Below, one piece after another: positions 1 to 64,000 of a stretch of DNA of 64,000 bases. How positions within the stretch are numbered: the first letter of the stretch is position 1; the number at the start of each line of letters is the position of its first letter. The position numbers and the translations under genes are program-made. The notes below the pieces were generated by a model. That model did no database searches, was not told the origin of the DNA, and saw nothing but the letters and a program-made list of their open reading frames with translations. The stretch is from Alphaproteobacteria bacterium (GTDB lineage Bacteria; Pseudomonadota; Alphaproteobacteria; JANSWW01): assembly GCA_024743275.1 (NCBI GenBank), contig JANSWW010000006.1, positions 1 to 64,000 of the forward strand, given 5' to 3'.

Positions 1-171
1 CCGGAGCTTCAGGACCTGACGCATGATCTTGGTATCGAAGCCAGTCGCCTTGGCCTCGGCGAAGACCTCCTTGATATCGTTGGCGATATTCGCCTTTTCC
101 TCTTCCAGGCGCTCGATGCGCTCGATGAAGGATCGCAGCCGACCGGCTGCGATGCCGCCCACGTCGGTCAT
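1..171 (-). CDS. GapR/DUF2312-like DNA-binding protein, N-terminal part (runs off window)
   Basis: The minus strand is open from an ATG at 171 to the window edge and encodes 57 residues. They form a charged amphipathic helix ([18 protein letters not shown]) followed by a segment reading [21 protein letters not shown]. This matches the start of the GapR/DUF2312 family, small coiled-coil proteins that bind AT-rich or overtwisted DNA in alphaproteobacteria and are often carried by their phages. A GGAGGG ribosome site lies just upstream of the ATG. The ATG overlaps the stop of the preceding small frame, which suggests translational coupling in the phage operon. The C-terminus is outside the window. 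Family assignment is confident; a phage-specific role is inferred from context. Confidence 0.8.
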
Positions 172-350
172 GACTTCCCTCCGATGTTGTAAGAAAATGC
201 CGCCGTGGCTTCCTTTGCGCGGTACACAGAGCAGACAAACCGGACACCCCAACCGCGCTTTGCACCCGGCTCTTTTAAGCCGCAAGCAGGAAGCCGATGA
301 CCCGTCGCGGCGGCGACGATGGTGCAAAGGTCCGGGGAGCCGGTGTTCAT
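168..350 (-). CDS. small hypothetical phage protein (60 aa)
   Basis: I do not recognise this 60-residue frame. Its support is its packing: its ATG lies two bases after the stop of the 143-aa gene upstream, and its stop overlaps the ATG of the GapR-like gene (TCATGA). It has no clear ribosome site and no evident membrane segment. It contains three cysteines and a basic middle section. It could be a real small phage gene or a chance opening between two genes. Confidence 0.4.
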
Positions 351-352
351 TC

Positions 353-784
353 TCAGGCCCGCTCGATGCGGGCTGAAAAAGCGATAAGATCGGCGCCCAA
401 GGCACGGGCCATCGGGGCCAATTCGCGGAACTCGCGGTGGTCAATCCGACCGTCTTCCATCGCCTTCGACATGGCGGCGGCGTGGGTCAGCAGGTCCGTC
501 AGGCGTTCGGCGTCCGCATCGGCTTCACCGTCGATGGCATGCGCCGATTGCCCTACCATTGACAGAATGTCCGACGTGAAGCCGGGGCCAAGCGCCTTAC
601 ACATGGCGAGGAAGTTGGCCAACCCCGGCGTATTGCCCTCGCGGTAGCTTTTCAGCGTGCGGCACGGCACGCCCGTCGCATTCTCGACGGAACGGGCGCG
701 CGCGGCGTCCGGCATGTAGAGACGCAAGGCGGTCTCTAGCCGCTTCGCGACATAATCATGTGTCAGCATGGGTTCCTTGGTCAT
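353..784 (-). CDS. phage hypothetical protein, probable early regulator (143 aa)
   Basis: The frame could start further upstream, but the ATG at 784 ([11 protein letters not shown]) has an AAGGTGG ribosome site directly before it and is preferred. It overlaps the end of the Cro-like gene by 29 bases. Residues about 20-60 ([20 protein letters not shown]) resemble a helix-turn-helix preceded by a helix, as seen in phage regulators. The rest is alpha-helical with an acidic patch ([11 protein letters not shown]). It sits second in the leftward early operon, which fits a role in phage regulation or replication control. No specific family was recognised. Confidence 0.65.
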
Positions 785-1007
785 TTTCCACCTTTGCGAT
801 TGCCCCAACATTGTTGGGTAGGTCGTAAAAGTCATTCGGTTGCACCGCGCCGCCCGTCACTTCGACGATGCGGGCCATCGTCTCGGGGCGTGGGATCGTC
901 TTCCCGGTAACGTAACGGCGGAAGTTCGAATGATTGTCGACACCGCACGCGCGACCGACTTCGGAGAGCGTGAGGTTTTGTGCGCGTATCCAGTCTGCAA
1001 GTTTCAT
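756..1007 (-). CDS. Cro-like XRE-family repressor (83 aa)
   Basis: The protein opens with a compact helix-turn-helix: MKLADWIRAQNLTLSEVGRA, then a turn and a recognition helix (NHSNFRRYVTG), then KTIPRPETMARIVEVTGG. This is the pattern of XRE/Cro domains. It is the first leftward gene, transcribed divergently from the CI-like gene, and a 17-bp palindrome touches its start codon. This is the classic arrangement of a phage switch. By analogy it would repress the CI-like gene and tune early transcription. No strong ribosome site is visible, so it may be leaderless or weakly translated. Confidence 0.8.
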   Translation of the reverse strand: MKLADWIRAQNLTLSEVGRACGVDNHSNFRRYVTGKTIPRPETMARIVEVTGGAVQPNDFYDLPNNVGAIAKVENDQGTHADT

Positions 1008-1056
1008 AAGTCAAATCTAGACTTAAATGACCGGCGGATCAAGGCATTTTTTGACC
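1008..1056. promoter_or_regulatory. Cro/CI operator region (palindromic sites)
   Basis: A 17-bp palindrome with AAGTC and GACTT arms occupies 1008-1024, adjoining the Cro-like start codon. It has the same length and arms as the site at 1844-1860 on the other side of the repressor gene. A second, imperfect site at 1042-1056 keeps one TGACC half and matches the 15-bp palindrome at 1878-1892. Sites at both outward-facing promoters fit binding by the CI-like and Cro-like proteins. The exact promoters could not be assigned. Confidence 0.65.
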
Positions 1057-1092
1057 TACTCTTTCGGCCACGAAAAAAGGCAGGGTGGTGTT

Positions 1093-1821
1093 ATGAAAAA
1101 TCGTCTCAAAGAGCTGCGAAACGCCGCCGGCCTCTCGACCTATGACCTGGGCGCAAAAGTTGGGGCGACCAATTCGCAGATTTCTAAGCTGGAAAACGGC
1201 AAGACCCAACTATCTATGCAATGGGCCGAGCGATTGGCGCCTCACTTGGGCGTTGATCCGCTTGAACTGTTTACGCGAAAAGGTTTACAACTTCCTGACA
1301 TGCACTCGCATGAAGTGGTTCAAAAAAATGGAAAAAATGCAGCGGAGCGGGCCAGATACGCGCGCCGACTTTCTTACATTGATGAACTCGACATAAGAGC
1401 GGGCGCGGCGGCTGGGGGGCGCATAGCCGTCGATCTGGGATACGGGAAGGCGGGAGAGTTGGTTGAGCAATACCCGGTGCAAAATCGCTGGCAGATACCA
1501 AGTGACATCGCCTCGCATGTCACAAAGACGCATCCTGAGCATATCAAGATATTGCAGGTCGAGGGGTCGTCGATGGCACCCGACTTCTATCCAGGCGAAC
1601 GCATTATGGTGGACACCAGATCGATCGTGCCGTCACCGCCCGGCATCTTTGTCGTATGGGACGGTTTTAACCTCGTCATAAAGCATTGCCAGGTCGTGCC
1701 ACATTCGGACCCGCCGCGTGTGGTGCTGAAGTCTCGCGACCCCGATGTTGACCCTTACGAGCGCGTTTTGGGCGAAGCGTACATACAAGGCCGGGTCATC
1801 GGGAAGTGGCTGTGGACCTAA
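1093..1821 (+). CDS. CI-like repressor with S24 (LexA-type) autoprotease domain
   Basis: The preferred start is the ATG at 1093, preceded by AGGGTGG, giving 242 residues; an upstream in-frame start would run through the operator. Residues 1-65 are an XRE helix-turn-helix (NSQISKLENGKT recognition region). Residues 145-240 are an S24 peptidase domain: GSSM with probable nucleophile S160 and a lysine at K197 in VIKHC. An Ala-Gly pair at 103-104 in the linker is the likely self-cleavage site. The protein should keep the prophage silent and be cleaved on RecA activation during DNA damage. It is divergent from the Cro-like gene and flanked by matching operators. Confidence 0.9.
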   Translation: MKNRLKELRNAAGLSTYDLGAKVGATNSQISKLENGKTQLSMQWAERLAPHLGVDPLELFTRKGLQLPDMHSHEVVQKNGKNAAERARYARRLSYIDELDIRAGAAAGGRIAVDLGYGKAGELVEQYPVQNRWQIPSDIASHVTKTHPEHIKILQVEGSSMAPDFYPGERIMVDTRSIVPSPPGIFVVWDGFNLVIKHCQVVPHSDPPRVVLKSRDPDVDPYERVLGEAYIQGRVIGKWLWT

Positions 1822-1843
1822 GCTAAAAAATTTTATTTTACGT

Positions 1844-1892
1844 AAGTCACAAAATGACTTGACGGCGCCGGTGTATGGGTCAAAATATGACC
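1844..1892. promoter_or_regulatory. operator pair and rightward early promoter region
   Basis: Two perfect inverted repeats lie between the repressor gene and the rightward early operon: AAGTCA-N5-TGACTT at 1844-1860 and GGTCA-N5-TGACC at 1878-1892. A TTGACG hexamer at 1859-1864 overlaps the first site, and an AT-rich AAATAT lies about 18 bases downstream inside the second. Repressor bound here should block the promoter of the genes starting at 1914. The -10 element is weakly defined. Confidence 0.65.
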
Positions 1893-1913
1893 TACCAAAC
1901 AACGGAGGCCAAC

Positions 1914-2225
1914 ATGGATTTCACGTTCCAGCTTCGCGACGAAAATGGCGCGACCGTCATCCACGACATCGAATGTGTGCTTGGCGTCGATGTCGTTTGG
2001 CGCGACGGCGAACCCACCCTCGACATCACCAGCATTCACATGGGCCAAGACGGCGACGGGCCGGACATCTGCAAAAGCGTTGACCCGTTCATGCAGTCGC
2101 TCGCCGCCCGTATTTCAACCGCCGCGCAGTGTGACGAGAAGATCGTCGAGCAGGCGCTTGATGACGCCGGCATCCGCTATTCAGAGCGCGGCAGCAACGA
2201 CCCCTTCGGGCGGTGGGTCGCGTGA
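1914..2225 (+). CDS. phage early hypothetical protein (103 aa)
   Basis: The ATG at 1914 follows a GGAGG ribosome site and is preferred over upstream in-frame ATGs that lie within the operator. The product starts MDFTFQLRDENGATVIHDIE and is acidic with a mainly beta-type first half. The second half is helical. No family was recognised. It is the first gene of the rightward early operon under the palindromic operators. It ends in a TGATG overlap with the next frame. Confidence 0.7.
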   Translation: MDFTFQLRDENGATVIHDIECVLGVDVVWRDGEPTLDITSIHMGQDGDGPDICKSVDPFMQSLAARISTAAQCDEKIVEQALDDAGIRYSERGSNDPFGRWVA

Positions 2226-2326
2226 TGGAGGTCCTGCGCTTCATCGGCGGCGTGATCGTTGCCGCCGCCTTTCTCGCCACCGCCTACGGCTATCTCGTCA
2301 TCATTGGGAGCCTCATTCATGGCTGA
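2225..2326 (+). CDS. small single-pass membrane protein (33 aa)
   Basis: A 33-codon frame starts at an ATG overlapping the previous stop (TGATG) and ends inside the start of the next gene. It encodes MEVLRFIGGVIVAAAFLATA followed by YGYLVIIGSLIHG, essentially one hydrophobic helix. The tight coupling on both sides supports translation. Small membrane peptides of this kind are common in phage early regions but have no fixed function. It could also be a coupling leader for the downstream gene. Confidence 0.5.
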   Translation: MEVLRFIGGVIVAAAFLATAYGYLVIIGSLIHG

Positions 2327-2588
2327 TCTTTTCACTTATGCGGAAGGCAAAACCGACACGTCGCAAGAGGCGTTTAAGTCGGTGGACGCCCGCGCCTTGA
2401 AGCGTATCAAGGCTGCCGGCGACTTCGGTATCACCACCGACGAACTGGCCAGCGACATGCTCATGCCCTATGGCAGCGTGCAGCCGCGCACGTCGGAACT
2501 GCGCACGGCCGGGCTGATCGAAGACAGCGGCCGGCGGCGGCAAAACCGCAAGGGCAAGCGCGTCATCGTCTGGAAGGCGGTGCCGTGA
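2319..2588 (+). CDS. winged-helix-like phage protein (89 aa)
   Basis: The ATG at 2319 overlaps the end of the preceding small frame. Residues about 25-75 read as a winged helix: an RALKRIKAAG helix, the turn FGITTDELASDM, and a recognition-type helix GSVQPRTSELRTAGLI followed by a basic wing (RRRQNRKGKR). This layout resembles helix-turn-helix modules that phages place next to recombination genes. The protein probably binds nucleic acid. Its stop overlaps the next start as TGATG. Confidence 0.6.
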   Translation: MADLFTYAEGKTDTSQEAFKSVDARALKRIKAAGDFGITTDELASDMLMPYGSVQPRTSELRTAGLIEDSGRRRQNRKGKRVIVWKAVP

Positions 2589-3430
2589 TGCTGAAGACCG
2601 TTGATATGGAAGAACTGGCCTATCACGCGCACCCGGCGATGTCGGCAAGCGACGCGATCAATCTCCTTTCGAAGTCACCGTCTCAGTTCCGGCACGACAA
2701 GCACAACCCGCCAGAGCGCAGCAAGGCGCTGGATTTCGGCACCGCCGCCCATGCCTACATGCTAGACGATGGGACGTTTGAAAAGCGGTTCGAAGCACTG
2801 CCAAGCGACCACAACGGCCGCACCAAGGAAGGCAAGGCGCAGGTCGCCGCCATCCGCGAAGCGGGTAAGACGCCAATCCCGCATAGCGACGTTGCGGCCA
2901 TCGTCGGCATGGCCCGCGCCCTGTCCAAGCACCCGCTCGCCTCTCAGGCGTTCAAGAACGGCCTGCCGGAACGGTCAGTGTTCTGGACGTGCGAGGATAC
3001 CGGCGTCGAATGCCGAATGCGCCTGGATTGGCTACCGGCCGCACCGGATGCGCAGATCTTCCCCGACTATAAAACGGCCCGATCGGTCGCACCTGATGAT
3101 CTGCAAAAGGCGATGTGGGAACACGCCTACTACATTCGCTCGGCTTGGTATCAAAACGGCCTGAAAGCGGCCGGTGTCGCAGACCCGGTTTACCTGATGG
3201 TGTTTCAGGCGAAGACGCCGCCTTACGAGGTCGTCGTTGTCCAGCCGGACGAGACCGCATTGCAGTGGGGTTGGCTGCAATGCCAGCGCGCCCGGCGCCT
3301 GTTTGCCGAATACACCGCCGCCGGGAGATGGCCAGGCTATGCCTGGAACAACGTCCTGCAGATCGGCCTGCCCGGATGGGCCGACAACCGCTTACAGCGT
3401 CAACACGAAAACGGCGATTTCGCCGCATAG
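2588..3430 (+). CDS. RecE-like PD-(D/E)XK exonuclease (DUF3799 type)
   Basis: The ATG at 2588 overlaps the upstream stop; a GTG one codon earlier is also possible. The 280-residue protein contains the nuclease core of the RecE/DUF3799 group: an N-terminal DFGTAAHAYMLD motif, an acidic strand CRMRLDWLP, the PD-(D/E)XK motif in FPDYKTARS, and a helix with YYIRSAWYQNGLK. This type of enzyme resects double-stranded DNA ends 5' to 3' to expose single strands. The RecT gene follows eight bases later, so the two should form a phage single-strand annealing recombination system. Confidence 0.85.
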   Translation: MLKTVDMEELAYHAHPAMSASDAINLLSKSPSQFRHDKHNPPERSKALDFGTAAHAYMLDDGTFEKRFEALPSDHNGRTKEGKAQVAAIREAGKTPIPHSDVAAIVGMARALSKHPLASQAFKNGLPERSVFWTCEDTGVECRMRLDWLPAAPDAQIFPDYKTARSVAPDDLQKAMWEHAYYIRSAWYQNGLKAAGVADPVYLMVFQAKTPPYEVVVVQPDETALQWGWLQCQRARRLFAEYTAAGRWPGYAWNNVLQIGLPGWADNRLQRQHENGDFAA

Positions 3431-3438
3431 GAGAAACC

Positions 3439-4464
3439 ATGTCCAAAGCATTGACAGTAACAGCCGGCGACGCACCGGCACCCACCAAGGCCGCGCTGGT
3501 CACCGGCGGCAGCATTCGCGCCATGGTCCCGCAAGATGTGGAGCAGGCGTGGCGGATGGCCGAAATGATCCATCGGGCGGGCATCGCGCCCCGCGACATG
3601 CAATCGCCCGATAAAATCGTCACGTCGATTTTCGCCGGCATGGAAATCGGCCTGCCCCCGATGCAAGCGGTCCAGTCCATCGCCGTGGTGAACGGGCGCC
3701 CGACGATTTGGGGAGACGCCGCCCTCGGTCTCGTGCAAGCGAGCGGGCTTCTGGAAGCGTTCAAAGAGCGCATCACCGGCGAAGGCGACGGAATGGTTGC
3801 GCAGTGCGTCGCCAAGCGGCGCGATAACCCGGAACTGATTTCGGCCGAGTTTAGCGTTACCGACGCGAAGACCGCCGGGCTTTGGAACAAGAGCGGGCCA
3901 TGGAAGCAGTACCCCAAGCGAATGCTGGCCATGCGTGCCCGCGCCTTTGCACTTCGCAACGGCTTTGCGGACGTGCTGAAGGGCCTCGGCGTGCGCGAGG
4001 AAGTTGGCGACTTCGATGCCCCGAACAGCAAGCAGGCGGCCACCGCACAGACACCGAACAGCATTGAGAACCAGCTTCGACAGCAGGCGCAAACGTCTTG
4101 GGCGCCCGATGCTGGCGAGGACGGCGGCCCTGCCACCCCCGCCGCCGTGGAGCAGCCGGGCAATGACGGGTCACACAACACACCCGACACCCCGGCTGTC
4201 TCCGAACCGAAGGCGATCAGGCTGGTGATGCCGACCGGAGAGCCGGAAGAACACGCCAGCGCGGGCGGATGGCTTGCCTCGCTGACCGAGCATATCGCCG
4301 ATCTGGACCCCAAGGACGTGCGGGCGCTGATGGAACTCAACGCCGAGACATTCGACAAGATCGAGGCCGCCGCCAAGGGCCGGCAAAACGAGGACGTGCT
4401 GTATGCCTGCGACGACGCCCGGCACGCGTTCTATGAGAAGACCAAGGAAGGCGAGTTGATCTGA
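3439..4464 (+). CDS. recT: RecT-family single-strand annealing protein
   Basis: The ATG at 3439 follows AGGAGAAACC. The first 190 residues carry the typical RecT pattern: MAEMIHRAGIAP, IFAGMEIGLPPMQAVQSIAV, NGRPTIWGDAALGLV and a KRMLAMRARAFALRNGFAD block. The remaining C-terminal 130 residues are low-complexity and proline-rich, then an acidic helix ending DDARHAFYEKTKEGELI. That tail may bind host SSB or the partner nuclease. RecT proteins pair complementary single strands exposed by RecE. It is cotranscribed with the nuclease and its stop overlaps the next ATG. Confidence 0.88.
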   Translation: MSKALTVTAGDAPAPTKAALVTGGSIRAMVPQDVEQAWRMAEMIHRAGIAPRDMQSPDKIVTSIFAGMEIGLPPMQAVQSIAVVNGRPTIWGDAALGLVQASGLLEAFKERITGEGDGMVAQCVAKRRDNPELISAEFSVTDAKTAGLWNKSGPWKQYPKRMLAMRARAFALRNGFADVLKGLGVREEVGDFDAPNSKQAATAQTPNSIENQLRQQAQTSWAPDAGEDGGPATPAAVEQPGNDGSHNTPDTPAVSEPKAIRLVMPTGEPEEHASAGGWLASLTEHIADLDPKDVRALMELNAETFDKIEAAAKGRQNEDVLYACDDARHAFYEKTKEGELI

Positions 4465-4637
4465 TGAACATCGAAATGAACGACCCGAACAACCCGACGC
4501 TTGAAGAAATGCGCCTCTATCTGCGCGGACTCGAGGACTATGTAACCGATGCCAAGGGTTATCGGAAAGACGAGATCCGCGCCGCCATCGCGGAAATCCG
4601 ACGGCTGCGCGGCTCCGAACTGCGGAGGGTGGCGTGA
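4464..4637 (+). CDS. small hypothetical phage protein (57 aa)
   Basis: The frame starts at an ATG overlapping the recT stop (TGATG) and ends overlapping the next ATG. It encodes 57 residues forming two charged helices (PTLEEMRLYLRGLEDY and DEIRAAIAEIRRLRGSEL). The composition suggests a small coiled-coil protein. The double overlap makes translation likely. The function is unknown. Confidence 0.6.
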   Translation: MNIEMNDPNNPTLEEMRLYLRGLEDYVTDAKGYRKDEIRAAIAEIRRLRGSELRRVA

Positions 4638-4924
4638 TGGCGGAACCGGCTAGGCCCTACACGCCGCAGCAGGTCGCATGGATTTGGGGATGCTCCCCGA
4701 ACCATGTGCGGGCGGAAATTAAGGCGGGGCGCTTGCGCGCATTCCGGCTTGGTCGTCTAATCCGAATTCCCCGCGACGCTGTGCAGGAATACGAACAATG
4801 CCAGACTATAAAATCGGACGACTGCGCGACCGATACGTCGTCACATGGCACGATGACAGCGGCAAGCGACGACGCCATCGTCTTGACGCACATACCCGAA
4901 AGGAAGCGGAGAGCGCAGCCCTAG
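4637..4924 (+). CDS. excisionase-like helix-turn-helix protein
   Basis: Residues 8-50 form a MerR/excisionase-type helix-turn-helix: YTPQQVAWIWGCSPNHVRAE, then KAGRLRAFRLGRLIRIPRDAV. Proteins of this kind guide phage integrases toward excision. The gene starts at an ATG overlapping the previous stop. Its last 127 bases overlap the integrase start in another frame. The region beyond the DNA-binding domain (about residues 55-95) is low-complexity and may be tolerated only because it lies inside the integrase gene. Position next to the integrase supports the excisionase reading. Confidence 0.7.
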   Translation: MAEPARPYTPQQVAWIWGCSPNHVRAEIKAGRLRAFRLGRLIRIPRDAVQEYEQCQTIKSDDCATDTSSHGTMTAASDDAIVLTHIPERKRRAQP

Positions 4925-5808
4925 ACAAAATTCGGCAGGAACGGGCCAAGGCTGACAAGAAAGCGCCGACCGTCAAGGGGCTGTGGGACCGCTACCGGGA
5001 GGAAAAGGCCGGCCGGCCTATCGCGGCGACAATGGGCTTTGAATGGAAAGCCATCGGCCCGTACTTTGGGCATCTGCGGCCGGACCAGATCACAACGGAC
5101 ATCTGCCGGTCCTACGTCGAGCACAGGCGAGAAAAGGGCCGCAAAGATGGAACCATATGGACTGAATTAGGACATGTCCGCATCGTGCTTGTATGGGCGC
5201 AGGCGCACGGCCTGATCCACCGCGCCCCACCGATCGAACGGCCGAAGCAGCCCGCACCCAAAGACCGATGGTTAAATCACGCGGAAATAACCCGCCTGTT
5301 GGCCGCCGAATGCGAGCCGCACAATAAACTGGCGATACACCTGATGCTGGCCACCGCCGGCCGGATCGGCGCGATTCTGGAATTGACATGGGACCGCGTC
5401 GATCTTGACCGCCGGCAGATCAATCTGCGGGTCGATAGCGAGGGGCCGCGCAAGGGCCGCGCCGTCGTCCCAATCAATGCGGGCCTGTTGGCGGCACTCA
5501 CGCAAGCCCAACAGCTTGCCATAACGGGCCATGTGATTGAGTTCCGTGGGAAGCCGGTGAAGTCGATCAAGAAAGGGTTTGCCGTCGCCTGCAAGAGTGC
5601 CGGACTTGACGACGTGACCCCGCACACGTTGCGCCATACGGCCGCCGTTCACATGGCCGCCGCCGGCGTGCCGATGGAGAAGATTGCCCAATACCTTGGG
5701 CACAATTCAGTCGAGACGACACGCAAGGTCTATGCCCGGTTCGCGCCGGACCATTTGCGCGATGAAGCCGATATATTGGATTTTACGAAAATCCGAGTAG
5801 CAAAGTAG
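4798..5808 (+). CDS. int: phage tyrosine-recombinase integrase
   Basis: The 336-residue protein has an Arm-type N-terminal DNA-binding segment (about 1-50), a SAM-like core-binding domain (about 57-145) and a catalytic domain. Visible active-site residues are R189 (TAGRIGAIL), H276 and R279 (HTLRH), H302 (LGH) and the nucleophile Y312 (RKVYARF). All are present, so the enzyme should be active. It inserts or excises the prophage at the tRNA-Thr site whose 3' part lies about 120 bases downstream. The start was chosen at the ATG giving a normal arm domain. Confidence 0.93.
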   Translation: MPDYKIGRLRDRYVVTWHDDSGKRRRHRLDAHTRKEAESAALDKIRQERAKADKKAPTVKGLWDRYREEKAGRPIAATMGFEWKAIGPYFGHLRPDQITTDICRSYVEHRREKGRKDGTIWTELGHVRIVLVWAQAHGLIHRAPPIERPKQPAPKDRWLNHAEITRLLAAECEPHNKLAIHLMLATAGRIGAILELTWDRVDLDRRQINLRVDSEGPRKGRAVVPINAGLLAALTQAQQLAITGHVIEFRGKPVKSIKKGFAVACKSAGLDDVTPHTLRHTAAVHMAAAGVPMEKIAQYLGHNSVETTRKVYARFAPDHLRDEADILDFTKIRVAK

Positions 5809-5820
5809 GGAGTGCTCCAA

Positions 5821-5930
5821 GGTTCAATGAACCTGAAAAGCGTGAACGAACCGTGATTATTGGCGCAAAACCGTGAATATAAAGAGCGATCCAGCCGCAG
5901 AAAACTGCGGTTTGCGCGGTGGCGCTCTTT
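5821..5930. promoter_or_regulatory. integrase-att intergenic sites: palindrome, direct repeat, nested hairpin
   Basis: Between integrase and the tRNA fragment lie three ordered elements. A 13-bp palindrome GGTTCA-A-TGAACC occupies 5821-5833. An AACCGTGA repeat occurs at 5849-5856 and 5869-5876. A nested hairpin has outer arms AAAGAGCG (5881-5888) and CGCTCTTT (5923-5930) and inner arms CCGCAG (5895-5900) and CTGCGG (5905-5910). Repeats could be integrase or excisionase arm sites; the hairpin could end integrase transcription or mark the attachment region. Function is inferred from position only. Confidence 0.5.
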
Positions 5931-5976
5931 CTTGGTAAGGGAGAGGTCCAGAGTTCAAATCTCTGCGGCAGCACCA
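5927..5976 (+). other. prophage attachment site: 3' part of tRNA-Thr(GGT)
   Basis: The bases fold as the 3' portion of a tRNA: anticodon stem 5927-5931 with 5939-5943, loop TTGGTAA (anticodon GGT, threonine) 5932-5938, variable loop 5944-5948, T-arm with TTCAAAT loop 5949-5965, acceptor strand 5966-5972, discriminator A and encoded CCA. No D-arm or 5' acceptor strand precedes it. This is the duplicated tRNA end left by integration of the prophage, with the crossover in or near the anticodon loop. The full tRNA gene should be at the other prophage end. Confidence 0.82.
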
Positions 5977-6116
5977 TCTTCCAAAAGAAAATCAATTCCT
6001 TAATCAGACGGCGGATTTTTCTCCCACCCGAAAAACACCCTGAAGACGACGTGGATATTCACCACTCGGCGTGAAAAACACGTGGACTGATCATCGCCAG
6101 ACCCGCCTACAAGTGC

Positions 6117-6156
6117 GGGCCGGCATTGCCGCGATGGCAGTGCCGGCCCCTTTTAA
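6117..6156. terminator. rho-independent terminator hairpin
   Basis: A long GC-rich hairpin has arms 6117-6130 and 6136-6149 (GGGCCGGCA-TTGCC against GGCAG-TGCCGGCCC, one mismatch) and is followed by TTTT at 6151. It lies just beyond the att site. In the intact host arrangement it would end transcription of the tRNA-Thr gene. It also lies downstream of the convergent cytochrome genes. Confidence 0.7.
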
Positions 6157-6231
6157 TCGAGACAAAACGAAAAACCATGAGCCCCGAACGGATTGCCGCC
6201 CGCCGCCGACATGCCGTTCACGGCTGGCTGC

Positions 6232-6780
6232 TCAACGCAGCGCCGGATACCCCCAAGTGTAAAGCCAATCGGTATCTTGCGCGGGTACATGGCAGGTGCG
6301 GCATTCGGCTTCGTAGTCCTTGGTGAAGCTCTGCCTCGGTGCATCGGCACTGAATTGCGCCCAGCCCCAGCCGTCGCCCCAGAGCGCGTTGTCCGGGAAG
6401 CGGCCTTCGGTGTCCTTCACCATCACGAACCACCCGTTCAGCGTGGTCGCATGGGAGATGAACCCGGTGGTCATGTCCTGTGCCTCCGCCGAAAGCAGTT
6501 CCTTCACGACGACGGTGCCGTCCGGGAAGGACCCATTCTCAAGATAGGCCGCCACCGCTTCGCGCTGCGTATAGACGGTGTGGATCTCGTTGGCGAACTC
6601 GGCGCCATTGGTTATCCAGTTGCCGAGCGCCACCCACTCGCCTCGGTAATTCACGTCCGGCACCCGGATCTCTCCCTCCGGACCGACAGCCCCATGCGTT
6701 TCGAGGGCGAAGTCCTGGGCGGCGACGCTCCCGGCCGCGAGGGCGGGCAGGAGCACGAGGACCTTCAATAACCGCCTCAT
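6232..6780 (-). CDS. cytochrome P460 family protein (copy 2)
   Basis: The preferred start at 6780 (MRRLLKVL) gives a 182-residue exported protein with a signal peptide ending near AAGSVAAQD. A single c-type heme motif CRTCH lies close to the C-terminus (KDYEAECRTCHVPAQD), the placement seen in the P460 family. P460 cytochromes bind heme through CXXCH plus a lysine crosslink and oxidise hydroxylamine or nitric oxide. The start overlaps the stop of the upstream paralogue by 4 bases, so the two are co-translated. The precise substrate cannot be stated. Confidence 0.75.
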   Translation of the reverse strand: MRRLLKVLVLLPALAAGSVAAQDFALETHGAVGPEGEIRVPDVNYRGEWVALGNWITNGAEFANEIHTVYTQREAVAAYLENGSFPDGTVVVKELLSAEAQDMTTGFISHATTLNGWFVMVKDTEGRFPDNALWGDGWGWAQFSADAPRQSFTKDYEAECRTCHVPAQDTDWLYTWGYPALR

Positions 6781-7406
6781 GGCTTTGCCGCCCGGAGGAC
6801 CGGGTAGTACTGGGTAAACACAAAGTCGTCGGCCGCGTTGGCCTCGTGGCAGGCGTTGCACGCGTCAGCCGGGAAAGCTGTCGCGGTTTCGGCATAGGGC
6901 TCGGGCTGGTGGCCAAAGGAGAAATACGCCCAGTTGCCGGGCTCGTCGGCGAAGCGGGTCGCGTCCTTCACCTTCAGTTCGAGGCCGGCGAACTCACCCT
7001 GGAAGAAGCCCTGGCCCGAGGTTTGCGCGCAGGAGCCATTGTCCGGGTCCGGCTCGCAATCGTCAGCCTGCCGGAGCAGCACAAGTTCCTTGGCGAATTG
7101 CGTCCCGTCCGCCCATTCGCCGGTACGCCGCCAATGCTCGAAGGCCGACGGCTCGATATAGACATTGTGATACTCAGGGAAAGCTGCCTCGCCGCCGTTG
7201 AGGGCGTTCGGCGTGAGCGGTGCGCCAACGAAGATCCACGTCCGCCAGTTCTCCGGCTGGCTCACGCTGCCGTCTTCGTTAAAGCTGGCACGCACGATCT
7301 CTCTGTCTTGAGCGATCGCAGGCGTCGGATCGTTAAGTGCTAGCGCCGCAGTAACTGCGCCTATGCTCATCAGCACGCCGGCGACGCGGCTTTTCGACTG
7401 AAACAT
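6777..7406 (-). CDS. cytochrome P460 family protein (copy 1)
   Basis: The start at 7406 (MFQSKSRVAG) has AAAGGA upstream; an ATG at 7427 would add seven residues. A signal peptide of about 45 residues ends near TPAIAQD. The mature domain contains RTWIFVGAPLTPNALNGG, FPEYHNVYIEP, ADGTQFAKELV and a C-terminal heme motif CNACH. The same blocks occur in the neighbouring copy, so the pair arose by duplication. An extra cysteine pair (DDCEPDPDNGSCAQ) is absent from copy 2. It lies divergent from an AraC regulator. Confidence 0.8.
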   Translation of the reverse strand: MFQSKSRVAGVLMSIGAVTAALALNDPTPAIAQDREIVRASFNEDGSVSQPENWRTWIFVGAPLTPNALNGGEAAFPEYHNVYIEPSAFEHWRRTGEWADGTQFAKELVLLRQADDCEPDPDNGSCAQTSGQGFFQGEFAGLELKVKDATRFADEPGNWAYFSFGHQPEPYAETATAFPADACNACHEANAADDFVFTQYYPVLRAAKP

Positions 7407-7609
7407 GGGTTTTCCTTTCTCCTTCATGGGGCGGCGACCCCTGCTGGGATTCCGAGTCTGGACAGCCATAGTCTCGGACGCCGATTTCTTTGAAGGTCCG
7501 CGACGAGACTAATGGGAGCCGCCTCGCCAATCTTTCAGATTCCTGCGGTTACAAGACCCGCTGCGGGCGTGTATTCTCGACACTACCGCGTTCCACTAGA
7601 TGACGACGG

Positions 7610-8521
7610 ATGACTACTGAAAATGCGATGAAGCAAGACAGAGGCTGGAGTATCCCATCGGTGTCGGTCGAGCAGCCGCGTTCCATCCGCTCGTTGTCCC
7701 GCGAGAAACTGAGTGAAACGACGTTACGCATCGCGCATGTTCGGGGAGCGCATGCTGGCGTTCATCACCATACGCCTCATGATGGCGTCGCAATCTACAT
7801 GACGATGTCCCGGAAAGTGGGTTCCATCGATGTCGGCGATGGCGAGTTGGCGATGAATGTCCAGGCGGGCGAGTTCATCTTAGGCGCTCCGGGCGCGGGG
7901 GCTGTGATGTACTCCTCTCGTGGCGGGCACTGGATCGAGCTGGTGCTGGACGACGCACGGCTCGGCGCGGGCGCGGAGGGATTGGGATGGGGCACCTCCG
8001 TCGCGCGCTGGGCGCGTCGATCCTTCCACAAGAACCGCGAGATCGGCGATCTTCTGGCGCGCATCGTGCGGGGCGGCCTGTCGAACGCGGTGCCCGAACC
8101 GCTCTACTTCGACGCGCTCGTCTGCTCTCTTGCCGACGCGTTCGACCGATATCTCGACTCCGAGCTCACTCGGCAGCGGGAGGTCAGACCGCTGTCGAGG
8201 AACACCGTCGATGAAATCCTGTACTATATGGACACGCATGTCGCAGAGCCGATCGCGATCGGCGATCTGGCCACGCTGGCGGGACTATCGCCGACGCGAT
8301 TCGCAAAAGCCTTCAGGAACGCGGCTGGCGAGAGCCCCTACCAGACGCTCATTCGCCGTCGCCTCGAAGCGGCGCGCTTCGCACTGATGACAACGAGCGA
8401 GAGCCTTGCAGAGATCTCGCTCGCATGCGGTTTCTCATCGCAACAGCATTTGACAGGTCTCTTCTCGAGCAGGTTCGGGATTTCACCCGGAGCATTTCGA
8501 AATCAGATGCGAACGACCTGA
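7610..8521 (+). CDS. AraC-family transcriptional regulator
   Basis: The 303-residue protein has a sensing domain (about 1-195) and a C-terminal double helix-turn-helix of the AraC/XylS type (about 205-300): IAIGDLATLAGLSPTRFAKA, then LAEISLACGFSSQQHLTG, then FSSRFGISPGAFRNQ. The start is the first of two nearby in-frame ATGs. It is transcribed away from the cytochrome P460 pair with about 200 bases between, so it probably controls that operon. The effector is unknown. The N-terminal domain has a cupin-like histidine cluster (GVHHHTPHDG). Confidence 0.87.
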   Translation: MTTENAMKQDRGWSIPSVSVEQPRSIRSLSREKLSETTLRIAHVRGAHAGVHHHTPHDGVAIYMTMSRKVGSIDVGDGELAMNVQAGEFILGAPGAGAVMYSSRGGHWIELVLDDARLGAGAEGLGWGTSVARWARRSFHKNREIGDLLARIVRGGLSNAVPEPLYFDALVCSLADAFDRYLDSELTRQREVRPLSRNTVDEILYYMDTHVAEPIAIGDLATLAGLSPTRFAKAFRNAAGESPYQTLIRRRLEAARFALMTTSESLAEISLACGFSSQQHLTGLFSSRFGISPGAFRNQMRTT

Positions 8522-8897
8522 TCCTATGCCGCCCTCCACAGTCCCGCCAGAAATCGGCGCTGTAACACGAAATACGGTCGATCGGCTGTTGAGCTATGAT
8601 CGGTGTACGAAACCAATCTTATGCGCGCGCTTTCAGTTCCCGCAGATGGGCAGCCAGCGTGCTGTCTGGCATATCTCAAGGTTTCGTTGGAATCGGAATT
8701 TACCTGGACTTCACGCTTCGCTCCGCCACTGGGCTCGCAAGGCCTCGATCATGCCTGTTATGCCGCGAAGCGATCTTGTGCGCACACGACCCGAATAAAG
8801 GCCATTCATAACGACAGAAACCCGTTATCCGGGTTAAGGCTTTATTAGAGCCCGATGCGCATATTTGCGGCCTCACGCAAATTGTCATGGGGCTCAC
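8522..8897. other. intergenic stretch with no recognised gene
   Basis: This stretch of about 376 bases is poorer in GC than its surroundings and has no frame with a plausible ribosome site. Short openings exist in several frames but match nothing I recognise. An AACCCG/CGGGTT pair occurs near 8820-8835. It may hold the promoter for the PAS-domain gene or degraded mobile DNA. Confidence 0.4.
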
Positions 8898-9452
8898 GTG
8901 CGCACGACACACAAGACCGGCTGGACCTATTACATGTGCCCGCTCGAAACCGATCCGGCGGCATTTCTGCATTTTGCCGGCATCGTGGAGATATGGCGCA
9001 ACAAACGGGCCCCGGGCGAAGCACTGCCGGACCGTCGCGCGTTCGATTTCTATGACTTCGTCGGCTGGCACGGCCAGGTCTTCCTGGCCCGTTTCGACGA
9101 GGCGCCGTTCAACGTAACCTTCAGCCTCTGGGGGACCGTCCTGACCGAGTGGTGGGGCTGCGACTACACAAACAAGCATCTGGGCGAGCAATCGACCGAG
9201 CCGGACGTCTGGGCGGAGACCGAACTCGCCTACTTCCGGAAGATGCGGGAAACACCCTTTATCGGCATTTCCGGCGGAACCCTGGCCCAGCACAGGCGCC
9301 CCAACCGGCATGTCGTCGCCGTCGATCTGCCGATGCGCTCCGAGACCGGGGGCGTCGCCCATGTCGCGGGCATCCACAGCCTGGCCGAGGACGGCAACAT
9401 CAAGGACCTGTTCCCCGGGCTGGAAATGACCTGTTTCCTGGAGAATCGCTGA
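8898..9452 (+). CDS. PAS-domain protein (PAS_5-like)
   Basis: The start is uncertain: a GTG at 8898 gives 184 residues, an ATG at 8865 is longer and an ATG at 8933 shorter. The first 70 residues read as the stand-alone PAS_5 type common in alphaproteobacteria (FLHFAGIVEIWRNKRAPGEALPD is typical, with DFVGWHGQVFLARFD following). The C-terminal half has the strand pattern RRPNRHVVAVDLPMRS. Such proteins are presumed small-molecule or redox sensors without an output domain. No neighbour suggests its partner. Confidence 0.6.
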   Translation: MRTTHKTGWTYYMCPLETDPAAFLHFAGIVEIWRNKRAPGEALPDRRAFDFYDFVGWHGQVFLARFDEAPFNVTFSLWGTVLTEWWGCDYTNKHLGEQSTEPDVWAETELAYFRKMRETPFIGISGGTLAQHRRPNRHVVAVDLPMRSETGGVAHVAGIHSLAEDGNIKDLFPGLEMTCFLENR

Positions 9453-9602
9453 TCGCTCCGGAAGCACGATCGCGACAATGACAGTTTTGCGAAATTCCCA
9501 CCGTGGCGCCGTCCGGGCGTTGGTCACCTCGCCGTCAGGGGCTACAGTCCTTGCGGGGCGAACCGGTCCGACCGGCACGCCGATTCAGCGGGAGGGCACG
9601 AG

Positions 9603-9902
9603 ATGGCGATGATGAAAGTGGAAGCGACGATCATGGACGCCGGCGTCGGCGAGGGGCATGGCGCGGATCACCGCTATGTCTTCGACGCGCCGGACGATCT
9701 GTTCACGAAGAGCCCGATCACCGTGATCAAGGCCTTCATGGAACATGTCGATCATGTCGAATTGCCGGACGAGCATGTCGGCTACGAACTCTACGCCTCG
9801 CTGAAAAACGAGGAAAAGCAGGTGGTGACCGGCATGGGTTCCCTGACGTTGGCCCATGGCCGCATCCCCTTCATGGTCATGATCTCACCGAAGGCGGACT
9901 GA
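9603..9902 (+). CDS. conserved-looking hypothetical protein (99 aa)
   Basis: A GGGAGGG ribosome site precedes the ATG. The protein has short beta strands and one helix (TVIKAFMEHVDHVELPDEH) and a histidine-rich acidic middle, ending TLAHGRIPFMVMISPKAD. I do not recognise the family. It lies between a PAS gene on the same strand and a convergent CBS gene and appears to be a single-gene unit. Confidence 0.6.
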   Translation: MAMMKVEATIMDAGVGEGHGADHRYVFDAPDDLFTKSPITVIKAFMEHVDHVELPDEHVGYELYASLKNEEKQVVTGMGSLTLAHGRIPFMVMISPKAD

Positions 9903-9946
9903 AACGCGCGACCCGACAGGAGCCCGAAAGACGCCCCAAAAGGCGC

Positions 9947-10366
9947 TTACAGATGCTCCCACAGGGCCTGTTCGAGGTCCATCTCGTCCTCTTCCTCTCT
10001 TAGGAAGTCCTGACGCGAGAGAACCGCGACCAGGCGACCGTCCTTGACGACCGGCAGATGACGGAACCCGCCGTCGGACATCTTTCTGAGCGCGTCTATC
10101 GCCAGCGTATCCGGCGGCACGGTTTCAACGCCGCTGGTCATCACATGCCCCACCTTGGTGGCGTCCGGATCCCGTCCGTTTGCGACAACCCGATCGATCA
10201 GGTCGGCGCCGGTGAAGATGCCGAGCAAGGCGTCGCCCTCGACCACGAGAACCGAGTGAACCCCACGCTCCTTCATGGCGATGGCGGCCTCCTTCACGCT
10301 GGCCGTTTCGGGCATGGTGAGCAGGTCTTGGTTGATGACCACATCGGGGCTTACATGGCGTAACAT
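9947..10366 (-). CDS. tandem CBS-domain protein (139 aa)
   Basis: Two CBS motifs are visible: residues about 8-60 (SVKEAAIAMKERGVHSVLVV, then LLGIFTGADLIDRVV) and about 72-127 (HVMTSGVETVPPDTLAIDAL, then GFRHLPVVKDGRLVAVLSRQD). A pair forms one Bateman module that usually binds adenosyl nucleotides. There is no catalytic domain, so it likely acts as a regulator of another protein. It is transcribed divergently from a second CBS gene; the intervening region holds 12-bp tandem repeats. Confidence 0.85.
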   Translation of the reverse strand: MLRHVSPDVVINQDLLTMPETASVKEAAIAMKERGVHSVLVVEGDALLGIFTGADLIDRVVANGRDPDATKVGHVMTSGVETVPPDTLAIDALRKMSDGGFRHLPVVKDGRLVAVLSRQDFLREEEDEMDLEQALWEHL

Positions 10367-10498
10367 CGGGGTACCTCCTCCCTTTTGTTACTAATATATG
10401 ACGATTTCCCCTGCGGACTCCAACGATAATGACCCTATCCCGACTACGGGGCTTCACAGCCGATGCGGTTCATGTCGCATGCATAACGCACGGTTCGA

Positions 10499-10550
10499 TT
10501 GGGGTACTGCTTGGGGTTCCGCTTGGGGTTCTGGGAGTCTCGTGTACACT
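10499..10550 (+). repeat. three 12-bp tandem repeats with overlapping promoter
   Basis: Three contiguous copies of TTGGGGTwCyGs lie at 10499-10510, 10511-10522 and 10523-10534. The third starts with TTGGGG, which can serve as a -35 box, and TACACT follows 16 bases later at 10545-10550 as a -10 box. The promoter would drive the CBS gene at 10649. Helically phased repeats at a -35 box suggest cooperative activator or repressor binding. They are not CRISPR: units are too short and have no spacers. Confidence 0.6.
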
Positions 10551-10648
10551 ATTCCCATCCTTCTTCAGGGGCTTTTGCGAGGCGTCCCAGGCAAAGGGAC
10601 CGGCCGCGGCCCGATATCGACGAAGGCAATAAACAGGGGAGGATCGAC

Positions 10649-11083
10649 ATGACGGTAAGGACACTCATCGAAATCAAGAACGAGAAAACGCCGACCATCG
10701 AGCCGGGCGCCACGGTTCAACAAGCCATGGATCGTCTTGAGAAAGAGCGGATTTCCGCCTTGGTCGTCAGCGCCGACGGCCAGTCGGTCGACGGGATCGT
10801 CTCGGCGAGCGACATCGTCAGGGGCCTCAATCGGATCGGGGCCGGGGTGGTCGATCGTACGGTAGCCGACTTGATGACCATCGATGTGATCTGTTGCACC
10901 GCGGCGGAACCGATGGAGCGGGTCTATGAACTGATGAACCGGCATCAGATCCGCTATCTGCCCGTGCTCGACCATGGCAGCCTCTGCGGACTGGTCAGCC
11001 TGCTCGACGTGGTCCGCCACCGGTTGGACGAAAGCGAGGCGGAAGCCGAAGCCCTGAAGGACTACGTCTCCGGCAAAGCCTGA
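10649..11083 (+). CDS. tandem CBS-domain protein (144 aa)
   Basis: The ATG at 10649 follows GGGGAGGATCGAC. Two CBS motifs are clear: about 18-72 (ATVQQAMDRLEKERISALVV, then VDGIVSASDIVRGL) and about 80-130 (VADLMTIDVICCTAAEPMER, then IRYLPVLDHGSLCGLVSLLD). It is the same architecture as the divergent gene at 9947 but not closely similar in sequence. A role as a nucleotide-sensing regulatory module is likely; the target is unknown. Two adjacent cysteines (ICC) occur in the second motif. Confidence 0.85.
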   Translation: MTVRTLIEIKNEKTPTIEPGATVQQAMDRLEKERISALVVSADGQSVDGIVSASDIVRGLNRIGAGVVDRTVADLMTIDVICCTAAEPMERVYELMNRHQIRYLPVLDHGSLCGLVSLLDVVRHRLDESEAEAEALKDYVSGKA

Positions 11084-11106
11084 CCCTTACCGGATCCCGG
11101 AATTAC

Positions 11107-11131
11107 CCTCCGCCGTCTGTGATGGCGGAGG
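11107..11131. terminator. hairpin after CBS gene
   Basis: Perfect 8-base arms CCTCCGCC (11107-11114) and GGCGGAGG (11124-11131) flank a 9-base loop, 24 bases after the CBS stop codon. There is no U-run, so it is a weak or rho-assisted terminator candidate. Confidence 0.45.
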
Positions 11132-11262
11132 CGACGGCGACTGATGGCCGGCGCCGGGGTCGTTCGGCTCCCGCCGCGCACTGGTTGATAGCCCTTTCAG
11201 CTTTCCCTTTTTGGGCGATTTGGCACCGAACGCCACCTATCGGCAAAAAGCGCCCGCCGTTA

Positions 11263-11280
11263 AATTTCCATTAGGAAATT
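11263..11280. promoter_or_regulatory. 18-bp AT-rich palindrome
   Basis: AATTTCC (11263-11269) and GGAAATT (11274-11280) form a perfect inverted repeat around ATTA. It lies in the 330-base gap between the CBS gene and the small membrane protein gene, which otherwise shows only hairpins. It may be a protein-binding site; there is no nearby start codon in either direction that it obviously controls. Confidence 0.35.
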
Positions 11281-11339
11281 GTGCGTATTCTACCCTCAAG
11301 TATCAGGTACCCCTGCTACTTGCCACAGGCGACTCTGGG

Positions 11340-11387
11340 CCCGGCAGCCGTCCCCCTCCACTTCATAAGGCTGCCGGGTCCTTTTTT
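11340..11387 (+). terminator. rho-independent terminator
   Basis: CCCGGCAGCC (11340-11349) pairs perfectly with GGCTGCCGGG (11369-11378) and is followed by TCCTTTTTT. This is a canonical plus-strand terminator. It lies about 255 bases after the CBS stop, so an unannotated plus-strand transcript may end here. Confidence 0.75.
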
Positions 11388-11411
11388 GTCGGGCCCTTTT
11401 TCGGGCCGCCC

Positions 11412-11648
11412 TCAGGGCTGCGATGGCGCCGAATCGCCGGATCGACAGGTCGATATGCCCAGAAGCCGGTAGGCGGGACAAAACCGGCCCATGCCGGTCC
11501 CGAGCAGAACCAATCCCACGACAATGGAAATCCCGGTGACCACCGCGCCCAAACTATGGGCGAAGGGACAAAACAGGCCGAAGCCCAACAGGACGATCCC
11601 GGCCGCAAGGCGGATCGCGCGGTCGGTTGAACCGACGTTATTGATCAT
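11412..11648 (-). CDS. DUF2892/YgaP-like small inner-membrane protein
   Basis: The 78-residue protein opens with MINNVGSTDRAIRLAAGIVL, the signature start of the DUF2892 family, followed by two membrane helices (GFGLFCPFAHSLGAVVTG and SIVVGLVLLGTGMG) and the CPAYRLLGIST motif. The family is often found next to rhodanese or as a YgaP C-terminal membrane anchor. Two conserved-type cysteines (FCP and CPAY) could join thiol chemistry. A GAGAGGG ribosome site precedes the ATG. Confidence 0.8.
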   Translation of the reverse strand: MINNVGSTDRAIRLAAGIVLLGFGLFCPFAHSLGAVVTGISIVVGLVLLGTGMGRFCPAYRLLGISTCRSGDSAPSQP

Positions 11649-11701
11649 GACCGTACCCTCTCTGGTTGGGAGCCCGGCCGCAGGGTCTTAACTTCTATAC
11701 G

Positions 11702-13051
11702 TTAGCTTAGTTTGAGATGGCGGGACAAGCGGGTCGGATCGATCCCTTTGGCGCGCAGCGCGTTCTCCGTTTCCGGACCTCCCACGGCGACAACGTCGCC
11801 TGTAAAGTCGTTCTCAGCCGCCGCGAGCCTCTCGACATCCGCAGGCGACCCGACCAGGGCCGCCGTGGCATCGGCGACCGGGGCGTCCGGGGCCAGGATC
11901 CGCGCCCGGTGGAGGTCCACGAGGTCGCTCATGACATCCGCCCCGACATCCTGTCCCGGATGAAAAGACGGGGCGACCACACGCCGATGATGTTCCTGGG
12001 CCGCCTCATAGGCCCGGATCCGTGGCACCAACGCGCCGGCATTCCGGCCCGACCCGTGTAGACGCCCCTCGTCGAGGCGTGCGTCCGGCGGCAGCAAAGG
12101 CGTCATCTCCCGCCAACCGCCGAGGCCTTCGGCCAGCAGCCGACGGGCCCGAACGGCCTCGCTGTGTAGGCGGCGATAGTGGTCGTGACCGGCCCGGGCG
12201 GCCCGGGCGGCCTCCGTCGGATCGTCCAGCAGCCGGCGCAGCATCGGGGCGAACCTGGCGACCTCGGCGGTAAACAGATGCTCACCTTCCCGGAACAACA
12301 TCTCCAGACCCGCCTCGGGCGCCAACCGGTCCGTGATCAGGCAGCCGCCCGCCGTCAGGACCTCGAATACCCGTTGGTTGAGATCGCCGTTGAGCGAGAT
12401 GTTCAACGATCCGAGATGCCCGGCATAGAGCCCAGCCGCCTCCGCCGCGGTCCGGGTCTGGTAGAGGTCGACCGGGAGATCCCGTTCGGCGAGGCCGGAC
12501 AACACGGAAAGGCGGACCGGGTGGCGGTCGCCCACCTGTCCCACATGGACGAACCGGTCCGGGCGTGCCGGTCCCGGCTCAAAGCGCTCGTCCCGCACCC
12601 AGGCGCCCGGCACCCAGCCGACCGACAGCCCCGCCTCTCGAAAGAAATGGAGATGCTGGGGCACGTGATTGCCGATGACCTTGTCGAAGCCTTCCTTGAG
12701 CGCGTAGCCGAGCGCGAAGCCGATCGGCGTGTCCCCGTGATGGGTATCGCCCAATAGAAGGATCTTCGGACAGTCGATGGCCGCGAGATTGAGCGGCACC
12801 AGGGCCCGGGTCATGTCGAGGACGACAACGACCAGATCCGGCCTGTCTTCCGGCGGCAGGGCGCGCACGAAAGCGCCGAGATCGATCGCCCCCGCGGGAA
12901 CCTTCCGGCATTTACGCCGTCCGCCGACGAAGTCCGCGTCTTCGACGAAGGGGCCGATGGTGATCTGGCGGCCACTTACCCACCAATCATGGAAGGGCGC
13001 ATGCCAGCATAGGAGAACTTGCGGCTCGTCTCGCGATTCTGGTCGGGGCAT
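11702..13051 (-). CDS. CgeB-like glycosyltransferase family protein
   Basis: Residues about 190-290 match the C-terminal half of CgeB/Glyco_trans_1_2 proteins: GSLNISLNGDLNQRVFEVLT, AGGCLITDRLAPEAG, LFREGEHLFTAEVARFA and a DDPTEAARAARAGHDHYRRLHS helix. The N-terminal half has a Rossmann-like order (DLVVVVLDMTRALVPLNL, KILLLGDTHHGDTP). The C-terminal 120 residues are variable. The protein probably transfers a sugar to an envelope or secreted molecule. It stands alone after the small membrane gene; no polysaccharide cluster is seen. Confidence 0.7.
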   Translation of the reverse strand: MPRPESRDEPQVLLCWHAPFHDWWVSGRQITIGPFVEDADFVGGRRKCRKVPAGAIDLGAFVRALPPEDRPDLVVVVLDMTRALVPLNLAAIDCPKILLLGDTHHGDTPIGFALGYALKEGFDKVIGNHVPQHLHFFREAGLSVGWVPGAWVRDERFEPGPARPDRFVHVGQVGDRHPVRLSVLSGLAERDLPVDLYQTRTAAEAAGLYAGHLGSLNISLNGDLNQRVFEVLTAGGCLITDRLAPEAGLEMLFREGEHLFTAEVARFAPMLRRLLDDPTEAARAARAGHDHYRRLHSEAVRARRLLAEGLGGWREMTPLLPPDARLDEGRLHGSGRNAGALVPRIRAYEAAQEHHRRVVAPSFHPGQDVGADVMSDLVDLHRARILAPDAPVADATAALVGSPADVERLAAAENDFTGDVVAVGGPETENALRAKGIDPTRLSRHLKLS

Positions 13052-13203
13052 TGGGTCCGAAGAAGACAGCGGGTCGGACCGTCAGCGTAGCCCCAGCTTC
13101 GTCAAAAGCCTATCGCGCTTGTGAAGCCATCACCGTTTATCGGTCGGCCTAACGCTCAACACGGGTTTTGGAATGATCGGTTTGAAAACCCCATCCGTCG
13201 AAG

Positions 13204-16200
13204 TCAAGCCACCCGGGCCTCGTCGAGGGAGTAGACCGGGGTGTCGGTGGCCTCTTCCGGGGTCTCATCCCGCCGTTTCGGCTTTTTCGCATACATCAGC
13301 AGGAACATCGGCGGCGTGAAGTAGAAGGAGACGATGGTCGACAGCAGCACCCCGCCGGCGATCGACATGGCGAAGGGCGGCCAGAAGCCGCCGCCGGCCA
13401 GAATCAGCGGCAGGAAGCCGCCGAAGGTGGTCAGGGTCGTCGAGACGATATGCCGGGAGCTGTCGTTGACCACATGGACCACCGCCTCCCGGTCGCCCGC
13501 GCAGGCCTTTGGGTCGGCCTGCAAGCCGGTCATCACGATGATCGCCGCATTGATCGACACCCCGATGGAGCCGATCACCCCGATCAACGCATTAATTCCG
13601 AAGGGATAATTGAAGACCGCCAAGGCGAAGAGGCTCAGCCCCATCGACAGCACACAGACGATCCCGGCGATGATCGAGAGGCGGTAGGAGCGGAAGGTGA
13701 GCACGATCGTCGCGACGCTGAGCACGATCACCACGCCCAGCGTCGAGATCAGATTGTTGATGGTTTCGGACCGCGCATCGGAATCCCCGCCGGTCTCGAA
13801 CCGGTATCCGGGCGGCAGGGTGACCGGGTCGGCGGCGAGGTCGGCGCGGAAGGCGGCCAGCACCTCTTCCGGCAGCAGGCCGCGGCGAATGAAGCCCTGA
13901 ACCGTGTTGGTCCGCTCCCCGTCGATCCGAATGATCGGCGGCTCCGACGGCACCAACCGCGCCTCGCCGAGACTGGTCAGCGGGACCGCCCGAAACGCAC
14001 CCGGCTCCGAGGCCGACGGGGCGAGCAGCGTCAGCGAGCGGATCCGTTCCATGCTGCCGCGAGCCTCGTCCGGCAGCCGCAGCCGCACCGGTAGCTCCTC
14101 GGTGCCTTCGAGAAGCGACCCGCCCGTCACCCCTTCGAGCCTTTCCTCAAGCTGCCGCGCAACGGCCCTGAGGTCGAGCCCGGCCGCCCGCACCCGGTCC
14201 TCGTTGAGGTCGAACACCAGCTTCGGTTCACCGGCGATCAGGGTTTCGCGGGTATGGGTGATCCCGGCGGTCTGGGCCATCCGGGCCCGGATTTGCTCGC
14301 CGACCTCACGCAGGACGGCGATCTCCGGCCCGACGACCCGCAATTCGACCGGCGCATCCACCGGCGGACCCTGGACCAGGCCGCGCACCAGGATCTGAGC
14401 CTCCGGGAATTGTTCGTCCAGGCTCTGCTGAAGGCGGGGGATGATCGCCTCCGTCGCCTCCGGCGAGGCGGTGCTGATCAATGCCTGACCGTAGCGCGAC
14501 ACCCCGTCCTGGTTCATCAGCATGTTGTAGTAGAAGGCGGGCGCGCTCTCGCCGATCACCCAATGGACCGCCTCGACTCCCTCCTCGCTCCGGATCCGCC
14601 GCTCCATGTCGGCGGCCAGACGGTCCGAGCGGGAAATCGCGCTGCCGGGGGCGAGGAACACCTCGACATAGAACTGATCGCGGTCGACGCCCGGGAAGAA
14701 CTGGGCCGTCAGGGTCGGGAACGCGCCGAAGCCGATGACCGGCAGAACCAGGGCCGCGAGAATCGACAGCCAGGGATGCGCCACCGACAGTCTCAAGGTC
14801 GCCCGGAACAGGCGCACGATGATTGGATCGAGCCGCTCCTCCCGCACCGCGTGATCGGCGGTGAGGACCCAGCCGGATAGCGCCGGGGTGATCGTCATGG
14901 CGAGCGCCAGGCTCATGAACAGCATCACGATCACCGACATGGCGATGGAACCGACGAAGTCGCCCGCCGGCCCGGGCAGCATGGCCATCGGCGTGAAGGC
15001 GAGCGCGGTGGTGACGGTGGAGGCGAGCAGCGGGACGGCCAGCCGCTCGATGCCGGCGGCCACCGACGCTTCCCGGCTGCGACCGTCCCGCAGGCTCTTG
15101 CGGATCTCGTCGGTCATGACGATCGCCGCATCGACCAGAAGGCCGAGGGCGACGATCAGGCCGGTCACCGACATCTGATGGATCGGAATGCCGATCCATT
15201 TGAGGACCGCGATGGAGCCGAGACTGGTCAACGGCAGGATCGCAGCGACGATCAGGGCGGCCCGCCAGCCGAGCGTGACGAACAGAATGGCGACGACAAG
15301 CGCCACGCCGATGGCGAGATTGACCCCGACATCGGCCAGCCGGTCGACGGTGTAGCCTTCCTGGTCGAACAACAACTCGTGGGTGACGCCTTGGGGCAGT
15401 TCCGTTTCGAACGCCGCCATGCGCGCCTTGACCGACGCGGTCCAGGTATCGACCTGTTTATCGTCCTCCATCCGGGCCGCGACCAGGATCGCGCGCGCGC
15501 CGTTGGAATAGGCGAGCGCGCCGGGCGGATCGCGGTCGCCCAGCTTGACCGTCGCGATGTCCCCGACCCGGACGAGCTTGCCGTTTTCCAACGTGACGAC
15601 GGGAACGGCCTTCACCCGGTCGATGCTTTCGATCTCGCCGCTCACCTCGATCACCGTGTCGGAAAGGCTGGCGCGCACCTGCCCCGCCTGGACCTTTGCG
15701 TCGGCATTTTGGATCGCAGCGGCGACCTGACGGGCGGTGATGCCGAGACCGGCCAGGGTCTCCGGGTCGACGATGACGCTCACCTCCTCGACCGGTTCGC
15801 CGAAGAGGTGGACGAATTTGGTGTTGGGCACCTGGCGCAGCCGATCCTGCAGCAACTCGGCATAGCGGTTGAGGACACCCATCGGCACCTCGCGTCCCGG
15901 CGCCGGCGCGATGGCGCTGATCGCCGTGTAGGCGCCGGTACGGTCGTTGTCGAAGGTGGGCTCCGGCACGCCGGCGGGAAAGTTCACGGCGGCGTCCGAG
16001 AGCGCGTCCCGGATCTCGGACCAGGCCTGCTCGATCTCCTGATCGCCGATGAACTGAGACAGCTCGACCGACACAACGGAAATCCCGGTGCGGGAGGTCG
16101 ACTTGATCTCCTCGATCTCGGCGATCTCCTCCAACTCCTCCTCGATCTTTTTCGACACCAAGGCTTCGACCCTGGCCGGATTGGCCCCCGGATAGGGCGT

Positions 16201-16341
16201 GATGATGGTGGCGAAAAGGTTGGTGATGGTGGGGTCCTCCTGACGGCCGATGGTCAGGAGGGAAGACGCCCCGAGAACGACGAGCATGGCGACGGCCAGG
16301 CCGAACAGGCGTTTGTCTCGATAGGTGAGCGTCTTGATCAT
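13204..16341 (-). CDS. RND efflux transporter permease subunit
   Basis: The start at 16341 (MIKTLTYRDKR) gives 1045 residues, the usual size of AcrB-type RND pumps. Twelve membrane segments in two sets of six and two large periplasmic loops are visible. The TM4 motif reads GLLVDAAIVMTDEIRKS, keeping only one of the usual two aspartates, and the TM10 motif SINAAI lacks the usual lysine. It lies six bases after its membrane-fusion partner. Substrates are unknown; no outer-membrane channel gene is nearby, so a general TolC is likely used. Confidence 0.92.
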   Translation of the reverse strand: MIKTLTYRDKRLFGLAVAMLVVLGASSLLTIGRQEDPTITNLFATIITPYPGANPARVEALVSKKIEEELEEIAEIEEIKSTSRTGISVVSVELSQFIGDQEIEQAWSEIRDALSDAAVNFPAGVPEPTFDNDRTGAYTAISAIAPAPGREVPMGVLNRYAELLQDRLRQVPNTKFVHLFGEPVEEVSVIVDPETLAGLGITARQVAAAIQNADAKVQAGQVRASLSDTVIEVSGEIESIDRVKAVPVVTLENGKLVRVGDIATVKLGDRDPPGALAYSNGARAILVAARMEDDKQVDTWTASVKARMAAFETELPQGVTHELLFDQEGYTVDRLADVGVNLAIGVALVVAILFVTLGWRAALIVAAILPLTSLGSIAVLKWIGIPIHQMSVTGLIVALGLLVDAAIVMTDEIRKSLRDGRSREASVAAGIERLAVPLLASTVTTALAFTPMAMLPGPAGDFVGSIAMSVIVMLFMSLALAMTITPALSGWVLTADHAVREERLDPIIVRLFRATLRLSVAHPWLSILAALVLPVIGFGAFPTLTAQFFPGVDRDQFYVEVFLAPGSAISRSDRLAADMERRIRSEEGVEAVHWVIGESAPAFYYNMLMNQDGVSRYGQALISTASPEATEAIIPRLQQSLDEQFPEAQILVRGLVQGPPVDAPVELRVVGPEIAVLREVGEQIRARMAQTAGITHTRETLIAGEPKLVFDLNEDRVRAAGLDLRAVARQLEERLEGVTGGSLLEGTEELPVRLRLPDEARGSMERIRSLTLLAPSASEPGAFRAVPLTSLGEARLVPSEPPIIRIDGERTNTVQGFIRRGLLPEEVLAAFRADLAADPVTLPPGYRFETGGDSDARSETINNLISTLGVVIVLSVATIVLTFRSYRLSIIAGIVCVLSMGLSLFALAVFNYPFGINALIGVIGSIGVSINAAIIVMTGLQADPKACAGDREAVVHVVNDSSRHIVSTTLTTFGGFLPLILAGGGFWPPFAMSIAGGVLLSTIVSFYFTPPMFLLMYAKKPKRRDETPEEATDTPVYSLDEARVA

Positions 16342-16346
16342 GGCCG

Positions 16347-17501
16347 CTACTCCGCCGGCCGCACCGCGAGCGGCTGCCCCGGCGCCAGCCGGTGCGTCCC
16401 CTCGGCGACGACCCGGGCACCGGAGGCGAGCGAGCCCTCGACATAGACCTTGTCCGCTTCGGCATGGATGATGCGGACCACTTCCCGGACCGCCACGGGA
16501 ACATCCCCGCTTTCGTCGACGACCAGCACGCTCCATAGCCCACGCGCGCCTTCGCTCAACGCGCCGCGCGGCAGCCAGAAGCCGGCCTGATCACGGGTCC
16601 GCGGTAGCGAGATGGTGGCGGTCTGCCCGATTTCGGGGGTTTGGTCCCCTTCCAGATCGAACAGAACGTCGACCGTTCGGGTCACCGGGCTCACCTGGGG
16701 AATGACCGAACGCACGGTCGCGGTATAGGACCGGCGGCCGACCGCGGCGTCGACCCGGTCGCCGGGACGCAGGGATTTCGCGGTTTCCGGGGCGATGCCG
16801 ATGCGGAGTTCCGGCCGGGCGACCGCCATCAGGGTCGCCACCGGCATGCCTGCTTCGAGAACCGCCCCCGGATCGACCCGGCGAACGGAAATGACCCCGT
16901 CGAAGGGTGCGACGAGGGTCGACTTGGCCAGCCGCGTGTCGACGCCGGCGATCGCCGCCTCGGTTGACAGGATCCGGGCCCGCAGCGAGCGCACGGCGCT
17001 TTCCGCCTGATCCAGGGCGGCGGTGGCGGCAAAGCCTTTCCGCTCCAGCGACTGTTGGCGTCGCTCGGTCTTCTCGGCAAAGGCCATGTCCGCTTCCAGC
17101 GCCCGGCGGTCCGCCTCAAGCCGGCGTTTTTCATCCCGCAGCAAATCCGTGTCCAACAAGGCGATCGGCGTGCCGGCGGCGATGCGGTCCCCCTCCTCCG
17201 CCAGGATGTCCGTGACCAGCCCGGGGAGTTCGAAGGCGAGCGCCGTCTCGGCCCGCGCCTCGACCCGACCGGTGTAGAATTCCGTTGTCGCGTAGCTCTG
17301 TTGCCGCTCCGCCGTCAGGGTCGCGACCGGCAAGGGCGGCCTTTGTTCGGGATCGGGACGGGCCTCGGCCCGTGCGTGGAGATAGGCGATTCCACCGAAG
17401 GCGACGAGGCCGAGACTACCGGCCACCAGGAGGGCGGCCCCGCCGCGCAGAAGAGTTCGGACCAAGCCTCCGGCCCGTTGACTTCTAGACGAGTCAGCCA
17501 T
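16347..17501 (-). CDS. RND periplasmic adaptor (membrane fusion protein)
   Basis: The start at 17501 (MADSSRSQRAG) gives 384 residues; an ATG at 17534 lies in the operator and is less likely. An N-terminal membrane anchor (about 15-42) is followed by a lipoyl-like segment (ALAFELPGLVTDILAEEGDRI), a coiled-coil hairpin (about 115-195) and beta-barrel and membrane-proximal domains. The protein links the inner-membrane pump to an outer-membrane channel. It is the first gene of the efflux operon and is divergent from a TetR regulator. Confidence 0.9.
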   Translation of the reverse strand: MADSSRSQRAGGLVRTLLRGGAALLVAGSLGLVAFGGIAYLHARAEARPDPEQRPPLPVATLTAERQQSYATTEFYTGRVEARAETALAFELPGLVTDILAEEGDRIAAGTPIALLDTDLLRDEKRRLEADRRALEADMAFAEKTERRQQSLERKGFAATAALDQAESAVRSLRARILSTEAAIAGVDTRLAKSTLVAPFDGVISVRRVDPGAVLEAGMPVATLMAVARPELRIGIAPETAKSLRPGDRVDAAVGRRSYTATVRSVIPQVSPVTRTVDVLFDLEGDQTPEIGQTATISLPRTRDQAGFWLPRGALSEGARGLWSVLVVDESGDVPVAVREVVRIIHAEADKVYVEGSLASGARVVAEGTHRLAPGQPLAVRPAE

Positions 17502-17513
17502 GTCGTGCGCCCC

Positions 17514-17555
17514 GAATGTTAATCTCCGCAACATATGTTATTGGATTTAACATTC
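17514..17555. promoter_or_regulatory. nested palindromic TetR operator
   Basis: Outer arms GAATGTTAA (17514-17522) and TTAACATTC (17547-17555) and an inner palindrome AACATATGTT (17530-17539) share exactly the same centre, with 7-base spacers on both sides. The 42-bp element sits between the adaptor gene and the divergent TetR gene. It probably carries two overlapping TetR dimer sites that repress both directions. Confidence 0.72.
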
Positions 17556-17612
17556 GTCAACCTTTCCTATCTAATAGAAAGACGGAGGCCCTCCGGGGCG
17601 AAGCGGGACCGG

Positions 17613-18290
17613 GTGGGACACGATTTGGAAAAACCACAGGATAGAGAAGGATCCGGGCAGGCCGAGTCGGGCCGGCGGAAACACGCCTATCATCATGGCG
17701 ATCTCCGCCAAGCCTTGATCGCGGCCGCCTACCGGCTGATCCGTGACCATGGCGTTTCGCAGTTCTCGGTCGCCGACGCCTGCAAGCAGGTCGGGGTCTC
17801 GTCGGCCGCCCTTTATCGGCATTTCGAAAGCCGCGAGGATCTGTTGCGGGCCGTCGCCATCGAAGGGTTCGACGAGTTGGCGCGCACGACCAATGCCGAG
17901 AACGCGCGCTTCAGGAAAGGCAGCGCGTCCGCCATCGCCGCCGGCGGCTGCGGCTATGTCCGTTTCGCCCGCGGGCAGCCCGAAGTCTTCCGGATGATGT
18001 TCGGAAGCTCGCCCAATCTACGTTGCGACAACGAGGTGCACGAACACGGCATGCGTTGCTTCGGAACCCTTCTCGACCAACTGGCTGCCCGCTACGGCAC
18101 CGACGACGAAGAGGAGATCAAGCGGCACGCCTTCCCGCTTTGGACATTCGTCCACGGCACGGCCTTCCTTCTGATCGACGAGGTCTACGATCATTTCGTC
18201 GACGATCACGATGTCGAGGCAATGATCGGGCAGGCGACCCATCGGTTGCTCACTCCCGTGCCGGTTCTGGACGAAGCGGCGGATGGCTAA
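17613..18290 (+). CDS. TetR-family repressor of the RND pump
   Basis: The start is uncertain: an in-frame ATG at 17535 lies inside the operator, so a GTG at 17613 (225 residues) is preferred. The helix-turn-helix is clear: HHGDLRQALIAAAYRLI, SQFSVADACKQVGVSSAALY, RHFESREDLLRAV. The C-terminal ligand domain has the WHG-type pattern (GYVRFARGQPEVFRMMFGS and FPLWTFVHGTAFL). The gene is divergent from the adaptor gene across the nested palindrome, so it should repress the efflux operon until a drug or metabolite binds. Confidence 0.85.
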   Translation: MGHDLEKPQDREGSGQAESGRRKHAYHHGDLRQALIAAAYRLIRDHGVSQFSVADACKQVGVSSAALYRHFESREDLLRAVAIEGFDELARTTNAENARFRKGSASAIAAGGCGYVRFARGQPEVFRMMFGSSPNLRCDNEVHEHGMRCFGTLLDQLAARYGTDDEEEIKRHAFPLWTFVHGTAFLLIDEVYDHFVDDHDVEAMIGQATHRLLTPVPVLDEAADG

Positions 18291-18302
18291 CTGTGCACTC
18301 CG

Positions 18303-18317
18303 TTAACCGGCGGTTAA
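18303..18317. promoter_or_regulatory. 15-bp palindrome upstream of the PAS kinase
   Basis: TTAACCG (18303-18309), one central G and CGGTTAA (18311-18317) form a perfect inverted repeat between the TetR stop and the histidine kinase start. It may be a regulator site for the kinase gene. It is too short to be a convincing terminator. Confidence 0.4.
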
Positions 18318-18384
18318 AGAATTGGGTATTCTATTCGGGCACGGACGAAAGTTCAGAACTTCGGAACCCAGGGCACCCGCCAGA

Positions 18385-19650
18385 ATGATAACGAAAAACG
18401 GGAGCGGTACCGCCCCTCAGGAACCAACACAAAACCCGGATCTCGACGAGGCTCTGTCGCGCTTGGGCGCCGACGGGACGGTGGAGCCGGCGCGGATCGC
18501 GCAATTGGCAAGCGCCCTCGATGTTCTCGGCGAGGCCTTCGTCATCTACGACGCCGAGGGGTGTCTCGTCTTCTGCAACCGCGCTTTTCGCGACATCTAC
18601 GGCTACACCGAGGACGAGGCACGGCCCGGCGCCCATTTCCGGGATTTGGGCCGCATCGATGTCGAACGCGGGAATGTCGTCGTCGGCGACGAATATGGCA
18701 GCGGGGAGGACTATCTCGACCGCAAGGCGGAATATCGGCGGACTCTCATGGGCTCCTTCACCGTCCGTCTCAAGGACGGAAGATGGCTCAAGACGACCGA
18801 CCGCGCCATGCCGGGCGGCGGTTTCGTCAGCGTCCAGGCGGACGTCACCGAGTTGAAGCAGGCCGAGATGGAGATGGCCGAGGCGAAGCAGGAGGCGGAA
18901 CGCAGCAATCTCGCCAAGTCCGATTTCCTCGCCAAGATGAGCCATGACCTCCGCACCCCACTGAATTCCATCATCGGTTTTTCCGAATTGATCGCGGGTT
19001 TCGAGGATTTGGGTCCGAATAGGGAGAGGATCCGGTCCTATGCCGACGCGGTGACTCTAGCCGGCGCCCAGTTGAACGACCTGATCGGCGATATCCTCGA
19101 TATCTCTCGGGTGGAGGCGGGCAAGCTGACGCTGGACGAAGGCGCTGTGGACATCGTCGGCGAGCTCCAGACTTGCATCGATCAGGTCCGCAAGGCTTCC
19201 GGGAACGGCCATCTCAAGACCTGCGGGATCGACGCGCCCTCGCGGCCGATGCTCCGGGGCGACGCCCGCCGCCTGCGGCAGGTCTTTACCAATCTTCTGT
19301 CGAACGGGTTCAAGTTCACGCCCGAGGACGGCCGGATCGCCGTCACGGTCGCCGACGAAGGGCAAGCGGGACTGCGGATCGAGGTTGCCGACAATGGCAG
19401 CGGGATCCCGACCGACGAACTACAGCGCGTGCTCCTGCCCTTCGAGCAGGCGGGCGGTCGGCATCAATGGACCGCCAAAGGGGCTGGAAGCGGTCTCGGA
19501 CTGGCGATCGCCAAGTCGCTTGTCGACCTGCACAACGGCAGCCTGACCCTCGACAGCAGCCTCGGCGAGGGAACCCGGGTGACCGTCCGATTCCCGGCGG
19601 ACCGGGTGACGACGGCCACAGTGTCCGACGGTCGCCCGTTGCACGATTGA
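18385..19650 (+). CDS. cytosolic PAS-domain sensor histidine kinase
   Basis: The ATG at 18385 gives 421 residues; an upstream TTG is possible. No membrane segment is seen. A PAS-like domain (about 42-158) is followed by a linker helix, a HisKA dimerisation domain with H187 in KMSHDLRTPLNS, and an HATPase domain (about 285-410) with N-box RQVFTNLLSNGFKF, DNGSGIP and GSGLGLAI motifs. It should autophosphorylate in response to a cytosolic signal. No response regulator lies next to it. A 13-base direct repeat flanks the gene. Confidence 0.9.
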   Translation: MITKNGSGTAPQEPTQNPDLDEALSRLGADGTVEPARIAQLASALDVLGEAFVIYDAEGCLVFCNRAFRDIYGYTEDEARPGAHFRDLGRIDVERGNVVVGDEYGSGEDYLDRKAEYRRTLMGSFTVRLKDGRWLKTTDRAMPGGGFVSVQADVTELKQAEMEMAEAKQEAERSNLAKSDFLAKMSHDLRTPLNSIIGFSELIAGFEDLGPNRERIRSYADAVTLAGAQLNDLIGDILDISRVEAGKLTLDEGAVDIVGELQTCIDQVRKASGNGHLKTCGIDAPSRPMLRGDARRLRQVFTNLLSNGFKFTPEDGRIAVTVADEGQAGLRIEVADNGSGIPTDELQRVLLPFEQAGGRHQWTAKGAGSGLGLAIAKSLVDLHNGSLTLDSSLGEGTRVTVRFPADRVTTATVSDGRPLHD

Positions 19651-19754
19651 TTAATTTTTTTCAATAGGATGCCGGGCGAGATAGCCGGATGTTCGGAACC
19701 CAGGATGTCCTCCACGCGGAGCATCGGCACTGACGGCGGTACCCCGCCACCTTC

Positions 19755-21131
19755 TCAGGCTTGAGCGGCTGTCGGCGCGGTCACGGGGCCGGTGAAGAGG
19801 CCGGTCAGGGCGCCGATGTTCGCCAGGCTCTCGACCCGGAAGCAGGCGTCGTAGACGGCCGACGCGGTCTCGGGCGACCACACCCGGCCGGCGAGATCGG
19901 CGTATTTCGCGTCGAGTTCCGCGTCCGAATAGGGATCCTCGGTATCACCGCGATTGGTCTTGGTCTCGGCCGACGCGGTGGTCCCGTCGGTGAAGGTGAC
20001 CGTCACGCGGGCCGGCCGGTATTGCGGCATCATCGCCGTCAGGCTCGGGTCCTCGACGACTTCGACCTTGTCGGCGAAGGCCTGGATGGCCTGGTCGCGG
20101 ATCTTGTCCCAGGTGAAGCTCTCCACCCCGCTCGACCCGTTGATCAGGGTCGAGGCCATGGCGAAGGGCAGCGAGAACTTGCCGGCGAGCGTGTTGCGCG
20201 GTGTGCGGTCGGAGAGCTGGGCGGCCAGCGAATACGTCTCCACCTTCACATGGGCGACCGTGGCCGGGTCGAGGGTGCCGCGGGCGTCCACAATCATCTG
20301 GAAGGCGTCGAGCGCGCCGTGGTTATAGCGGCAGCAGGCGTGACGCTTGAAATAGTTGCGGGCGATCTCGTAACGCTCTCCCAGTTCATGGGTCAGAACG
20401 TCCGGCTGCCAGTCGGTGGAGCTGACCGTGCCCCAGACCGTGGTCAGCCCGTCCCGCTCGCCGGTAAACCCGCTCTCCACCATCTGCCAGGCGAGGATGC
20501 CGAAATGGCCGGAAACGCCGGCGAAGCTGTTCCGCACGGTGCCGCCCTGCAGCATGGTCTGGCGGCTGGTGGCGAGCCCCAGGGTCGAGGACACATTGAT
20601 GACCTCCTTCACTTGGCCAGCGTCGGCGCCATGGAGCTTGGCGACCGCGACGGCGGACCCGACCGTGCCCCAGGTGCCGTGGGGATGCATGGAGGGCAGA
20701 ATCTTGGAAGCCATGCCGATCCGGGCGCCGATCTCGTAGCCCAGAATCATGGCGGTGAGGAACTCGCCGCCGGACTTCCCCGCCGCCTCCGACACGGCGA
20801 GCGCCGACGGCAGGGCGTGGATGCCCGGATGACCGCGGGAGAACTGGTTGCCCTCGTCCAGTTCCAGAAAGGTGCCGGCGGTGCCGTTGAGAAAGGCCGC
20901 CTTCGCCGGCTCGGTCGCAAGGCCCGTGCCGATCACACTGGCCCGCCCGGTGGTGCCGTCGCCGGTCACCCTCTCCGTCAAAGAAACCACCTCGGGCTCC
21001 GCCGATCCGGCGGCGATCGCCGCCACGCTGTCGGCGAGGACCCGGCGCGCCCGATCGATGGCCGGCTGCGGCAGATCGTTCAGGGTCGTGTCGGCGACAT
21101 AGGCGGAGACGGTCTCGAGATAATCGGTCAT
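19755..21131 (-). CDS. MmgE/PrpD family protein
   Basis: The 458-residue length and blocks such as AKAAFLNGTAGTFLELDEGN, GHPGIHALPSALAVSE, MHPHGTWGTVGSAVAVAKL and FKRHACCRYNHGALDAF fit the MmgE/PrpD fold. Known members include 2-methylcitrate dehydratase, cis-aconitate decarboxylase and iminodisuccinate epimerase, so the fold acts on polycarboxylates. A GAGGAGG ribosome site precedes the ATG. It closes the ABC-transporter operon. A role in isomerising or dehydrating the imported acid is inferred, but the reaction is not defined. Confidence 0.85.
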   Translation of the reverse strand: MTDYLETVSAYVADTTLNDLPQPAIDRARRVLADSVAAIAAGSAEPEVVSLTERVTGDGTTGRASVIGTGLATEPAKAAFLNGTAGTFLELDEGNQFSRGHPGIHALPSALAVSEAAGKSGGEFLTAMILGYEIGARIGMASKILPSMHPHGTWGTVGSAVAVAKLHGADAGQVKEVINVSSTLGLATSRQTMLQGGTVRNSFAGVSGHFGILAWQMVESGFTGERDGLTTVWGTVSSTDWQPDVLTHELGERYEIARNYFKRHACCRYNHGALDAFQMIVDARGTLDPATVAHVKVETYSLAAQLSDRTPRNTLAGKFSLPFAMASTLINGSSGVESFTWDKIRDQAIQAFADKVEVVEDPSLTAMMPQYRPARVTVTFTDGTTASAETKTNRGDTEDPYSDAELDAKYADLAGRVWSPETASAVYDACFRVESLANIGALTGLFTGPVTAPTAAQA

Positions 21132-21167
21132 GGCGTTTCCTCCTCGGCGTTGAGCCGGGTTTCGTTC

Positions 21168-21845
21168 TTAACGGGACGACATCATCCGGCGTTCGAGCCG
21201 GGACAGCAGCCGGACCATCGGCCAGAGCATGATGAGGTAGATGACGGCCACCGCAATCAGCGGGGTCGCGTTATAGACGAGCCCCTGGGTGACCCGGCCC
21301 ATGCGCAGCAATTCGGGCAGGGCCACGACGCTGGCGATGGATGTCGCCTTGATCAGTTCCAGGGTGTTGGAGGTCAGATCCGGCGCCACATTGCGGACCG
21401 CCTGGGGCAGGATCACGTGGATCATAGCCTGCAGGCGGGTGAGGCCGGTCGAGCGCGCCGCCTCCATCTGGCCTTTCGGAATGCTCTCGATCCCCGCCCG
21501 GATGATCTCGCCGTAATAGGAGGCGCTGTTGAAGGTGAAGGCGACCACGACCGCGCCGAAGGCCGGCACGTCCCAGCCCAGCAAGGGCAGGCCGTAGACC
21601 GTGTAGATCAGCAGCACCAGCGGCGGGATCGAGCGGAAGAAGTCCACCGCGAAGATCAGGGGGTAGTTCAGCATCCGGACATGGAAGCTGTGCACCGTCG
21701 CGATCATACAACCGAGCGTGAAGCCCAGCGGCACCACCGCGAGGCAGAGTTTGATGGTCATCCACCACCCATCGAGCAGGAGCGGATAGACCTGTTGAAT
21801 GCTTTCCCAGTGGAAGAAGCTGAAGCGAATGACTTCCCAATCCAT
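21168..21845 (-). CDS. polar amino-acid-type ABC permease (second)
   Basis: The 225-residue protein has about five membrane helices and the HisM/GlnP-type coupling loop: EIIRAGIESIPKGQMEAARSTG, then LPQAVRNVAPDL. Such permeases work as heterodimers; the partner gene lies 13 bases upstream. A GAGGGGAGAGG ribosome site precedes the ATG. Together with the ATPase and binding protein it forms an importer that loads the catabolic operon with substrate. Confidence 0.9.
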   Translation of the reverse strand: MDWEVIRFSFFHWESIQQVYPLLLDGWWMTIKLCLAVVPLGFTLGCMIATVHSFHVRMLNYPLIFAVDFFRSIPPLVLLIYTVYGLPLLGWDVPAFGAVVVAFTFNSASYYGEIIRAGIESIPKGQMEAARSTGLTRLQAMIHVILPQAVRNVAPDLTSNTLELIKATSIASVVALPELLRMGRVTQGLVYNATPLIAVAVIYLIMLWPMVRLLSRLERRMMSSR

Positions 21846-21858
21846 CTGTCCTCTCCCC

Positions 21859-22530
21859 TCAGCGCTTCCAGGCGAAACGGGTTTCGATCCACCGGCTCAG
21901 CAGAACCAGCGGGAAGAAGACCAGCAGATAGCCGATCGCCGCCAGGGTGAGCGGCGAGGTGTTGGCCGCATAGGCGAGCGACGTCTGGGCGACGGTCAGC
22001 ATCTCCTGCACCGCCACGACGGAGGCCAGCGCGGTATTCTTGGTGATCGCGATGGTCCGGTTGGTCAGCGGCGGGATCGTCATCCGGATCGCCTGCGGGA
22101 TCACCACATAGCCGAGCGTTTCGGAGAAGGAGAGGCCGGTGGAGCGGGCCGCCTCCCACTGGCCTTTGTGAACCGAGGTGATGCCGGCCCAGAAAATCTC
22201 CTCCGCGAAGGCGGCCAGGACCAGCGACAGGCAGATCCAGCTGATCGCGAAACCGGAGAATTGGATACCGATATAGGGCAGCCCGAAATACCCGACGATG
22301 ATGATCACCAGCGGCGGCAACGCCCGGAACAGGTCGATGAACAGGATGATCAGAAAGTTCACCCCCCGGACCTGGAACGCCCGGATGAAGGCGAGCAGCA
22401 GGCCGAGCGCGATGCCGGTGACGATGACCGCCAGCGCCAGACCCAGGGTCACCCAGAGCCCGTCGATGATGTCCGGCAGATAGCGGAGCATCACTTCGGC
22501 GTTGAAGAATTGGTCGAGGAAGGCGTCCAT
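21859..22530 (-). CDS. polar amino-acid-type ABC permease (first)
   Basis: The 223-residue protein has membrane helices in the HisQ/HisM pattern and the coupling motif EIFWAGITSVHKGQWEAARS followed by VIPQAIRMTIPPL. It lies 20 bases after the ATPase gene and shares clear similarity with the following permease. The two form the transmembrane pore. Family specificity is for polar amino acids and related small acids; here a cyclic amide or its ring-opened form is possible. Confidence 0.9.
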   Translation of the reverse strand: MDAFLDQFFNAEVMLRYLPDIIDGLWVTLGLALAVIVTGIALGLLLAFIRAFQVRGVNFLIILFIDLFRALPPLVIIIVGYFGLPYIGIQFSGFAISWICLSLVLAAFAEEIFWAGITSVHKGQWEAARSTGLSFSETLGYVVIPQAIRMTIPPLTNRTIAITKNTALASVVAVQEMLTVAQTSLAYAANTSPLTLAAIGYLLVFFPLVLLSRWIETRFAWKR

Positions 22531-22550
22531 GTCTCTGTCCAGCTCCGCTT

Positions 22551-23324
22551 CTAGTGATCGGTCACGCGGGCGAGGAAGGAACGGGTGCGCTCGTGCTGGG
22601 TATCCCGGAACACCTGCTGCGGAGTGCCTTCCTCCACGATGACCCCGCCATCCATGAAGATCACCCGGTCGGCCGCCTGCTCGGCGAAGCGCATTTCGTG
22701 GCTGACGACCACCATGGTCATGCCGCTTTCCCGCAGATCGCGCATCACCTCCAGGACCGACCCGACCAATTCGGGATCGAGGGCGGAGGTCGGCTCGTCG
22801 AAGAGCACCACCTCGGGCTCCATGGCGATCGCCCGGGCGATGGCCACCCGCTGCTGCTGCCCGCCGCTGAGTTCGCTGGGATAGCTCTGGGCCTTATGAT
22901 CGAGACCGACCTTGGACAGCGCCTCATGCGCCTTCGCCTCGGCGGCGGCCGCATCCATCTTCTGCACCCGGCGCAGGGCCAGGGTGACATTGCCGATGGC
23001 GGACATGTGGGGATAGAGATTGAAGCTCTGAAAGACCATGCCGATCCGCTGGCGCACGAGGTTGATGTCGACGCCCTTGGCGGTGATCTCCTCGCCGGTG
23101 ATGCGCACGATCCCGCTGGTCGGCTGCTCCAGCAGATTGCAGCATCTCAGCATGGTGCTCTTGCCGGACCCGGACGGGCCGATGATGAAGACGAGCTCCT
23201 GAGGATCGACCGTCAGGCTGACCCCTTTCAAAACCTCCAGATCGCCGAAGGACTTGTGGATGTCGAGAGCCTCGACGACGGGGTCGCGGCGCCCGGTGGC
23301 TCTACCGGTGTCTGTATCGGACAT
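22551..23324 (-). CDS. ABC transporter ATP-binding protein (amino-acid type)
   Basis: All ATPase motifs are present in 257 residues: Walker [11 protein letters not shown]-loop [13 protein letters not shown], signature [14 protein letters not shown], Walker [13 protein letters not shown] and the switch histidine VVSHEMRF. The sequence resembles GlnQ/HisP. It powers the importer encoded by its neighbours. It lies 85 bases after the binding-protein gene, leaving a short gap that may reduce expression relative to the binding protein. Confidence 0.93.
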
Positions 23325-23409
23325 GCTTGGCTTTCGGGTAAAGACGGGTCCAAAGAAAGGATGGCGCCGAAGCCGTCGGGCCCCGGCGCCAATCTATGGG
23401 TACCGGGGG

Positions 23410-24255
23410 TTAGCAGCCGCTCCCCGACGGCGTTTCGTCATAGTTCGCGAAGCCGGGGACGCCGATGCCGGGCACGACCTTATAGGCGGCCCCGCCCTCG
23501 GTCGGCTTTTGACCGGTCCATTTCTCATGGATCTTGGCGATGGTGCCGTCGGCCTTCATGCACTCCATGACCACCTCGAACTTTTTGCGCATTTCCTCGT
23601 TCGTGGTGTGGAAGGCCATGGCCCCGACCCGACCGGTGGAGATGACCAGGTTGGACGGTTCGACCAGCGGGTTCTTCTGCGCGGTCCAGCCCATCACGGT
23701 GTCGCCGGCCAAGTTGGCGTCGGCCCGGCCGGTGGCGACGGCCTGGATGGCGTCGGCGTTCTTACCGAAGCGCACCAGCTCCCACTTGTACTTGTCCATG
23801 CGCTCCGGCGCGGACAGCCACTTGTCGAAGAAGTTGCCCTTGTTCACGGCGATCTTCTTGCCGGCCAGATCGTCCAGGGAATTGATCTGCGGCGCCCCTT
23901 TCTTGATCAGGAACTGATAGTTCACTTCGAAATAGGGCTCGCCGAACAGCATGTTCTTGGCGCGCTCCTCGGTCACCGTGGTCGGCGCGATGATGACGAC
24001 ATATTTGCCGGCGGCCAGACCCGCGAAGATCCCCGACCATTCCTGGTCGATCACCTCGGCTTCGACGCCCATGCGCTTGGCCATCTCTTCGATGATGTCG
24101 ACATTGTAGCCTTCGACCCCGCCGGTGACGGACGCCATGACATGGGGCGCATAACCGACGTCGGCCGCGACCTTCATGGTTTCCGCGGACGCGGTCCCCG
24201 CTGCGAGAAGCGCCGCGGCGCCAAAAATCAATCCAGTGGTTTTCATACGAAACAT
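23410..24255 (-). CDS. periplasmic binding protein of the ABC importer (SBP_bac_3)
   Basis: An AAGGAAAAGAGG leader supports the ATG at 24255. A signal peptide ends near GTASAE. The mature protein follows the SBP_bac_3 order: VGYAPHVMASVTGGVEGYN, VDIIEEMAKRMG, IDQEWSGIFAGLAAGKYV, IAPTTVTEERAKNMLFGEPY, and domain-two blocks ending ADANLAGDTVMGW. This family binds polar amino acids and small acids. It captures the pathway substrate in the periplasm. A palindromic leader element lies 32-65 bases upstream. Confidence 0.9.
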   Translation of the reverse strand: MFRMKTTGLIFGAAALLAAGTASAETMKVAADVGYAPHVMASVTGGVEGYNVDIIEEMAKRMGVEAEVIDQEWSGIFAGLAAGKYVVIIAPTTVTEERAKNMLFGEPYFEVNYQFLIKKGAPQINSLDDLAGKKIAVNKGNFFDKWLSAPERMDKYKWELVRFGKNADAIQAVATGRADANLAGDTVMGWTAQKNPLVEPSNLVISTGRVGAMAFHTTNEEMRKKFEVVMECMKADGTIAKIHEKWTGQKPTEGGAAYKVVPGIGVPGFANYDETPSGSGC

Positions 24256-24286
24256 CCTCTTTTCCTTTTGCCTGTTGTCCCTGTTC

Positions 24287-24320
24287 GCTTCCCGATGACA
24301 TTGTTTTTATTGCGGGAAGC
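24287..24320. promoter_or_regulatory. inverted repeat in the binding-protein leader
   Basis: GCTTCCCG (24287-24294) and CGGGAAGC (24313-24320) are perfect 8-base arms around an AT-rich 18-base centre. The element lies in the 169-base gap between the VOC gene and the binding-protein gene, so a separate promoter or operator for the transporter is plausible. It could also fold in RNA. Confidence 0.45.
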
Positions 24321-24424
24321 ATCCTTCTATCGCGACCAGTGTTGAGGCCATCCCGCCTCTAGTCACGCAGATTCAATTCGGCAGAAGCCAAAACCGCCTC
24401 CGGGCCGATTTTCCGCCGTCTTGC

Positions 24425-24853
24425 TCATCCGACGGCCTTCAGTTCGACGCCGTTTCCTTCCGGATCGCGTAGATAGAGCGACGGGCCGTCTCCTTCGGCC
24501 CCGAAACGGGTCTTGACCTGCTCCTCCGTCCAGATGCCGAGCCGGTCGAAATAGGCGCGGACCTCCTGCTCATCGAAGGCACCGACCTTCAGCGCCACAT
24601 GATCGACGTTCTTCGCCTCGGTCGGGGCCGGACCGCCCTTCTGCCCCAGCACCCCGTTCATATCGACGATGTCGATCATCGACCCGCCCGCATCGAGATG
24701 CCAAAGCCCCAAAGGCTCGTTGTGCTTCACCACCGGCAGGCCCAGCACATCCCTATAGAAGGCGAGCATGCTGTCGATATCCTTGGCCCGCAGGACCACA
24801 TGGTCGAGTCCCTTGGTCCGGAATGGCCGTTGCCCCATCATGGCCTCACTCAT
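24425..24853 (-). CDS. VOC-superfamily (glyoxalase/dioxygenase-like) protein
   Basis: The ATG at 24853 follows AGGAGATCGAC and gives 142 residues. Two beta-alpha-beta-beta-beta units are visible: GLDHVVLRAKDIDSMLAFYR, then LWHLDAGGSMIDIVD, and NVDHVALKVGAFDEQEVRAYFD, then PSLYLRDPEGNGVELKAVG. Metal-ligand candidates are the two DHV histidines and a C-terminal VEL glutamate. VOC enzymes include glyoxalase I, epimerases and dioxygenases. It is the last of the tightly packed catabolic genes; its substrate would be a pathway intermediate. Confidence 0.82.
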   Translation of the reverse strand: MSEAMMGQRPFRTKGLDHVVLRAKDIDSMLAFYRDVLGLPVVKHNEPLGLWHLDAGGSMIDIVDMNGVLGQKGGPAPTEAKNVDHVALKVGAFDEQEVRAYFDRLGIWTEEQVKTRFGAEGDGPSLYLRDPEGNGVELKAVG

Positions 24854-24866
24854 GTCGATCTCCTTT

Positions 24867-25250
24867 CTACGCCCGGTCCAGCGTGTTCTCACCGGCCATA
24901 TAGACGGCCACGCTGTCGAAACGGTCGTCCCGGACGGTGAAGAAGTTGCAGTTGGATTTGTGGACGAGCCGCCCCCCTTGATGGGTGTTGGTGACCTTGA
25001 ACCGCGCTGCGATCCGGTCGTGCTCCGGGTCGACAACGAAGGTGAACCGGTCGTGCAGAACGGCCTCGTGCTGGCCCCAGAGCCTGCGGAACATGCCGCT
25101 GATGGCCTCATGACCGGTCAGTTCGACCCCATGGGTCTCGACCGTGAACCGGCAATCCTCGGTCAACGTCGCCAACACGCCGGGAAGATCCTCGCCGTCG
25201 ACGGCGGCGAAATAGGTCCGCACCAGATCGATCATTTCATCACGGGTCAT
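24867..25250 (-). CDS. NTF2-like (SnoaL/DUF4440-type) protein
   Basis: The 127-residue cone-fold pattern is clear: an MIDLVRTYFAAVDGEDLPGV helix, LTEDCRFTVETHGVELTGHE, AISGMFRRLWGQHEAV and strands ending FDSVAVYMAGENTLD. NTF2-like proteins act as isomerases, dehydratases or binding subunits. It overlaps the flavoprotein stop by 4 bases, so it is co-translated with it. Another NTF2-like domain is fused to a tautomerase beyond the GntR gene, suggesting related chemistry. Confidence 0.75.
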   Translation of the reverse strand: MTRDEMIDLVRTYFAAVDGEDLPGVLATLTEDCRFTVETHGVELTGHEAISGMFRRLWGQHEAVLHDRFTFVVDPEHDRIAARFKVTNTHQGGRLVHKSNCNFFTVRDDRFDSVAVYMAGENTLDRA

Positions 25251-26707
25251 GCCTGCACCTCGCCCGCCTGTCCTTCAAGCACCTGTCCTTCAAGCACCTG
25301 GCCTTCCAACACCTGTCCTTCAGCCGCCTGTTCAGCCGCCCGCTCGCCGGCGATGTGGCCCAGCGTGATCGCGGTGAGCAGGCCGTTGCCCGAAAGATAT
25401 CCCCAATCGTCGGGCCCGGAGAGCCCGCGGGCCGCCCCGCCGCCGGCGAACAGGTTCGGCAGAACCGATCCGTCGGGGCGCTTCACCCGGGCATCCGGGC
25501 CGACCACAAGGCCGCCCTGTGTATGGAAGACCGCGCCCGTCACCCGAACCGCGTAATAGGGAGGTCTCAAGGCGGGTTTCAGGAAGGCGCGTCCGAATCC
25601 GTCCGTCGCCTGGTCCTTGGCGAGCCGTTCGGCCTCGCTCAACGTCTCCTGGAGGGCGTCGGCGGGAAGACCGCAAACGGCGGCCAGTTCCTCGACACTG
25701 GATGCCTCCCCCACCGCACCGGCGGCCTTGGCCTGTCGGAAATCCTCGAAATCCATGCCCAAGGCGTGGAGCCGCTCGTCGAAGATGTTCCAGGCGGTCG
25801 CCTCCGGCTGATGGATCACCCGGCGGGCCTGCTCGGAGTAGCCGGTATGCTCGTTGGAGAACCTGCGCCCCTCCAGGTTCACCTGGATCGCCCCCTCCAT
25901 CATCAGCGCCCAGCTAATCAGAATGCCGTGGGGCTGGGCGACGGAGCCGTGACCCTGGAAGGAGCCGAGATCGGCCATGTCCGCGCCAAGGTCGCGCCCC
26001 CAGCGGATGGCGTCGCCCTGATTGCCCACATGACCGAAATAATTGGCGTCCGCCATGTCCGGGATCAGTTCGCGGACCATATCGGGATTGCCGCCAAACC
26101 CGTTGCAGGCAAGGATCAGCGCCTGACAGCCCAAGGTCTCGGCGCTACCATCCGGCCGCTCATAACGCAGACCGGTGATCGTGCCTGACGGATCGGCGAA
26201 GAGGTCGGTCACATGTGCTTCGGTGACGATCGGGATGCCGGCCGCCTCGACCGCCTGGGTCAGCCGCCCGATCAGATCTGTCCCGGTCCGGGCCGGCGTG
26301 CCGTGCATCCGATGCACCCGGTGGCCCGGATAGAGAAAGGCGTCGAGGACGGAAAACTCAAGGCCATGCTCTGCGTTCAGCCAATCGATGGTCTTCGAGG
26401 ACTGTTCGCAAAGGGCCTCGACCATCGCCTTATCCGTTTCGTGATGCGCCTTGGCGAGGATGTCGCCCGACATGGTCCCGACGCTGTCGTCGATCCCCTG
26501 GGAACGCTGGACGGCGCTCCCGCAGGCTGGGATCAGGCCGGAGGACAGAGCGGTCGACCCCTGGGGCACCGCGTCCCGTTCCAGGATCACGACCTCGGCC
26601 CCTTTCGCCGCGGTGGCCAGGCCGGCGACCAGCCCGCAGGCGCCGCCCCCGATGATGGCGACGGGCACGGTGGCGTCGAAGGCGGTCGGGGTGGGGAGCA
26701 CGGCCAT
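25247..26707 (-). CDS. FAD-dependent oxidoreductase (fumarate reductase/tricarballylate dehydrogenase-like)
   Basis: The protein starts with an FAD-binding motif AIIGGGACGLVAGLATAAKG and ends with the family's FAD motif LFAGGGAARGLSGPDDWGYLS. Between lie blocks typical of FAD_binding_2 proteins (ALILACNGFGGNPDMVRELI, GHVGNQGDAIRWGRDLGAD, TQGGLVVGPDARVKR). Such enzymes oxidise or reduce carbon-carbon bonds next to carboxylates, as in fumarate reductase and tricarballylate dehydrogenase. The last 30 residues are a repeat tail (GQVLE units). It shares the operon with HyuAB and the lyase and may desaturate an intermediate. Confidence 0.8.
   Translation of the reverse strand: MAVLPTPTAFDATVPVAIIGGGACGLVAGLATAAKGAEVVILERDAVPQGSTALSSGLIPACGSAVQRSQGIDDSVGTMSGDILAKAHHETDKAMVEALCEQSSKTIDWLNAEHGLEFSVLDAFLYPGHRVHRMHGTPARTGTDLIGRLTQAVEAAGIPIVTEAHVTDLFADPSGTITGLRYERPDGSAETLGCQALILACNGFGGNPDMVRELIPDMADANYFGHVGNQGDAIRWGRDLGADMADLGSFQGHGSVAQPHGILISWALMMEGAIQVNLEGRRFSNEHTGYSEQARRVIHQPEATAWNIFDERLHALGMDFEDFRQAKAAGAVGEASSVEELAAVCGLPADALQETLSEAERLAKDQATDGFGRAFLKPALRPPYYAVRVTGAVFHTQGGLVVGPDARVKRPDGSVLPNLFAGGGAARGLSGPDDWGYLSGNGLLTAITLGHIAGERAAEQAAEGQVLEGQVLEGQVLEGQAGEVQA
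25268..25327 (-). repeat. in-frame 15-bp minisatellite (4 units)
   Basis: Four contiguous 15-base units (two identical, two diverged) at 25268-25282, 25283-25297, 25298-25312 and 25313-25327 encode repeated Glu-Gly-Gln-Val-Leu at the C-terminus of the flavoprotein. A unit length divisible by three keeps the frame. Slippage could change the tail length between strains. Confidence 0.85.
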
Positions 26708-26710
26708 CGG

Positions 26711-27316
26711 TCAGCCTTTCAGTTTCGCAAGGATATCGTCGACGGTCGCGATCTCGGCGATGGTCGAGAGCGACCCGATCGTGTCGTCATGGGCGGCCTG
26801 CTTGAACGCCGCACAGCCGTCGGACAGGACGATGCAATGAAAATCTCGGACATGGGCGTCCCGCACCGTGGAGGCGACACCGCCATTGGTGACGATTCCG
26901 CCGAAGATCAGGGTCTCCAGACCGGCCCGGTTCAGAACCCATTCCAGGCGGCTCTGGAAAAAGGCGGAGAAGGCCACCTTTTCCACCGTCAGGTCGGCGG
27001 GGGCCAGGTCGTCGATCAGCCGGTGACCGAAGGAGCCGGGCGCGAAGTCGCCCCTGCCGAGAAAGGGCCGGAGCTTCTTGAGATGGGGGGAGATGAACGG
27101 CTCCCCACCCTTCCCCGGGACCAGGGTGAAGTGGGTCGAAACGATCCATCCCCCGGCGGCCCGCATGGCGTCGGCGACGTTCTTCAAGCGCGGCGGCAGG
27201 GCGGCGATCGCGGCGGCCGACTGGCCATTGCGGCCATAGGCGCCTTCCGGGTGGAGGAAATCGTTCTGCATGTCGACCAGGACCAGGCCGGTCTTCGACG
27301 GCTCGAAGCGTTCCAT
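26711..27316 (-). CDS. isochorismatase-fold hydrolase without the catalytic cysteine
   Basis: The 201-residue protein keeps the fold's D15 (LVLVDMQNDF) and K113 (VEKVAFSAFF). At the position of the nucleophilic cysteine it has glycine: GIVTNGGVASTVRDA instead of the usual TxxCV. Cysteine-free members such as EntB and PhzD hydrolyse vinyl ethers (isochorismate type), whereas cysteine-containing ones cut amides. It therefore may act on an enol ether or be redirected. It is packed between the flavoprotein and HyuA genes (3- and 6-base gaps). Confidence 0.8.
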   Translation of the reverse strand: MERFEPSKTGLVLVDMQNDFLHPEGAYGRNGQSAAAIAALPPRLKNVADAMRAAGGWIVSTHFTLVPGKGGEPFISPHLKKLRPFLGRGDFAPGSFGHRLIDDLAPADLTVEKVAFSAFFQSRLEWVLNRAGLETLIFGGIVTNGGVASTVRDAHVRDFHCIVLSDGCAAFKQAAHDDTIGSLSTIAEIATVDDILAKLKG

Positions 27317-27322
27317 GGCGGC

Positions 27323-29410
27323 TCAGCCCTCTTCCTTGCGGGTGATGATGAGATTGCCGTAGCGGTCGACAGCCCCCTGGAGATCCGGCTCGATCCAGAT
27401 CGTCGTATCCGGCTGTTCGAGGATCGCCGGCCCCGGCACCTCGACGCCGACGGACAGCGGCAGACGGTCGTAGATCCGGGTCTCGTGCCAGGCGCCGTCG
27501 TACCAGACCTGCCGGGTCGCGGTGCGGACATCCTCCAGGCCGACGCCGTCCGCCGGCGCCAACAGGGCGAGGTCGAATTTCGGCCTCCGTCCGATGGCCG
27601 AGACCCGCTGGTTCAGGACCCGGATCGGGATACCGTCGAGCGGCCGGCCATAGACCTGGCGATACCGCTCCTCGAAGGCGGTCCGGATGAGATCACGGGT
27701 AACCCCGGTCCCTCCGCCATTGCCGGTGACATCGAAGCGCAGCGGCAGCGTGACATCCACCGTATGGGTCTGGCCCTGATAGCAGATATCCATTTCGAAC
27801 AGCACCTCGGTCCCGCCGAACGCCACGCCGGCGCTATCGAGCAGGCCGAGCCCCTGGCGGGCGAGATCGCTGATCCGCCGGTCGACCTCCGCCATGTCGA
27901 GCCCGTTCAGCGTGCCGTTCACGGTCTGGACGAAGTCGTGCCGCATATCGGCGATGGTACAGCCGAGCGCGCTGTTGATACCGGGATAACGGGGCACCAG
28001 AGCGCTCTGGAGACCGACTTCCTTGATGAGTGCCCCGGTATGGAGAGCCCCGCCGCCGCCAAAGGGCATGGCCGCGAATTTCTTCGGATCGAACCCCCGC
28101 TCGATGGACACCAGACGGATCGCGCCGGCCATCTTGGAGTTGGCGACCCGGATGATCGCCTCGGCCGCGGCCATGGCCTCGAGCCCCAGGGGCTCGGCCA
28201 CGTGTTTTTCGATCGCGGCCTTGGCGGCGTTCACGTCCAGGCGGTCGAGCTTCCCGCCGATCGGCTTGTCGGCGTTGATCCGGCCGAGGACGACATTGGC
28301 GTCGGTCACGGTCGGGCGGTCGTTGCCGAGGCCGTAACAGACCGGCCCAGGGTCGGAGCCGGCGGACTCGGGACCGACCTGCAGCAGCCCGCCCCGGTCG
28401 ACCCAGGCGATCGAGCCGCCGCCGGCGCCGATCGTGGTCATCTCGATCATCGGGGTCCGTACGGTCATCCCGAAATCGATATTGGTCTGCGGGCTAAGCG
28501 CGCTTTCCCCGTCGGCGACCAGGGAAACGTCGAAACTGGTCCCGCCCATGTCGCAGGTGATGACATTGGGGAAGCCCGCCTCGCCCGCGATATAGGCGCT
28601 CGCCATCACGCCGGCGGCGGGACCGGAAAGGGCGGTCCGGACCGGAAGACTGCGGGCTGTGTCGACGGTCATCACCCCGCCATTGGACTGGACGATCAGC
28701 ACCTGGCCGCCGAACCCGTCCGCCTTGAGCGCGGTCTCCAGCTTCAGAAGGTAGCTTCCGACAGGCGGCTGCAGATAGGCGTTCAGCGCCGTGGTCGAGG
28801 TCCGTTCGAACTCACGGATCTCCGGCAGTATATTGCTCGACGCCTCGACATAGGCGTTGGGCCAGACCGACCGCACGGCCTCCAGAGCCGCCTGCTCGTT
28901 GGCAGCATTGGCGTAGGCGTTGATGAAGACGATGCAAACCGCCTCGGCTCCGTTGGCGAGCAGGATCCGCGCCTTCTCCTTCACCTCCTCGGGATCGACC
29001 GCGGTATGCCGGGTGCCGTCGGCAAGCGTGCGTTCAGCCACCTCGATCCTTAGATCGCGGGGCACCACCGGCTCGAACTGACCCCAGAGTCCCCAGGTCT
29101 TGGGCCGGTCCCGGCGACGCATTTCGAGCACGTCCCGGAACCCCTGGGTGGTGATGATCCCGGTCCGCGCGCCCTTGCGCTCCAGCAGCGCGTTGGTGCC
29201 GACCGTGGTGCCGTGCACGACGGTCGCGACCTCGCCGAACCCGGCGACCCGCGTGCGGATCCCCTCGATGAAACCCTTGGACTGGTCGCCCAGCGTCGAC
29301 GGCACCTTGGCCACCTCGCAGCGTCCGTTCGCCTCGTCGAGGAAGAACACGTCGGTGAAGGTGCCACCCACATCGACACCGATGACATAACGGGAAGACT
29401 GATCGTTCAC
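27323..29410 (-). CDS. hydantoinase/oxoprolinase family protein, A (ATPase) subunit
   Basis: The 695-residue length and motifs match HyuA: YVIGVDVGGTFTDVFFLDEA, TVVHGTTVGTNALLERKGAR, CDMGGTSFDVSLV and GAGGGSIAWVD. HyuA-type proteins are ASKHA-fold ATPases that pair with HyuB to open lactam or hydantoin rings with ATP; the same family includes oxoprolinase and acetone/acetophenone carboxylases. HyuB lies 15 bases upstream. The complex here probably hydrolyses the imported cyclic amide. Confidence 0.9.
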   Translation of the reverse strand: MNDQSSRYVIGVDVGGTFTDVFFLDEANGRCEVAKVPSTLGDQSKGFIEGIRTRVAGFGEVATVVHGTTVGTNALLERKGARTGIITTQGFRDVLEMRRRDRPKTWGLWGQFEPVVPRDLRIEVAERTLADGTRHTAVDPEEVKEKARILLANGAEAVCIVFINAYANAANEQAALEAVRSVWPNAYVEASSNILPEIREFERTSTTALNAYLQPPVGSYLLKLETALKADGFGGQVLIVQSNGGVMTVDTARSLPVRTALSGPAAGVMASAYIAGEAGFPNVITCDMGGTSFDVSLVADGESALSPQTNIDFGMTVRTPMIEMTTIGAGGGSIAWVDRGGLLQVGPESAGSDPGPVCYGLGNDRPTVTDANVVLGRINADKPIGGKLDRLDVNAAKAAIEKHVAEPLGLEAMAAAEAIIRVANSKMAGAIRLVSIERGFDPKKFAAMPFGGGGALHTGALIKEVGLQSALVPRYPGINSALGCTIADMRHDFVQTVNGTLNGLDMAEVDRRISDLARQGLGLLDSAGVAFGGTEVLFEMDICYQGQTHTVDVTLPLRFDVTGNGGGTGVTRDLIRTAFEERYRQVYGRPLDGIPIRVLNQRVSAIGRRPKFDLALLAPADGVGLEDVRTATRQVWYDGAWHETRIYDRLPLSVGVEVPGPAILEQPDTTIWIEPDLQGAVDRYGNLIITRKEEG

Positions 29411-29425
29411 GGTTCGGGTGCTTTC

Positions 29426-31126
29426 CTATTCCGCGGGAATCTGGGAGCGGACCCGGTCGACGAGCACGCCGTAATCACTGGCCGCCGCTTCGCGGCTCAC
29501 ATAGCCGCGGGCCACATCCTTCGCGACCGCCGCCGGATCGCGTTCGGACGGCGGGCCATATCCCCCGCCCCCGGGCGTTTCCAAATGGACCCGCTGGCCC
29601 TTCTTGATCTTGATCCCGACCATCTTCGAGACCTGCGGCGGGCGATGTTCGCCGTCCTCTTGTTCGTAGGTGAAGACGTTGAGCGCGCCGGCCGCGCCGC
29701 CGACCACGCCGGGCGGCGCGAATTTCCCGCGTTCGCCGAATAGGAAGACGTCGGCCTGCTCCTCCAGCAATTCGATCTCGTAGATGGCCCCCAGGCCGCC
29801 GCGATGACGTCCCGGCCCACCGCTATCGGGTCGCAGCGCCCATTGGGTGAACATGACCGGATAGGCCGCTTCAAGGATCTCCGCCGGTGGGATCGTCGCG
29901 GTGGAAATCGGCGCGTTGCCGTGATTCAGGCCGTCGCCTTCCGGATGGCCGCCATGGCCGCCGCCGAAGAAGCTGAACATCACCCAACGGCTGCCGTCCT
30001 TGCGGTGGCCGGCCAGCGAGAGCGCGTTGATGGTGCCATAGGCGCAGCCATTGACCCGTTCCGGCGCCACCTTGGCGATGGCACAGAAGACGACATCGAT
30101 CACGCGCAGAATGGTCTCGGTATACCCGCCCACCGGCTTCGGCGCCCTCACATGCAAAAGCGAGCCTTCGGGAATGATCGTCTCCACCGGCTCCAAAACG
30201 CCCGCATTGGCCGGAACCTCGGTGAAGACATGCTTGATCGCGACATAGACCGAGGCCACCGCCGTCGACAGCGCGATATTGACCGGACCGGCGCAGGCGG
30301 GCGAGGTGCGGGAGAAGTCCAGGACCATCCGGTCGCCCTCGACGGTCAGATCGAGCGCGATCTTCAGCGGCTCGTCCTTGATGCCGTCATTGTCGAGATA
30401 GTCCTCGGCGGAATAGGTGCCGTCGGGGAGGTCCGCGATGTTCGCCGCCATCAGACGCGCGGCCCGCACTCTCAGCTCCGAGAGCGCGTCGGCCACCGTC
30501 CCGTCGCCATATTCGTCGAGCAGGGCCGTCATCCGCCGCGCCCCTAGATCGAGGGCGTTGATCTGGCCGTTGAGGTCGCCGTAAAGGCTGCCGGGCAGGC
30601 GGGAATTGGCCTTCAGGATGTCGACCACGTCCTGCCGCAACTCCCCCTTGACGAACAGTTTCACCGGCGGAATCAGCATGCCTTCCTGGAAGCACTCGGT
30701 CGCGACGGGATTGTAGTTGCCGGGGACGTTGCCGCCGACGTCGTGCCAATGCCCGACCGAGGCGAGATAGCAGAACACCCGCCCGTCCCGGAAATAGGGC
30801 CGAACCAGCCGGAAGTCCGAGAGATGGGTCCCGCCGTCATAGGGGTCGTTGAAGATATAGACATCGCCATCGGCGAGATCGCCGTCCCGGGCCGCCTTGT
30901 CGATCACCGCCTTGACCGCGAAGGACATGGCGCCGACGAAGATCGGCAGACCGGACTTACCCTGGACCAGGGTGTCCCCGGTCTCGGCGTGGTAGAGCCC
31001 GTGGGCGGCGTCGTGCGCCTCGGCGATGATCGGGTTGAAGGCGCTGCGGAACAGCGTCGCATCCATCTCGTCGGCGATTTGCTCCAGCCGCCCTTTGAGA
31101 ACGGCGAGGGTTACCGGATCAATCAT
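29426..31126 (-). CDS. hydantoinase/oxoprolinase family protein, B subunit
   Basis: The 566-residue protein starts with the HyuB signature IDPVTLAVLKGRLEQIADEM and contains VYIFNDPYDGGTHLSDF, DFSRTSPACAGPVNIALST, MFSFFGGGHGGHPEGDG and DSGGPGRHRGGLG. HyuB forms the second half of the ATP-dependent ring-opening enzyme. The ATG overlaps the stop of the lyase gene by 4 bases. The C-terminal KGQRVHLETPGGGGYG block is typical. Confidence 0.9.
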   Translation of the reverse strand: MIDPVTLAVLKGRLEQIADEMDATLFRSAFNPIIAEAHDAAHGLYHAETGDTLVQGKSGLPIFVGAMSFAVKAVIDKAARDGDLADGDVYIFNDPYDGGTHLSDFRLVRPYFRDGRVFCYLASVGHWHDVGGNVPGNYNPVATECFQEGMLIPPVKLFVKGELRQDVVDILKANSRLPGSLYGDLNGQINALDLGARRMTALLDEYGDGTVADALSELRVRAARLMAANIADLPDGTYSAEDYLDNDGIKDEPLKIALDLTVEGDRMVLDFSRTSPACAGPVNIALSTAVASVYVAIKHVFTEVPANAGVLEPVETIIPEGSLLHVRAPKPVGGYTETILRVIDVVFCAIAKVAPERVNGCAYGTINALSLAGHRKDGSRWVMFSFFGGGHGGHPEGDGLNHGNAPISTATIPPAEILEAAYPVMFTQWALRPDSGGPGRHRGGLGAIYEIELLEEQADVFLFGERGKFAPPGVVGGAAGALNVFTYEQEDGEHRPPQVSKMVGIKIKKGQRVHLETPGGGGYGPPSERDPAAVAKDVARGYVSREAAASDYGVLVDRVRSQIPAE

Positions 31127-32025
31127 GGCTGTCCTTCAAATTCGTCGCGGAAATTCGTCGCGTCGTATTCGGCGCCGAGCGCCAGCATGTCGGCGGTGCC
31201 CAGGAGCGCGTTGAGCCCGTCGAAATCGAGCATCCGGTCCCGAAACGGCTGGGTCGAGCCATGCTCCGCCAGGCTTGCCAGATAGGCCTGAGCCGTCTTC
31301 GCCAGGGCCCGCACCATGCCGCCCGGGAAGATCACGAGCTGATAGCCCAGCGCCTCCAGTTCGGCGGCGGTCTTCTGCGGGGTCTTGCCGCCCTCGACCA
31401 TGTTCGCCAGCAACGGGACACGGCCGCCGAACCGGCCGATGATGCCGGCCATCTGCTCTTCCGACCGGGGCGCTTCGACGAACAGCACGTCCGCCCCCGC
31501 CTCGACATAGCGTTCGGCCCGCTCCAGGGCCGGTTCGAACCCTTCCACGGCGATGCCGTCGGTACGCGCCACGATCAGGGTGTCGTCGCTTTGCCGGGCG
31601 TCGAGGGCCGCCTTGATCTTACCGACCATCTCACCCGCCGGAACCAGGCTCTTGCCCGCGAGATGCCCGCAGCGTTTCGGCAGGGTCTGGTCCTCCAGCT
31701 GGATCGCCGACGCGCCGGCGCTCTCGAACACCTTCACCGTCCGCATCACATTGAGCGCGTTGCCGAACCCGGTGTCCGCGTCGACGACCACCTTGAGATC
31801 GACCCGCTCGCGGATCGCCCCCAGGGTCTGGGCCACCTCGGTCATGCTCACGAGGCCGATATCGGGCCGGCCGAACCGGGTATAGGCGATGGAGGCTCCG
31901 GACAGATAGGCGGCCCGAAAGCCCGCCTGTTCGGCGAGGGTGGCGCTGAAGGCGTCGAACATGCCGGGCGCGACGACGATCTCGCCGCTGGAAAGTAGAT
32001 CTTTGAGAGAAACGTTTTCAGTCAT
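31123..32025 (-). CDS. PEP mutase/isocitrate lyase superfamily C-C lyase
   Basis: The 300-residue TIM-barrel protein has the metal-binding DADTGFG (82-88), EDQ (111-113) and the catalytic loop KRCGH (117-121). KRCGH marks the C-C lyases (isocitrate, methylisocitrate and 2,3-dimethylmalate lyases) rather than phosphonate mutases. The length is closest to methylisocitrate or dimethylmalate lyases. It should cleave a 2-hydroxy-acid made by the upstream hydro-lyase into two smaller acids such as pyruvate plus another. It overlaps both neighbours by 4 bases. Confidence 0.85.
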   Translation of the reverse strand: MTENVSLKDLLSSGEIVVAPGMFDAFSATLAEQAGFRAAYLSGASIAYTRFGRPDIGLVSMTEVAQTLGAIRERVDLKVVVDADTGFGNALNVMRTVKVFESAGASAIQLEDQTLPKRCGHLAGKSLVPAGEMVGKIKAALDARQSDDTLIVARTDGIAVEGFEPALERAERYVEAGADVLFVEAPRSEEQMAGIIGRFGGRVPLLANMVEGGKTPQKTAAELEALGYQLVIFPGGMVRALAKTAQAYLASLAEHGSTQPFRDRMLDFDGLNALLGTADMLALGAEYDATNFRDEFEGQP

Positions 32026-32579
32026 CGGGCGGCGTCCTCTTGCGCCGTCTGCGCCATTTTCTTTTCGAGATGGGGAACAAGACCGCCGTCCTGGACCATG
32101 GTCAGGAGCTGCGGCGGCAGCGCTTCGCAGGCATAGCGCTCGTCCCGCGTCTTGTTGACGATCAAGCCCTCGGCCGGGTCGACGGCGAGGTCGTCGGCAG
32201 CGCTGATCCGCCCGGCGTCGGCGCAGACCAGGGCGACGAGGCCCATATTGAGGGCGTTTCGGAAGAAGATCCCACCGAAGGATTTGGCGACCACGGCCCC
32301 GACGCCGAGATGCTTCAAGGCCTGGGCCGCCTGCTCCCGCGAGGAGCCGATACCGAAATTAAGCCCGCCGACGACGATGTCGCCCGGCGCCACCCCGGGC
32401 GCGAAGGTGGGATCCACCGCCTCCAGGCAGTGACGGGCGAGTTCCTCGAACGGTCCCTTCATGTAGAGGCCCGGCGCCAGGACATCGGTGTCGATGTCGT
32501 CACCGAAGACCCACGCCTTCCCGGTAGCCTTCCCGGTAGCCTTCCCGGTAGCCTTCCCGATCGTGCCCGCCGCACTCAT
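32022..32579 (-). CDS. aconitase-superfamily hydro-lyase, small subunit (LeuD/DmdB-like)
   Basis: The swivel domain is clear: GDDIDTDVLAPGLYMKG, GLNFGIGSSREQAAQALK, SFGGIFFRNALNMGLVAL. It is like isopropylmalate isomerase or 2,3-dimethylmalate dehydratase small subunits. The first 22 residues consist of repeated Gly-Lys-Ala-Thr from a 12-bp repeat and precede the normal start of the domain. The gene starts at an ATG overlapping the large-subunit stop. It joins the large subunit to form a [4Fe-4S] hydro-lyase in the pathway. Confidence 0.88.
   Translation of the reverse strand: MSAAGTIGKATGKATGKATGKAWVFGDDIDTDVLAPGLYMKGPFEELARHCLEAVDPTFAPGVAPGDIVVGGLNFGIGSSREQAAQALKHLGVGAVVAKSFGGIFFRNALNMGLVALVCADAGRISAADDLAVDPAEGLIVNKTRDERYACEALPPQLLTMVQDGGLVPHLEKKMAQTAQEDAAR
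32515..32562 (-). repeat. in-frame 12-bp minisatellite (4 units)
   Basis: Four contiguous 12-base units at 32515-32526, 32527-32538, 32539-32550 and 32551-32562 (the last diverged in three bases) encode Gly-Lys-Ala-Thr repeats at the N-terminus of the hydro-lyase small subunit. The unit keeps frame. The same operon carries a different 15-bp repeat in its flavoprotein gene. Confidence 0.85.
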
Positions 32580-33853
32580 GGGGCGCCTCCTTCCAGGAAC
32601 TCCCTGGGATCGGCGACCCGGCCGACGACCGCGCTGGCGGCCACGGTGAAGGGAGAGCCGAGATAGACCCGGGACGACTTCGCGCCCATCCGGCCCTTGA
32701 AGTTCCGGGCGGTGGAGGAGATGCAGACCTCGTCCTCCGCCAGCACGCCGGCGCCGTAGCCCGCACAAGCCCCACAGCCGGACGGCAGCAGGATCGCCCC
32801 GGCCTCGGTCAGGGTCGCCAGCGTCCCGTCGGCGGCCGCCGCCGCGGTCGTCCGCGTCGAGGCCGGGGCGATCAGGAGCCGGGTCCCGTCGGCCACCTTG
32901 CGGCCTTTCATGACCCGGGCCGCCATATGGAGATCGTCCAGCTTCGCCCCGGTGCACGCGCCGATATAGGCCTGATGGATCGCCTCGCCGCCGAGATCGG
33001 TGACCGGGCCGGAATTGGCCGGGCTGTGGGGCGCCGCCACCTGCGGGATAAGCGCCGCGGCATCGACATGGTGGGTCGCGAGATAGGCCGCGTCGTCGTC
33101 GCCGCGCCAGGCGGAGACGTCCCCGGGGTCGCCGCCGGCCTTCCGGATATAGGCGGCCGTGGTCTCGTCGCCCTCGATCAGGCCGGCCTGAGCACCGAGT
33201 TCGGCGGCCATGTTCGAGAGGGTCATCCGTTCCTGCATCGACAGGTTGGCGACCGTGGACCCGGTGTATTGGATCGCCTGATAGGCCCCGCCGCCCATGC
33301 CGATTCGGGCGCAGAGATGCAGCAGGATGTCCTTGGCCGACAGGCCGTCGCCGAGATCGCCGTCGATCGCGATCCGGATCGTCTCCGGAACCTTGATCCA
33401 GGTCTCGCCGGTGACCAGCACCCCGGCCATGTCCGTGGCCCCGACCCCGAACATGTAACAGCCGAACGCCCCGCCGGTCGGCGAGTGGCTGTCGCCGCCG
33501 ACGACGAAGAGACCGGGGCGGAGATGGCCGCGCTCGGGCAGGACGACATGGCAGATGCCCTGCATGTCATGGAACTTCCCGATCCCGTTGGCCGCGGTCC
33601 ATTTCCGGGTCAGGTCGAGAATCGCGGCGCTTTCGGCATCGACCGCGGGGACGTAGTGATCGGAGACGACGACGACCTTTTCCGGGTCCCAGACCTTGGC
33701 GCCGAGCCTTTCCAGGACCGGCTTGACCCGCCGGGGACCGCCCGAATCATGCATCATCGCGAGGTCCACCCGGCAGGTGACGATCTCTCCCGGGGAGACG
33801 GTCCCGCGACCGGCCGCCTTGGCGATGATCTTCTCCGCTAGCGTCTGCGCCAT
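32576..33853 (-). CDS. aconitase-superfamily hydro-lyase, large subunit (LeuC/DmdA-like)
   Basis: The 425-residue protein has GDSHSPTGGAFGCYMFGVGA and iron-sulfur ligands C300 (GACTGAK), C360 and C363 (SGCGACAG). The cluster should be [4Fe-4S]. The length matches the archaeal/bacterial-type LeuC, homoaconitase and 2,3-dimethylmalate dehydratase group, not full aconitase. It is unlikely to serve leucine synthesis because no leuA or leuB is adjacent and it heads a catabolic operon with a KRCGH lyase. The likely role is hydration of an unsaturated diacid. Confidence 0.88.
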   Translation of the reverse strand: MAQTLAEKIIAKAAGRGTVSPGEIVTCRVDLAMMHDSGGPRRVKPVLERLGAKVWDPEKVVVVSDHYVPAVDAESAAILDLTRKWTAANGIGKFHDMQGICHVVLPERGHLRPGLFVVGGDSHSPTGGAFGCYMFGVGATDMAGVLVTGETWIKVPETIRIAIDGDLGDGLSAKDILLHLCARIGMGGGAYQAIQYTGSTVANLSMQERMTLSNMAAELGAQAGLIEGDETTAAYIRKAGGDPGDVSAWRGDDDAAYLATHHVDAAALIPQVAAPHSPANSGPVTDLGGEAIHQAYIGACTGAKLDDLHMAARVMKGRKVADGTRLLIAPASTRTTAAAAADGTLATLTEAGAILLPSGCGACAGYGAGVLAEDEVCISSTARNFKGRMGAKSSRVYLGSPFTVAASAVVGRVADPREFLEGGAP

Positions 33854-33970
33854 GTCGCCTATTGCCCCTTACGGAGTGGGTCGAGGGCGGGATCGTCGGT
33901 GAGGGTCCGTATGGTGCTTCTCCCTATCATGGCGGCGTGATCCTAAAGGCGGGGTCCTGGTTGCGATGCG

Positions 33971-34789
33971 CTAGCCGATGGCCGACCAGGACCGGGTGGT
34001 TCCATCCCCGACCCGCGACAGCATCATCTGGTACTGGTAGCGGTCGGGCCTGTAGAGCGCGCTGATGAACTCGACCGGGCGCTCGTTCTGGTCGTAGACG
34101 ATCCGCCGGATGGACAGCAGCGGCGAGCCGAAGTCGAGGTCGAGGGCCTGGGCCACCTGGGCGTCCGCGATGGTCGCGCTGATCGTCTGCTCCGCGCGGG
34201 AGACCACGACGCCGGAGCGCTCCAGAAGCGTCAGCAGCGGCTGGGCCGACAGATCCTCGCGGCTGAAGGATCGGCCGATTTCCTCCGGCACGAAGGTCGT
34301 CAGATAGGAAAAGGGTTCGCCTTCGAGGCAGCGCACCCGGACCGCCCGCTGGACCATGGCCCCGTCGTCGCAATGGAGCACCCGCGCCACCTTGTCGTCG
34401 GGACGGACATAGTCGAACGCCAACAGGATGACCTCGGTCTTGAGACCCATGGCGAGCAGGTTCTCGAGCAACCCCTCGACGCTGGCCTGGACCGGTGGAG
34501 TCGGCGCCTTGTAGACGACCCGGGTCCCGCGACCGCGTTCGCGAACCACCAGTCCGTCGCCTGCCAGATCGTTGAGCGCCCGCTTGGCGGTGATGCGGGA
34601 CACGCCGAACATCTCGGCGGTCTCCTGCTCGCTGGGCATCAGGGAATCGAAACCGTGGACGCCGGTCAGGATCTTGTTCCGCAGCACGAGATAGACCTGG
34701 TGGTAGAGCGGCGTGGGCAGACGCTCGTCAACCAGGTCGGCGTCGGACGCCGTCAGCTCGGGCTGAACCGTCGCGGGCATGGCGGACAT
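33971..34789 (-). CDS. GntR-family regulator, HutC/UTRA type
   Basis: The ATG at 34789 follows AAAGGGATC and gives 272 residues. A winged helix (about 25-95: PLYHQVYLVLRNKILTGVHG, then PSEQETAEMFGVSRITAKRA, LNDLAGDGLVVRERGRGTRV) precedes a UTRA effector domain (about 110-265). UTRA domains bind small acids or sugars. The gene is 117 bases upstream of the hydro-lyase genes on the same strand and divergent from the tautomerase fusion, so it is the likely local regulator of the whole pathway. Confidence 0.88.
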   Translation of the reverse strand: MSAMPATVQPELTASDADLVDERLPTPLYHQVYLVLRNKILTGVHGFDSLMPSEQETAEMFGVSRITAKRALNDLAGDGLVVRERGRGTRVVYKAPTPPVQASVEGLLENLLAMGLKTEVILLAFDYVRPDDKVARVLHCDDGAMVQRAVRVRCLEGEPFSYLTTFVPEEIGRSFSREDLSAQPLLTLLERSGVVVSRAEQTISATIADAQVAQALDLDFGSPLLSIRRIVYDQNERPVEFISALYRPDRYQYQMMLSRVGDGTTRSWSAIG

Positions 34790-34941
34790 GATCCCTTTCT
34801 GCTGCTTCCCGTTCGGAACCCTTCGGCGGCCGGACGCCGAAATCACTGTCAGACCGGCGCACATAAGCGCTTTCTGATCTAATTGGTATAATGATATATC
34901 TTTATTTATCTTGCGAGTCCAGACCGAATGGAGACAGGTTC
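34790..34941. promoter_or_regulatory. divergent promoter region, GntR / tautomerase fusion
   Basis: A sharply AT-rich patch at about 34871-34915 interrupts GC-rich sequence. It has a consensus TATAAT at 34887-34892 and an 8-bp palindrome GATATATC at 34893-34900. No clear -35 box was found. The layout fits a GntR operator overlapping divergent promoters. Confidence 0.5.
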
Positions 34942-35505
34942 ATGCCGATTATCACCGTGACTTTGATGGAAGGTTACAGCGAGGCCGTCCGCAGCGATCT
35001 CTCGGCCAGGCTGACCCACGCCGCCCGGGCGGCGACCGGCGCGGTGCCGGACGGGGTGACCGTGGTGGTTCAGGAGGTGCCGCCGGCGAACTATATGCGC
35101 GGCGGCCGGCATAGGACTCCAGGCACCCCGCCCCCGCCCGCAAGCGAACTCGTCCGGTCCTATCTGGCGGCCATGGAGGCCCGCGATCTGGCCGCCGCCC
35201 GATCCCATCTCACCGAGGGATTCGTCATGACCTTTCCCGGTGGAGCGACGTTCCGAACGGTTGAAGAACTCATCGAATGGGCGAAACCGCGCTACCGATC
35301 CGTCGCGAAGTCCTATGAGCGGTTCGACGAAGCGCCGAACGAGGACGGGGTGGCGGTCTATTGCCACGGCCACCTGCACGGCGAGTGGCCGGACGGCACG
35401 CCCTTCTCGGGAATCCGCTTCATCGACCGCTTCACCGTGGACGGCGGAAAACTGATCGATCAACAGGTTTGGAACGATCTTGCGGAAACCCCGACCGGCC
35501 GATAG
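34942..35505 (+). CDS. 4-oxalocrotonate tautomerase domain fused to NTF2-like domain
   Basis: The ATG at 34942 follows GGAGACAGG and puts proline directly after methionine, as tautomerases need (Pro-1 catalytic base). Residues 1-60 read as a full tautomerase subunit (PIITVTLMEGYSEAVRSDLS, then VTVVVQEVPPANYMRGGRH). A proline-rich linker (about 62-70) leads to an NTF2-like domain (about 72-180) with LVRSYLAAMEARDLAAARSH and GIRFIDRFTVDGGKLID. It is divergent from the GntR gene, and the operon beyond encodes another NTF2-like protein. A keto-enol isomerase acting on a pathway intermediate is likely. Confidence 0.8.
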   Translation: MPIITVTLMEGYSEAVRSDLSARLTHAARAATGAVPDGVTVVVQEVPPANYMRGGRHRTPGTPPPPASELVRSYLAAMEARDLAAARSHLTEGFVMTFPGGATFRTVEELIEWAKPRYRSVAKSYERFDEAPNEDGVAVYCHGHLHGEWPDGTPFSGIRFIDRFTVDGGKLIDQQVWNDLAETPTGR

Positions 35506-35515
35506 GCGAAAAACT

Positions 35516-35553
35516 CCCGAAAAGCCCCCCCCGAAAAGCCTCCCGAAAAAACC
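35516..35553. repeat. short repeated CCCGAAAA motif
   Basis: CCCGAAAAGCC occurs at 35516-35526 and 35530-35540, with a variant CCCGAAAAAACC at 35542-35553. The motif lies just after the tautomerase-fusion stop. It is low-complexity and may be slippage debris. Confidence 0.6.
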
Positions 35554-35579
35554 TATCCAAAGGCTTATAAATCGGTGAT

Positions 35580-35595
35580 TTCGGATACATCCGAA
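35580..35595. promoter_or_regulatory. 16-bp palindrome upstream of the sensor pair
   Basis: TTCGGAT (35580-35586), AC and ATCCGAA (35589-35595) form a perfect inverted repeat 75 bases before the binding-protein start. A looser ATTGG/CCAAT pair follows. It may be a regulator site for the binding-protein/kinase operon. Confidence 0.5.
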
Positions 35596-35670
35596 GATTG
35601 GAAACCCTTCGGTAACCAATTTGCCGTACCCACGGTGGGCTTCAACTGGTCTTGTGGGAGGGGTTCAGGA

Positions 35671-36549
35671 ATGCCCGACGGAATGATCATCCCCGCGCCG
35701 GCGCCTGCCCTATGGTGCCGCCGAAGAGGAAGGAGAATGCTGGCGATCCTGTCGGCCGCCTGTCTCCTGGCCCTGGGCGCTCCCGCCCCCAAGAGCCATG
35801 CGGTGGAGTCGATCTCGATCCCGGGCACCGGCGCCAGCCAGACCCTGCTGAAAGCGATCGCCGAACATTTCAACGCGGAAAACCCGGACATCGTCGTCCA
35901 GATCCCGGAGTCCAGCGGGTCGACCGGTGGCATCAAGTCCGTCATGACCGGCAACTCGGTCCTGGGGCGGGTCAGCCGGGCGCTGTCCGACACCGAACGC
36001 GCGGGCGGGTTGGTGTCCGTCGAGTTCGCCCGCTCGCCGGTCGTTTTCATCAGTCATCCGAGCGTTTTCGGCATCGACTCGCTCACCATCGAGGAAATCC
36101 GGTCGATCTATTCCGGGGCGACCCGGCGGTGGAGCGACCTCGGCGGGCCGGAGCGGAAGATATACCCCATTTCCCGGGAAAGCGGATCGATCCACGGCGC
36201 CATCCTCGACCATATCCCGGACTTCGACAACGCGCCGGGCGCGCCGATCAAACGGGTCTTCAGCATTCTGGAGATCGTCGATCTGGTGGAGAGTTTCCCC
36301 TATACGATCGGCTTTTCGTCGATCAGCCTGGTGCAGCGCAGAAAAATCAACGTGCTCAATTTCAAAGGGATCGAGCCGAGTGAAGCCGCGGTGGTTTCCG
36401 GCCGCTATCCGCTCATCATTCCCTTCGCCCTGATCCATCGGCGGGACGACCTGCCGGAGGGGGCCAGGCGTTTCCTTGCCCATCTCAAGTCTCCCGAAGC
36501 CCAGGATATGATGCGGGCCCAGGGAGCCGTGCCCCTCGACGGACCATGA
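35671..36549 (+). CDS. PstS-like periplasmic binding protein (sensor partner)
   Basis: The ATG at 35671 follows GGGAGGGGTTCAGGA; a shorter start at the signal peptide (MLAILSAACLLALGAP) is possible. The mature part (292 residues in all) has the PstS-like pattern SISIPGTGASQTLLKAIAEH, ESSGSTGGIKSVMTGNS, LGRVSRALSDTE and a closing SPEAQDMMRAQGAVPL. These positions bind phosphate or other oxyanions in the family. There is no permease or ATPase gene. Its last codons overlap the next gene by 4 bases, so it should deliver its ligand to the kinase. Confidence 0.82.
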   Translation: MPDGMIIPAPAPALWCRRRGRRMLAILSAACLLALGAPAPKSHAVESISIPGTGASQTLLKAIAEHFNAENPDIVVQIPESSGSTGGIKSVMTGNSVLGRVSRALSDTERAGGLVSVEFARSPVVFISHPSVFGIDSLTIEEIRSIYSGATRRWSDLGGPERKIYPISRESGSIHGAILDHIPDFDNAPGAPIKRVFSILEIVDLVESFPYTIGFSSISLVQRRKINVLNFKGIEPSEAAVVSGRYPLIIPFALIHRRDDLPEGARRFLAHLKSPEAQDMMRAQGAVPLDGP

Positions 36550-38387
36550 GCGCTACCTTCGTCAGATTCCCGATCCTCTGGAAGGTGATTCTCGCTGTCT
36601 CGGCCATCGTCGTGCTGACCGGCGCCTTGATCACCAGCGCCGTGATCTTCCAGATGCGTCCGGTTCTGATCGAGACGGAACAGGAAACGCTCGTCGTCGA
36701 GGCGGAGATCCAGCGTGCACGCATCGAACGCGCCATGACCGTCATTGGACAGCAAATCACCGATGTGGTCACAAGCACCCATTTCCTCGACTACGCCCTC
36801 CAACACGAAGAACGCGATCTCAGCGCGCTGTTCTTGAGAAATGAGGAGGTCTTCCGCCGGGCCGCCTTCATCGGATCGGATTTCCGGGAGACTCTGGCCT
36901 ACGCCTACGGCCTGGAGGTTCTGGGCGAGGACCGTAGCGACGAGGAGGTCGTTCTCGACGCGGCCTGGCAACCGAACGCGGTTGCCTGGGGCGAGGTGCC
37001 TGTCGGGGATGAAGGAATTCGCTATCTTGCCGCGGCCATGGCGCAGATCAGCTTCTTCGACGAGTTCATCGGGGTCGGCTATTTCTGGATCCCCTTCGAA
37101 AAGGTCTTCGAGGCGGATCGTCTATTGATCCGGGACGACCGGCTCTCCCATGCCCTGATCTCCCCGGACGGAACCGTCCTCTACGCCTCCCGATGCTTCG
37201 AGGAACAAAACGTAGAGCGGCTCACTCGATCGACCGTCCGAAGCCTTGCGGCATTCTTGGCCGGGGCGGACGGCATCGGGCTCGGAGAGGTCGAACTATG
37301 CGGTGGGCCGGGCTTCGCATCGGTGACCGCGATCCCCGCCCTCAATTGGTACAATGTGGTCTTCATCTCGAAAGCCGATCTCTTCAAGCCGATCGACGAT
37401 TTCGTGGTCAGTCTGGTCGCTCTTCTGGGGGTCGTGCTGGCGGCCGCGATCCTTGCCTCATGGGTCATCGTGCGCCACAGCCTACGGCCGATCCGCGACT
37501 TGACGGCCGCATCGGAGACGCTCGCCAAAGGGACCTATCCCGATCCCATCCCCGTTGCGACCGGCGACGAGTTCGGGCAGCTCGCCCATTCCTTCAACGA
37601 GATGACCGACCGGCTCCAAACGACGCAGACATCGCTGAACGACGCCCTGGTCCGGGCGGAGAACGCGAACCAAGCCAAGTCCGAGTTCCTCGCCACCATG
37701 AGCCACGAACTGCGGACACCGCTCAACGCCATCCTCGGATTCAGCGAGATGCTTCGCAGCCAGATGTTCGGGCCGCTGGGCTCGGAGCGATACAAGGACT
37801 ATTCGAACGATATCCATGCCAGCGGGCATCATCTGCTCTCGCTGGTCGACGATGTCCTCGACATCGCCCGGATCGAGGCCGGGAAGCGGGAACTGCACCC
37901 CTCATCCGTCGCCGTGGCGGATCTTCTGAAAAGCTGTGTCCGATCCTTCGAGAAGACGGCGGAGGAAAAGGGGATCACACTCTCGCTCTCTCTTGAAGAC
38001 GACCTCCCGCCCCTGATGGCCGACGAGCGTGCCCTGATGCAGATCGTTCAGAATCTGGTGGTCAACGCGATCAAGTTCACGCAGGAGAACGGCACAATCC
38101 GCATCTCCGCCGAGGCGGCCGACGACTACGAAACGATCCTGGTGCAGGACGATGGGATCGGCATGGCCCGCGACGACATCGCCAGGGTGACGGAACCCTT
38201 CTCGCAATTGAATACGAACCCCTATCTGGCGCAGGACGGGATGGGACTGGGGCTGTCCATCGTGAAATCCCTGGTCGACTGCCATCATGGATTTCTGGAT
38301 ATCGCCAGTGAATTGGGCGAAGGCACCCGCATCGCCGTGCATCTTCCGATCAACCCCGCGGCCGGTTCCCAAACCGCCGCGTCTTAG
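36546..38387 (+). CDS. membrane sensor histidine kinase with HAMP domain
   Basis: The 613-residue kinase has a first membrane helix (11-35), a periplasmic region of about 250 residues (36-285), a second helix (286-309), a HAMP linker (306-358), a HisKA domain with H387 in [12 protein letters not shown], and an HATPase domain (about 495-605; [31 protein letters not shown]). The periplasmic region is a likely docking or sensing module for the co-encoded binding protein. No response regulator is adjacent, so the output is unknown. Confidence 0.9.
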
Positions 38388-38402
38388 AACCGGACCAGAA
38401 AT

Positions 38403-39302
38403 TCAGATCCCCCGCAGCAGGTCGGCGATCGTTGTCCGGAACCAGAGATGGGCGGGATCGGCCTGCCGTCTTGGGTGCCAAATCAGCCGGAGTACGAACC
38501 GAGGCGAGGGGAAAGGCAGCTCGTATTGATTGATCCGATCCCGGTCGAGCGACGCCAAACGGCGCGGCAGGACACACACAAGGTCCGATTCTGCCACCAC
38601 CCTCGGGGCCAGCAGAAAACTGGGTAGCGACGCCCTCACCGTCCGCCCGCGCCCCATCTCGGTCAAACTCCGGTCGATCGCCCCCACAAAGCCGCCGCCC
38701 TCCGGCGAGACAAGAAGATGATCGGCCGCGCAAAACCGGTCCAAGTCTCGCAAGAATTCTCCGTCCGGATGGCCTTTGCGGCAGATCACGACAAAGTCCT
38801 CCTCGAAAACGACACGTGATTTGGCGTCGGGTAGGTCCATGCCGGTCACCACGGCCACATCCGCGCCCTCATTCTCCAGGGCCGGCCAAACCGCCGGTGG
38901 ATCGAAGGGCATAAAAGCGAGTCTTATCCCCGGCGCGGTCCGGCCACACGCCGCAAGCAGGGGCGATGCCGCAACCGCATGGACATAGTCGGTTCCGATC
39001 AGCCGAAACCGCACCTCCGCCGTCGCTGGATCGAACGCCGCGCTCTCGCGAACAAGCGCACTCAAATCCCCCAGCACGCGCCGCAGCGGCGCCTTCAGAG
39101 ATTTGGCCCTCGAGGTGGAAACCAGACGCCGTCCGGACGGTGTGAGAAGCGGGTCGTTAAACATCGCCCTCAACTGCGCGAGCTGAGCCGACATGGCGGG
39201 TTGGCTCAATCCCAATCGCCGGGCGGAGACGGTGACGCTCTCGGTTTCCAAAAGAACGTCAAGGGCCACGAGAAGCCCAAGATCCGATCTCTTAATATCC
39301 AT
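38403..39302 (-). CDS. LysR-family transcriptional regulator
   Basis: The 299-residue protein has an N-terminal winged helix (LGLLVALDVLLETESVTVSA, RRLGLSQPAMSAQLAQLR) and a two-lobed effector domain. It is closest to the NodD/NocR-like group with a long DNA-binding start (MDIKRSDL). It is divergent from the NADP-binding gene at 39415 across an AT-rich intergenic region and probably controls that gene and the following SDR. The effector is unknown. Confidence 0.88.
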   Translation of the reverse strand: MDIKRSDLGLLVALDVLLETESVTVSARRLGLSQPAMSAQLAQLRAMFNDPLLTPSGRRLVSTSRAKSLKAPLRRVLGDLSALVRESAAFDPATAEVRFRLIGTDYVHAVAASPLLAACGRTAPGIRLAFMPFDPPAVWPALENEGADVAVVTGMDLPDAKSRVVFEEDFVVICRKGHPDGEFLRDLDRFCAADHLLVSPEGGGFVGAIDRSLTEMGRGRTVRASLPSFLLAPRVVAESDLVCVLPRRLASLDRDRINQYELPFPSPRFVLRLIWHPRRQADPAHLWFRTTIADLLRGI

Positions 39303-39414
39303 AATACCGATGCCTCAAATTGATAATATTGATTTTCATTATGCATTGAAAACGGCGATATCAAAAAAATCACAATCATGGCGAATGCCCGAACGGGGCT
39401 CGGAGGAGAAGCAG
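39303..39414. promoter_or_regulatory. AT-rich LysR-type intergenic region
   Basis: The 112 bases between divergent genes include ATTGAT direct repeats at 39319-39324 and 39328-39333 (9-base period) in an AT-rich patch. A GGAGGAG ribosome site lies just before the ATG at 39415. LysR regulators usually bind near such sites. Confidence 0.5.
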
Positions 39415-40059
39415 ATGAGAATCGGTATGATCGGAGCCGGGGGAATGGCAAAGGCGCTGGCCGGGAAATGGGTGGACAAGCACGACGTGATGCTGTCTGG
39501 CCGAAACGCGCCGAAGACCGCCGACGCCGCCGCCTCGGTGGGGGTGTCGGCCGGAACGGCGCGGGAAGCGGCCGCTTTCGGAGAGGTGATCATCCTGGCC
39601 ACTCGGTATGAGGATGTCTTCGACGCCATCGACCAGGCCGGTGGACCGGACGCGTTCGCCGGAAAGGTGGTCGTGGACATCAACAATCCGGTCAGCGTGG
39701 AGAGCTTTCTGACGACGCGTGACGACGGGCGCTCCCTGACCCAGGCCATCGCCGAGGCCCTGCCCGACGCCCAAGTCGGCAAGGCGTTCAACATGGCGCA
39801 GGTGGCCGTGTGGCAGGATCCGGAAATGTCCTATGATGGCCGGCGAATGGTGACGCTCTATACGGCGGATGACGCCGCCGATAGCACGATCGGCGCCCTG
39901 ATCGCCGATGTCGGTGCGGAGCCGCTCCGCCTCGGCGGCAACGAGCATGCCTATCAGTTGGAAGCGGCAGCGGCCATCGTGATAAAATTCCTCTTCGCCG
40001 GCGCCGATCCGCATACGATCTTCAACTTCATCCGCCCAGAGACCAAACCGGTCCGATAG
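39415..40059 (+). CDS. NADPH-dependent F420-reductase-like (NAD(P)-binding) protein
   Basis: The ATG at 39415 follows CGGAGGAGAAGCAG. The 214-residue protein has a dinucleotide-binding start MRIGMIGAGGMAKALAGKWV, then VVDINNPVSVESFL and a C-terminal helix set. It belongs to the F420-dependent NADP reductase/pyrroline-5-carboxylate reductase-like group. There is no evidence that the cell makes F420, so it may use another hydride carrier. It is 10 bases before an SDR gene and probably co-transcribed. Confidence 0.78.
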   Translation: MRIGMIGAGGMAKALAGKWVDKHDVMLSGRNAPKTADAAASVGVSAGTAREAAAFGEVIILATRYEDVFDAIDQAGGPDAFAGKVVVDINNPVSVESFLTTRDDGRSLTQAIAEALPDAQVGKAFNMAQVAVWQDPEMSYDGRRMVTLYTADDAADSTIGALIADVGAEPLRLGGNEHAYQLEAAAAIVIKFLFAGADPHTIFNFIRPETKPVR

Positions 40060-40069
40060 GAGAAGCCTC

Positions 40070-40804
40070 ATGACGAGATTTGCTGGAAAGAGCGTGGCGA
40101 TTGTCGGCGGAGGCTCCGGGATCGGCCGGGCGGTCGCCGAGGCGGTGGCGGCCGAGGATGCCGACGTCATCCTGTCGAGCCGCAACCAGGAAAAGCTGGC
40201 CATCGCGGCGGCCGGCATTCCCGACGCCAGGGTGATCGCGGTCGACATGACGGATGCGGAGTCGGTCGGGGACTGGGCCGCGGCGCTGCCGGAGATCGAC
40301 CATCTGGTGATCTCGGCGTCCAGCGCCGCCCATGGCCCCTTCGCCGAGCTGGCCGAGGAACAACTGCGCGCCATGTTCGACGCCAAATTCTTCGGGCCCT
40401 ACCGGACCGCCAAGGCTGCCCTGCCGAAATTGCGGGATGGCGGGTCGATCACCTTTTTCTCCGGCGTGCTGTCGCGTCGCCCCGGGATGAACTGCTCCGG
40501 CCTCGGGGCGGTCAACGGCGCGGTGGAGAGCCTGACCTACGGCCTCGCTCTGGAATTGGGGCCGAAGCTCCGCGTGAACTGCGTCTCGCCCGGCATGATC
40601 CGGTCGGACGCCTATGCCGGCATGCCGGCGGAAAAACGCGAAACCATGTATGCGGCGACGGGCGAGTCGCTGCCGGTCGGACGGGTCGGAACCGTCGAGG
40701 AGGCGGCGGGCGCGGCCCTTCATCTCATGTCCAACGGCTATACGACCGGCCTGGTCCTCGACGTCGACGGCGGGCACATGATCCGGCAATACGCGACCCG
40801 GTAG
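40070..40804 (+). CDS. short-chain dehydrogenase/reductase lacking the YxxxK motif
   Basis: The 244-residue protein has the SDR cofactor motif GGGSGIG (13-19) and the PG motif at NCVSPGMI. Ser131 lies in the expected strand, but the catalytic YxxxK is replaced: NCSGLGAVNGAVESL has leucine at the Tyr place and asparagine at the Lys place. Such members occur among annotated oxidoreductases with uncertain activity. It is in a two-gene operon with the NADP-binding protein under the LysR regulator. Confidence 0.82.
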   Translation: MTRFAGKSVAIVGGGSGIGRAVAEAVAAEDADVILSSRNQEKLAIAAAGIPDARVIAVDMTDAESVGDWAAALPEIDHLVISASSAAHGPFAELAEEQLRAMFDAKFFGPYRTAKAALPKLRDGGSITFFSGVLSRRPGMNCSGLGAVNGAVESLTYGLALELGPKLRVNCVSPGMIRSDAYAGMPAEKRETMYAATGESLPVGRVGTVEEAAGAALHLMSNGYTTGLVLDVDGGHMIRQYATR

Positions 40805-40814
40805 CGAACCGCCG

Positions 40815-41132
40815 TCAGTCCTTGCGCTCGGCCTGAACGACCTCGAAGCCCTCGAAAGCCGGTGGCCCGAGATAGAGGTCGCGGTTGTCACCGGCCTTGG
40901 CATGGGCGTCGCGGAAGGCCTGGGACTTGGTCCATGCCTCGAACGCCGCCTTGGTTTCCCAGATCGAGTGGGAGGCATAGAGGGTGTGCGCCTCCTCCTC
41001 CGGCCCTTTCAGGAGATGGAACTCCTTGAAGCCGGGCACCGTCTGAAGATGGCTGTCCCGGTTTTTCCAGACAGCCTCGAAGGCCTCCTCCCGGCCGGGG
41101 ACGATCTTGAAGCGGTTCATGGCGATGAACAT
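40815..41132 (-). CDS. IsdG/antibiotic-biosynthesis-monooxygenase-like protein
   Basis: The ATG at 41132 gives 105 residues. The dimeric ferredoxin-like fold signs are MFIAMNRFKIVPGREEAFEA, GFKEFHLLKG and SHSIWETKAAFEAWTKSQAF. The N-W-H trio of IsdG-type heme monooxygenases is present (Asn in MNRF, Trp in SIWET and His in DAHAK). The alternative is a generic quinol monooxygenase. The heme-oxygenase reading is attractive but not proven. It is oriented away from the SDR and toward the same side as the dioxygenase. Confidence 0.7.
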   Translation of the reverse strand: MFIAMNRFKIVPGREEAFEAVWKNRDSHLQTVPGFKEFHLLKGPEEEAHTLYASHSIWETKAAFEAWTKSQAFRDAHAKAGDNRDLYLGPPAFEGFEVVQAERKD

Positions 41133-41200
41133 GGTCTTGGTCGCTCTCCTGTCTGCGGTCCGCCGCACCATATCGGGTCACGCGTCGCCTCTGAAAAGGG

Positions 41201-42091
41201 CTATCCAGAAGACGGTGTGAGCACGAAGTCGGTCTCGACGGTCCAGAACGGGTTCTCCACCCCGAGTGACGCCGCTTTCTCCGCGTCGTCGTGAAACACG
41301 AACTCCCGGATCAGCCCCTCCTTGACCCCAAAGACCGGATCGGTCGGCAGGTGGGGGTCGTCGTGGACGAAGATATGGGTGGTTACCGTCTCGAAGCCCG
41401 GGGCGGAGACCAGATAGTGGAGATGGGCCGGGCGGACATTGCCGCGGCCGAGGCCATGCAGCAGTTGGCCGACCGGACCGTCGTCCGGGATGCCGTAGAA
41501 GGTCGGTTTGACGGTCTTATAGGTGAACCGGCCGTCCGGCCCGGTACGAAAGACGCCGCGCAGGTTATGCTCCGGCTGGGTCCCCGGCTGCTGCACATCG
41601 TAGAACCCGTCATGGCTCGCCTGCCAGGTGTCGATCACCGCCCCGGCGACTGGATTTCCGTCGCAGTCGGTGACCCGTCCGCCGACGACCAACGGCACAC
41701 CCAGGCCGTCCTCCGAAATGGTGCCGCCCATGTCGCGGTCCGGCGCGCCGTCCACATGGAACGGACCGAGAACCGTATTCTCGGTCGCGCCCTCCGGCCG
41801 GCGTGTGTTGATCGCATCGACAAGCATGGAGACCCCGAGGACATCGGAGAGCAGGATGAACTCCTGGCGTTTGTCGTCGCATTTCTGACCGGTCTCGGTG
41901 AGAAAGCGGATCGCCGCCATCCATTCCTCATAGGTCGGCTCGACCTCCTTCACCACTTCGTGGAGATGCCGGATGACCGACGCCATGACCTCGGCGAGCC
42001 GGGCGTCCGGTGCGGCCCCCATGCGTTCGATCACGAGATCGGCTGAAGTGTGCTCGGTGAAAGACGGAATATCGTGCCTGCCGTCTGCCAT
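41201..42091 (-). CDS. intradiol ring-cleavage dioxygenase (hydroxyquinol/catechol 1,2-type)
   Basis: The 296-residue protein has an N-terminal helical dimer domain and the beta-sandwich catalytic domain. Iron ligands are visible as Y164 (GFYDVQ), Y199 (PTFYGIPDDG), H223 and H225 (RPAHLHYLV). The length and GTQPEHNLRGVFRTGPDGRF block suggest hydroxyquinol 1,2-dioxygenase or catechol 1,2-dioxygenase. It would cleave an aromatic diol or triol to a muconate-type acid. No muconate-pathway genes are adjacent, so its place in a pathway is unclear. Confidence 0.87.
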   Translation of the reverse strand: MADGRHDIPSFTEHTSADLVIERMGAAPDARLAEVMASVIRHLHEVVKEVEPTYEEWMAAIRFLTETGQKCDDKRQEFILLSDVLGVSMLVDAINTRRPEGATENTVLGPFHVDGAPDRDMGGTISEDGLGVPLVVGGRVTDCDGNPVAGAVIDTWQASHDGFYDVQQPGTQPEHNLRGVFRTGPDGRFTYKTVKPTFYGIPDDGPVGQLLHGLGRGNVRPAHLHYLVSAPGFETVTTHIFVHDDPHLPTDPVFGVKEGLIREFVFHDDAEKAASLGVENPFWTVETDFVLTPSSG

Positions 42092-42159
42092 CGTCCCCTC
42101 CCCTGACTATTGGCGTCGGTCAAGTCTAGGCGTGCGGACGCCGGGAGGGAATGGGGCTT

Positions 42160-43395
42160 TCAACCGCTCCCGAACAGGCGAGCGGTATGGCGGGCGATCA
42201 TCCGTTCCTCGTCGGTCGGCAAAACGAACACCCGGACCCGCGACCGGTCGGTCGAAATGACCTCCGCACCGGCCATGTTGCGCTCATGGTCGAGATCGAG
42301 GCCGAGCCAGTCGAAGCCGCTCGCCACCTGTCCCCGGACGCCTGCCGAATGCTCGCCGATGCCGCCGGAGAACACGAGGGCATCGAGCCCGCCGATCAGC
42401 GCCGCCATCGCCCCGATCTCCCGCTTGATCCGGGTGACGAAATAGGCGACCGCCTGCCGCGCCGCCGGATCGTCGGAGCCCTCCAGCACCCGCATGTCGT
42501 GGGACAGGCCGGACAAGCCCCTAAGCCCCGATTCCTTGTAGAGCAGGGCCGTGATCTCGTCATGGGAGAGGCCCTTCTCCCCCATCAGATAGAGCACCAC
42601 GCCCGGATCGAGCTGGCCACATCGCGTGCCCATGGGCAGGCCGTCCAGGGCGGTGAAGCCCATGGTCGACCCGACGCTGCGCCCGTCACGGATCGCGCAG
42701 AGCGACGCGCCGTTGCCGAGATGGGCGACGACCATACGGCCCGCCGCGTGATGAGGGGCCCGGCGGGTCATCTCCTCGGTGAGATACTCATAGGAGAGAC
42801 CGTGGAAGCCGTAGCGGCGGATACCCTCCTCATAGAACGCCCTGGGCAGTGCGAAAGTGTCGTTGACCCAGGGATGGCTGCGGTGAAAGGCGGTGTCGAA
42901 ACAGGCGATCTGCGCGGCGTCGGGGAAGCGGAGGGTGGCGGCTCGAACCCCGGCGAGATTGTGTGGCTGATGGAGCGGCGCCAGCGGAACCAGGCCTTCC
43001 AGCGCCGCGACCACCGTCTCGTCCAGGCGGACCGGTTCGGCGAAGTCGACCCCGCCATGGACCACCCGGTGCCCCACGGCCCGCACCGTCGCGTCGGGAA
43101 AGCAGACCCGCAGCAACCGCAGGATCAGGCCGAGCGCGTCGGCATGATCGGCTACGGTTTCACCATCGGCCAGATCGCCCGCGAGATCGCTCCCGTCCGG
43201 CGCGACCGCCGTCAACCGCGGCTCGGCCCCCAGACCCTCGACCTGTCCCCGCATCAACTCGCCCGGACCGCCCTTCCCTATCACGAACAGGGCGAACTTG
43301 ATCGACGACGACCCGGCGTTGAGGGTCAGGATATGCCCGCTCCTTCCCGCCATGGCCTCACGGGCCTCGGGGCTTTCCGCAACAATCTGATCCAT
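42160..43395 (-). CDS. ackA: acetate/propionate kinase
   Basis: The 411-residue protein has the acetate kinase signatures LTLNAGSSSIKFALF near the N-terminus, CFDTAFHRSHP in the middle and GMGTRCG/VFSGGIGEHS-type blocks later. It converts acyl phosphate and ADP to acid and ATP. It follows the MaoC-Pta gene by nine bases. A switch between CoA ester, acyl phosphate and free acid is thus encoded in one operon. Specificity for acetate, propionate or butyrate is not visible. Confidence 0.9.
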   Translation of the reverse strand: MDQIVAESPEAREAMAGRSGHILTLNAGSSSIKFALFVIGKGGPGELMRGQVEGLGAEPRLTAVAPDGSDLAGDLADGETVADHADALGLILRLLRVCFPDATVRAVGHRVVHGGVDFAEPVRLDETVVAALEGLVPLAPLHQPHNLAGVRAATLRFPDAAQIACFDTAFHRSHPWVNDTFALPRAFYEEGIRRYGFHGLSYEYLTEEMTRRAPHHAAGRMVVAHLGNGASLCAIRDGRSVGSTMGFTALDGLPMGTRCGQLDPGVVLYLMGEKGLSHDEITALLYKESGLRGLSGLSHDMRVLEGSDDPAARQAVAYFVTRIKREIGAMAALIGGLDALVFSGGIGEHSAGVRGQVASGFDWLGLDLDHERNMAGAEVISTDRSRVRVFVLPTDEERMIARHTARLFGSG

Positions 43396-43404
43396 AGTAC
43401 CCGC

Positions 43405-44787
43405 CTATGCCGCGCGCCGCTTTCCGGCACCGCCCCAGCCCAACACGGCGAGCGCGCAGGAGACAAGCCTGGAGCGTTCGTCGTCGGCCCGGCTGGTCAG
43501 GATGATCGGCACCCGCGCCCCCATCACGATGCCCGCCCCATGGGCGTGGGCGATGAAAACCAGCTCTTTCGCCAGCATGTTGCCGGCTTCCATATTCGGT
43601 ACGACCAGGACATCGGCATGCCCGGCGACCAGAGAGGTAATACCCTTGGTTCGGGCGGCGTCGATGTCCATGGCGTTGTCCATGGCGAGCGGACCGTCGA
43701 CGATCCCGCCCGTGATCTGGCCGCGCTCGGCCATCTTGGAGAGGATGGCCGCGTCCATGGTCGACTGGATGTGCGGATTGACGGTCTCGACGGCGGAGAG
43801 AATGCCCACCTTGGGCTCCTCCACCCCGATCGACCGGGCGAGATCGATGGCGTTCTGGACGATATCCACCTTGTCCTCGAGGGTCGGCGCGATGTTGATC
43901 GCGGCATCCGAGATCAGCAGCGGATGGTCGAGGCCCGGCACATCGAAGACGAAGACATGGGACAGTCGGCGGCGCAATTTCAGGCCGTGCTGCTTGGACA
44001 GGACCGCGTGCAGCAGGGTGTCCGTGTGCAAGGCCCCCTTCATGATCGCGTTGACCTCGCCCTTGGCGGCCAGCGCCGCGGCCCGCTCGGCCGCCGCCTC
44101 ATGGCTGGGGACATCCTCGATACGGATGCCGGCGAGGTCGAGACCGGCGTCCCGCGCCGCCCTGCGGATCTCGGATTCGGTGCCGATAAGGATCGGATCG
44201 ATCAATGCCCGCTGGGCGGCCAGAAGCGCCCCGCCGAGAGAGGACTTGTCCTCCGGCGACACGACGGCCACGGTGATCGGCGCGCGGTCCGAACAAGCGT
44301 CCAGAAGCCGGTCGAAATGGACATGCCGGCGGATCTCCAGATCCGGCACCGATCCCGCCTCATAGACGATCTTCTTGGTCGGCGCGTAGATGATGGCCTC
44401 GCCCTGGGCGACCGTGTCGCCGCCGCGCCCGGTCACTTTGGTGTCCATGCGCAGACGGTTGCCGTCGAGTTTCTCCCGCACCGTGATCGTCACGGTCAAT
44501 TCGTCCCCGACATGGACCCGCGCCAGAAAGTCGAAACGCTGCGACTGATAAAGTGTCCCCGGACCCGGCAGAACGTTGCCGAGCACGGCGGAGACGAGCG
44601 CACCCACCCACATGGACGGCGCCAGGGTCTCGTGGCCGCCGCCCACCTCGGACCTGTCCGGAATGTGCAGCGGATTGAGATTTCCCGAGGCATGGGCGAA
44701 GATGTAGAGGTCGTTGCTGCTGCACACCCGCTTGATGGAGGCGGTGTCGCCGACCTGGATCTCGTCGAAGGTCTTGTTTTCGCGCAC
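43405..44787 (-). CDS. MaoC-like hydratase fused to phosphate acyltransferase
   Basis: The GTG at 44787 with AAAGGA upstream is preferred; a nearby ATG is in another frame. Residues 1-145 form a MaoC hot-dog domain (FAHASGNLNPLHIPDRSEVG is its hydratase motif). Residues about 160-455 form a Pta/phosphate acyltransferase domain (AVVSPEDKSSLGGALLAAQR, GILSAVETVNPHI, GHADVLVVPNMEAGNML). The enzyme could hydrate an enoyl-CoA and exchange CoA for phosphate. This fusion is known next to ackA in alphaproteobacteria and fits short-chain acyl or polyhydroxyalkanoate metabolism. Confidence 0.9.
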   Translation of the reverse strand: MRENKTFDEIQVGDTASIKRVCSSNDLYIFAHASGNLNPLHIPDRSEVGGGHETLAPSMWVGALVSAVLGNVLPGPGTLYQSQRFDFLARVHVGDELTVTITVREKLDGNRLRMDTKVTGRGGDTVAQGEAIIYAPTKKIVYEAGSVPDLEIRRHVHFDRLLDACSDRAPITVAVVSPEDKSSLGGALLAAQRALIDPILIGTESEIRRAARDAGLDLAGIRIEDVPSHEAAAERAAALAAKGEVNAIMKGALHTDTLLHAVLSKQHGLKLRRRLSHVFVFDVPGLDHPLLISDAAINIAPTLEDKVDIVQNAIDLARSIGVEEPKVGILSAVETVNPHIQSTMDAAILSKMAERGQITGGIVDGPLAMDNAMDIDAARTKGITSLVAGHADVLVVPNMEAGNMLAKELVFIAHAHGAGIVMGARVPIILTSRADDERSRLVSCALAVLGWGGAGKRRAA

Positions 44788-44941
44788 GGCATGTTCCTTT
44801 CGTGGCCCGGTTTGCCCTGAAACGTTCCCTTGCTGCGTTTCCCCATCCTGGTGCCGGGATTTCCTCCCGGTCGTTGGCGTTTTCATGTCCCAAAGGTCCC
44901 GCGATCCGCCTATCCGGGTCAACGGCAAGCCCCGGAAGGGG

Positions 44942-45706
44942 CTATCCGCGGATGTTGTATCCGCCGTCGATATAGTGGATGCCACCGGTCACATTCGCGG
45001 CCTCCGAACTGGCCAGGAAAGCGGCATAGGCCCCGACATCCTCGATGGTCGCCAACTCTTGGGTCGGCGCCCTTTCGGCGGCCTGCTCCAGAAGCTCGTC
45101 GAATTCTGCGATGCCGGAGGCCGCCCGGGTCTTCAACGGACCAGGCGAGAGCGCGTGAATCGAGATTTTCTTGGGTCCCAATTCGGCGGCCATGTAGCGC
45201 GTCACCGATTCGAGCGCCGCCTTGGCCGGCCCCATGATGTTGTAGTTATCGACCACCTTCTCGGACCCATAGAAGGACACCGTCATGCAGGTGCCCCCCG
45301 TCGGCATCAACGGCTCGGCCTGCCGAACCATGCGGATGAAGGAATAAACCGAGATGTCGAAGGCGGTGTTGAAGCCGTGGCGCGAGCAGTCGACGACCCG
45401 GCTGTGAAGATCCTCGCGCGGGCAGAAAGCGATCGAATGCAGACACACATCGACGCCGCCCCAGCGCTGGCGCAGAGTGTCGAACAGACGGGCGAACTCG
45501 CCGTCCTTGCGAACATCCAACGGTTCCACGATCTCCGCCCCCAGCTCCTCGGCGAGCGGGCGGACATGCGGTTCGGCCTTCGCGTTGAGATAGGTGATCG
45601 CGAGCGACGCGCCCTGGTCCCGGAACGCCTTCGCGCAGCCATAGGCGATAGAATCCCGGTTGGCGATCCCGACGACCAAGGCCCTTTTACCTTCCAGGGA
45701 AAACAT
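44942..45706 (-). CDS. fabI: enoyl-ACP reductase
   Basis: The ATG at 45706 follows GGAGACGTCGG and gives 254 residues. FabI features are all there: an SDR-like N-terminus (KRALVVGIANRDSIAYGCAK), Tyr-x6-Lys in NYNIMGPAKAALES, and the GPLKTRAASGI loop that covers the fatty substrate. It makes the final reduction in fatty acid elongation. It lies 155 bases upstream of the MaoC-Pta gene. A second FabI elsewhere is possible because this gene is linked to acyl phosphate genes, not to other fab genes. Confidence 0.9.
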   Translation of the reverse strand: MFSLEGKRALVVGIANRDSIAYGCAKAFRDQGASLAITYLNAKAEPHVRPLAEELGAEIVEPLDVRKDGEFARLFDTLRQRWGGVDVCLHSIAFCPREDLHSRVVDCSRHGFNTAFDISVYSFIRMVRQAEPLMPTGGTCMTVSFYGSEKVVDNYNIMGPAKAALESVTRYMAAELGPKKISIHALSPGPLKTRAASGIAEFDELLEQAAERAPTQELATIEDVGAYAAFLASSEAANVTGGIHYIDGGYNIRG

Positions 45707-45978
45707 CCGACGTCTCCGGGGTCCGACCGACGCCCCAAGCCCCGCCACACCCCATGACATGGCGCAACGCGCAGCCAACACCGGCATGACGCACTGCACA
45801 ATAGTTAAGATCACTCTGTGACAGTTCCAAGACGTCCAGATTAAGAGATCATGACCCATGTCAGTTTTCCGAGACGAAAAACGACCGGTCGATTGGAAAT
45901 CCCGAACCAAGGCGCTGTCGATAGGGAGAGCCCGCGCTACCTCAAGAGGCGGATCATTCACCGTCACAAGGAACCCCC

Positions 45979-46818
45979 ATGTCCGCAGCCCCCTCCGCCC
46001 TGACGTCGGTCGCTCCGACAGCCTTCGCCTCGGCCCGGGCGACCGCCCATCTCGCCGTTCAACCGTTGAGCCTGGCGGCGCGGGCCAACCTGCCGTCGGC
46101 GACCGATGACAGGCATTCCAATCTTGGCTGGCGCGACGGAGCCTTCGTCTCCCAGCCGATTCCAGCCGGGGGGGCCATATATACGGTCTCACTCGCGGTC
46201 GAGCCCATGGCCCTGGCCCTGGAACGCGACGGGGTCGCGGTCGCGCGCAGCCCCCTGGACGGCCAGTCGCCGGCGGACGTTGCAGCATGGCTCGATGACA
46301 ATCTCACGGGGCATGGCCTGAAACCGACCGCCGGCATGGCGCCGCCCTATGACATGCCGGCGGACGTGGTCATGCTCGGCCGCTACCGGACCGATCCCGG
46401 GCTCGCCAGTCTGGCCGCTTGGTATGACCTGGCCCATGGCGTGCTCGATCGCTTCGCCGGCGACCATGGCGACCTCGAACCGGGACCGAGCCCGCTGCGC
46501 TGCTGGCCGCATCACTTCGATGTCGCCACGTATGTCGCGCTGGAAACCGGTGACCCGGAAACCGCCCGGGGCATCGGAGTCGGACTCTCGCCTGGCGACG
46601 AAAGCTATCCGCAGCCCTATCTCTACGTGAACCCATGGCCGATGCTGGACCCGGCCGGCCTCCCGGATCTCCCCGCGCCGGGCCATTGGCACACCGAGGG
46701 CTTCGTCGGCGCGGTCGCCACCGGGGAAGCGATTCTCGGCCTGGACGACCCCGCCGCGGGACTCGCCGCCTTCGTCGAGCAGGCCTTTGCCATCGGCCGG
46801 GCGCGCCTCGGCGTCTAA
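45979..46818 (+). CDS. DUF5996 family protein
   Basis: The 279-residue protein contains RCWPHHFDVATYVALE and YPQPYLYVNPWPMLDPAGLP, blocks I associate with DUF5996. No membrane segments or known catalytic motifs are seen. Conserved histidines and tryptophans (CWPHHFD, GHWHTEGF) could bind a metal or ligand. An AGGAACCCCC ribosome site is possible. It ends in a 4-base overlap with the multicopper oxidase gene from the other strand. Function unknown. Confidence 0.7.
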   Translation: MSAAPSALTSVAPTAFASARATAHLAVQPLSLAARANLPSATDDRHSNLGWRDGAFVSQPIPAGGAIYTVSLAVEPMALALERDGVAVARSPLDGQSPADVAAWLDDNLTGHGLKPTAGMAPPYDMPADVVMLGRYRTDPGLASLAAWYDLAHGVLDRFAGDHGDLEPGPSPLRCWPHHFDVATYVALETGDPETARGIGVGLSPGDESYPQPYLYVNPWPMLDPAGLPDLPAPGHWHTEGFVGAVATGEAILGLDDPAAGLAAFVEQAFAIGRARLGV

Positions 46819-48224
46819 CCCACCCTGAGCCAGGTCCGCATGCCGGCTTCGGCATGCTCCAGCATGTGGCAATGGAGCAGCCAGTCACCCGGGTTGTCGG
46901 CGTGGAAGAGGATCCTCGCCGTCTCGCGGGCCGCGACCAGGTCGGTGTCCCGCCAGGGACCGAGGCCGCCGTCCGGGCCGACCCGTTTGAAGTGATGTCC
47001 ATGGAGATGCATGGCGTGGGGCCACGCTGTCCGATTGACCATCGTGATTTCGACGGTCTCGCCCAGCCGAGCGTCGACCAGGGGGGCTTCCGGCATGTCG
47101 ACCGCCCCGTTGAAGGCCCAGACCTTGCCCCGCTGCGCCAACTCGCGGAGGTCATAGGTCCGCCCGTTCATCGTCGCCCGCCGCAGGCCGCCCATGGCCC
47201 CGCCCTCCATGGTCAGGGTCACCGACCGCGCGACGGCCCGCGGATCGACGGGCGGCAGGGGATTGGGCGGCAACGCCCCGGGGGCGGCGGACCGGACCGT
47301 GCGCGCGACACCGGATATCGGGAAGGTGGCGAGCGCGAACCGCTGATCGCCGTTGGTGCCCGCGACAAAGGCCTCCTCACCCTCCGCCCCGGTGACGTCG
47401 ACGATGACGTCGACCCGCTGCGCCGGACCGAGCACGATCCGGTCGGATTCCGCCGCCAGCGGCACCGGCGCTTCCAGGGGCTGGCCGTCGACGGCCACGG
47501 TCCAGCCGTCCAAACCTATCAGGGCCAGGGTGAGGATCCGGGCATTCGATGTGTTGACCAGGCGGAGCCGAAATCTCTCATGGCGGCGGGCCGGCACGGA
47601 GAGGTCGCCGTCCCCGTTGACCGTCGCCCAGTTGCCGAGCCGACCGCCATGGGCCCAGTCGTGCAGAGCCCCGAAGCTCTCGTCGACCTGCCACGCCTCG
47701 GTCAGGCGCCAATCGTCGATCAGCAGCATCTCGTCCCGGTCCACCTCCTGCGGCACGGCCTCCTCCACGATCAGCGGGCCGTAGAGACCGCGGGCCTGCT
47801 GCTCCCAGCTGCGGTTGTGCGGATGGTACCAATAGCTACCGGCGTCGGGGACGACGAAGTCGTAGAGGAAATCGGCGCCGGGCGCGACCACCGGCTGGGT
47901 CAGCCCCGGCACTCCGTCCATCGCGTTCTCGATGCGGATGCCGTGCCAGTGGACCGTCGAGGCCTGGGGTAGGTCGTTGACGAAGCGGCGGCGGACCCGC
48001 TCGCCCTGCTTCAGGCGGATCGCCGGGCCGGGAACCGCCCCGTCATAGCCCCAGATCGCCGTCTTCGCCGCGTCCTCGGGACCGATCCGCGCAAGCCCGG
48101 GGGCGGCCCGCAACACCGGGGCCGCTTCCGCGAAGACGGGACGCGGAACCATGGACAGCGTCGCGGGCAGGGCGGCGGCGCTCAAACCGCCCAACAGGAC
48201 GGACCGGCGGGTCAACCTCATCAT
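46815..48224 (-). CDS. Tat-exported multicopper oxidase
   Basis: The start at 48224 follows GAGGAAT and gives 469 residues. A Tat signal (LTRRSVLLGG) ends near VFAEA. All copper motifs occur: HWHG (92-95), HPH (134-136), HAMHLHGHH near 410, and HCHMLEHAEAGM near the C-terminus with a methionine axial ligand. It is a laccase/CueO-like three-domain oxidase folded in the cytoplasm and exported with copper. Copper tolerance, iron oxidation or phenol oxidation are possible. No copper-regulator gene is nearby. Confidence 0.9.
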   Translation of the reverse strand: MMRLTRRSVLLGGLSAAALPATLSMVPRPVFAEAAPVLRAAPGLARIGPEDAAKTAIWGYDGAVPGPAIRLKQGERVRRRFVNDLPQASTVHWHGIRIENAMDGVPGLTQPVVAPGADFLYDFVVPDAGSYWYHPHNRSWEQQARGLYGPLIVEEAVPQEVDRDEMLLIDDWRLTEAWQVDESFGALHDWAHGGRLGNWATVNGDGDLSVPARRHERFRLRLVNTSNARILTLALIGLDGWTVAVDGQPLEAPVPLAAESDRIVLGPAQRVDVIVDVTGAEGEEAFVAGTNGDQRFALATFPISGVARTVRSAAPGALPPNPLPPVDPRAVARSVTLTMEGGAMGGLRRATMNGRTYDLRELAQRGKVWAFNGAVDMPEAPLVDARLGETVEITMVNRTAWPHAMHLHGHHFKRVGPDGGLGPWRDTDLVAARETARILFHADNPGDWLLHCHMLEHAEAGMRTWLRVG

Positions 48225-48354
48225 ATTCCTCGTTCGGCCGGACATCCGGCACGGCATCGGTATGTTCCCTTTGAACCGTAGAGCCGCGGGCGAGGCATGC
48301 AAAGCTCTCAAAGGATGGTCGAAATGACGCCACCGGATCGGCCCGCCGAACGCG

Positions 48355-49488
48355 TCATTTCGTTTGGCGCGCCGTGGCCTCTCCGAAAATCCGCCCCGCT
48401 TCGGTCACCCGACGGTTCTGTTCCGCGTCGAGGAAATTCTGAAGCGGTGCCGGTCGCGCGAAATAAAAGCCCTGGAGATAGTCCACGCCCTTGTCGCGCA
48501 GCCAGGCGGCCTCCGCCTCGGTTTCGACGCCCTCGCCGATGGTGCGAATTCCATTGGCCTGGGCGATCTGAATCAGGTGCTCGACAATCGGCTGTTTGTA
48601 CTTATCGGTATCCACATCGCGGACGAGGTCCATGTCGACCTTGACGAAATCCGGTCGGAACTCGTGCAGCATGTTCAACCCGGACCAGCCCGACCCGATA
48701 TCGTCGATCGCGACGCCGAAACCGGCGGACCGATAGAAGGCGAGGATTCCCTTGAGATGGGCGAGGTCCTTCGCCCGGTGGGTCTCCGTCAACTCGAAGA
48801 CGATGTCGTTAGGCCTCATTCCCAGCGCGCCGATCGCAGCGGCCGTGGTGCGGAGGCAATAGGCAGGATCATAAATGCTCGACGGATTGAAATTGACGAA
48901 GATCTTCGATCGGGTCCGGGCCCGCGCGGCGGTTTCCACGGCGCTGCGCCGCGCGGCCAGATCGACGGAGAACAGCAGGTTGGCCTGGCCGACAATATCG
49001 AAGACTTGAGCCGGCGGAATAATCGTTCCGTCCTTATCCCGAAGCCTGAACAGACCTTCCATGGCAAAGGGATTGTCCGCGTCCGGTTTGGCGGCATGGA
49101 CGATCGGCTGATACCAGGTCTCGTAGCGCTCCTGATTGATCGCGTCCAAGATCCAACGATTCTTAAGTCGGCTGACAAGGACCTCCGCGGTGACCACACG
49201 TCCGAGCAGGTCAGGCCCGAAATCGCTGCCGGCCTCCGTGGCGACAATACGGGTCTCGGCCATTTCAGGCCCTTGCAAAGCGCCCCGCATCGCGGTGATG
49301 AAATCGTCGACGGCCTCTCGGGCGAGGGTGACCTTAACCCCCTTTTCACTGAATTGGGTCGCGTCAAAGCCCCGCGATCGGAACAAGGAGGTGGCCTTGC
49401 CGAAGGAATCCGCCGTCTGAAAGCTCATCCAAAACGTGGTTTGGTCGAAAATAAACTCATCGATCGCTTCACAGTCCTCGCAACGCAT
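48355..49488 (-). CDS. EAL-domain c-di-GMP phosphodiesterase-like protein
   Basis: The ATG at 49488 after CGGAGTTAGGG is preferred (377 residues). The first 125 residues start with a CEDC cysteine pair and form no known domain. The rest is an EAL domain: MEGLFRLRD (EAL reads EGL), NFNPSS, FELTETH, IDDIGSGWSG, FVKVDMDLV and GEGVE. The metal and catalytic acids look intact, so it may degrade c-di-GMP. The CxxC start may sense redox or metal. Confidence 0.85.
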   Translation of the reverse strand: MRCEDCEAIDEFIFDQTTFWMSFQTADSFGKATSLFRSRGFDATQFSEKGVKVTLAREAVDDFITAMRGALQGPEMAETRIVATEAGSDFGPDLLGRVVTAEVLVSRLKNRWILDAINQERYETWYQPIVHAAKPDADNPFAMEGLFRLRDKDGTIIPPAQVFDIVGQANLLFSVDLAARRSAVETAARARTRSKIFVNFNPSSIYDPAYCLRTTAAAIGALGMRPNDIVFELTETHRAKDLAHLKGILAFYRSAGFGVAIDDIGSGWSGLNMLHEFRPDFVKVDMDLVRDVDTDKYKQPIVEHLIQIAQANGIRTIGEGVETEAEAAWLRDKGVDYLQGFYFARPAPLQNFLDAEQNRRVTEAGRIFGEATARQTK

Positions 49489-49930
49489 CCCTAACTCCGA
49501 GTTCAACGTATCGTCGCAACCTTACGCCCGTTTGCGCGCGGAAGATCATTCATTTCAAAAAAATTCCGAGGGGTGCCCAGGCAAAACACGCCACCAAGGG
49601 ATCACCATAGAATCAAATGGTTTCCGAATGATTAATTCGTATATTACTGAAGTCGAATGCACCAAAAAATATCAAACCATGGAAAATAAAACAGTGCTTA
49701 TCGCCCTTCGTTTAGGAGTGGTCTACTCTTCAGTCCGGAAGCCTTACTCTTTCTTGAAAAGAACAAAACCGGGAGCGATTTGTAACAAATAATCCACCTT
49801 TCCTGTTTGATTGACGCATAGTTTCGCGCTAACACATGCTCCTGACCGAACGGCTGGAACACAGAATTCCACGGATCGATAACGCCGGCGGACGAAACGA
49901 CCGATAACAACGATCATTAGGGAGAGATAC
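49489..49930. promoter_or_regulatory. AT-rich 442-bp intergenic region upstream of TRAP operon 1
   Basis: No gene was found here. The DNA is much more AT-rich than its neighbours, especially 49550-49700. A TGATTGACG sequence near 49809 and a GGGAGAG ribosome site before the ATG at 49931 suggest that a TRAP promoter lies in the last 130 bases. Exact promoter boxes are not clear. The AT-rich part may bind nucleoid proteins or be a relic of transfer. Confidence 0.45.
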
Positions 49931-51058
49931 ATGTCCGAGAAAGTCGAGAAGGCGGGGCTTGAGCAGGCTTCCCGCCGGCGGTTCTTCAAGGTCGGTGCCG
50001 CGACCGTCGCCGGCGCGACCGCCGCGGTCGCAGCGCCGAACATCGCCCGCGCCCAGACGAAAACGCTGAAGGTTCAGGCGGCCTGGGGCGGCGGGATTTT
50101 CCTTGAGAACGCCAAGGCCTATGTCGACCGCGTCCACGCCATGGCCGGCAAGGACCTCAAGATCGACCTGCTCGCCGTGAACGCCGTCGTGAAGACAAGC
50201 CAGATGCAGGACGCCGTGCACCGTGGCGTGCTGGACGGCTGCCACTATGTTCCGGCCTATTGGTACTCGAAGTCGAAGAGCGCCTCCCTGTTCGGGACGG
50301 GTCCGTGCTTCGGCTGGTCGAGCCAGGAAGTGCTCGGCTGGGTCCACTATGGCGGTGGTATGGAGCTCTTCAACGAGCTTATGGACTCGCTCGGCCTCAA
50401 CGTGGTCAGCTTCTTCAACAGCCCGATGCCGGCCCAGCCGATGGGTTGGTTCAAGGAAGAGATCAAAGACGCCTCGCAGATGAACGGCCTGAAATACCGG
50501 ACCGTCGGTCTGGCGGCCGACGTGCTGCTCGAAATGGGCATGTCCGTGGTTCAGCTTCCGGGCGGCGAAATCCAGCCGGCCATGAAGTCCGGCCTGATCG
50601 ACGCGGCGGAGTTCAACAACCCGACCTCCGACCGTGACTTCGGCATGCAGGACGTCTCGAAGCACTATCACCTGGCCAGCTTCCACCAGTCCCAGGAATT
50701 CTTCGAGATCTCCTTCAACAAGCGGATGTTCGAGAGCCTGCCGGAAGAGCATAAGGCGATCCTGAAATACGCCTCCGAGGCCGAGAACTCGAACTTCTAC
50801 TGGCACAACACCAAGCGCTATGCGGAAGACCTGACCAAGCTGCGCGACGAGCAGGGCGTCAACGTCTACCGTACGCCGGATTCGGTGATGGCCGAGCAGC
50901 TCAAGGCCTGGGACGTCGTGGTCGAGCGGATCGCGGCCGAGGACGAGTTCTTCGCCAAGGTCATCGCCAGCCAGAAGGCGTATGCCAAAGAGGTGATGAA
51001 CTACCTCAATCTGAATCAGCCGGACTACAAGCTGGCCTACAACCACTATTTCGGCTGA
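49931..51058 (+). CDS. TRAP transporter binding protein, Tat-exported (TakP-like), system 1
   Basis: A twin-arginine signal (SRRRFFKVGAATVAGATA) ends near ARAQ. The mature part of the 375-residue protein follows the DctP/TakP order: VQAAWGGGIFLENAKAYVDR, VVKTSQMQDAVHRGVLDG, KYRTVGLAADVLLEMGMSVV, LPGGEIQPAMKSGLIDAAEF. TakP-type proteins bind 2-oxo acids or other carboxylates with sodium-driven uptake. A GGGAGAG site precedes the ATG. Membrane subunits follow after a hairpin. Confidence 0.9.
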   Translation: MSEKVEKAGLEQASRRRFFKVGAATVAGATAAVAAPNIARAQTKTLKVQAAWGGGIFLENAKAYVDRVHAMAGKDLKIDLLAVNAVVKTSQMQDAVHRGVLDGCHYVPAYWYSKSKSASLFGTGPCFGWSSQEVLGWVHYGGGMELFNELMDSLGLNVVSFFNSPMPAQPMGWFKEEIKDASQMNGLKYRTVGLAADVLLEMGMSVVQLPGGEIQPAMKSGLIDAAEFNNPTSDRDFGMQDVSKHYHLASFHQSQEFFEISFNKRMFESLPEEHKAILKYASEAENSNFYWHNTKRYAEDLTKLRDEQGVNVYRTPDSVMAEQLKAWDVVVERIAAEDEFFAKVIASQKAYAKEVMNYLNLNQPDYKLAYNHYFG

Positions 51059-51078
51059 TCGCTCTAATCGTTCGGGGC

Positions 51079-51111
51079 GGACGCCGGACCGGTCTTCCCG
51101 GTTCGGCGTCC
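51079..51111 (+). terminator. hairpin between TRAP binding-protein and small-subunit genes, system 1
   Basis: Arms 51079-51092 and 51098-51111 pair over 14 bases (GGACGCCG with CGGCGTCC outermost, one G-U) around a 5-base loop, 21 bases after the stop codon. No strong U-run follows. It likely stabilises the binding-protein mRNA end or attenuates read-through, so binding protein exceeds membrane subunits. Confidence 0.65.
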
Positions 51112-51170
51112 GTGCCGTTTTCGGCGTTTAGAAAAGACCGTTTTCGTTTCCCGGCTTATTGGGGGCTCCC

Positions 51171-51758
51171 GTGGCAACCTGGATCATCCACTCGATCGAA
51201 AATCTCAGCATTTGGGTCGGACGCGCCTTTGGATGGTGCATCCTGATCCTCACCTTTTCGGTGTCCTACGAGGTTTTCGTCCGCTACGTGCTGAACGCAC
51301 CGACCGTCTGGGCCTTCGATATGATGGTTCAGATGTATGGCGCGCTGTTCCTGATGGCCGGTCCCTACGCGCTCGCCCAGGACGTCCACGTCCGAAGCGA
51401 CGTCATCTACCGCCTGCTGCCGATCCGCTGGCAGGCCGGAATCGATTTCTTCCTCTACATCACCTTCTTCTTCCCCGGCATGTTGGCCCTGTTCTGGTTC
51501 GGCGCCGAGATCGCATCCGACTCCTGGCGCTATCAGGAAGTCAGCTGGAACAGCCCGGCCCGTATCCAGGTCTACTTCTTCAAGACCCTGATTCCGGTCG
51601 CCGGCGTTTTGATGATCATCCAGGGAATAGCGGAGTGCATGCGCTGTTGGCTCGCCTTCCGCAACCAGGCCTGGCCGGAACGGGTCGAGGATGTGATGGA
51701 GACCGAACAGCAGCTCATCAAGGGCAGCATGATGCCCGGAGAAGGCCAGCCGCGCTGA
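51171..51758 (+). CDS. TRAP transporter small membrane subunit (DctQ type), system 1
   Basis: A GTG at 51171 with GGGGG upstream is preferred (195 residues). Four membrane helices are visible (SIWVGRAFGWCILILTF, MVQMYGALFLMAGPYAL, FFLYITFFFPGMLALFW, LIPVAGVLMIIQGIAE), the DctQ arrangement, with the characteristic VHVRSDVIY loop. It pairs with the large subunit to form the membrane part of the importer. Confidence 0.88.
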   Translation: MATWIIHSIENLSIWVGRAFGWCILILTFSVSYEVFVRYVLNAPTVWAFDMMVQMYGALFLMAGPYALAQDVHVRSDVIYRLLPIRWQAGIDFFLYITFFFPGMLALFWFGAEIASDSWRYQEVSWNSPARIQVYFFKTLIPVAGVLMIIQGIAECMRCWLAFRNQAWPERVEDVMETEQQLIKGSMMPGEGQPR

Positions 51759-51824
51759 TCCCCATCGGCGCGGGCCCTTCCCACCGAAATCGCGAAAAGT
51801 TCCTGAGACCGAAAGTCTAGAGCC

Positions 51825-53192
51825 ATGACCAATCCCGAAGTCGCCATCTTGATGCTGTCGCTGTTCATCGTCTTGGTGCTGCTGGGCTTCCCCGTCGCCT
51901 TCACGCTGCTCGCCATGGGCGTCGCCTTCGGCTTCTACGCCTATCACGACGCCGGTTCGATCCAGGAAGTCGCCGATGTCCTCAACAACCGGATCTTCTA
52001 CCTCCTGAACCAGAACACCTACTCGGTGATGGAGAACGACACGCTGGTCGCTATCCCGCTCTTCCTCTTCATGGGCTATGTGGTCGAACGAGCGAACATC
52101 GTGAACCGGTTGTTCGAATCGCTGCAATTGGCGGCGCGGAACCTGCCGGGATCCATGGCGATCGCGGCCCTGATCACCTGTGCCGTGTTCTCGACGGCGA
52201 GCGGCATCGTCGGCGCCGTGGTGACCTTGATGGGCCTGCTGGCGTTCCCGGCCATGGCCAGGGCGAGTTACAACAAGTCCTTCGCCTCCGGTGTGATCTG
52301 CGCGGGCGGCACACTCGGCATTCTGATCCCGCCGTCGATCATGCTGATCGTCTACGCGGCGATCGCCGAGCTTTCCCCGCTTCGGCTCTATGCGGCGGCC
52401 GTCTTCCCCGGCCTGCTCCTCGCCGGGCTCTACATCGTCTATGTGTTGATCCGCGTCGGGATCAATCCGTCCATCGCGCCCAATCCGAAGAAGGACCCGA
52501 GCATCACGCCCGGCCAGATCTATCTCGACTTGCTGGTCTCCTTCGTGCCGCTGACGATCCTGATCATGCTGGTGCTGGGCTCCATTCTCGGCGGCCTCGC
52601 CACCCCGGCGGAGGCGGCGGCCATGGGGGCGTTGGGCGGTATCGTGCTGGCAGCCCTCTACCGCTCGTTGACCTGGCAGAAGATCAAGGAATCGGTCTTC
52701 CTGACCGCCAAGGCGACGGCGATGGTCTGCTGGCTGTTCGTCGGGTCGTGGACCTTCGCGTCGGTGTTCTCCTATCTCGGCGGCCACGACGTCATCGCCA
52801 ACTGGGTCGTCGCGCTCGACCTCGAGACCTGGCAGTTCCTGCTGCTGTGTCAGGCGATCATCTTCCTGCTCGGCTGGCCGTTGGAGTGGTCGGAGATCCT
52901 GATCATCTTCGTGCCGATCTTCCTGCCGATGCTGGTCCTGTTCGACGTGAACCCGTATTTCTTCGCCATGCTGGTCGCGCTCAATCTGCAGACCTCGTTC
53001 CTGACTCCACCTATGGCCATGTCGGCCTACTACCTGAAGGGGGTGTTGAAGAACCAGATCGAGCTCATGGACATCTTCAGGGGGATCATGCCCTATCTCG
53101 GCATCGTGATCTTCGCCATGGTCATGATGTACCAGTTCCCGGGCATTGCCCTGTGGCTCCCTGATCACCTGTTCGGTCCCTATGTCCCCTGA
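51825..53192 (+). CDS. TRAP transporter large permease (DctM type), system 1
   Basis: The 455-residue protein has about 12 membrane helices and the DctM signatures FPVAFTLLAMGVAFGFYAY, TASGIVGAVVTLMG, LGILIPPSIMLIVYAAIAE, GGLATPAEAAAMGALGG and NLQTSFLTPPMAMSAYYLKG. This subunit translocates the carboxylate with sodium. Its stop overlaps the start of the amidase gene, so uptake and hydrolysis appear co-expressed. Confidence 0.92.
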   Translation: MTNPEVAILMLSLFIVLVLLGFPVAFTLLAMGVAFGFYAYHDAGSIQEVADVLNNRIFYLLNQNTYSVMENDTLVAIPLFLFMGYVVERANIVNRLFESLQLAARNLPGSMAIAALITCAVFSTASGIVGAVVTLMGLLAFPAMARASYNKSFASGVICAGGTLGILIPPSIMLIVYAAIAELSPLRLYAAAVFPGLLLAGLYIVYVLIRVGINPSIAPNPKKDPSITPGQIYLDLLVSFVPLTILIMLVLGSILGGLATPAEAAAMGALGGIVLAALYRSLTWQKIKESVFLTAKATAMVCWLFVGSWTFASVFSYLGGHDVIANWVVALDLETWQFLLLCQAIIFLLGWPLEWSEILIIFVPIFLPMLVLFDVNPYFFAMLVALNLQTSFLTPPMAMSAYYLKGVLKNQIELMDIFRGIMPYLGIVIFAMVMMYQFPGIALWLPDHLFGPYVP

Positions 53193-54552
53193 TCAGCCCA
53201 TGACGGACCCGCTGCGGACGCCCTGGCTGCTTTCGGCCACCGAGCTTTCCGACGTCCTCCGGGACGGACGGATAAGCTCGGTCGCGGTGACCAAGGCCTG
53301 CCTGGCGCGGATCGCCGAGAACGACCCGGAGGTCGGCGCCTGGGCCCATGTGGACGAGGACACCGCCCTGGCTCAGGCGGAGGCGGCCGACCAGCGCCGC
53401 TTCAAGGGGAAGCCGCTCGGCGCGCTCCATGGCCTCCCTGTCGGGATCAAGGATATCTTCGACGTCCGCGGGATGCCCACGGGGCTCGGCTCGACCGATC
53501 CGTCGACGGAACCGGCGAAGGCGGATTCCGCCGTTGCCGAGAAGCTTCGGGCGGCCGGCGCGGTGATCATCGGCAAGACGACCACCTCCCCCTTCGCATC
53601 CGGGGCCAACACCACAGCCCGCAACCCGCATGATCCCACCCGCACGCCCGGCGGCTCGTCCAGTGGATCGGCCGCGGCTGTCGCCGCTGGGCATGTTCCG
53701 CTGTCCGTCGGCAGCCAGACCAACGGTTCCGTGGTACGGCCCGCCTCCTATTGCGGGGTCTACGGGTTCAAGCCGTCCCGGGGCATGGTCTCCCGCCATG
53801 GCTGTCTCAAGACCAGCGAGACCCTGGATCAAGTCGGTGTTTTCGCCCGCAGCCTGGAAGACACCGCCCTGCTGACCGGGGCCCTGATGGGCTATGACAG
53901 AGCGGACCCGGCGATGAACTGCGTCCCGTTGCCCGATCCCGTCGCCGGCGTGGCGGAGGCCCCCGGCGTCGATCCGATGTTCGCCTGGTTCGACCTGCCC
54001 TATTGGGACCGGGTCGAGGCGTCGGCGCGCGACGCCTTGGAGGCGGTTCTGGAGGCCCTGGGCGACCGGGTCGAACGGCATCCGGCCCCGAAGACCTTCC
54101 AGGATGTGATCGACAGCCATCGCGCGGTGCACCAGTTCGAGTATCACCGCAATATGAGCGGCCATCCGGCGTTGCCCGACGCCTTGATCCCGAACGATCT
54201 GCGGCCCTTCCTGGATGCGGGGAGCAAGGTTTCCGAGGACGACTATCGGGCGGCCCTCGCCCTGCTGGCCGGGGCGGAGACCTTTTTCGACGCCTTCTTC
54301 ATGGATTTCGACGCTATTCTGGCGCCGGCCAGTCTCGGCGTGGCGCCGGTCCACGCGGCCGGGACGGGGGATCCGATCTGCCAGACGGTCTGGACCTTCG
54401 CAGGACTGCCGTCCCTGGGCCTGCCGTGGCTCTCCGGCGACCAAGGCCTGCCGCTCGGTGTGCAGGCGATCAGCGCGCGCGGCGAGGACGACCGGCTGAT
54501 GCGGACGGCGAAATGGCTTGAAACGACGCTTGGCGCCGATGACGCGGCTTGA
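53182..54552 (+). CDS. amidase-signature hydrolase
   Basis: The ATG at 53182 overlaps the DctM stop; an ATG at 53200 is also possible. The Lys-Ser-Ser catalytic set is visible: the lysine in LPVGIKDIFD, the serine of GSQTNGSVVRPASYCG and the GGSSSGSAAAVAAG glycine-serine loop. Amidase-signature enzymes release ammonia or amines from amides. Being coupled to a carboxylate TRAP importer, it may deaminate an imported amide or act on a downstream amide. It resembles GatA but has no GatB/C neighbours. Confidence 0.9.
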   Translation: MSPDQPMTDPLRTPWLLSATELSDVLRDGRISSVAVTKACLARIAENDPEVGAWAHVDEDTALAQAEAADQRRFKGKPLGALHGLPVGIKDIFDVRGMPTGLGSTDPSTEPAKADSAVAEKLRAAGAVIIGKTTTSPFASGANTTARNPHDPTRTPGGSSSGSAAAVAAGHVPLSVGSQTNGSVVRPASYCGVYGFKPSRGMVSRHGCLKTSETLDQVGVFARSLEDTALLTGALMGYDRADPAMNCVPLPDPVAGVAEAPGVDPMFAWFDLPYWDRVEASARDALEAVLEALGDRVERHPAPKTFQDVIDSHRAVHQFEYHRNMSGHPALPDALIPNDLRPFLDAGSKVSEDDYRAALALLAGAETFFDAFFMDFDAILAPASLGVAPVHAAGTGDPICQTVWTFAGLPSLGLPWLSGDQGLPLGVQAISARGEDDRLMRTAKWLETTLGADDAA

Positions 54553-54590
54553 ACGGAAAATCGATCGATAGTGATCGGGAGGATCGACAA

Positions 54591-54788
54591 ATGGTTAAAA
54601 AGATCTGCGCAGTTCTGGGAACCCTGACCCTGGCGACCTTCATCATCGGTCTCGCCCAGAGCATCACTTCCGGGTTCGCCGGCTTTTGGGGTGGCCTGCC
54701 CTTCTGGATCATCGCCATCGTGGTTCTTTCCATGGCGGCCTACGACGCCTGGGAAGAAACCTTTGCCCGCAAGAAAAACGGGGCCTGA
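54591..54788 (+). CDS. small two-helix membrane protein (65 aa)
   Basis: The ATG at 54591 follows GGGAGGATCGACAA. Two membrane helices are clear (ICAVLGTLTLATFIIGLA and GGLPFWIIAIVVLSMAA) and the tail is basic (ARKKNGA). No family was recognised. Its stop is three bases before the dehydrogenase GTG, so it is part of the operon. It may be an accessory of the TRAP system or unrelated. Confidence 0.7.
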   Translation: MVKKICAVLGTLTLATFIIGLAQSITSGFAGFWGGLPFWIIAIVVLSMAAYDAWEETFARKKNGA

Positions 54789-54791
54789 TCC

Positions 54792-55754
54792 GTGTCCAAA
54801 CCGACCGTCTGGATCACTCGGAAGCTGACCGAGGCCACATTGGAGCGCGCGCGGTCCCGCTATGAGGTGATCGACAATCCGAGCGACGGGACCTTCACCG
54901 TCGACGAGATCGTCGAGATGAGCCGCAAGGTCGACGCGATCCTTCCCTGTCACTCGGAGATCTTCAACGCGGACGTGGTCGCCCGCCTCGATCCGCGCCT
55001 GAAGATCATCGCCAACCATTCGGTCGGGGTGGACCACTGCAACCTGCCGGCGCTCAAAGAGCGCGGCATCGTCGTCACCAACACGCCGGACGTGCTGTCC
55101 GACGCCACGGCGGAGATCGCGATCCTGTTGATGCTGGGTGCCGCGCGGCGCGCCGGCGAGGGCGAAAGACTGATCCGGTCCGGAAACTGGAAGGATTGGA
55201 GCCCGGCCTTCATGGTCGGCGTCCAGACCACGGGCAAGCGTTTCGGCGTCCTCGGCATGGGGCGGGTCGGTCAGGCGACGGCGCGCAAGGCGCGCGGCTT
55301 CGGGATGGAAATTCACTATCACAACCGTCGGCCGGTCGCAGACGAGATCGCCGAGGGCGCGGTCTATCACGATAGCGTCGAGGGTTTGCTGCGGCACTCG
55401 GACGTCCTGTCGATCCATTGCCCCGCGACCGAATCGACCCGGGGCATCATCAACGCGGCAACCCTGGCCCATCTGCCGGATAACGCGATTCTGGTGAACA
55501 CGGCCCGGGGCGCCATCGTCAATGACGACGATCTGATCGCGGCCCTCAAGGCGGGCAAGCCGTGGGCCGCCGGGCTGGACGTGTTCAACGACGAGCCGGC
55601 GATCCACCCGGGCTATATGGCCCTCGATAACGTCTTCATGCTGCCGCATATCGGCAGCGCCACCCGGGAAACACGGGATGCCATGGGGGCCAGGGCGCTC
55701 GACAATCTCGATGCCTTTTTCGATGGCCGGGAGCCGGTAGACCGGCTCGTCTAG
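54792..55754 (+). CDS. D-isomer-specific 2-hydroxyacid dehydrogenase (glyoxylate reductase-like)
   Basis: A GTG three bases after the upstream stop starts the 320-residue protein. The NAD-binding motif GVLGMGRVGQATA, catalytic arginine in VNTARGAIV, glutamate in DVFNDEPAIH and histidine in LPHIGSATRET are all present. It interconverts 2-oxo and D-2-hydroxy acids. Together with the 2-oxo/hydroxy-acid-type TRAP importers on both sides it suggests processing of an imported 2-hydroxy or 2-oxo acid. Confidence 0.9.
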   Translation: MSKPTVWITRKLTEATLERARSRYEVIDNPSDGTFTVDEIVEMSRKVDAILPCHSEIFNADVVARLDPRLKIIANHSVGVDHCNLPALKERGIVVTNTPDVLSDATAEIAILLMLGAARRAGEGERLIRSGNWKDWSPAFMVGVQTTGKRFGVLGMGRVGQATARKARGFGMEIHYHNRRPVADEIAEGAVYHDSVEGLLRHSDVLSIHCPATESTRGIINAATLAHLPDNAILVNTARGAIVNDDDLIAALKAGKPWAAGLDVFNDEPAIHPGYMALDNVFMLPHIGSATRETRDAMGARALDNLDAFFDGREPVDRLV

Positions 55755-55998
55755 CCCCGGAAGCCCCCCTGATGGATTTTCCGGTTTCCGGGAAATAACG
55801 CAAAATCAAGAAATAAAATTTTAAGGTCCAGCAATTTTTGGACCTTGTCTGCCTGCGTGCCCTCCATTACCGTTTTTCGCGTTTCGGAGAAAACCAGAAA
55901 GGCCGGAGAACCGGTCCCCCTTCTCCGACGGTCCATTCTCATGGACCCAGCGGGCGCCCGATGGCGCCCATAAACGGAACATGCTTAGGGAGGCACAA

Positions 55999-57048
<1,050 letters not shown>

Positions 57049-57121
57049 AGCGGGTCGCTATGACAGGGGCGGGGGTCTCTCGACCCACGCCCGGACCCGC
57101 GTAGAGTGCGGACTATGATCG

Positions 57122-57152
57122 CCGGGGTCTCTCCTTGCCGGAGGGACCCCGG
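57122..57152 (+). terminator. hairpin between TRAP binding-protein and small-subunit genes, system 2
   Basis: Arms 57122-57134 and 57140-57152 pair over 13 bases (CCGGGGTC with GACCCCGG outermost, one G-U) around a TTGCC loop. It lies 73 bases after the binding-protein stop, with no strong U-run. It mirrors the hairpin of system 1 and may set the same expression ratio. Confidence 0.65.
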
Positions 57153-57173
57153 TGTTCGACACCCGTCAACCGG

Positions 57174-57728
57174 ATGCATATCGCCATGTCATTCCTTTTG
57201 AAGATCAGCACGCTCCTCGACGCCATCGTCACGGCGGTCGGGCGGGTCGGCGCCTGGTGCGGCCTCATTCTGATCCTGGTCACCTGCTACGATGTCTTCA
57301 CCCGCTATCTGCTCGATCTCGGATCGACCAAGCTGCAGGACTTCGAATGGTGGCTCCACACCATGCTGTTCTCGACGGCGCTCGGGTGGACCTATCTCAG
57401 GGACGGCCATGTCCGGATCGACCTGCTACGGGACCGGATGGCGCCGAAGACCAAGACCGTGATCGAATTGATCGGGATCGTCTTCTTCCTGTTCCCTTAT
57501 TGCTTCATCATTCTGCCGGACACCTATGATTTCTTCCTCAGATCCTATGAGCAGAACGAGGCGTCGAAATCGGCGACCGGGTTGGACAATGTCTATCTGG
57601 TCAAGTTCTTCCTGCCCTTCGGCTATACCCTGCTGACGCTTGCCGCGATCGCCGTCTTCTTCCGCCGGCTGGTCGATTTGATCGCCCCGGATCTCGCGGC
57701 GACCCATCGCGCGGACGCGCAAGGGTGA
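57174..57728 (+). CDS. TRAP transporter small membrane subunit (DctQ type), system 2
   Basis: Two starts are possible, ATG at 57174 (184 residues) or at 57186. Four membrane helices occur (VGAWCGLILILVTCYDVFT, LHTMLFSTALGWTYL, IGIVFFLFPYCFIIL, FFLPFGYTLLTLAAIAVFF) with the GHVRIDLLRDRM loop common in DctQ proteins. It forms the membrane part with the DctM protein 17 bases downstream. Confidence 0.87.
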   Translation: MHIAMSFLLKISTLLDAIVTAVGRVGAWCGLILILVTCYDVFTRYLLDLGSTKLQDFEWWLHTMLFSTALGWTYLRDGHVRIDLLRDRMAPKTKTVIELIGIVFFLFPYCFIILPDTYDFFLRSYEQNEASKSATGLDNVYLVKFFLPFGYTLLTLAAIAVFFRRLVDLIAPDLAATHRADAQG

Positions 57729-57745
57729 GAAGAGGATAACAAGAA

Positions 57746-59116
57746 ATGGATTTCGAGGCGCTTCTCCCCCTCCTGATGTTCGCCGCCCTGGGCATTCTTC
57801 TGTTCAGCGGCTTTCCCGTCGCCTTCATCCTCGGCGGTGTGGCCATCGGCTTTGGCTATATCGCCTATTGGTATGACGACTTCCTGTTCGAACCGCTGAT
57901 GTTCTTCAACGTCGTCTCACGGATTTGGGGCGGTGTCGCCGAAAGCCCGATCCTGACCGCGATCCCGATGTTCATCTTCATGGGAACCATGCTGGAGAGA
58001 TCGGGAGTGGCCTCGGATCTGCTGCACGCACTGCAGGTTCTGCTGCGCCGGGTGCCGGGCGGTCTTGCCATGTCCGTCACGCTGATGGGCACCATCATGG
58101 CCGCGACCACGGGAATCATCGGCGCCTCTGTGGTGATGATGACCCTGCTGGCCCTGCCGGTGATGCTGGAGCGTCGATATCACCCTGCACTGGCCTGCGG
58201 CACCATCGCCGCATCGGGTACCCTCGGCATTCTCATTCCGCCGTCGATCATGCTGGTGATCATGGCGGACCTGTTGGCGAAGTCGGTCGGCAATCTGTTC
58301 GTCGCCGCCGTCGTGCCCGGCTTCATGCTGTCGGTCCTCTACCTTCTCTATATCTATTTTTTCTCCCATCTCCGGCCCGACTGGGCCCCGCCCCTGCCCG
58401 ACGACGAAGGTCCGCAGGACACCCGCGAGATCATGAAGATGGTGCTGAAGAGCTTCCTGCCGCCGATCTTCCTGATCGTCCTGGTCTTGGGCTCGATCCT
58501 GGGCGGGATCGCGACGCCGACGGAGGCGGCCGGTGTCGGCGGCCTCGGCGCGCTCTTGCTGGCGCTGATCAACGGCAAGCTCAAATTCCACGTCTTGAGG
58601 GACGTGATCGAACGGGCGGCGCTGACCGGCGGCATGCTGTTCATGATCTTCCTCGGCGCCACCGCCTTCGCCTATGTGTTCCGGGCGCTGGGGGGCGACG
58701 ATATCGTGGTCGATATCGTCGAGGGCCTGGGCTTCGGCTCCTGGGGTGTGTTGATCGTCCTTTTGACCATCGTCTTCCTGCTGGGCTTCTTTTTCGATTG
58801 GCTGGAGATCACCTTGATCGTGATTCCGGTCTTCACGCCGGTAATCGAGCTTCTGGACTTCGGCGACCATGTGCCGAAGGCGGATATCGTCTATTGGTTC
58901 GCCATCCTGATGGCGGTGAACCTGCAGACCTCGTTCCTCACCCCACCCTTCGGGTTCGCGCTGTTCTACATGAAGGGCGTGGCCCCGCCCGAGGTGAAGA
59001 TCAACCATATCTATACGGGCATCGTTCCCTTCGTCTGCCTGCAGCTCGTGGCCCTCGGCCTGGTCGTCGCGTTCCCGAATCTCGCGCTCTGGCTGCCCAA
59101 CACGCTGCTGAACTAG
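57746..59116 (+). CDS. TRAP transporter large permease (DctM type), system 2
   Basis: The 456-residue protein has about 12 membrane helices and DctM blocks FPVAFILGGVAIGFGYIAY, TTGIIGASVVMMTLLALP, GTLGILIPPSIMLVIM, GGIATPTEAAGVGGLG and NLQTSFLTPPFGFALFYMKG. It is paralogous to the system 1 permease but clearly diverged. It ends the operon; a strong terminator hairpin follows 26 bases later. Confidence 0.92.
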   Translation: MDFEALLPLLMFAALGILLFSGFPVAFILGGVAIGFGYIAYWYDDFLFEPLMFFNVVSRIWGGVAESPILTAIPMFIFMGTMLERSGVASDLLHALQVLLRRVPGGLAMSVTLMGTIMAATTGIIGASVVMMTLLALPVMLERRYHPALACGTIAASGTLGILIPPSIMLVIMADLLAKSVGNLFVAAVVPGFMLSVLYLLYIYFFSHLRPDWAPPLPDDEGPQDTREIMKMVLKSFLPPIFLIVLVLGSILGGIATPTEAAGVGGLGALLLALINGKLKFHVLRDVIERAALTGGMLFMIFLGATAFAYVFRALGGDDIVVDIVEGLGFGSWGVLIVLLTIVFLLGFFFDWLEITLIVIPVFTPVIELLDFGDHVPKADIVYWFAILMAVNLQTSFLTPPFGFALFYMKGVAPPEVKINHIYTGIVPFVCLQLVALGLVVAFPNLALWLPNTLLN

Positions 59117-59136
59117 CAGGAACCCTGGGGGCACAA

Positions 59137-59170
59137 AAAAAGCGCCCCGCTGGACATTCCAGCGGGGCGT
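59137..59170. terminator. strong terminator hairpin
   Basis: CGCCCCGCTGG (59143-59153) and CCAGCGGGGCG (59159-59169) pair perfectly around ACATT. A run of A residues lies directly upstream, so the minus-strand RNA ends in a U-run, while the plus-strand side has only two T residues. It probably ends TRAP transcription and guards against minus-strand read-through. Confidence 0.75.
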
Positions 59171-59209
59171 TCGCGTCGTATATTAAACAGGATTAACCAA
59201 ACGGAGCCC

Positions 59210-60046
59210 GTGGCAATGATGCGACGTTCCTGGCTAAGACGCGCTATTGTCTTTCTCGTTACCCTACCCTTCGCCGCGGCTCCCGCCCTGGCGAGCGAGC
59301 AAAGGGTCACCGGCACAGCCACGGTCTTTGCTGGCGGCTTCCAGGTCGTCGACGTCCAATGGACCGCCACGGTGGACCGGTCGACGGAGCGCTACCGGCT
59401 CGAGAGCGGGATCACCTTGAAGGGCTGGCTCGAGTGGTTCATCGATTTCGAGGCCCGGCATAGTGCCGAGGGGGTGTTGCGCGACCGCGAGGTGCAGCCG
59501 GAGACCTTCGCCACAAGGGGCTTTCTGAACGACGAAGAGCGGCGGACCGATGTGCTCTTTACCGATACCGGCCCGACCGACGTCACCGTCAAACCGGTGG
59601 ATCCGCCGGATGTCCGCGACCCGGTCCCGCCGAGCGCGTTGGCCGGCACCATCGACCCGTTGAGCCTGTTCCTGCGCCATGCCGCTTTCGACAGCGCCGA
59701 GGAGGTCTGCAGTTCCCCCCGTCCCATCTTCGACGGCCGCCGGGTGGTCGCGATCACCCTGGAACCCTTGGGATGGGAGACTTTGGAAGCGAGCAGCGAG
59801 GAGCGGTTCACCGGCGACGCGTTCAAATGCGGCATTCGTCACGAGGTCCTGGCGGGCCAGTACAAAGGCGACTGGCCGGGCAAGGGAGAGCCGGTGGAAG
59901 TAAGCAATATCTGGATCGCAAAGCCCGAAGGCTCGCCGCTCTGGCAGCCCGTGCGGTTTGAACGGTCAACGGGCTTCGGTACCGTGATCGCCCATTTGGA
60001 AGCCATCGAGATCATTGGCGAGCAGACGACAAAACGGTTGGACTAA
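59210..60046 (+). CDS. DUF3108 exported protein
   Basis: A GTG at 59210 follows GGAGCCC; in-frame ATGs lie 6 and 9 bases on. A signal peptide (RRAIVFLVTLPFAAAPALA) precedes a beta-rich domain with TATVFAGGFQVVDVQWTATV, YRLESGITLKGWLEWFIDF, a paired-cysteine region (EEVCSSPRP and FKCGIRHE) and GIRHEVLAGQYKG. This is the DUF3108 pattern, a periplasmic protein common in alphaproteobacteria with no firm function. Its stop overlaps a phage-module gene on the other strand. Confidence 0.8.
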   Translation: MAMMRRSWLRRAIVFLVTLPFAAAPALASEQRVTGTATVFAGGFQVVDVQWTATVDRSTERYRLESGITLKGWLEWFIDFEARHSAEGVLRDREVQPETFATRGFLNDEERRTDVLFTDTGPTDVTVKPVDPPDVRDPVPPSALAGTIDPLSLFLRHAAFDSAEEVCSSPRPIFDGRRVVAITLEPLGWETLEASSEERFTGDAFKCGIRHEVLAGQYKGDWPGKGEPVEVSNIWIAKPEGSPLWQPVRFERSTGFGTVIAHLEAIEIIGEQTTKRLD

Positions 60047-60300
60047 GCGGGCTTCCCCGGCAGGTAACGAAGCCCGTCCAAGCCCTCCTCGCAGACCCGT
60101 GACGGATCGTAGCCAATGGCGACGAGATCCTCGCGAACCCTCTTGCGTACCGCATGGTCCACCGGCAGTGCACAGATCGCGGCCGCCAGTACGTTACCGG
60201 CCTGACGGACTTTGGTGTAGCGCTCGACCAATTCCTCCGGCGAACAAGCGGCAACGATCATACTGGCCACGATCACCATCGCGGCAAGACGCAAAGACAT
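60043..60300 (-). CDS. small lipoprotein at the end of a phage tail module (85 aa)
   Basis: The ATG at 60300 follows AGGAGATCAGTC. The signal peptide ends in a lipobox (IVAAC), so the mature protein starts with lipidated cysteine. The rest is helical (EELVERYTKVRQAGNVLAAA) with two more cysteines. Small phage lipoproteins here could be lysis, superinfection-exclusion or host-derived. It is 26 bases after the preceding phage gene. Function not assigned. Confidence 0.65.
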   Translation of the reverse strand: MSLRLAAMVIVASMIVAACSPEELVERYTKVRQAGNVLAAAICALPVDHAVRKRVREDLVAIGYDPSRVCEEGLDGLRYLPGKPA

Positions 60301-60326
60301 GACTGATCTCCTGAAACAGGGTCGGG

Positions 60327-60806
60327 TTAAACGGCCTGCAGCGCTGAAAGCCCCGCATCCCGGGCGGCCGTGATCGCGGCGCTGTCGGCCGCCGCCGCGA
60401 TCTGGATCTTCGCCCCGCGCCGGGCGGCGTCGATCTGCCCTTCGAGCGCCATCCAGGCGTCGGCCTGGGCGACGATGACGGCGGCGACCGAGGCCAGGTC
60501 CGGCAGCACATCCCCGGTCACCGGGTCGACCTCGACGCCGATCAGAGGCTCCAGCAGGGCCGACGATGCCGCCCCGGCCAGCACCCGCCGGGCCTCCGCC
60601 TCCTTGGCGAGATAACTCATGGCCTGCCCCGCCCCCGGGGTGACGATCGCCGCGCGGGCGGCCTCGGCCGCCGCGTCGATCTCGCGCTCCGCTTCGGCCT
60701 TCTCCCGATCCAGGGCGCCGGCCGCCACCGCCGCGATCCGCGCCGATTCGGCATCGATCTCGGCCTGGTCCAGATCGATCCAGGCGCCGTTTTCCCGACG
60801 TCTCAT
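60327..60806 (-). CDS. phage tail-fibre assembly chaperone-like protein (159 aa)
   Basis: The protein begins [20 protein letters not shown] and is almost entirely alanine-rich helix ([20 protein letters not shown] and [20 protein letters not shown]). It resembles by composition and position the chaperone or DUF4376-like genes after phage fibre genes. It overlaps the fibre-gene stop by 4 bases. The family label is tentative. Confidence 0.55.
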
Positions 60807-62092
60807 ATCGCAACTCCCATGAGAATGAACCGCCCCGCCGCGATGCTGCCGTTGTTCATCGTGAACCGCAGCGACGACAAGGTCTGCCCGCCGCTGTCGA
60901 CCCGGCCGGTGTTGAGAAAGGTGCGTTGGCGATGGCTGCCATGGGACCGCATGTCGAGATATCCGGACGCCGGCGCGCCGAGATGGATGGTGAACTGCGC
61001 CGGCGTGGTGGTGTCGGAGATATCGGCCGCGTTCAGCCTGAAATGGGTGGTGGTGAAACTCGACCCGGTCACGCTCGACCCGAGAAACGCGGTCATCCCG
61101 TTCTCGTACAAGCTCGCCGTGATCCCATTGATGTGGAGATGGAACTCCGCCCCGGCCGACACCGGCCGAAGGCCGAAGACGTGGGCGATGTAGCCGCCAT
61201 ATTTTGGATCGGCGAAGTTGGAAAACGCAACCTCCGTCGCTGGCGACGCGACGGTGTCAGTGGCCAAAACATGCAGCGCCAACCGGGCCTCGATCGCCTG
61301 GGCGGTCCGCAGAGCCGTCATTAGCGCGGCGTGGTCGGTCCCGGCCTCTGCCTCGATCTGGGAGGCGCGGACCAACGACAACTCCTCGGCCCCGTCGGCC
61401 GCGACCTTGACGATGCCCGATCCGTCGCGGAACAGCCCGGTGGCCGGGTCGCCGGTGAACGCCAGCGACGGTGCGGCGGCGGACCCGTCGAGCAGGGTGC
61501 CAACCGCGCCCATCGGACCCTGCGGCCCTTCCGGCCCCGCCACGCCCTGGGTGCCCTGCGGTCCTTGCGGGCCGTCCGGCCCCGGCACCCCCTGCGGTCC
61601 CGCCTCCCCCTGGATCCCCTGCGGCCCGGGTGGCCCGTCCGGCCCTTCCGGTCCGACCGCACCGGTCGTGCCGGGCCGGCCGGGGACGATGACCCAGTCG
61701 GACGCCGCCCCGCCGCGATACCAGGACGCCACCGCCGGCACGCTCACGGTGAGCGTCGTGCCCGCGTAGCCCGACACCGGCCCGGCGAAATAGGTCCCGT
61801 CCGGATCGGCCGCCGAATAGGCGATGACCAGCGCCCCCGCCTGAAAACCCTTGCCGGCCTCGATCTCCAAGACCAGCGCGCCCGCCGCCGGGGTTACGGC
61901 GGTCGAGGACGTCGCCTGGATCGACGACGCGACCCCGGCGACGCGGGCATCGATCTCCTTCAGCCCGGCCACCCACATCGCCTGAAATCGGGGATAGGCG
62001 ACCCCGTCGACCGAGACCGGCGTGGTGTGACCCAGGCCGGCGAAATCGCTGTCTGCGAACGGCATACTGGAAAGCGTGACTGTGGTGGTCAT
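60803..62092 (-). CDS. phage tail fibre-like protein with collagen-like repeats
   Basis: The 429-residue protein has a helical N-terminal third, then about 20 Gly-x-y triplets ([19 protein letters not shown] and following) at about residues 138-200, then a beta-rich C-terminal receptor-type domain. Gly-x-y runs form rigid triple-helical shafts in phage fibres. The protein should trimerise and bind a host surface. It is coupled to the upstream tail gene (4-base overlap). Confidence 0.8.
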
Positions 62093-62976
62093 CCGATAAC
62101 CTCACGAATGTTGAAGGCTATTTCGAACAGACCCGCGCGCGCCGCCCGCAGGGGACTGAGACGGGTCAGACGCCCCGGAAAGGTCCATCTCTGGAGATGG
62201 AAGGGGTTTCCCGGGTCCCAGGAGAAAACCACCTGATCCGAGATCCCGCCGCGCTGAATCGTATCGAACAGCTTGGCCATGGCCTCGTCGGTCGGGATGT
62301 TGGCAAGTTGGACGATCGCCTCGCGCCGGCGTGGCCGGACGTCGAAATACTCGACACCGGACCGGGTTTCGAAGACGGTGGTCCTGTCTTGAACGGCAAG
62401 CGCCGAACCCAACTGCCAATTCACCGTCGGCTGGAAGCCGCTGGCGAGGTAGACGCGGCTGATTTCGACGTATCCGTCCGGATTGTCCGTATCGTCTATC
62501 GCCAGTTTCCAATATCGGCCGATAACCCGTTCCTTGAAGATCTTGAGAACCGGTACCGGGACCTTGTCGGTGTTCTCCTCGACCTCGCGTCCGTGGAAGA
62601 AGTGCTCGTCCTCGAACTCGCTGCTGCCGATCGGGTAGATCTGCGGGAACACCTCAATCCGGTGGGGTCCGGACAAAACGGGGCCGATATCATCGCCGTG
62701 CCTGTCGTTGGACACGGTCAAGACGACTTTCGCCGAAAGGGAGAGATTGTGGCCGATGAGCGCGAAGCCGCGGATCGCCCGGACCGTCCCGAGATCGATC
62801 ACCCCCCAGCAATCGCCTTTGGTGGCATTCACCGAACGCGCCCTTTCGGCGAACCGTGGCTGAAGCACATTGGTCAGCGGCATGGCCGGCCGCCAATTTC
62901 CCCCGAAGGCGGACACTTCCGCGAAGGCGGGATCGGCATCGACCATGTTGGGAAACAGCAGGACCCCGTTCGACAT
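62089..62976 (-). CDS. phage tail/baseplate-associated protein (295 aa)
   Basis: The ATG at 62976 follows GGGGATTGAG and is two bases after the upstream stop; an ATG at 62988 is possible. The sequence has a discoidin-like look: [71 protein letters not shown]. Such jelly-roll domains in phage tails bind sugars. It is between a small tail gene and the fibre gene. Confidence 0.65.
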
Positions 62977-62977
62977 C

Positions 62978-63385
62978 TCAATCCCCATGGGTCTTGATCT
63001 CGACGGTCATCAAGGTCCCGGGATTCCATGTCCCGACGGTCGTGTATTTGACCCGGAAGGCACTTCCCAGAATGCCCTCCTGGACCGTGTTTTCGGCGAG
63101 GCCGCCCTCGCTCAGGACGGTGGGCGCGGGAATGGACTTTCGCCCGTCGACCGTCACGAAGCGTGTTCCGCCGCCGGAGACGGCGAAACAGGCGATATCG
63201 CTCCAGGTCTTTTGCCCGTCGATCGAGGTCTGGACCCAGGCGGTCACGGAGGTACCGCCACCCGAGGTCGTCAGGGCGAACTGGACCGTCGCTCCGCCCG
63301 GCGAGCCAAACCCGCTTTGGACCGCGACGATTTGGGCCGTAACCGGATTGGTGATGTTCTCGGCCGCTAAAACTGCTACCGCCAT
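62978..63385 (-). CDS. phage tail hypothetical protein (135 aa)
   Basis: The protein is beta-rich (TAQIVAVQSGFGSPGGATVQ, then TSIDGQKTWSDIACFAVSGG and VKYTTVGTWNPGTLMTVEIK), similar in style to small immunoglobulin-like tail decoration proteins. No family was recognised. It lies three bases after the tail-tip gene and one base before the next gene, so it is in the tail operon. Confidence 0.6.
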   Translation of the reverse strand: MAVAVLAAENITNPVTAQIVAVQSGFGSPGGATVQFALTTSGGGTSVTAWVQTSIDGQKTWSDIACFAVSGGGTRFVTVDGRKSIPAPTVLSEGGLAENTVQEGILGSAFRVKYTTVGTWNPGTLMTVEIKTHGD

Positions 63386-63388
63386 GGC

Positions 63389-64000
63389 TTATCCCCACAA
63401 ATAGATGAGCGTCGACCCGCCGGCATCGCTGCCACCGAGATCCTCTTCGAAGCCGATGATCCGCATCGGCTTGTCCCGCCAGTCGAAGCGGCCGACGTCG
63501 AGCAAAATCGCATTCCCCACCTCAAGGCGGGCGGCGGAACGGGGGTGCACCCGTACCGCCAAAATCTCCCGCCTCGTTCCGTAGAGCGCCTCCAACTGGT
63601 CTGCCGCCCACGTGGCCCCTACGTCGCTTTGAAGCGCGGTCTCGACGATCAGATCCTGGCCCAGGGGGTAGTCCAACGGGCTGGACAGCGGGCGTTTGAC
63701 CGTCCGCCACGCCTCGGCGGCGAAATCGGCCCGCTCGCCGGCCGCCGCCGCCGAGTCCGTCCGCACGGTCTGATTCCAGGCATAGGCGACCGCGATCGAC
63801 CGCGGCACGATCCCGTCGTCGGGCGCCGCTCCCGTCCGGGTTCCGATATCGAGCGGCCCCATCCCGATCTCCGCCTCTCCCAACCGGTCGACGGCGTCGG
63901 CGGCCATTGGTGGGGTGAGGCGGCCGAGGCGAAAAACCCCGTCTCTGCCGTCAAGCCACCAGCCCCGGAGCGGCGTCAGCAAGCGGTCCAGGGTACCGCC
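63389..64000 (-). CDS. phage tail-tip protein, C-terminal 203 residues (runs off window)
   Basis: The frame is open from the window edge to a stop at 63389 with no internal break. The visible part contains VRTDSAAAAGERADFAAEAW, GATWAADQLEALYGTRREI and a closing beta region GNAILLDVGRFDWRDKPMRI, then GGSTLIYLWG. This is the type of C-terminus seen in tail-tip or host-specificity proteins of siphophages. The N-terminal bulk lies to the right of the window. Confidence 0.65.
   Translation of the reverse strand, partial: GGTLDRLLTPLRGWWLDGRDGVFRLGRLTPPMAADAVDRLGEAEIGMGPLDIGTRTGAAPDDGIVPRSIAVAYAWNQTVRTDSAAAAGERADFAAEAWRTVKRPLSSPLDYPLGQDLIVETALQSDVGATWAADQLEALYGTRREILAVRVHPRSAARLEVGNAILLDVGRFDWRDKPMRIIGFEEDLGGSDAGGSTLIYLWG

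Follow-up and report, generated by a model that had tools for sequence, protein, structure and literature searches.

A PstS-like binding protein gene overlapping a HAMP histidine kinase gene in an alphaproteobacterial genome: a probable transporter-free sensing pair

Analysis of a 64,000-nucleotide stretch of an alphaproteobacterial contig (the window, from whose first letter all positions are counted) showed a gene for a PstS-like solute-binding protein (SBP) followed on the same strand by a histidine kinase gene. The features of the pair were as follows:

35656..35663, + strand: possible ribosome-binding site GGGAGGGG, 7 bases 5' of the ATG at 35671 (read from sequence)
35671..36549, + strand: gene of the PstS-like SBP, 292 aa (PF12849, E 3.2e-23; nearest solved structures 4gd5 and 4q8r, E 4e-28 and 6e-27)
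35671..35802, + strand: putative export signal, approximately residues 1-44 (RRRGRR, a hydrophobic stretch, then SHA|VE; read by eye)
36546..36549, + strand: overlap of SBP stop and kinase start (read from sequence)
36546..38387, + strand: gene of the membrane histidine kinase, 613 aa, no receiver domain (Pfam matches and sequence boxes)
36585..36647, + strand: first transmembrane segment, residues 14-34 (hydropathy)
36648..37400, + strand: periplasmic sensor, residues 35-285, double-Cache-like (AlphaFold2, Foldseek, alignment to dCache_1 kinases)
37401..37457, + strand: second transmembrane segment, residues 286-304 (hydropathy)
37467..37619, + strand: HAMP, residues 308-358 (PF00672, E 3.8e-16)
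37674..37883, + strand: HisKA with the phospho-acceptor His387 (PF00512, E 2.3e-21)
38022..38351, + strand: HATPase_c, residues 493-602 (PF02518, E 5e-26)

The SBP start at 35671 was favoured because the putative ribosome-binding site precedes that ATG, and a possible alternative start can be read at 35737 (MLAILSAACLLALG). The two genes are presumably co-transcribed. They were flanked by a tautomerase/SnoaL-like gene on one side and a convergent LysR gene on the other, and the further neighbours were mostly metabolic (UTRA regulator, dioxygenase, acetate kinase). Pfam matches and gene neighbourhood revealed no pst gene or transporter among the neighbouring genes, which also had no evident link to phosphorus, while a phoR-pstS-pstC-pstA-pstB-phoB set was found on a separate contig (C27) of the same genome from ORFs and matches. 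No match to a sigma-70-type promoter was found 5' of the pair, and terminator matches were at chance level. A preliminary description of this DNA had reported a four-base overlap of the two genes, a pair without permease or ATPase, a periplasmic kinase domain of about 250 residues and no adjacent response regulator. The present results agree: the shared bases are ATGA, no pst member lies among the neighbours, about 251 residues separate the two hydrophobic segments, and a receiver-domain search of the whole genome gave 37 matches, none of them on the 277-kb contig of the pair. Elsewhere in the window, a perfect 12-base repeat (3.8 copies, 32515-32559) was observed at the coding start of an aconitase-C-like gene, where the protein reads GKATGKATGKATGKA.

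The SBP matched PF12849 with 83 bits (cut-off 27), and PF12974 (PhnD-like) was absent from its matches at E values up to 0.1. Both NCBIfam PstS models stayed below their cut-offs, with 102.5 of 206.6 bits for TIGR02136 and 14.5 of 205 bits for TIGR00975. The PF12849 match bears out the earlier designation of the protein as PstS-like; since the score is far under the TIGR02136 cut-off, "PstS-like" is the correct name and "PstS" is not.

The kinase boxes (H387, N, G1 and G2) were intact. The sensor on its sequence alone gave no Pfam domain, and no significant match in searches of 385 genomes of the class, plasmids and PDB sequences. The N-terminus of the kinase aligned end to end, with few gaps and 18-21% identity, with the dCache_1 sensors of the kinases of relatives, and a direct profile comparison was marginal (E 0.0019, probability 14%). 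An AlphaFold2 model of the sensor from a 19-row alignment had a mean pLDDT of 72.9 and a pTM of 0.61, and Foldseek with this model retrieved dCache domains of chemoreceptors and kinases, the best crystal structures at E about 2e-8. The model supports a dCache fold of the sensor without being independent proof of it, because the alignment rows included dCache proteins. An Arg-x-x-Trp-Tyr stretch that is common in the aligned chemoreceptors was absent from the kinase sensor. A single-sequence AlphaFold2 model of kinase residues 1-367 (mean pLDDT 48) was discarded.

In the 385 class genomes the SBP had 24 matches at E 1e-8 or better. Many of these directly precede a histidine kinase, and one precedes a HAMP protein whose end is MCP-like but degenerate. 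More relatives were obtained from an order-wide search starting at the genome with the MCP-like partner and from a phylum-wide profile search. A scan of the genome contigs gave one distant locus. The downstream partners, tagged automatically at E 1e-5 with a sample confirmed by Pfam, were histidine kinases with or without receiver domains, GGDEF/EAL proteins, MCP-like proteins and PstC, and the receptor partners span dCache domains, short sensor domains of about 100 residues, GGDEF/EAL and MCP-like types. The closest SBP relatives (36-38% identity) belong to one other family of the phylum and lie directly upstream of kinases (loci L144-L146 and L179). The partners at L144-L146, which were Pfam-scanned, are dCache_1-HAMP-HisKA-HATPase-receiver kinases, and the first half of the partner at L179 contains dCache_1 and HAMP. 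The genome set searched, in which the window genome is the sole member of its family and order, yielded no orthologue of the exact pair, and the recurrence of the pairing is that seen among relatives at 31-38% identity.

Several loci had further features. In one sub-branch of the SBPs, five of five loci (L032:2578-8894, L134:6473-12217, L060:4884-8704, L086:1975-8797 and L087:2574-9215) adjoin an ethylbenzene-dehydrogenase-like gene (PF09459) and a 2Fe-2S oxidoreductase, and the receptor partner varies between MCP-like and GGDEF/EAL; the scan of L032 additionally showed PF01292. A Nitrospirae MAG (L031:6644-8557) encodes PF12849 (PstS-like) and PF12974 (phosphonate-binding) in tandem in one protein, directly before a HAMP-PAS-HisKA protein. 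At L044:7498-8990, a receptor-group SBP is followed by an ORF resembling only the end of a hybrid kinase, possibly because of truncation or a frameshift.

A maximum-likelihood tree of 67 PstS-like SBPs showed one branch (100/97) dividing 44 rows from 23. The side of 44 rows includes the window SBP and held 30 kinase, 8 GGDEF/EAL and 2 MCP-like partners, 4 untagged rows and no pstC, counts that are not frequencies because the profile used to sample the phylum consisted mostly of receptor-linked SBPs. All 14 pstC-linked rows were on the side of 23. A second tree omitted the long branches and included the sequences of 4gd5 and 1twy; these two solved PstS proteins joined the transport proteins in a group (100/97) that excluded the window SBP. 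As the tree is unrooted, the receptor side need not be a single clade. The transport side also holds a few receptor-linked rows (four with MCP partners and one with a kinase partner), so receptor linkage arose more than once. Separate PstS-like SBPs beside MCPs (L150, L152 and L163), with GCGIT at loop 1, lie on the transport side, which suggests an independent move to signalling. The preliminary description had named homologues consistently next to pstCAB as evidence that would count against a sensing pair; instead, the receptor-linked SBPs were separate from the pstC-linked ones. Its proposal of a transporter-free sensing pair is well supported, in that the nearest relatives are also SBP-kinase pairs and the tree parts receptor-linked from pstC-linked proteins.

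The phosphate contacts published for SAR11 PstS are Ser32, Ser33, Thr34, Thr61, Ser83, Gly174 and Thr175, and Arg125 of the C. perfringens PstS 4Q8R is a phosphate ligand (PMC12421899). Arg125 of 4Q8R was carried over to Arg169 of the SBP by alignment, and the remaining contacts were placed tentatively by motif. The following positions were compared:

35824..35838, + strand: binding-loop 1, residues 52-56, GTGAS versus the transport-type GS[ST][TS] (alignment by partner class)
35977..35979, + strand: Arg103, invariant across transport and receptor types (alignment by partner class)
36175..36195, + strand: binding-loop 2, residues 169-175, RESGSIH versus REDGSGT of C. perfringens PstS, with Arg169 kept and Thr lost (alignments)

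Gap placement leaves loop 2 of the SBP ambiguous by one residue, and the Thr is lost in either placement. At position 54, every one of the 14 pstC-linked proteins has S/T, and every one of the 44 receptor-side rows has G. Position 55 is T/S in 14/14 pstC-linked proteins, Asp in 9 of the 11 members of the branch of the window SBP and Ala in the window SBP itself. All 14 pstC-linked proteins have T at position 174, the window SBP has Ile, and 30 of the 33 members of the large receptor branch have Asp/Glu. With G54, A55 and I174/H175, the window SBP is missing the phosphate-site hydroxyls of loop 1 and of the SGT loop, and it retains Ser84, Ser102, Arg103 and Arg169. The receptor-linked SBPs in general have lost several phosphate-site hydroxyls and kept the two arginines and some serines; phosphate is therefore unlikely as their ligand. 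On these alignments, the simplest reading is a changed anion site at which tight phosphate binding is improbable, and the ligand of the SBP is probably small, anionic and not phosphate. Loss of pocket residues had been put forward in the preliminary description as an argument against the sensing pair. Phosphate-binding positions are indeed changed across the receptor side, an argument against phosphate and, by similarity, arsenate as ligands that leaves the sensing role untouched.

For the output of the kinase, its core scored 197 bits with the DivJ model, 203 with TorS and 197 with PnpS, and the closest kinase cores within the genome were 48-50% identical to it. A DivK-like regulator encoded in the genome shares 79% identity with a Caulobacter sequence. 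DivK/PleD as the output was tried and rejected, the DivJ score being no better than those of TorS and PnpS and the nearest genomic cores just 48-50% identical. No regulator is assignable because the three models score alike and the genomic cores stand at that identity; DivK is one candidate output, inseparable from the others.

The pair is quite likely a dedicated periplasmic sensing module, in which the SBP would capture a ligand and dock on the predicted dCache domain of the kinase, with the signal passing to a regulator encoded elsewhere. The secreted PstS-derived SBP, no longer tied to a transporter, would capture a small ligand, probably anionic and probably not phosphate, and in its bound (or unbound) form may dock on the double-Cache domain, by analogy with known SBP-stimulated receptors. 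The change would reach His387 by way of the second membrane helix and HAMP, and from there the phosphoryl signal would be expected to pass to a response regulator acting in trans. Docking, the direction of the response and the ligand class are likewise presumed.

An unlikely alternative is direct sensing by the predicted dCache domain of the kinase, with the SBP co-transcribed to fulfil some other function, e.g., scavenging. dCache domains usually bind small ligands directly, and the Foldseek matches of the sensor were mostly receptors of this kind. However, the Arg-x-x-Trp-Tyr stretch is missing, and one kind of SBP is paired with dCache, approximately 100-residue, GGDEF/EAL and MCP-like sensor types that are unrelated, so the SBP is the constant element. 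It is very improbable that the SBP works with a transporter from another locus and adjoins the kinase by chance, since the pairing with receptors is repeated and the receptor-linked proteins group separately in the tree, even though SBP genes distant from their transporters exist (PMC9602780).

The changed pocket also bears on whether the pair senses phosphate or arsenate, with the SBP a working phosphate binder that reports to the kinase beside PhoR. The closest solved relatives of the SBP are phosphate-binding PstS proteins, Arg103, Ser84, Ser102 and Arg169 are kept, and PstS stimulates a chemoreceptor in Pseudomonas. This reading is nevertheless unlikely, as the window SBP lacks the hydroxyls at 54 and 55 and the SGT-loop Thr (with Gly at position 54 throughout the receptor side), the genome already has phoR-pstSCAB-phoB, and the neighbours have no evident phosphorus link.

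Beyond the single locus, the dedicated sensing module may be one member of a larger set. It is somewhat favoured that a whole PstS-derived group left transport and now supplies kinases, c-di-GMP enzymes and chemoreceptor-like proteins with interchangeable periplasmic sensory subunits, the pocket being remodelled for a non-phosphate ligand. Several database matches are named "phosphate ABC transporter substrate-binding protein", and because databases commonly use that name, the group may hide as misannotated transport parts. If this reading is true, gene pairing reveals the input protein of many kinases, GGDEF/EAL proteins and MCP-like receptors lacking known signals, and the ligands of a few purified SBPs could give the signal for many receptors. 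SBP-stimulated receptors as such are known, and binding to receptor domains is reported for at least 13 SBP families (PMC9602780). The apparent novelty lies in a PstS-derived group that seems dedicated to this role and is common to several receptor classes. No paper on such a dedicated group or on a PstS-like partner of a kinase was found in a partial coverage of the literature, and a prior mention is possible.

Compared with PstS of PstSCAB (TIGR02136, TIGR00975), the SBP has the same fold family (PF12849) but falls under the family cut-offs, stands apart in the tree, has no pst neighbours and has lost several phosphate-site residues. In Pseudomonas aeruginosa, PstS stimulates the chemoreceptor CtpL in phosphate chemotaxis (PMC4926252). 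There, a PstS-family protein likewise carries the signal to the periplasmic domain of a membrane receptor (as docking is proposed for the present pair), but that PstS has a second role with PstCAB and signals to a chemoreceptor, whereas here there is no transporter, the pocket is altered and the partner is a kinase of the same gene pair. The earlier remark that PstS-like proteins are less familiar as ligand presenters holds for kinases, but PstS-CtpL is a published case with a chemoreceptor. The oxyanion sensing systems AioX-AioS-AioR and ArrX/ArxX (PMC5908839) also have a stand-alone SBP adjoining a sensor kinase without a transporter, and AioX is thought to dock on AioS, a precedent for an SBP-stimulated receptor (PMC5908839). 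AioX, however, is PhnD-like (PF12974), and a regulator gene and the known target enzyme are encoded next to it, whereas the SBP of this pair belongs to PF12849 and neither is adjacent. LuxP/LuxQ and TorT/TorS also combine a periplasmic binding protein with a membrane kinase, but LuxP and TorT are described as differing in structure and phylogeny even from AioX (PMC5908839), and the TorS and LuxQ models match the kinase of the pair solely in the shared kinase core.

What the first reader, a model, noticed from the sequence alone, without database searches (positions are those of the whole stretch)
49931..59116. Two diverged TRAP importers bracketing an amidase and a D-2-hydroxyacid dehydrogenase
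The order is TRAP 1, amidase, small membrane protein, dehydrogenase, TRAP 2. The DctM stop overlaps the amidase start. One binding protein uses Tat, the other Sec. This suggests a module that brings in two related acids or an amide/acid pair, hydrolyses the amide and oxidises or reduces the 2-hydroxy acid. I know no described pathway with this layout.
Basis: partly seen in the sequence, partly recalled or inferred. Interest (0 to 1): 0.52.

Follow-up and report, generated by a model that had tools for sequence, protein, structure and literature searches.

The report
Conserved marine acid-import and amidase module
A set of genes that probably imports a small hydroxy- or keto-acid, splits an amide and reduces or oxidises the acid is conserved across marine bacteria including SAR11, but the second transporter next to it here is an unrelated neighbour; what it imports is still unknown.

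Summary
In detail: TRAP 1 (49931-53192), amidase, small membrane protein, D-2-hydroxyacid dehydrogenase, TRAP 2 (55981-59116), all on the + strand. The grouping is half right. TRAP 1, amidase, small two-helix membrane protein (SMP) and dehydrogenase form a conserved module: the amidase follows TRAP 1 in 62 of 62 named loci with enough flank, from Roseobacters, SAR116 and SAR11 to Gammaproteobacteria; SMP follows the amidase in 56 of 59; the dehydrogenase is beside the module in 40 of 51. TRAP 2 is in none of 80, and none of its own 20 fetched neighbourhoods holds TRAP 1 or the dehydrogenase. In SAR11 the module continues an aminotransferase-glcDEF run. The TRAP 1 receptor keeps the carboxylate/cation site of keto-acid receptor TakP; the amidase has the malonamidase E2 motif that seven genomic paralogues lack. 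Best reading: a 2-hydroxy/2-oxo acid importer with a dedicated amidase. Three loci keep a catalytically dead amidase, unexplained. The ligand is untested. I found no description in print, but a key SAR11 receptor paper was not held.

The parts
49931..51058 (+). DctP1, Tat-exported solute receptor of TRAP 1 (TakP-like)
   Evidence: Pfam DctP 6.2e-25; TakP-type site residues Y110, Q169, R190, E227 kept in 120 of 120 relatives; model nearest to keto-acid and lactate TRAP receptors
51159..51758 (+). DctQ1, small permease of TRAP 1 (start codon uncertain)
   Evidence: Pfam DctQ 1.6e-21
51825..53192 (+). DctM1, large permease of TRAP 1
   Evidence: Pfam DctM 4.5e-74; 260.6 bits against the TIGR00786 cut-off of 268.45
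53182..54552 (+). amidase-signature hydrolase of malonamidase E2 type (ATG 53182 or 53200)
   Evidence: Pfam Amidase 2.7e-84; best PDB match malonamidase E2; catalytic Lys90, Ser159, Ser183 plus Arg186
54591..54788 (+). SMP: 65-aa membrane protein with two hydrophobic segments, no Pfam family
   Evidence: an equivalent follows the amidase in 56 of 59 named loci and precedes it in the other 3
54792..55754 (+). D-2-hydroxyacid dehydrogenase, glyoxylate/hydroxypyruvate reductase-like, probably NADP(H)-linked
   Evidence: Pfam; nearest PDB 4g2n, 1gdh; catalytic R239, E268, H286 in 54 of 54
55981..57048 (+). DctP2, receptor of TRAP 2 (neighbour, not part of the module)
   Evidence: Pfam DctP 3.9e-36; nearest PDB TakP/SmoM 3e-67; absent from 80 named and 40 class module loci
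57135..57728 (+). DctQ2 of TRAP 2 (neighbour)
   Evidence: Pfam DctQ 7.2e-20
57746..59116 (+). DctM2 of TRAP 2 (neighbour)
   Evidence: Pfam DctM 4.2e-69

Best explanation
TRAP 1, the amidase, the small membrane protein and the dehydrogenase form a conserved uptake-and-use module for a small 2-hydroxy- or 2-oxo-monocarboxylic acid. DctP1 is exported by Tat and should bind the acid through Arg190 and Tyr110 together with a metal cation held by Gln169, Glu227 and Gln253. DctQ1/DctM1 bring it in, and the two-helix SMP is most likely an accessory part of that transporter. Inside, the malonamidase-like amidase removes ammonia from an amide that carries a free carboxylate; the simplest case is an amide of the imported acid, such as 2-hydroxysuccinamate or a malonamate-type compound. 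The dehydrogenase interconverts the 2-oxo and D-2-hydroxy forms. In SAR11 the product is passed to glycolate oxidase encoded just upstream. TRAP 2 is a separate 2-oxo-acid importer that happens to lie next door. Shown: gene families, conservation, gene order, site residues. Inferred: ligand class, direction, role of SMP. Guessed: the amide.
For: Synteny: amidase in 62 of 62 named loci with at least 4.6 kb from the DctP1 start; dehydrogenase downstream in 22, upstream in 18, elsewhere in 1 and absent in 10 of 51; DctP2 in 0 of 80. An independent class sample gives the amidase in 12 of 12 informative loci with DctP1 at 56% identity or more. SMP: 56 of 59 after the amidase against 6 of 52 in a control after the dehydrogenase. 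SAR11-type loci: an aminotransferase and glcD upstream in 11 of 11 with enough flank, glcE and glcF also in 10 of 11 (families), and an FMN-dependent 2-hydroxyacid dehydrogenase further upstream. DctP1 keeps TakP's Tyr100, Gln156, Arg177, Glu214 in 120 of 120 relatives (roles from PMC1839085). Its model ranks keto-acid and lactate receptors first, Z 31-36. Arg186 aligns with malonamidase Arg158 and is kept in 61 of 64 module amidases, while 7 of 7 genomic paralogues have the GatA-type motif.
Against: The pocket residues special to DctP1 (Asn229, Asn230, His252, Glu256) are the same in 24 amidase-linked and 13 unlinked receptors, so the pocket does not point to an amide. Three of 64 module amidases (L149, L150, L152) have lost all catalytic residues beside an almost unchanged transporter. 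The amidase diverges much faster than the transporter: 54.7% against 80.7% mean identity in 366 pairs. The dehydrogenase is not beside the module in 11 of 51 loci, being absent within the fetched flank in 10. The glcDEF loci are one lineage, so that adjacency is one event, not eleven.
Confidence: 0.6

Rival explanations
1. TRAP 1 is simply a glycolate/lactate-type 2-hydroxyacid importer. The amidase works on something else, for instance recovering nitrogen from intracellular amides, and is only co-regulated.
For: SAR11 run with glcDEF and FMN-dependent dehydrogenases. A published passage calls SAR11_0274 a glycolate transport gene, with glcDEF in the same strain (PMC6775983). Unlinked DctP1 relatives share the same pocket.
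Against: The amidase is never missing next to close DctP1 relatives, 62 of 62, even in genomes of 1.2 Mb. DctP1 has a Glu (E256) and two Asn where TakP has Pro, Val and Gly, which suits a polar ligand better than glycolate.
Confidence: 0.25
2. The first reader's module: two TRAP importers for two related acids, or an amide/acid pair, sharing the two enzymes between them.
For: Adjacency in the window; both receptors keep the 2-oxo-acid site with different cation ligands (DctP2 has Glu160 for TakP Gln156). One other genome has a related amidase upstream of a TRAP 2 relative (L096).
Against: DctP2 relatives in 0 of 80 and 0 of 40 module loci; 20 of 20 fetched TRAP 2 neighbourhoods without TRAP 1 or the dehydrogenase. 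Genomes with both receptors keep them apart (for example G130, both on one contig about 1.2 Mb apart).
Confidence: 0.07
3. SMP and the amidase-fold protein are physical parts of the transporter, with catalysis secondary or lost.
For: SMP in practically all module loci and after DctM1 without any amidase in L068, L070, L071. Dead but intact amidase beside a conserved transporter, L150/L152 dN 0.049, dS 0.211, and a confident amidase fold in the L150 model.
Against: 61 of 64 amidases keep the full catalytic set. The dead ones are three metagenome-assembled Rhodobacteraceae genomes, possibly one lineage. L068, L070 and L071 are one genus. dS is saturated in the L149 pairs.
Confidence: 0.12

Closest known systems
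TakP (SmoM) keto-acid TRAP receptor of Rhodobacter sphaeroides and relatives (2hzk/2hzl, 4pet, 7ug8; lactate receptor 2zzv)
   Same: Fold, carboxylate Arg and Tyr, cation ligands Gln and Glu (site from PMC1839085)
   Different: Glu240 is Gln253, Pro243 is Glu256, Val216-Gly217 are Asn-Asn in DctP1; TakP is not described with an amidase or SMP in the passages seen
Malonamidase E2 (1ock and mutants)
   Same: Amidase-signature catalytic set and the Arg158 equivalent, Ser-x-x-Arg-Pro
   Different: Genomic partners and substrate; no ligand tested for the window enzyme
Glyoxylate/hydroxypyruvate reductases and D-glycerate dehydrogenase (1gdh, 4g2n)
   Same: Domain pair and catalytic Arg, Glu, His
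   Different: Below the NCBI cut-off for glyoxylate reductase (271.5 of 455 bits); substrate unknown
SAR11 glycolate oxidase genes with a suggested glycolate transport gene (SAR11_0274 in PMC6775983)
   Same: glcDEF with a transporter, glycolate as the suggested ligand
   Different: The passages seen mention no amidase, SMP or dehydrogenase; I could not check that SAR11_0274 is the same transporter
Omega-amidase route of 2-oxosuccinamate/2-hydroxysuccinamate (PMC5485471)
   Same: An amidase and a 2-hydroxyacid dehydrogenase acting on one acid-amide
   Different: That amidase (Nit2) is nitrilase-like, not an amidase-signature enzyme, and no importer is involved

Membership tests
DctPQM TRAP transporter (TRAP 1 and TRAP 2) | DctP, DctQ and DctM genes together | tested here: met
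   Pfam matches over gathering scores for all six
TakP-type keto-acid receptor (DctP1) | Carboxylate Arg/Tyr and cation ligands Gln156, Glu214 | tested here: met
   Tyr110, Gln169, Arg190, Glu227 in 120 of 120
TakP-type keto-acid receptor (DctP1) | Cation ligand Glu240 | tested here: not met
   Gln253 in 120 of 120; it could still ligate, but is uncharged
TakP-type keto-acid receptor (DctP1) | Binds 2-oxo acids; helix-swapped dimer | not testable with these tools
   needs protein
Amidase signature family (window amidase) | Ser-cisSer-Lys triad and amidase family match | tested here: met
   Lys90, GGSSSG 157-162, Ser183; Pfam 284 bits
Malonamidase E2 type | Arg158 equivalent three residues after the nucleophile | tested here: met
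   Arg186; 61 of 64 module amidases, 0 of 7 genomic paralogues
Malonamidase E2 type | Hydrolyses malonamate | not testable with these tools
   needs assay
D-2-hydroxyacid dehydrogenase | NAD(P)-binding and catalytic domains, Arg-Glu-His | tested here: met
Glyoxylate reductase (NCBI equivalog PRK13243) | Score over the curated cut-off | tested here: not met
   271.5 of 455 bits
One module with two TRAP importers | TRAP 2 conserved with TRAP 1 and the enzymes | tested here: not met
   0 of 80 and 0 of 40; 0 of 20 the other way
Glycolate oxidase GlcDEF in SAR11-type loci | Score over NCBI cut-offs | tested here: inconclusive
   GlcF over the cut-off (442 of 333), GlcD and GlcE just under it (540 of 567.9; 258 of 284)

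The most novel reading that the evidence does not exclude
TRAP 1 is a TRAP transporter with a dedicated fourth membrane part (the two-helix SMP) and a cytoplasmic amidase-fold partner docked on it, so that import and deamidation of an acid-amide are coupled at the membrane. In one lineage the amidase has become a pure structural partner.
Probability: 0.12. Interest if true: 0.72.

Novelty: new variant of a known kind. Interest (0 to 1): 0.5.

Why it matters
Many marine TRAP importers have no known ligand. This module is present in Roseobacters, SAR116, SAR11 and Gammaproteobacteria, so its ligand is likely a common part of dissolved organic matter, perhaps organic nitrogen in amide form. The tight gene set gives a small list of ligands and enzyme assays. 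A conserved fourth small membrane protein would change the picture of what a TRAP transporter consists of.

Tried and rejected
Two-TRAP module: rejected by synteny. Pocket as evidence for an amide: looked for and not found, because linked and unlinked receptors share it. A terminator between dehydrogenase and TRAP 2: the scan found 9 sites in the region against 8.0 expected, and the hairpin at 55823-55846 is scored for the other strand only, so nothing can be said. An aminotransferase route from asparagine (2-oxosuccinamate) is kept as a guess only; the aminotransferase is near the module mainly in SAR11-type loci. D-pantothenate was considered as an amide of a D-2-hydroxyacid (from memory) and not pursued: no support either way. 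Other recurrent neighbours in the class loci (M81 peptidase with Opp permeases in L068/L070/L071; a Mem_trans protein in L073/L074/L077) gave no common theme. A first gene caller by longest ORF was unusable in high-GC DNA and was replaced by a codon-scored one. In one search, n is 62 of 80 for the amidase and 51 of 80 for the dehydrogenase, because the other loci lack flank; rows dropped for this are not evidence of absence. Means leave out L149, L150, L152 and include a dehydrogenase pair at 23% that is probably a wrong paralogue. Literature: three searches with TRAP transporter and amidase plus 2-hydroxyacid dehydrogenase or SAR11 gave 0, 0 and 1 paper; a search with glycolate oxidase, TRAP transporter and amidase gave one paper with all three terms, on P. 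aeruginosa aggregation (listing only). The claim that the module is undescribed rests on these searches only, and the main paper on SAR11 receptor ligands was not held.
Full report
What is in the window. Intergenic gaps, from the coordinates: DctP1-DctQ1 100 nt, DctQ1-DctM1 66 nt, DctM1-amidase overlapping by 11 nt or separated by 7 nt depending on the start, amidase-SMP 38 nt, SMP-dehydrogenase 3 nt, dehydrogenase-DctP2 226 nt. The overlap holds only for the ATG at 53182; the ATG at 53200 is as likely. DctP1 has a Tat motif conserved in 9 of 9 aligned sequences; DctP2 has a Sec-type signal (sequence; my reading).

Synteny of TRAP 1. A search of 385 genomes of the class found DctP1 relatives at E 1e-50 or better in 64. 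I fetched 40 neighbourhoods. Of 37 with enough flank, 24 have the amidase right after DctM1 on the same strand: 12 of 12 when DctP1 is at least 56% identical, 11 of 19 at 50-56%, 1 of 6 below that; 8 of 37 have the dehydrogenase. A scan of one genome per species found at least 580 relatives and kept the best 80: Rhodobacteraceae, Hoeflea, Sneathiella, SAR116, Pelagibacteraceae, and Gammaproteobacteria such as Granulosicoccus and the Solemya velum symbiont. Among these 80, 62 have at least 4.6 kb after the DctP1 start, and 62 of 62 have the amidase there; of 51 with flank on both sides the dehydrogenase is downstream in 22, upstream in 18, elsewhere in 1 and missing in 10. The 80 are the best matches, so they are biased to close relatives; the class sample is the fairer measure.

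Synteny of TRAP 2. DctP2 relatives at 40% identity or more occur in 0 of the 80 and 0 of the 40 loci. Searched on its own, DctP2 has relatives at E 1e-80 or better in 65 of 385 genomes; I fetched 20 neighbourhoods. None contains TRAP 1 or the dehydrogenase; an amidase 45% identical to the window's lies upstream in one (L096), and weaker amidase matches (29-35%) lie near three others (L103, L106, L109). Where both receptors occur in one genome they lie apart in the cases I looked at (G130, G235, G266, G334). TRAP 2 is therefore a neighbour and not part of the module. Other TRAP genes, not orthologous to TRAP 2, lie within reach of the module in a few of the 80 loci (L126, L132, L142, L158, L160).

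The small membrane protein. An ORF of 45-115 aa with at least one strongly hydrophobic segment starts within 330 nt after the amidase in 56 of 59 loci with enough flank, with two such segments in 51 of them; the same test after the dehydrogenase gives 6 of 52. In the three without (L132, L137, L147) an SMP lies between DctM1 and the amidase. In the class sample it is found in 22 of 24 amidase-linked loci, and also after DctM1 in 3 of 11 unlinked loci (L068, L070, L071, which come from one genus). SMP thus seems to travel with the transporter rather than with the amidase, which is the basis for my guess that it is a transporter part.

SAR11. In SAR11-type loci (Pelagibacteraceae, Fonsibacter and one unnamed alphaproteobacterial single cell, L184) with enough upstream flank, an aminotransferase and glcD lie upstream in 11 of 11, and glcE and glcF also in 10 of 11. 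In the three loci where I measured gaps (L186, L189, L051) the glc genes are 2-15 nt apart or overlap, and the dehydrogenase follows glcF by 4 or 6 nt in two and 465 nt in one. Family names come: GlcF is over its NCBI cut-off, GlcD and GlcE just under theirs. One or two FMN-dependent 2-hydroxyacid dehydrogenases lie further upstream in many of them. The unnamed 1.2 Mb genomes L051, L052 and L055 show the same kind of run. In six Rhodobacteraceae-type loci (L120, L121, L123, L148, L162, L166) a gene of the 2-hydroxy-3-oxopropionate reductase/3-hydroxyisobutyrate dehydrogenase family follows the dehydrogenase on the same strand (families). All these partners but the aminotransferase are enzymes of hydroxy- and oxo-acids. 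They suggest the ligand class but not the ligand.

Receptor site. TakP binds pyruvate by Arg177 and Tyr100 and a cation by Gln156, Glu214, Glu240 and the Trp215 carbonyl (PMC1839085, passages). On an alignment of 120 DctP1 relatives and 20 DctP2 relatives, DctP1 keeps Tyr, Gln, Arg and Glu214 in 120 of 120, with Gln for Glu240; DctP2 relatives have Glu for Gln156 and Gln for Glu240 in 20 of 20. So both sites keep a carboxylate clamp and a cation shell, but of different make-up. DctP1 also has invariant Asn229, Asn230, His252 and Glu256 at places where TakP has Val, Gly, Trp and Pro, which fits a polar ligand. The same residues occur in 13 receptors without the amidase next door, so they are not a mark of the amide. 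The AlphaFold model of DctP1 (mean pLDDT 78.7) is nearest to 4yzz, 2hzk, 4pet, 7ug8, 5cm6 and the lactate receptor 2zzv (Z 36.3 to 32.5, rmsd 2.4-2.7 over 312-332 residues).

Amidase. The nearest solved structure by sequence is malonamidase E2. Its Lys62, Ser131, Ser155 and Arg158 (residue numbers from mutant entry titles; the role of Arg158 in holding the substrate carboxylate is recalled) align with Lys90, Ser159, Ser183 and Arg186. In 64 module amidases including the window's, 61 keep this set. The seven other amidases of this genome found at E 1e-15 or better all have the GatA-type Ser-x-Arg motif instead. The amidase diverges faster than the transporter: in 366 locus pairs with DctP1 at 75% or more, mean identities are DctP1 80.7, DctM1 83.8, amidase 54.7, dehydrogenase 63.3.

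Dead amidases. In L149, L150 and L152 (metagenome-assembled Rhodobacteraceae) the gene in the amidase position has lost Lys, both Ser and Arg, with deletions around them, yet is an open frame of 405-410 codons that still matches the Pfam Amidase model. L150 and L152 differ by dN 0.049 and dS 0.211 (ratio about 0.23; for DctP1 0.008 and 0.21), which suggests it is still under selection (a simple estimate, no test). The L150 model (pLDDT 82.9, pTM 0.87) matches amidase-signature structures (Z up to 33.3). These loci have the SMP-like gene but no dehydrogenase. I cannot explain this by a purely catalytic role.

Dehydrogenase. Catalytic Arg239, Glu268 and His286 are kept in 54 of 54; the residue pair after the second strand is Asn-Arg (Asn in 51, Arg in 54 of 54), which by a rule I recall means NADP(H). 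It is nearest to 4g2n and 1gdh, the latter named D-glycerate dehydrogenase, and below the NCBI cut-off for glyoxylate reductase. The own genome has further members of the family, the nearest 44% identical, and its own glcD-like gene on another contig.

What is known. Searches for TRAP transporter plus amidase plus 2-hydroxyacid dehydrogenase found no paper; with SAR11 instead, one paper with single mentions (listing only). One paper states that HTCC1062 can transport glycolate by SAR11_0274 and oxidise it by glcDEF (PMC6775983, passage); another lists SAR11_0273 and SAR11_0274 as carbohydrate transport genes (PMC2217521, passage). It is likely, but unchecked, that these belong to the SAR11 form of TRAP 1. 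The Nature 2024 study of SAR11 receptors is not held (only its reference line seen) and may already name a ligand. The omega-amidase route for 2-oxosuccinamate and 2-hydroxysuccinamate (PMC5485471, passages) is the chemical model for an amidase and a dehydrogenase acting on one acid-amide.

Verdict. All protein families but SMP are known; the combination, the SMP and the dead amidase variant are, as far as I could search, not described. Ligand and mechanism remain inferred.

Noticed in passing
L149, L150, L152 (about 11.1-12.4 kb in each): Amidase homologues without any catalytic residue, intact frame, beside a nearly unchanged TRAP 1.
   Followed up: yes
SAR11-type loci such as L186, L189: Upstream of the module: FMN-dependent 2-hydroxyacid dehydrogenase(s), aminotransferase and glcDEF, in tight order.
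   Followed up: partly
L120, L121, L123, L148, L162, L166: A 2-hydroxy-3-oxopropionate reductase/3-hydroxyisobutyrate dehydrogenase-family gene follows the dehydrogenase on the same strand.
   Followed up: partly
   Followed up: no
window 42163-45757, - strand: Acetate kinase, a MaoC domain fused to phosphate acetyl/butyryltransferase, and an enoyl-ACP reductase-like gene in a row.
   Followed up: no
window 46818-49506, - strand: Multicopper oxidase and an EAL-domain protein just upstream of the module on the other strand.
   Followed up: no
window 60330-64000, - strand: A run of genes on the - strand that looks phage-tail-like, including a 428-aa protein with a collagen repeat (the phage-like reading is mine and untested).
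   Followed up: no
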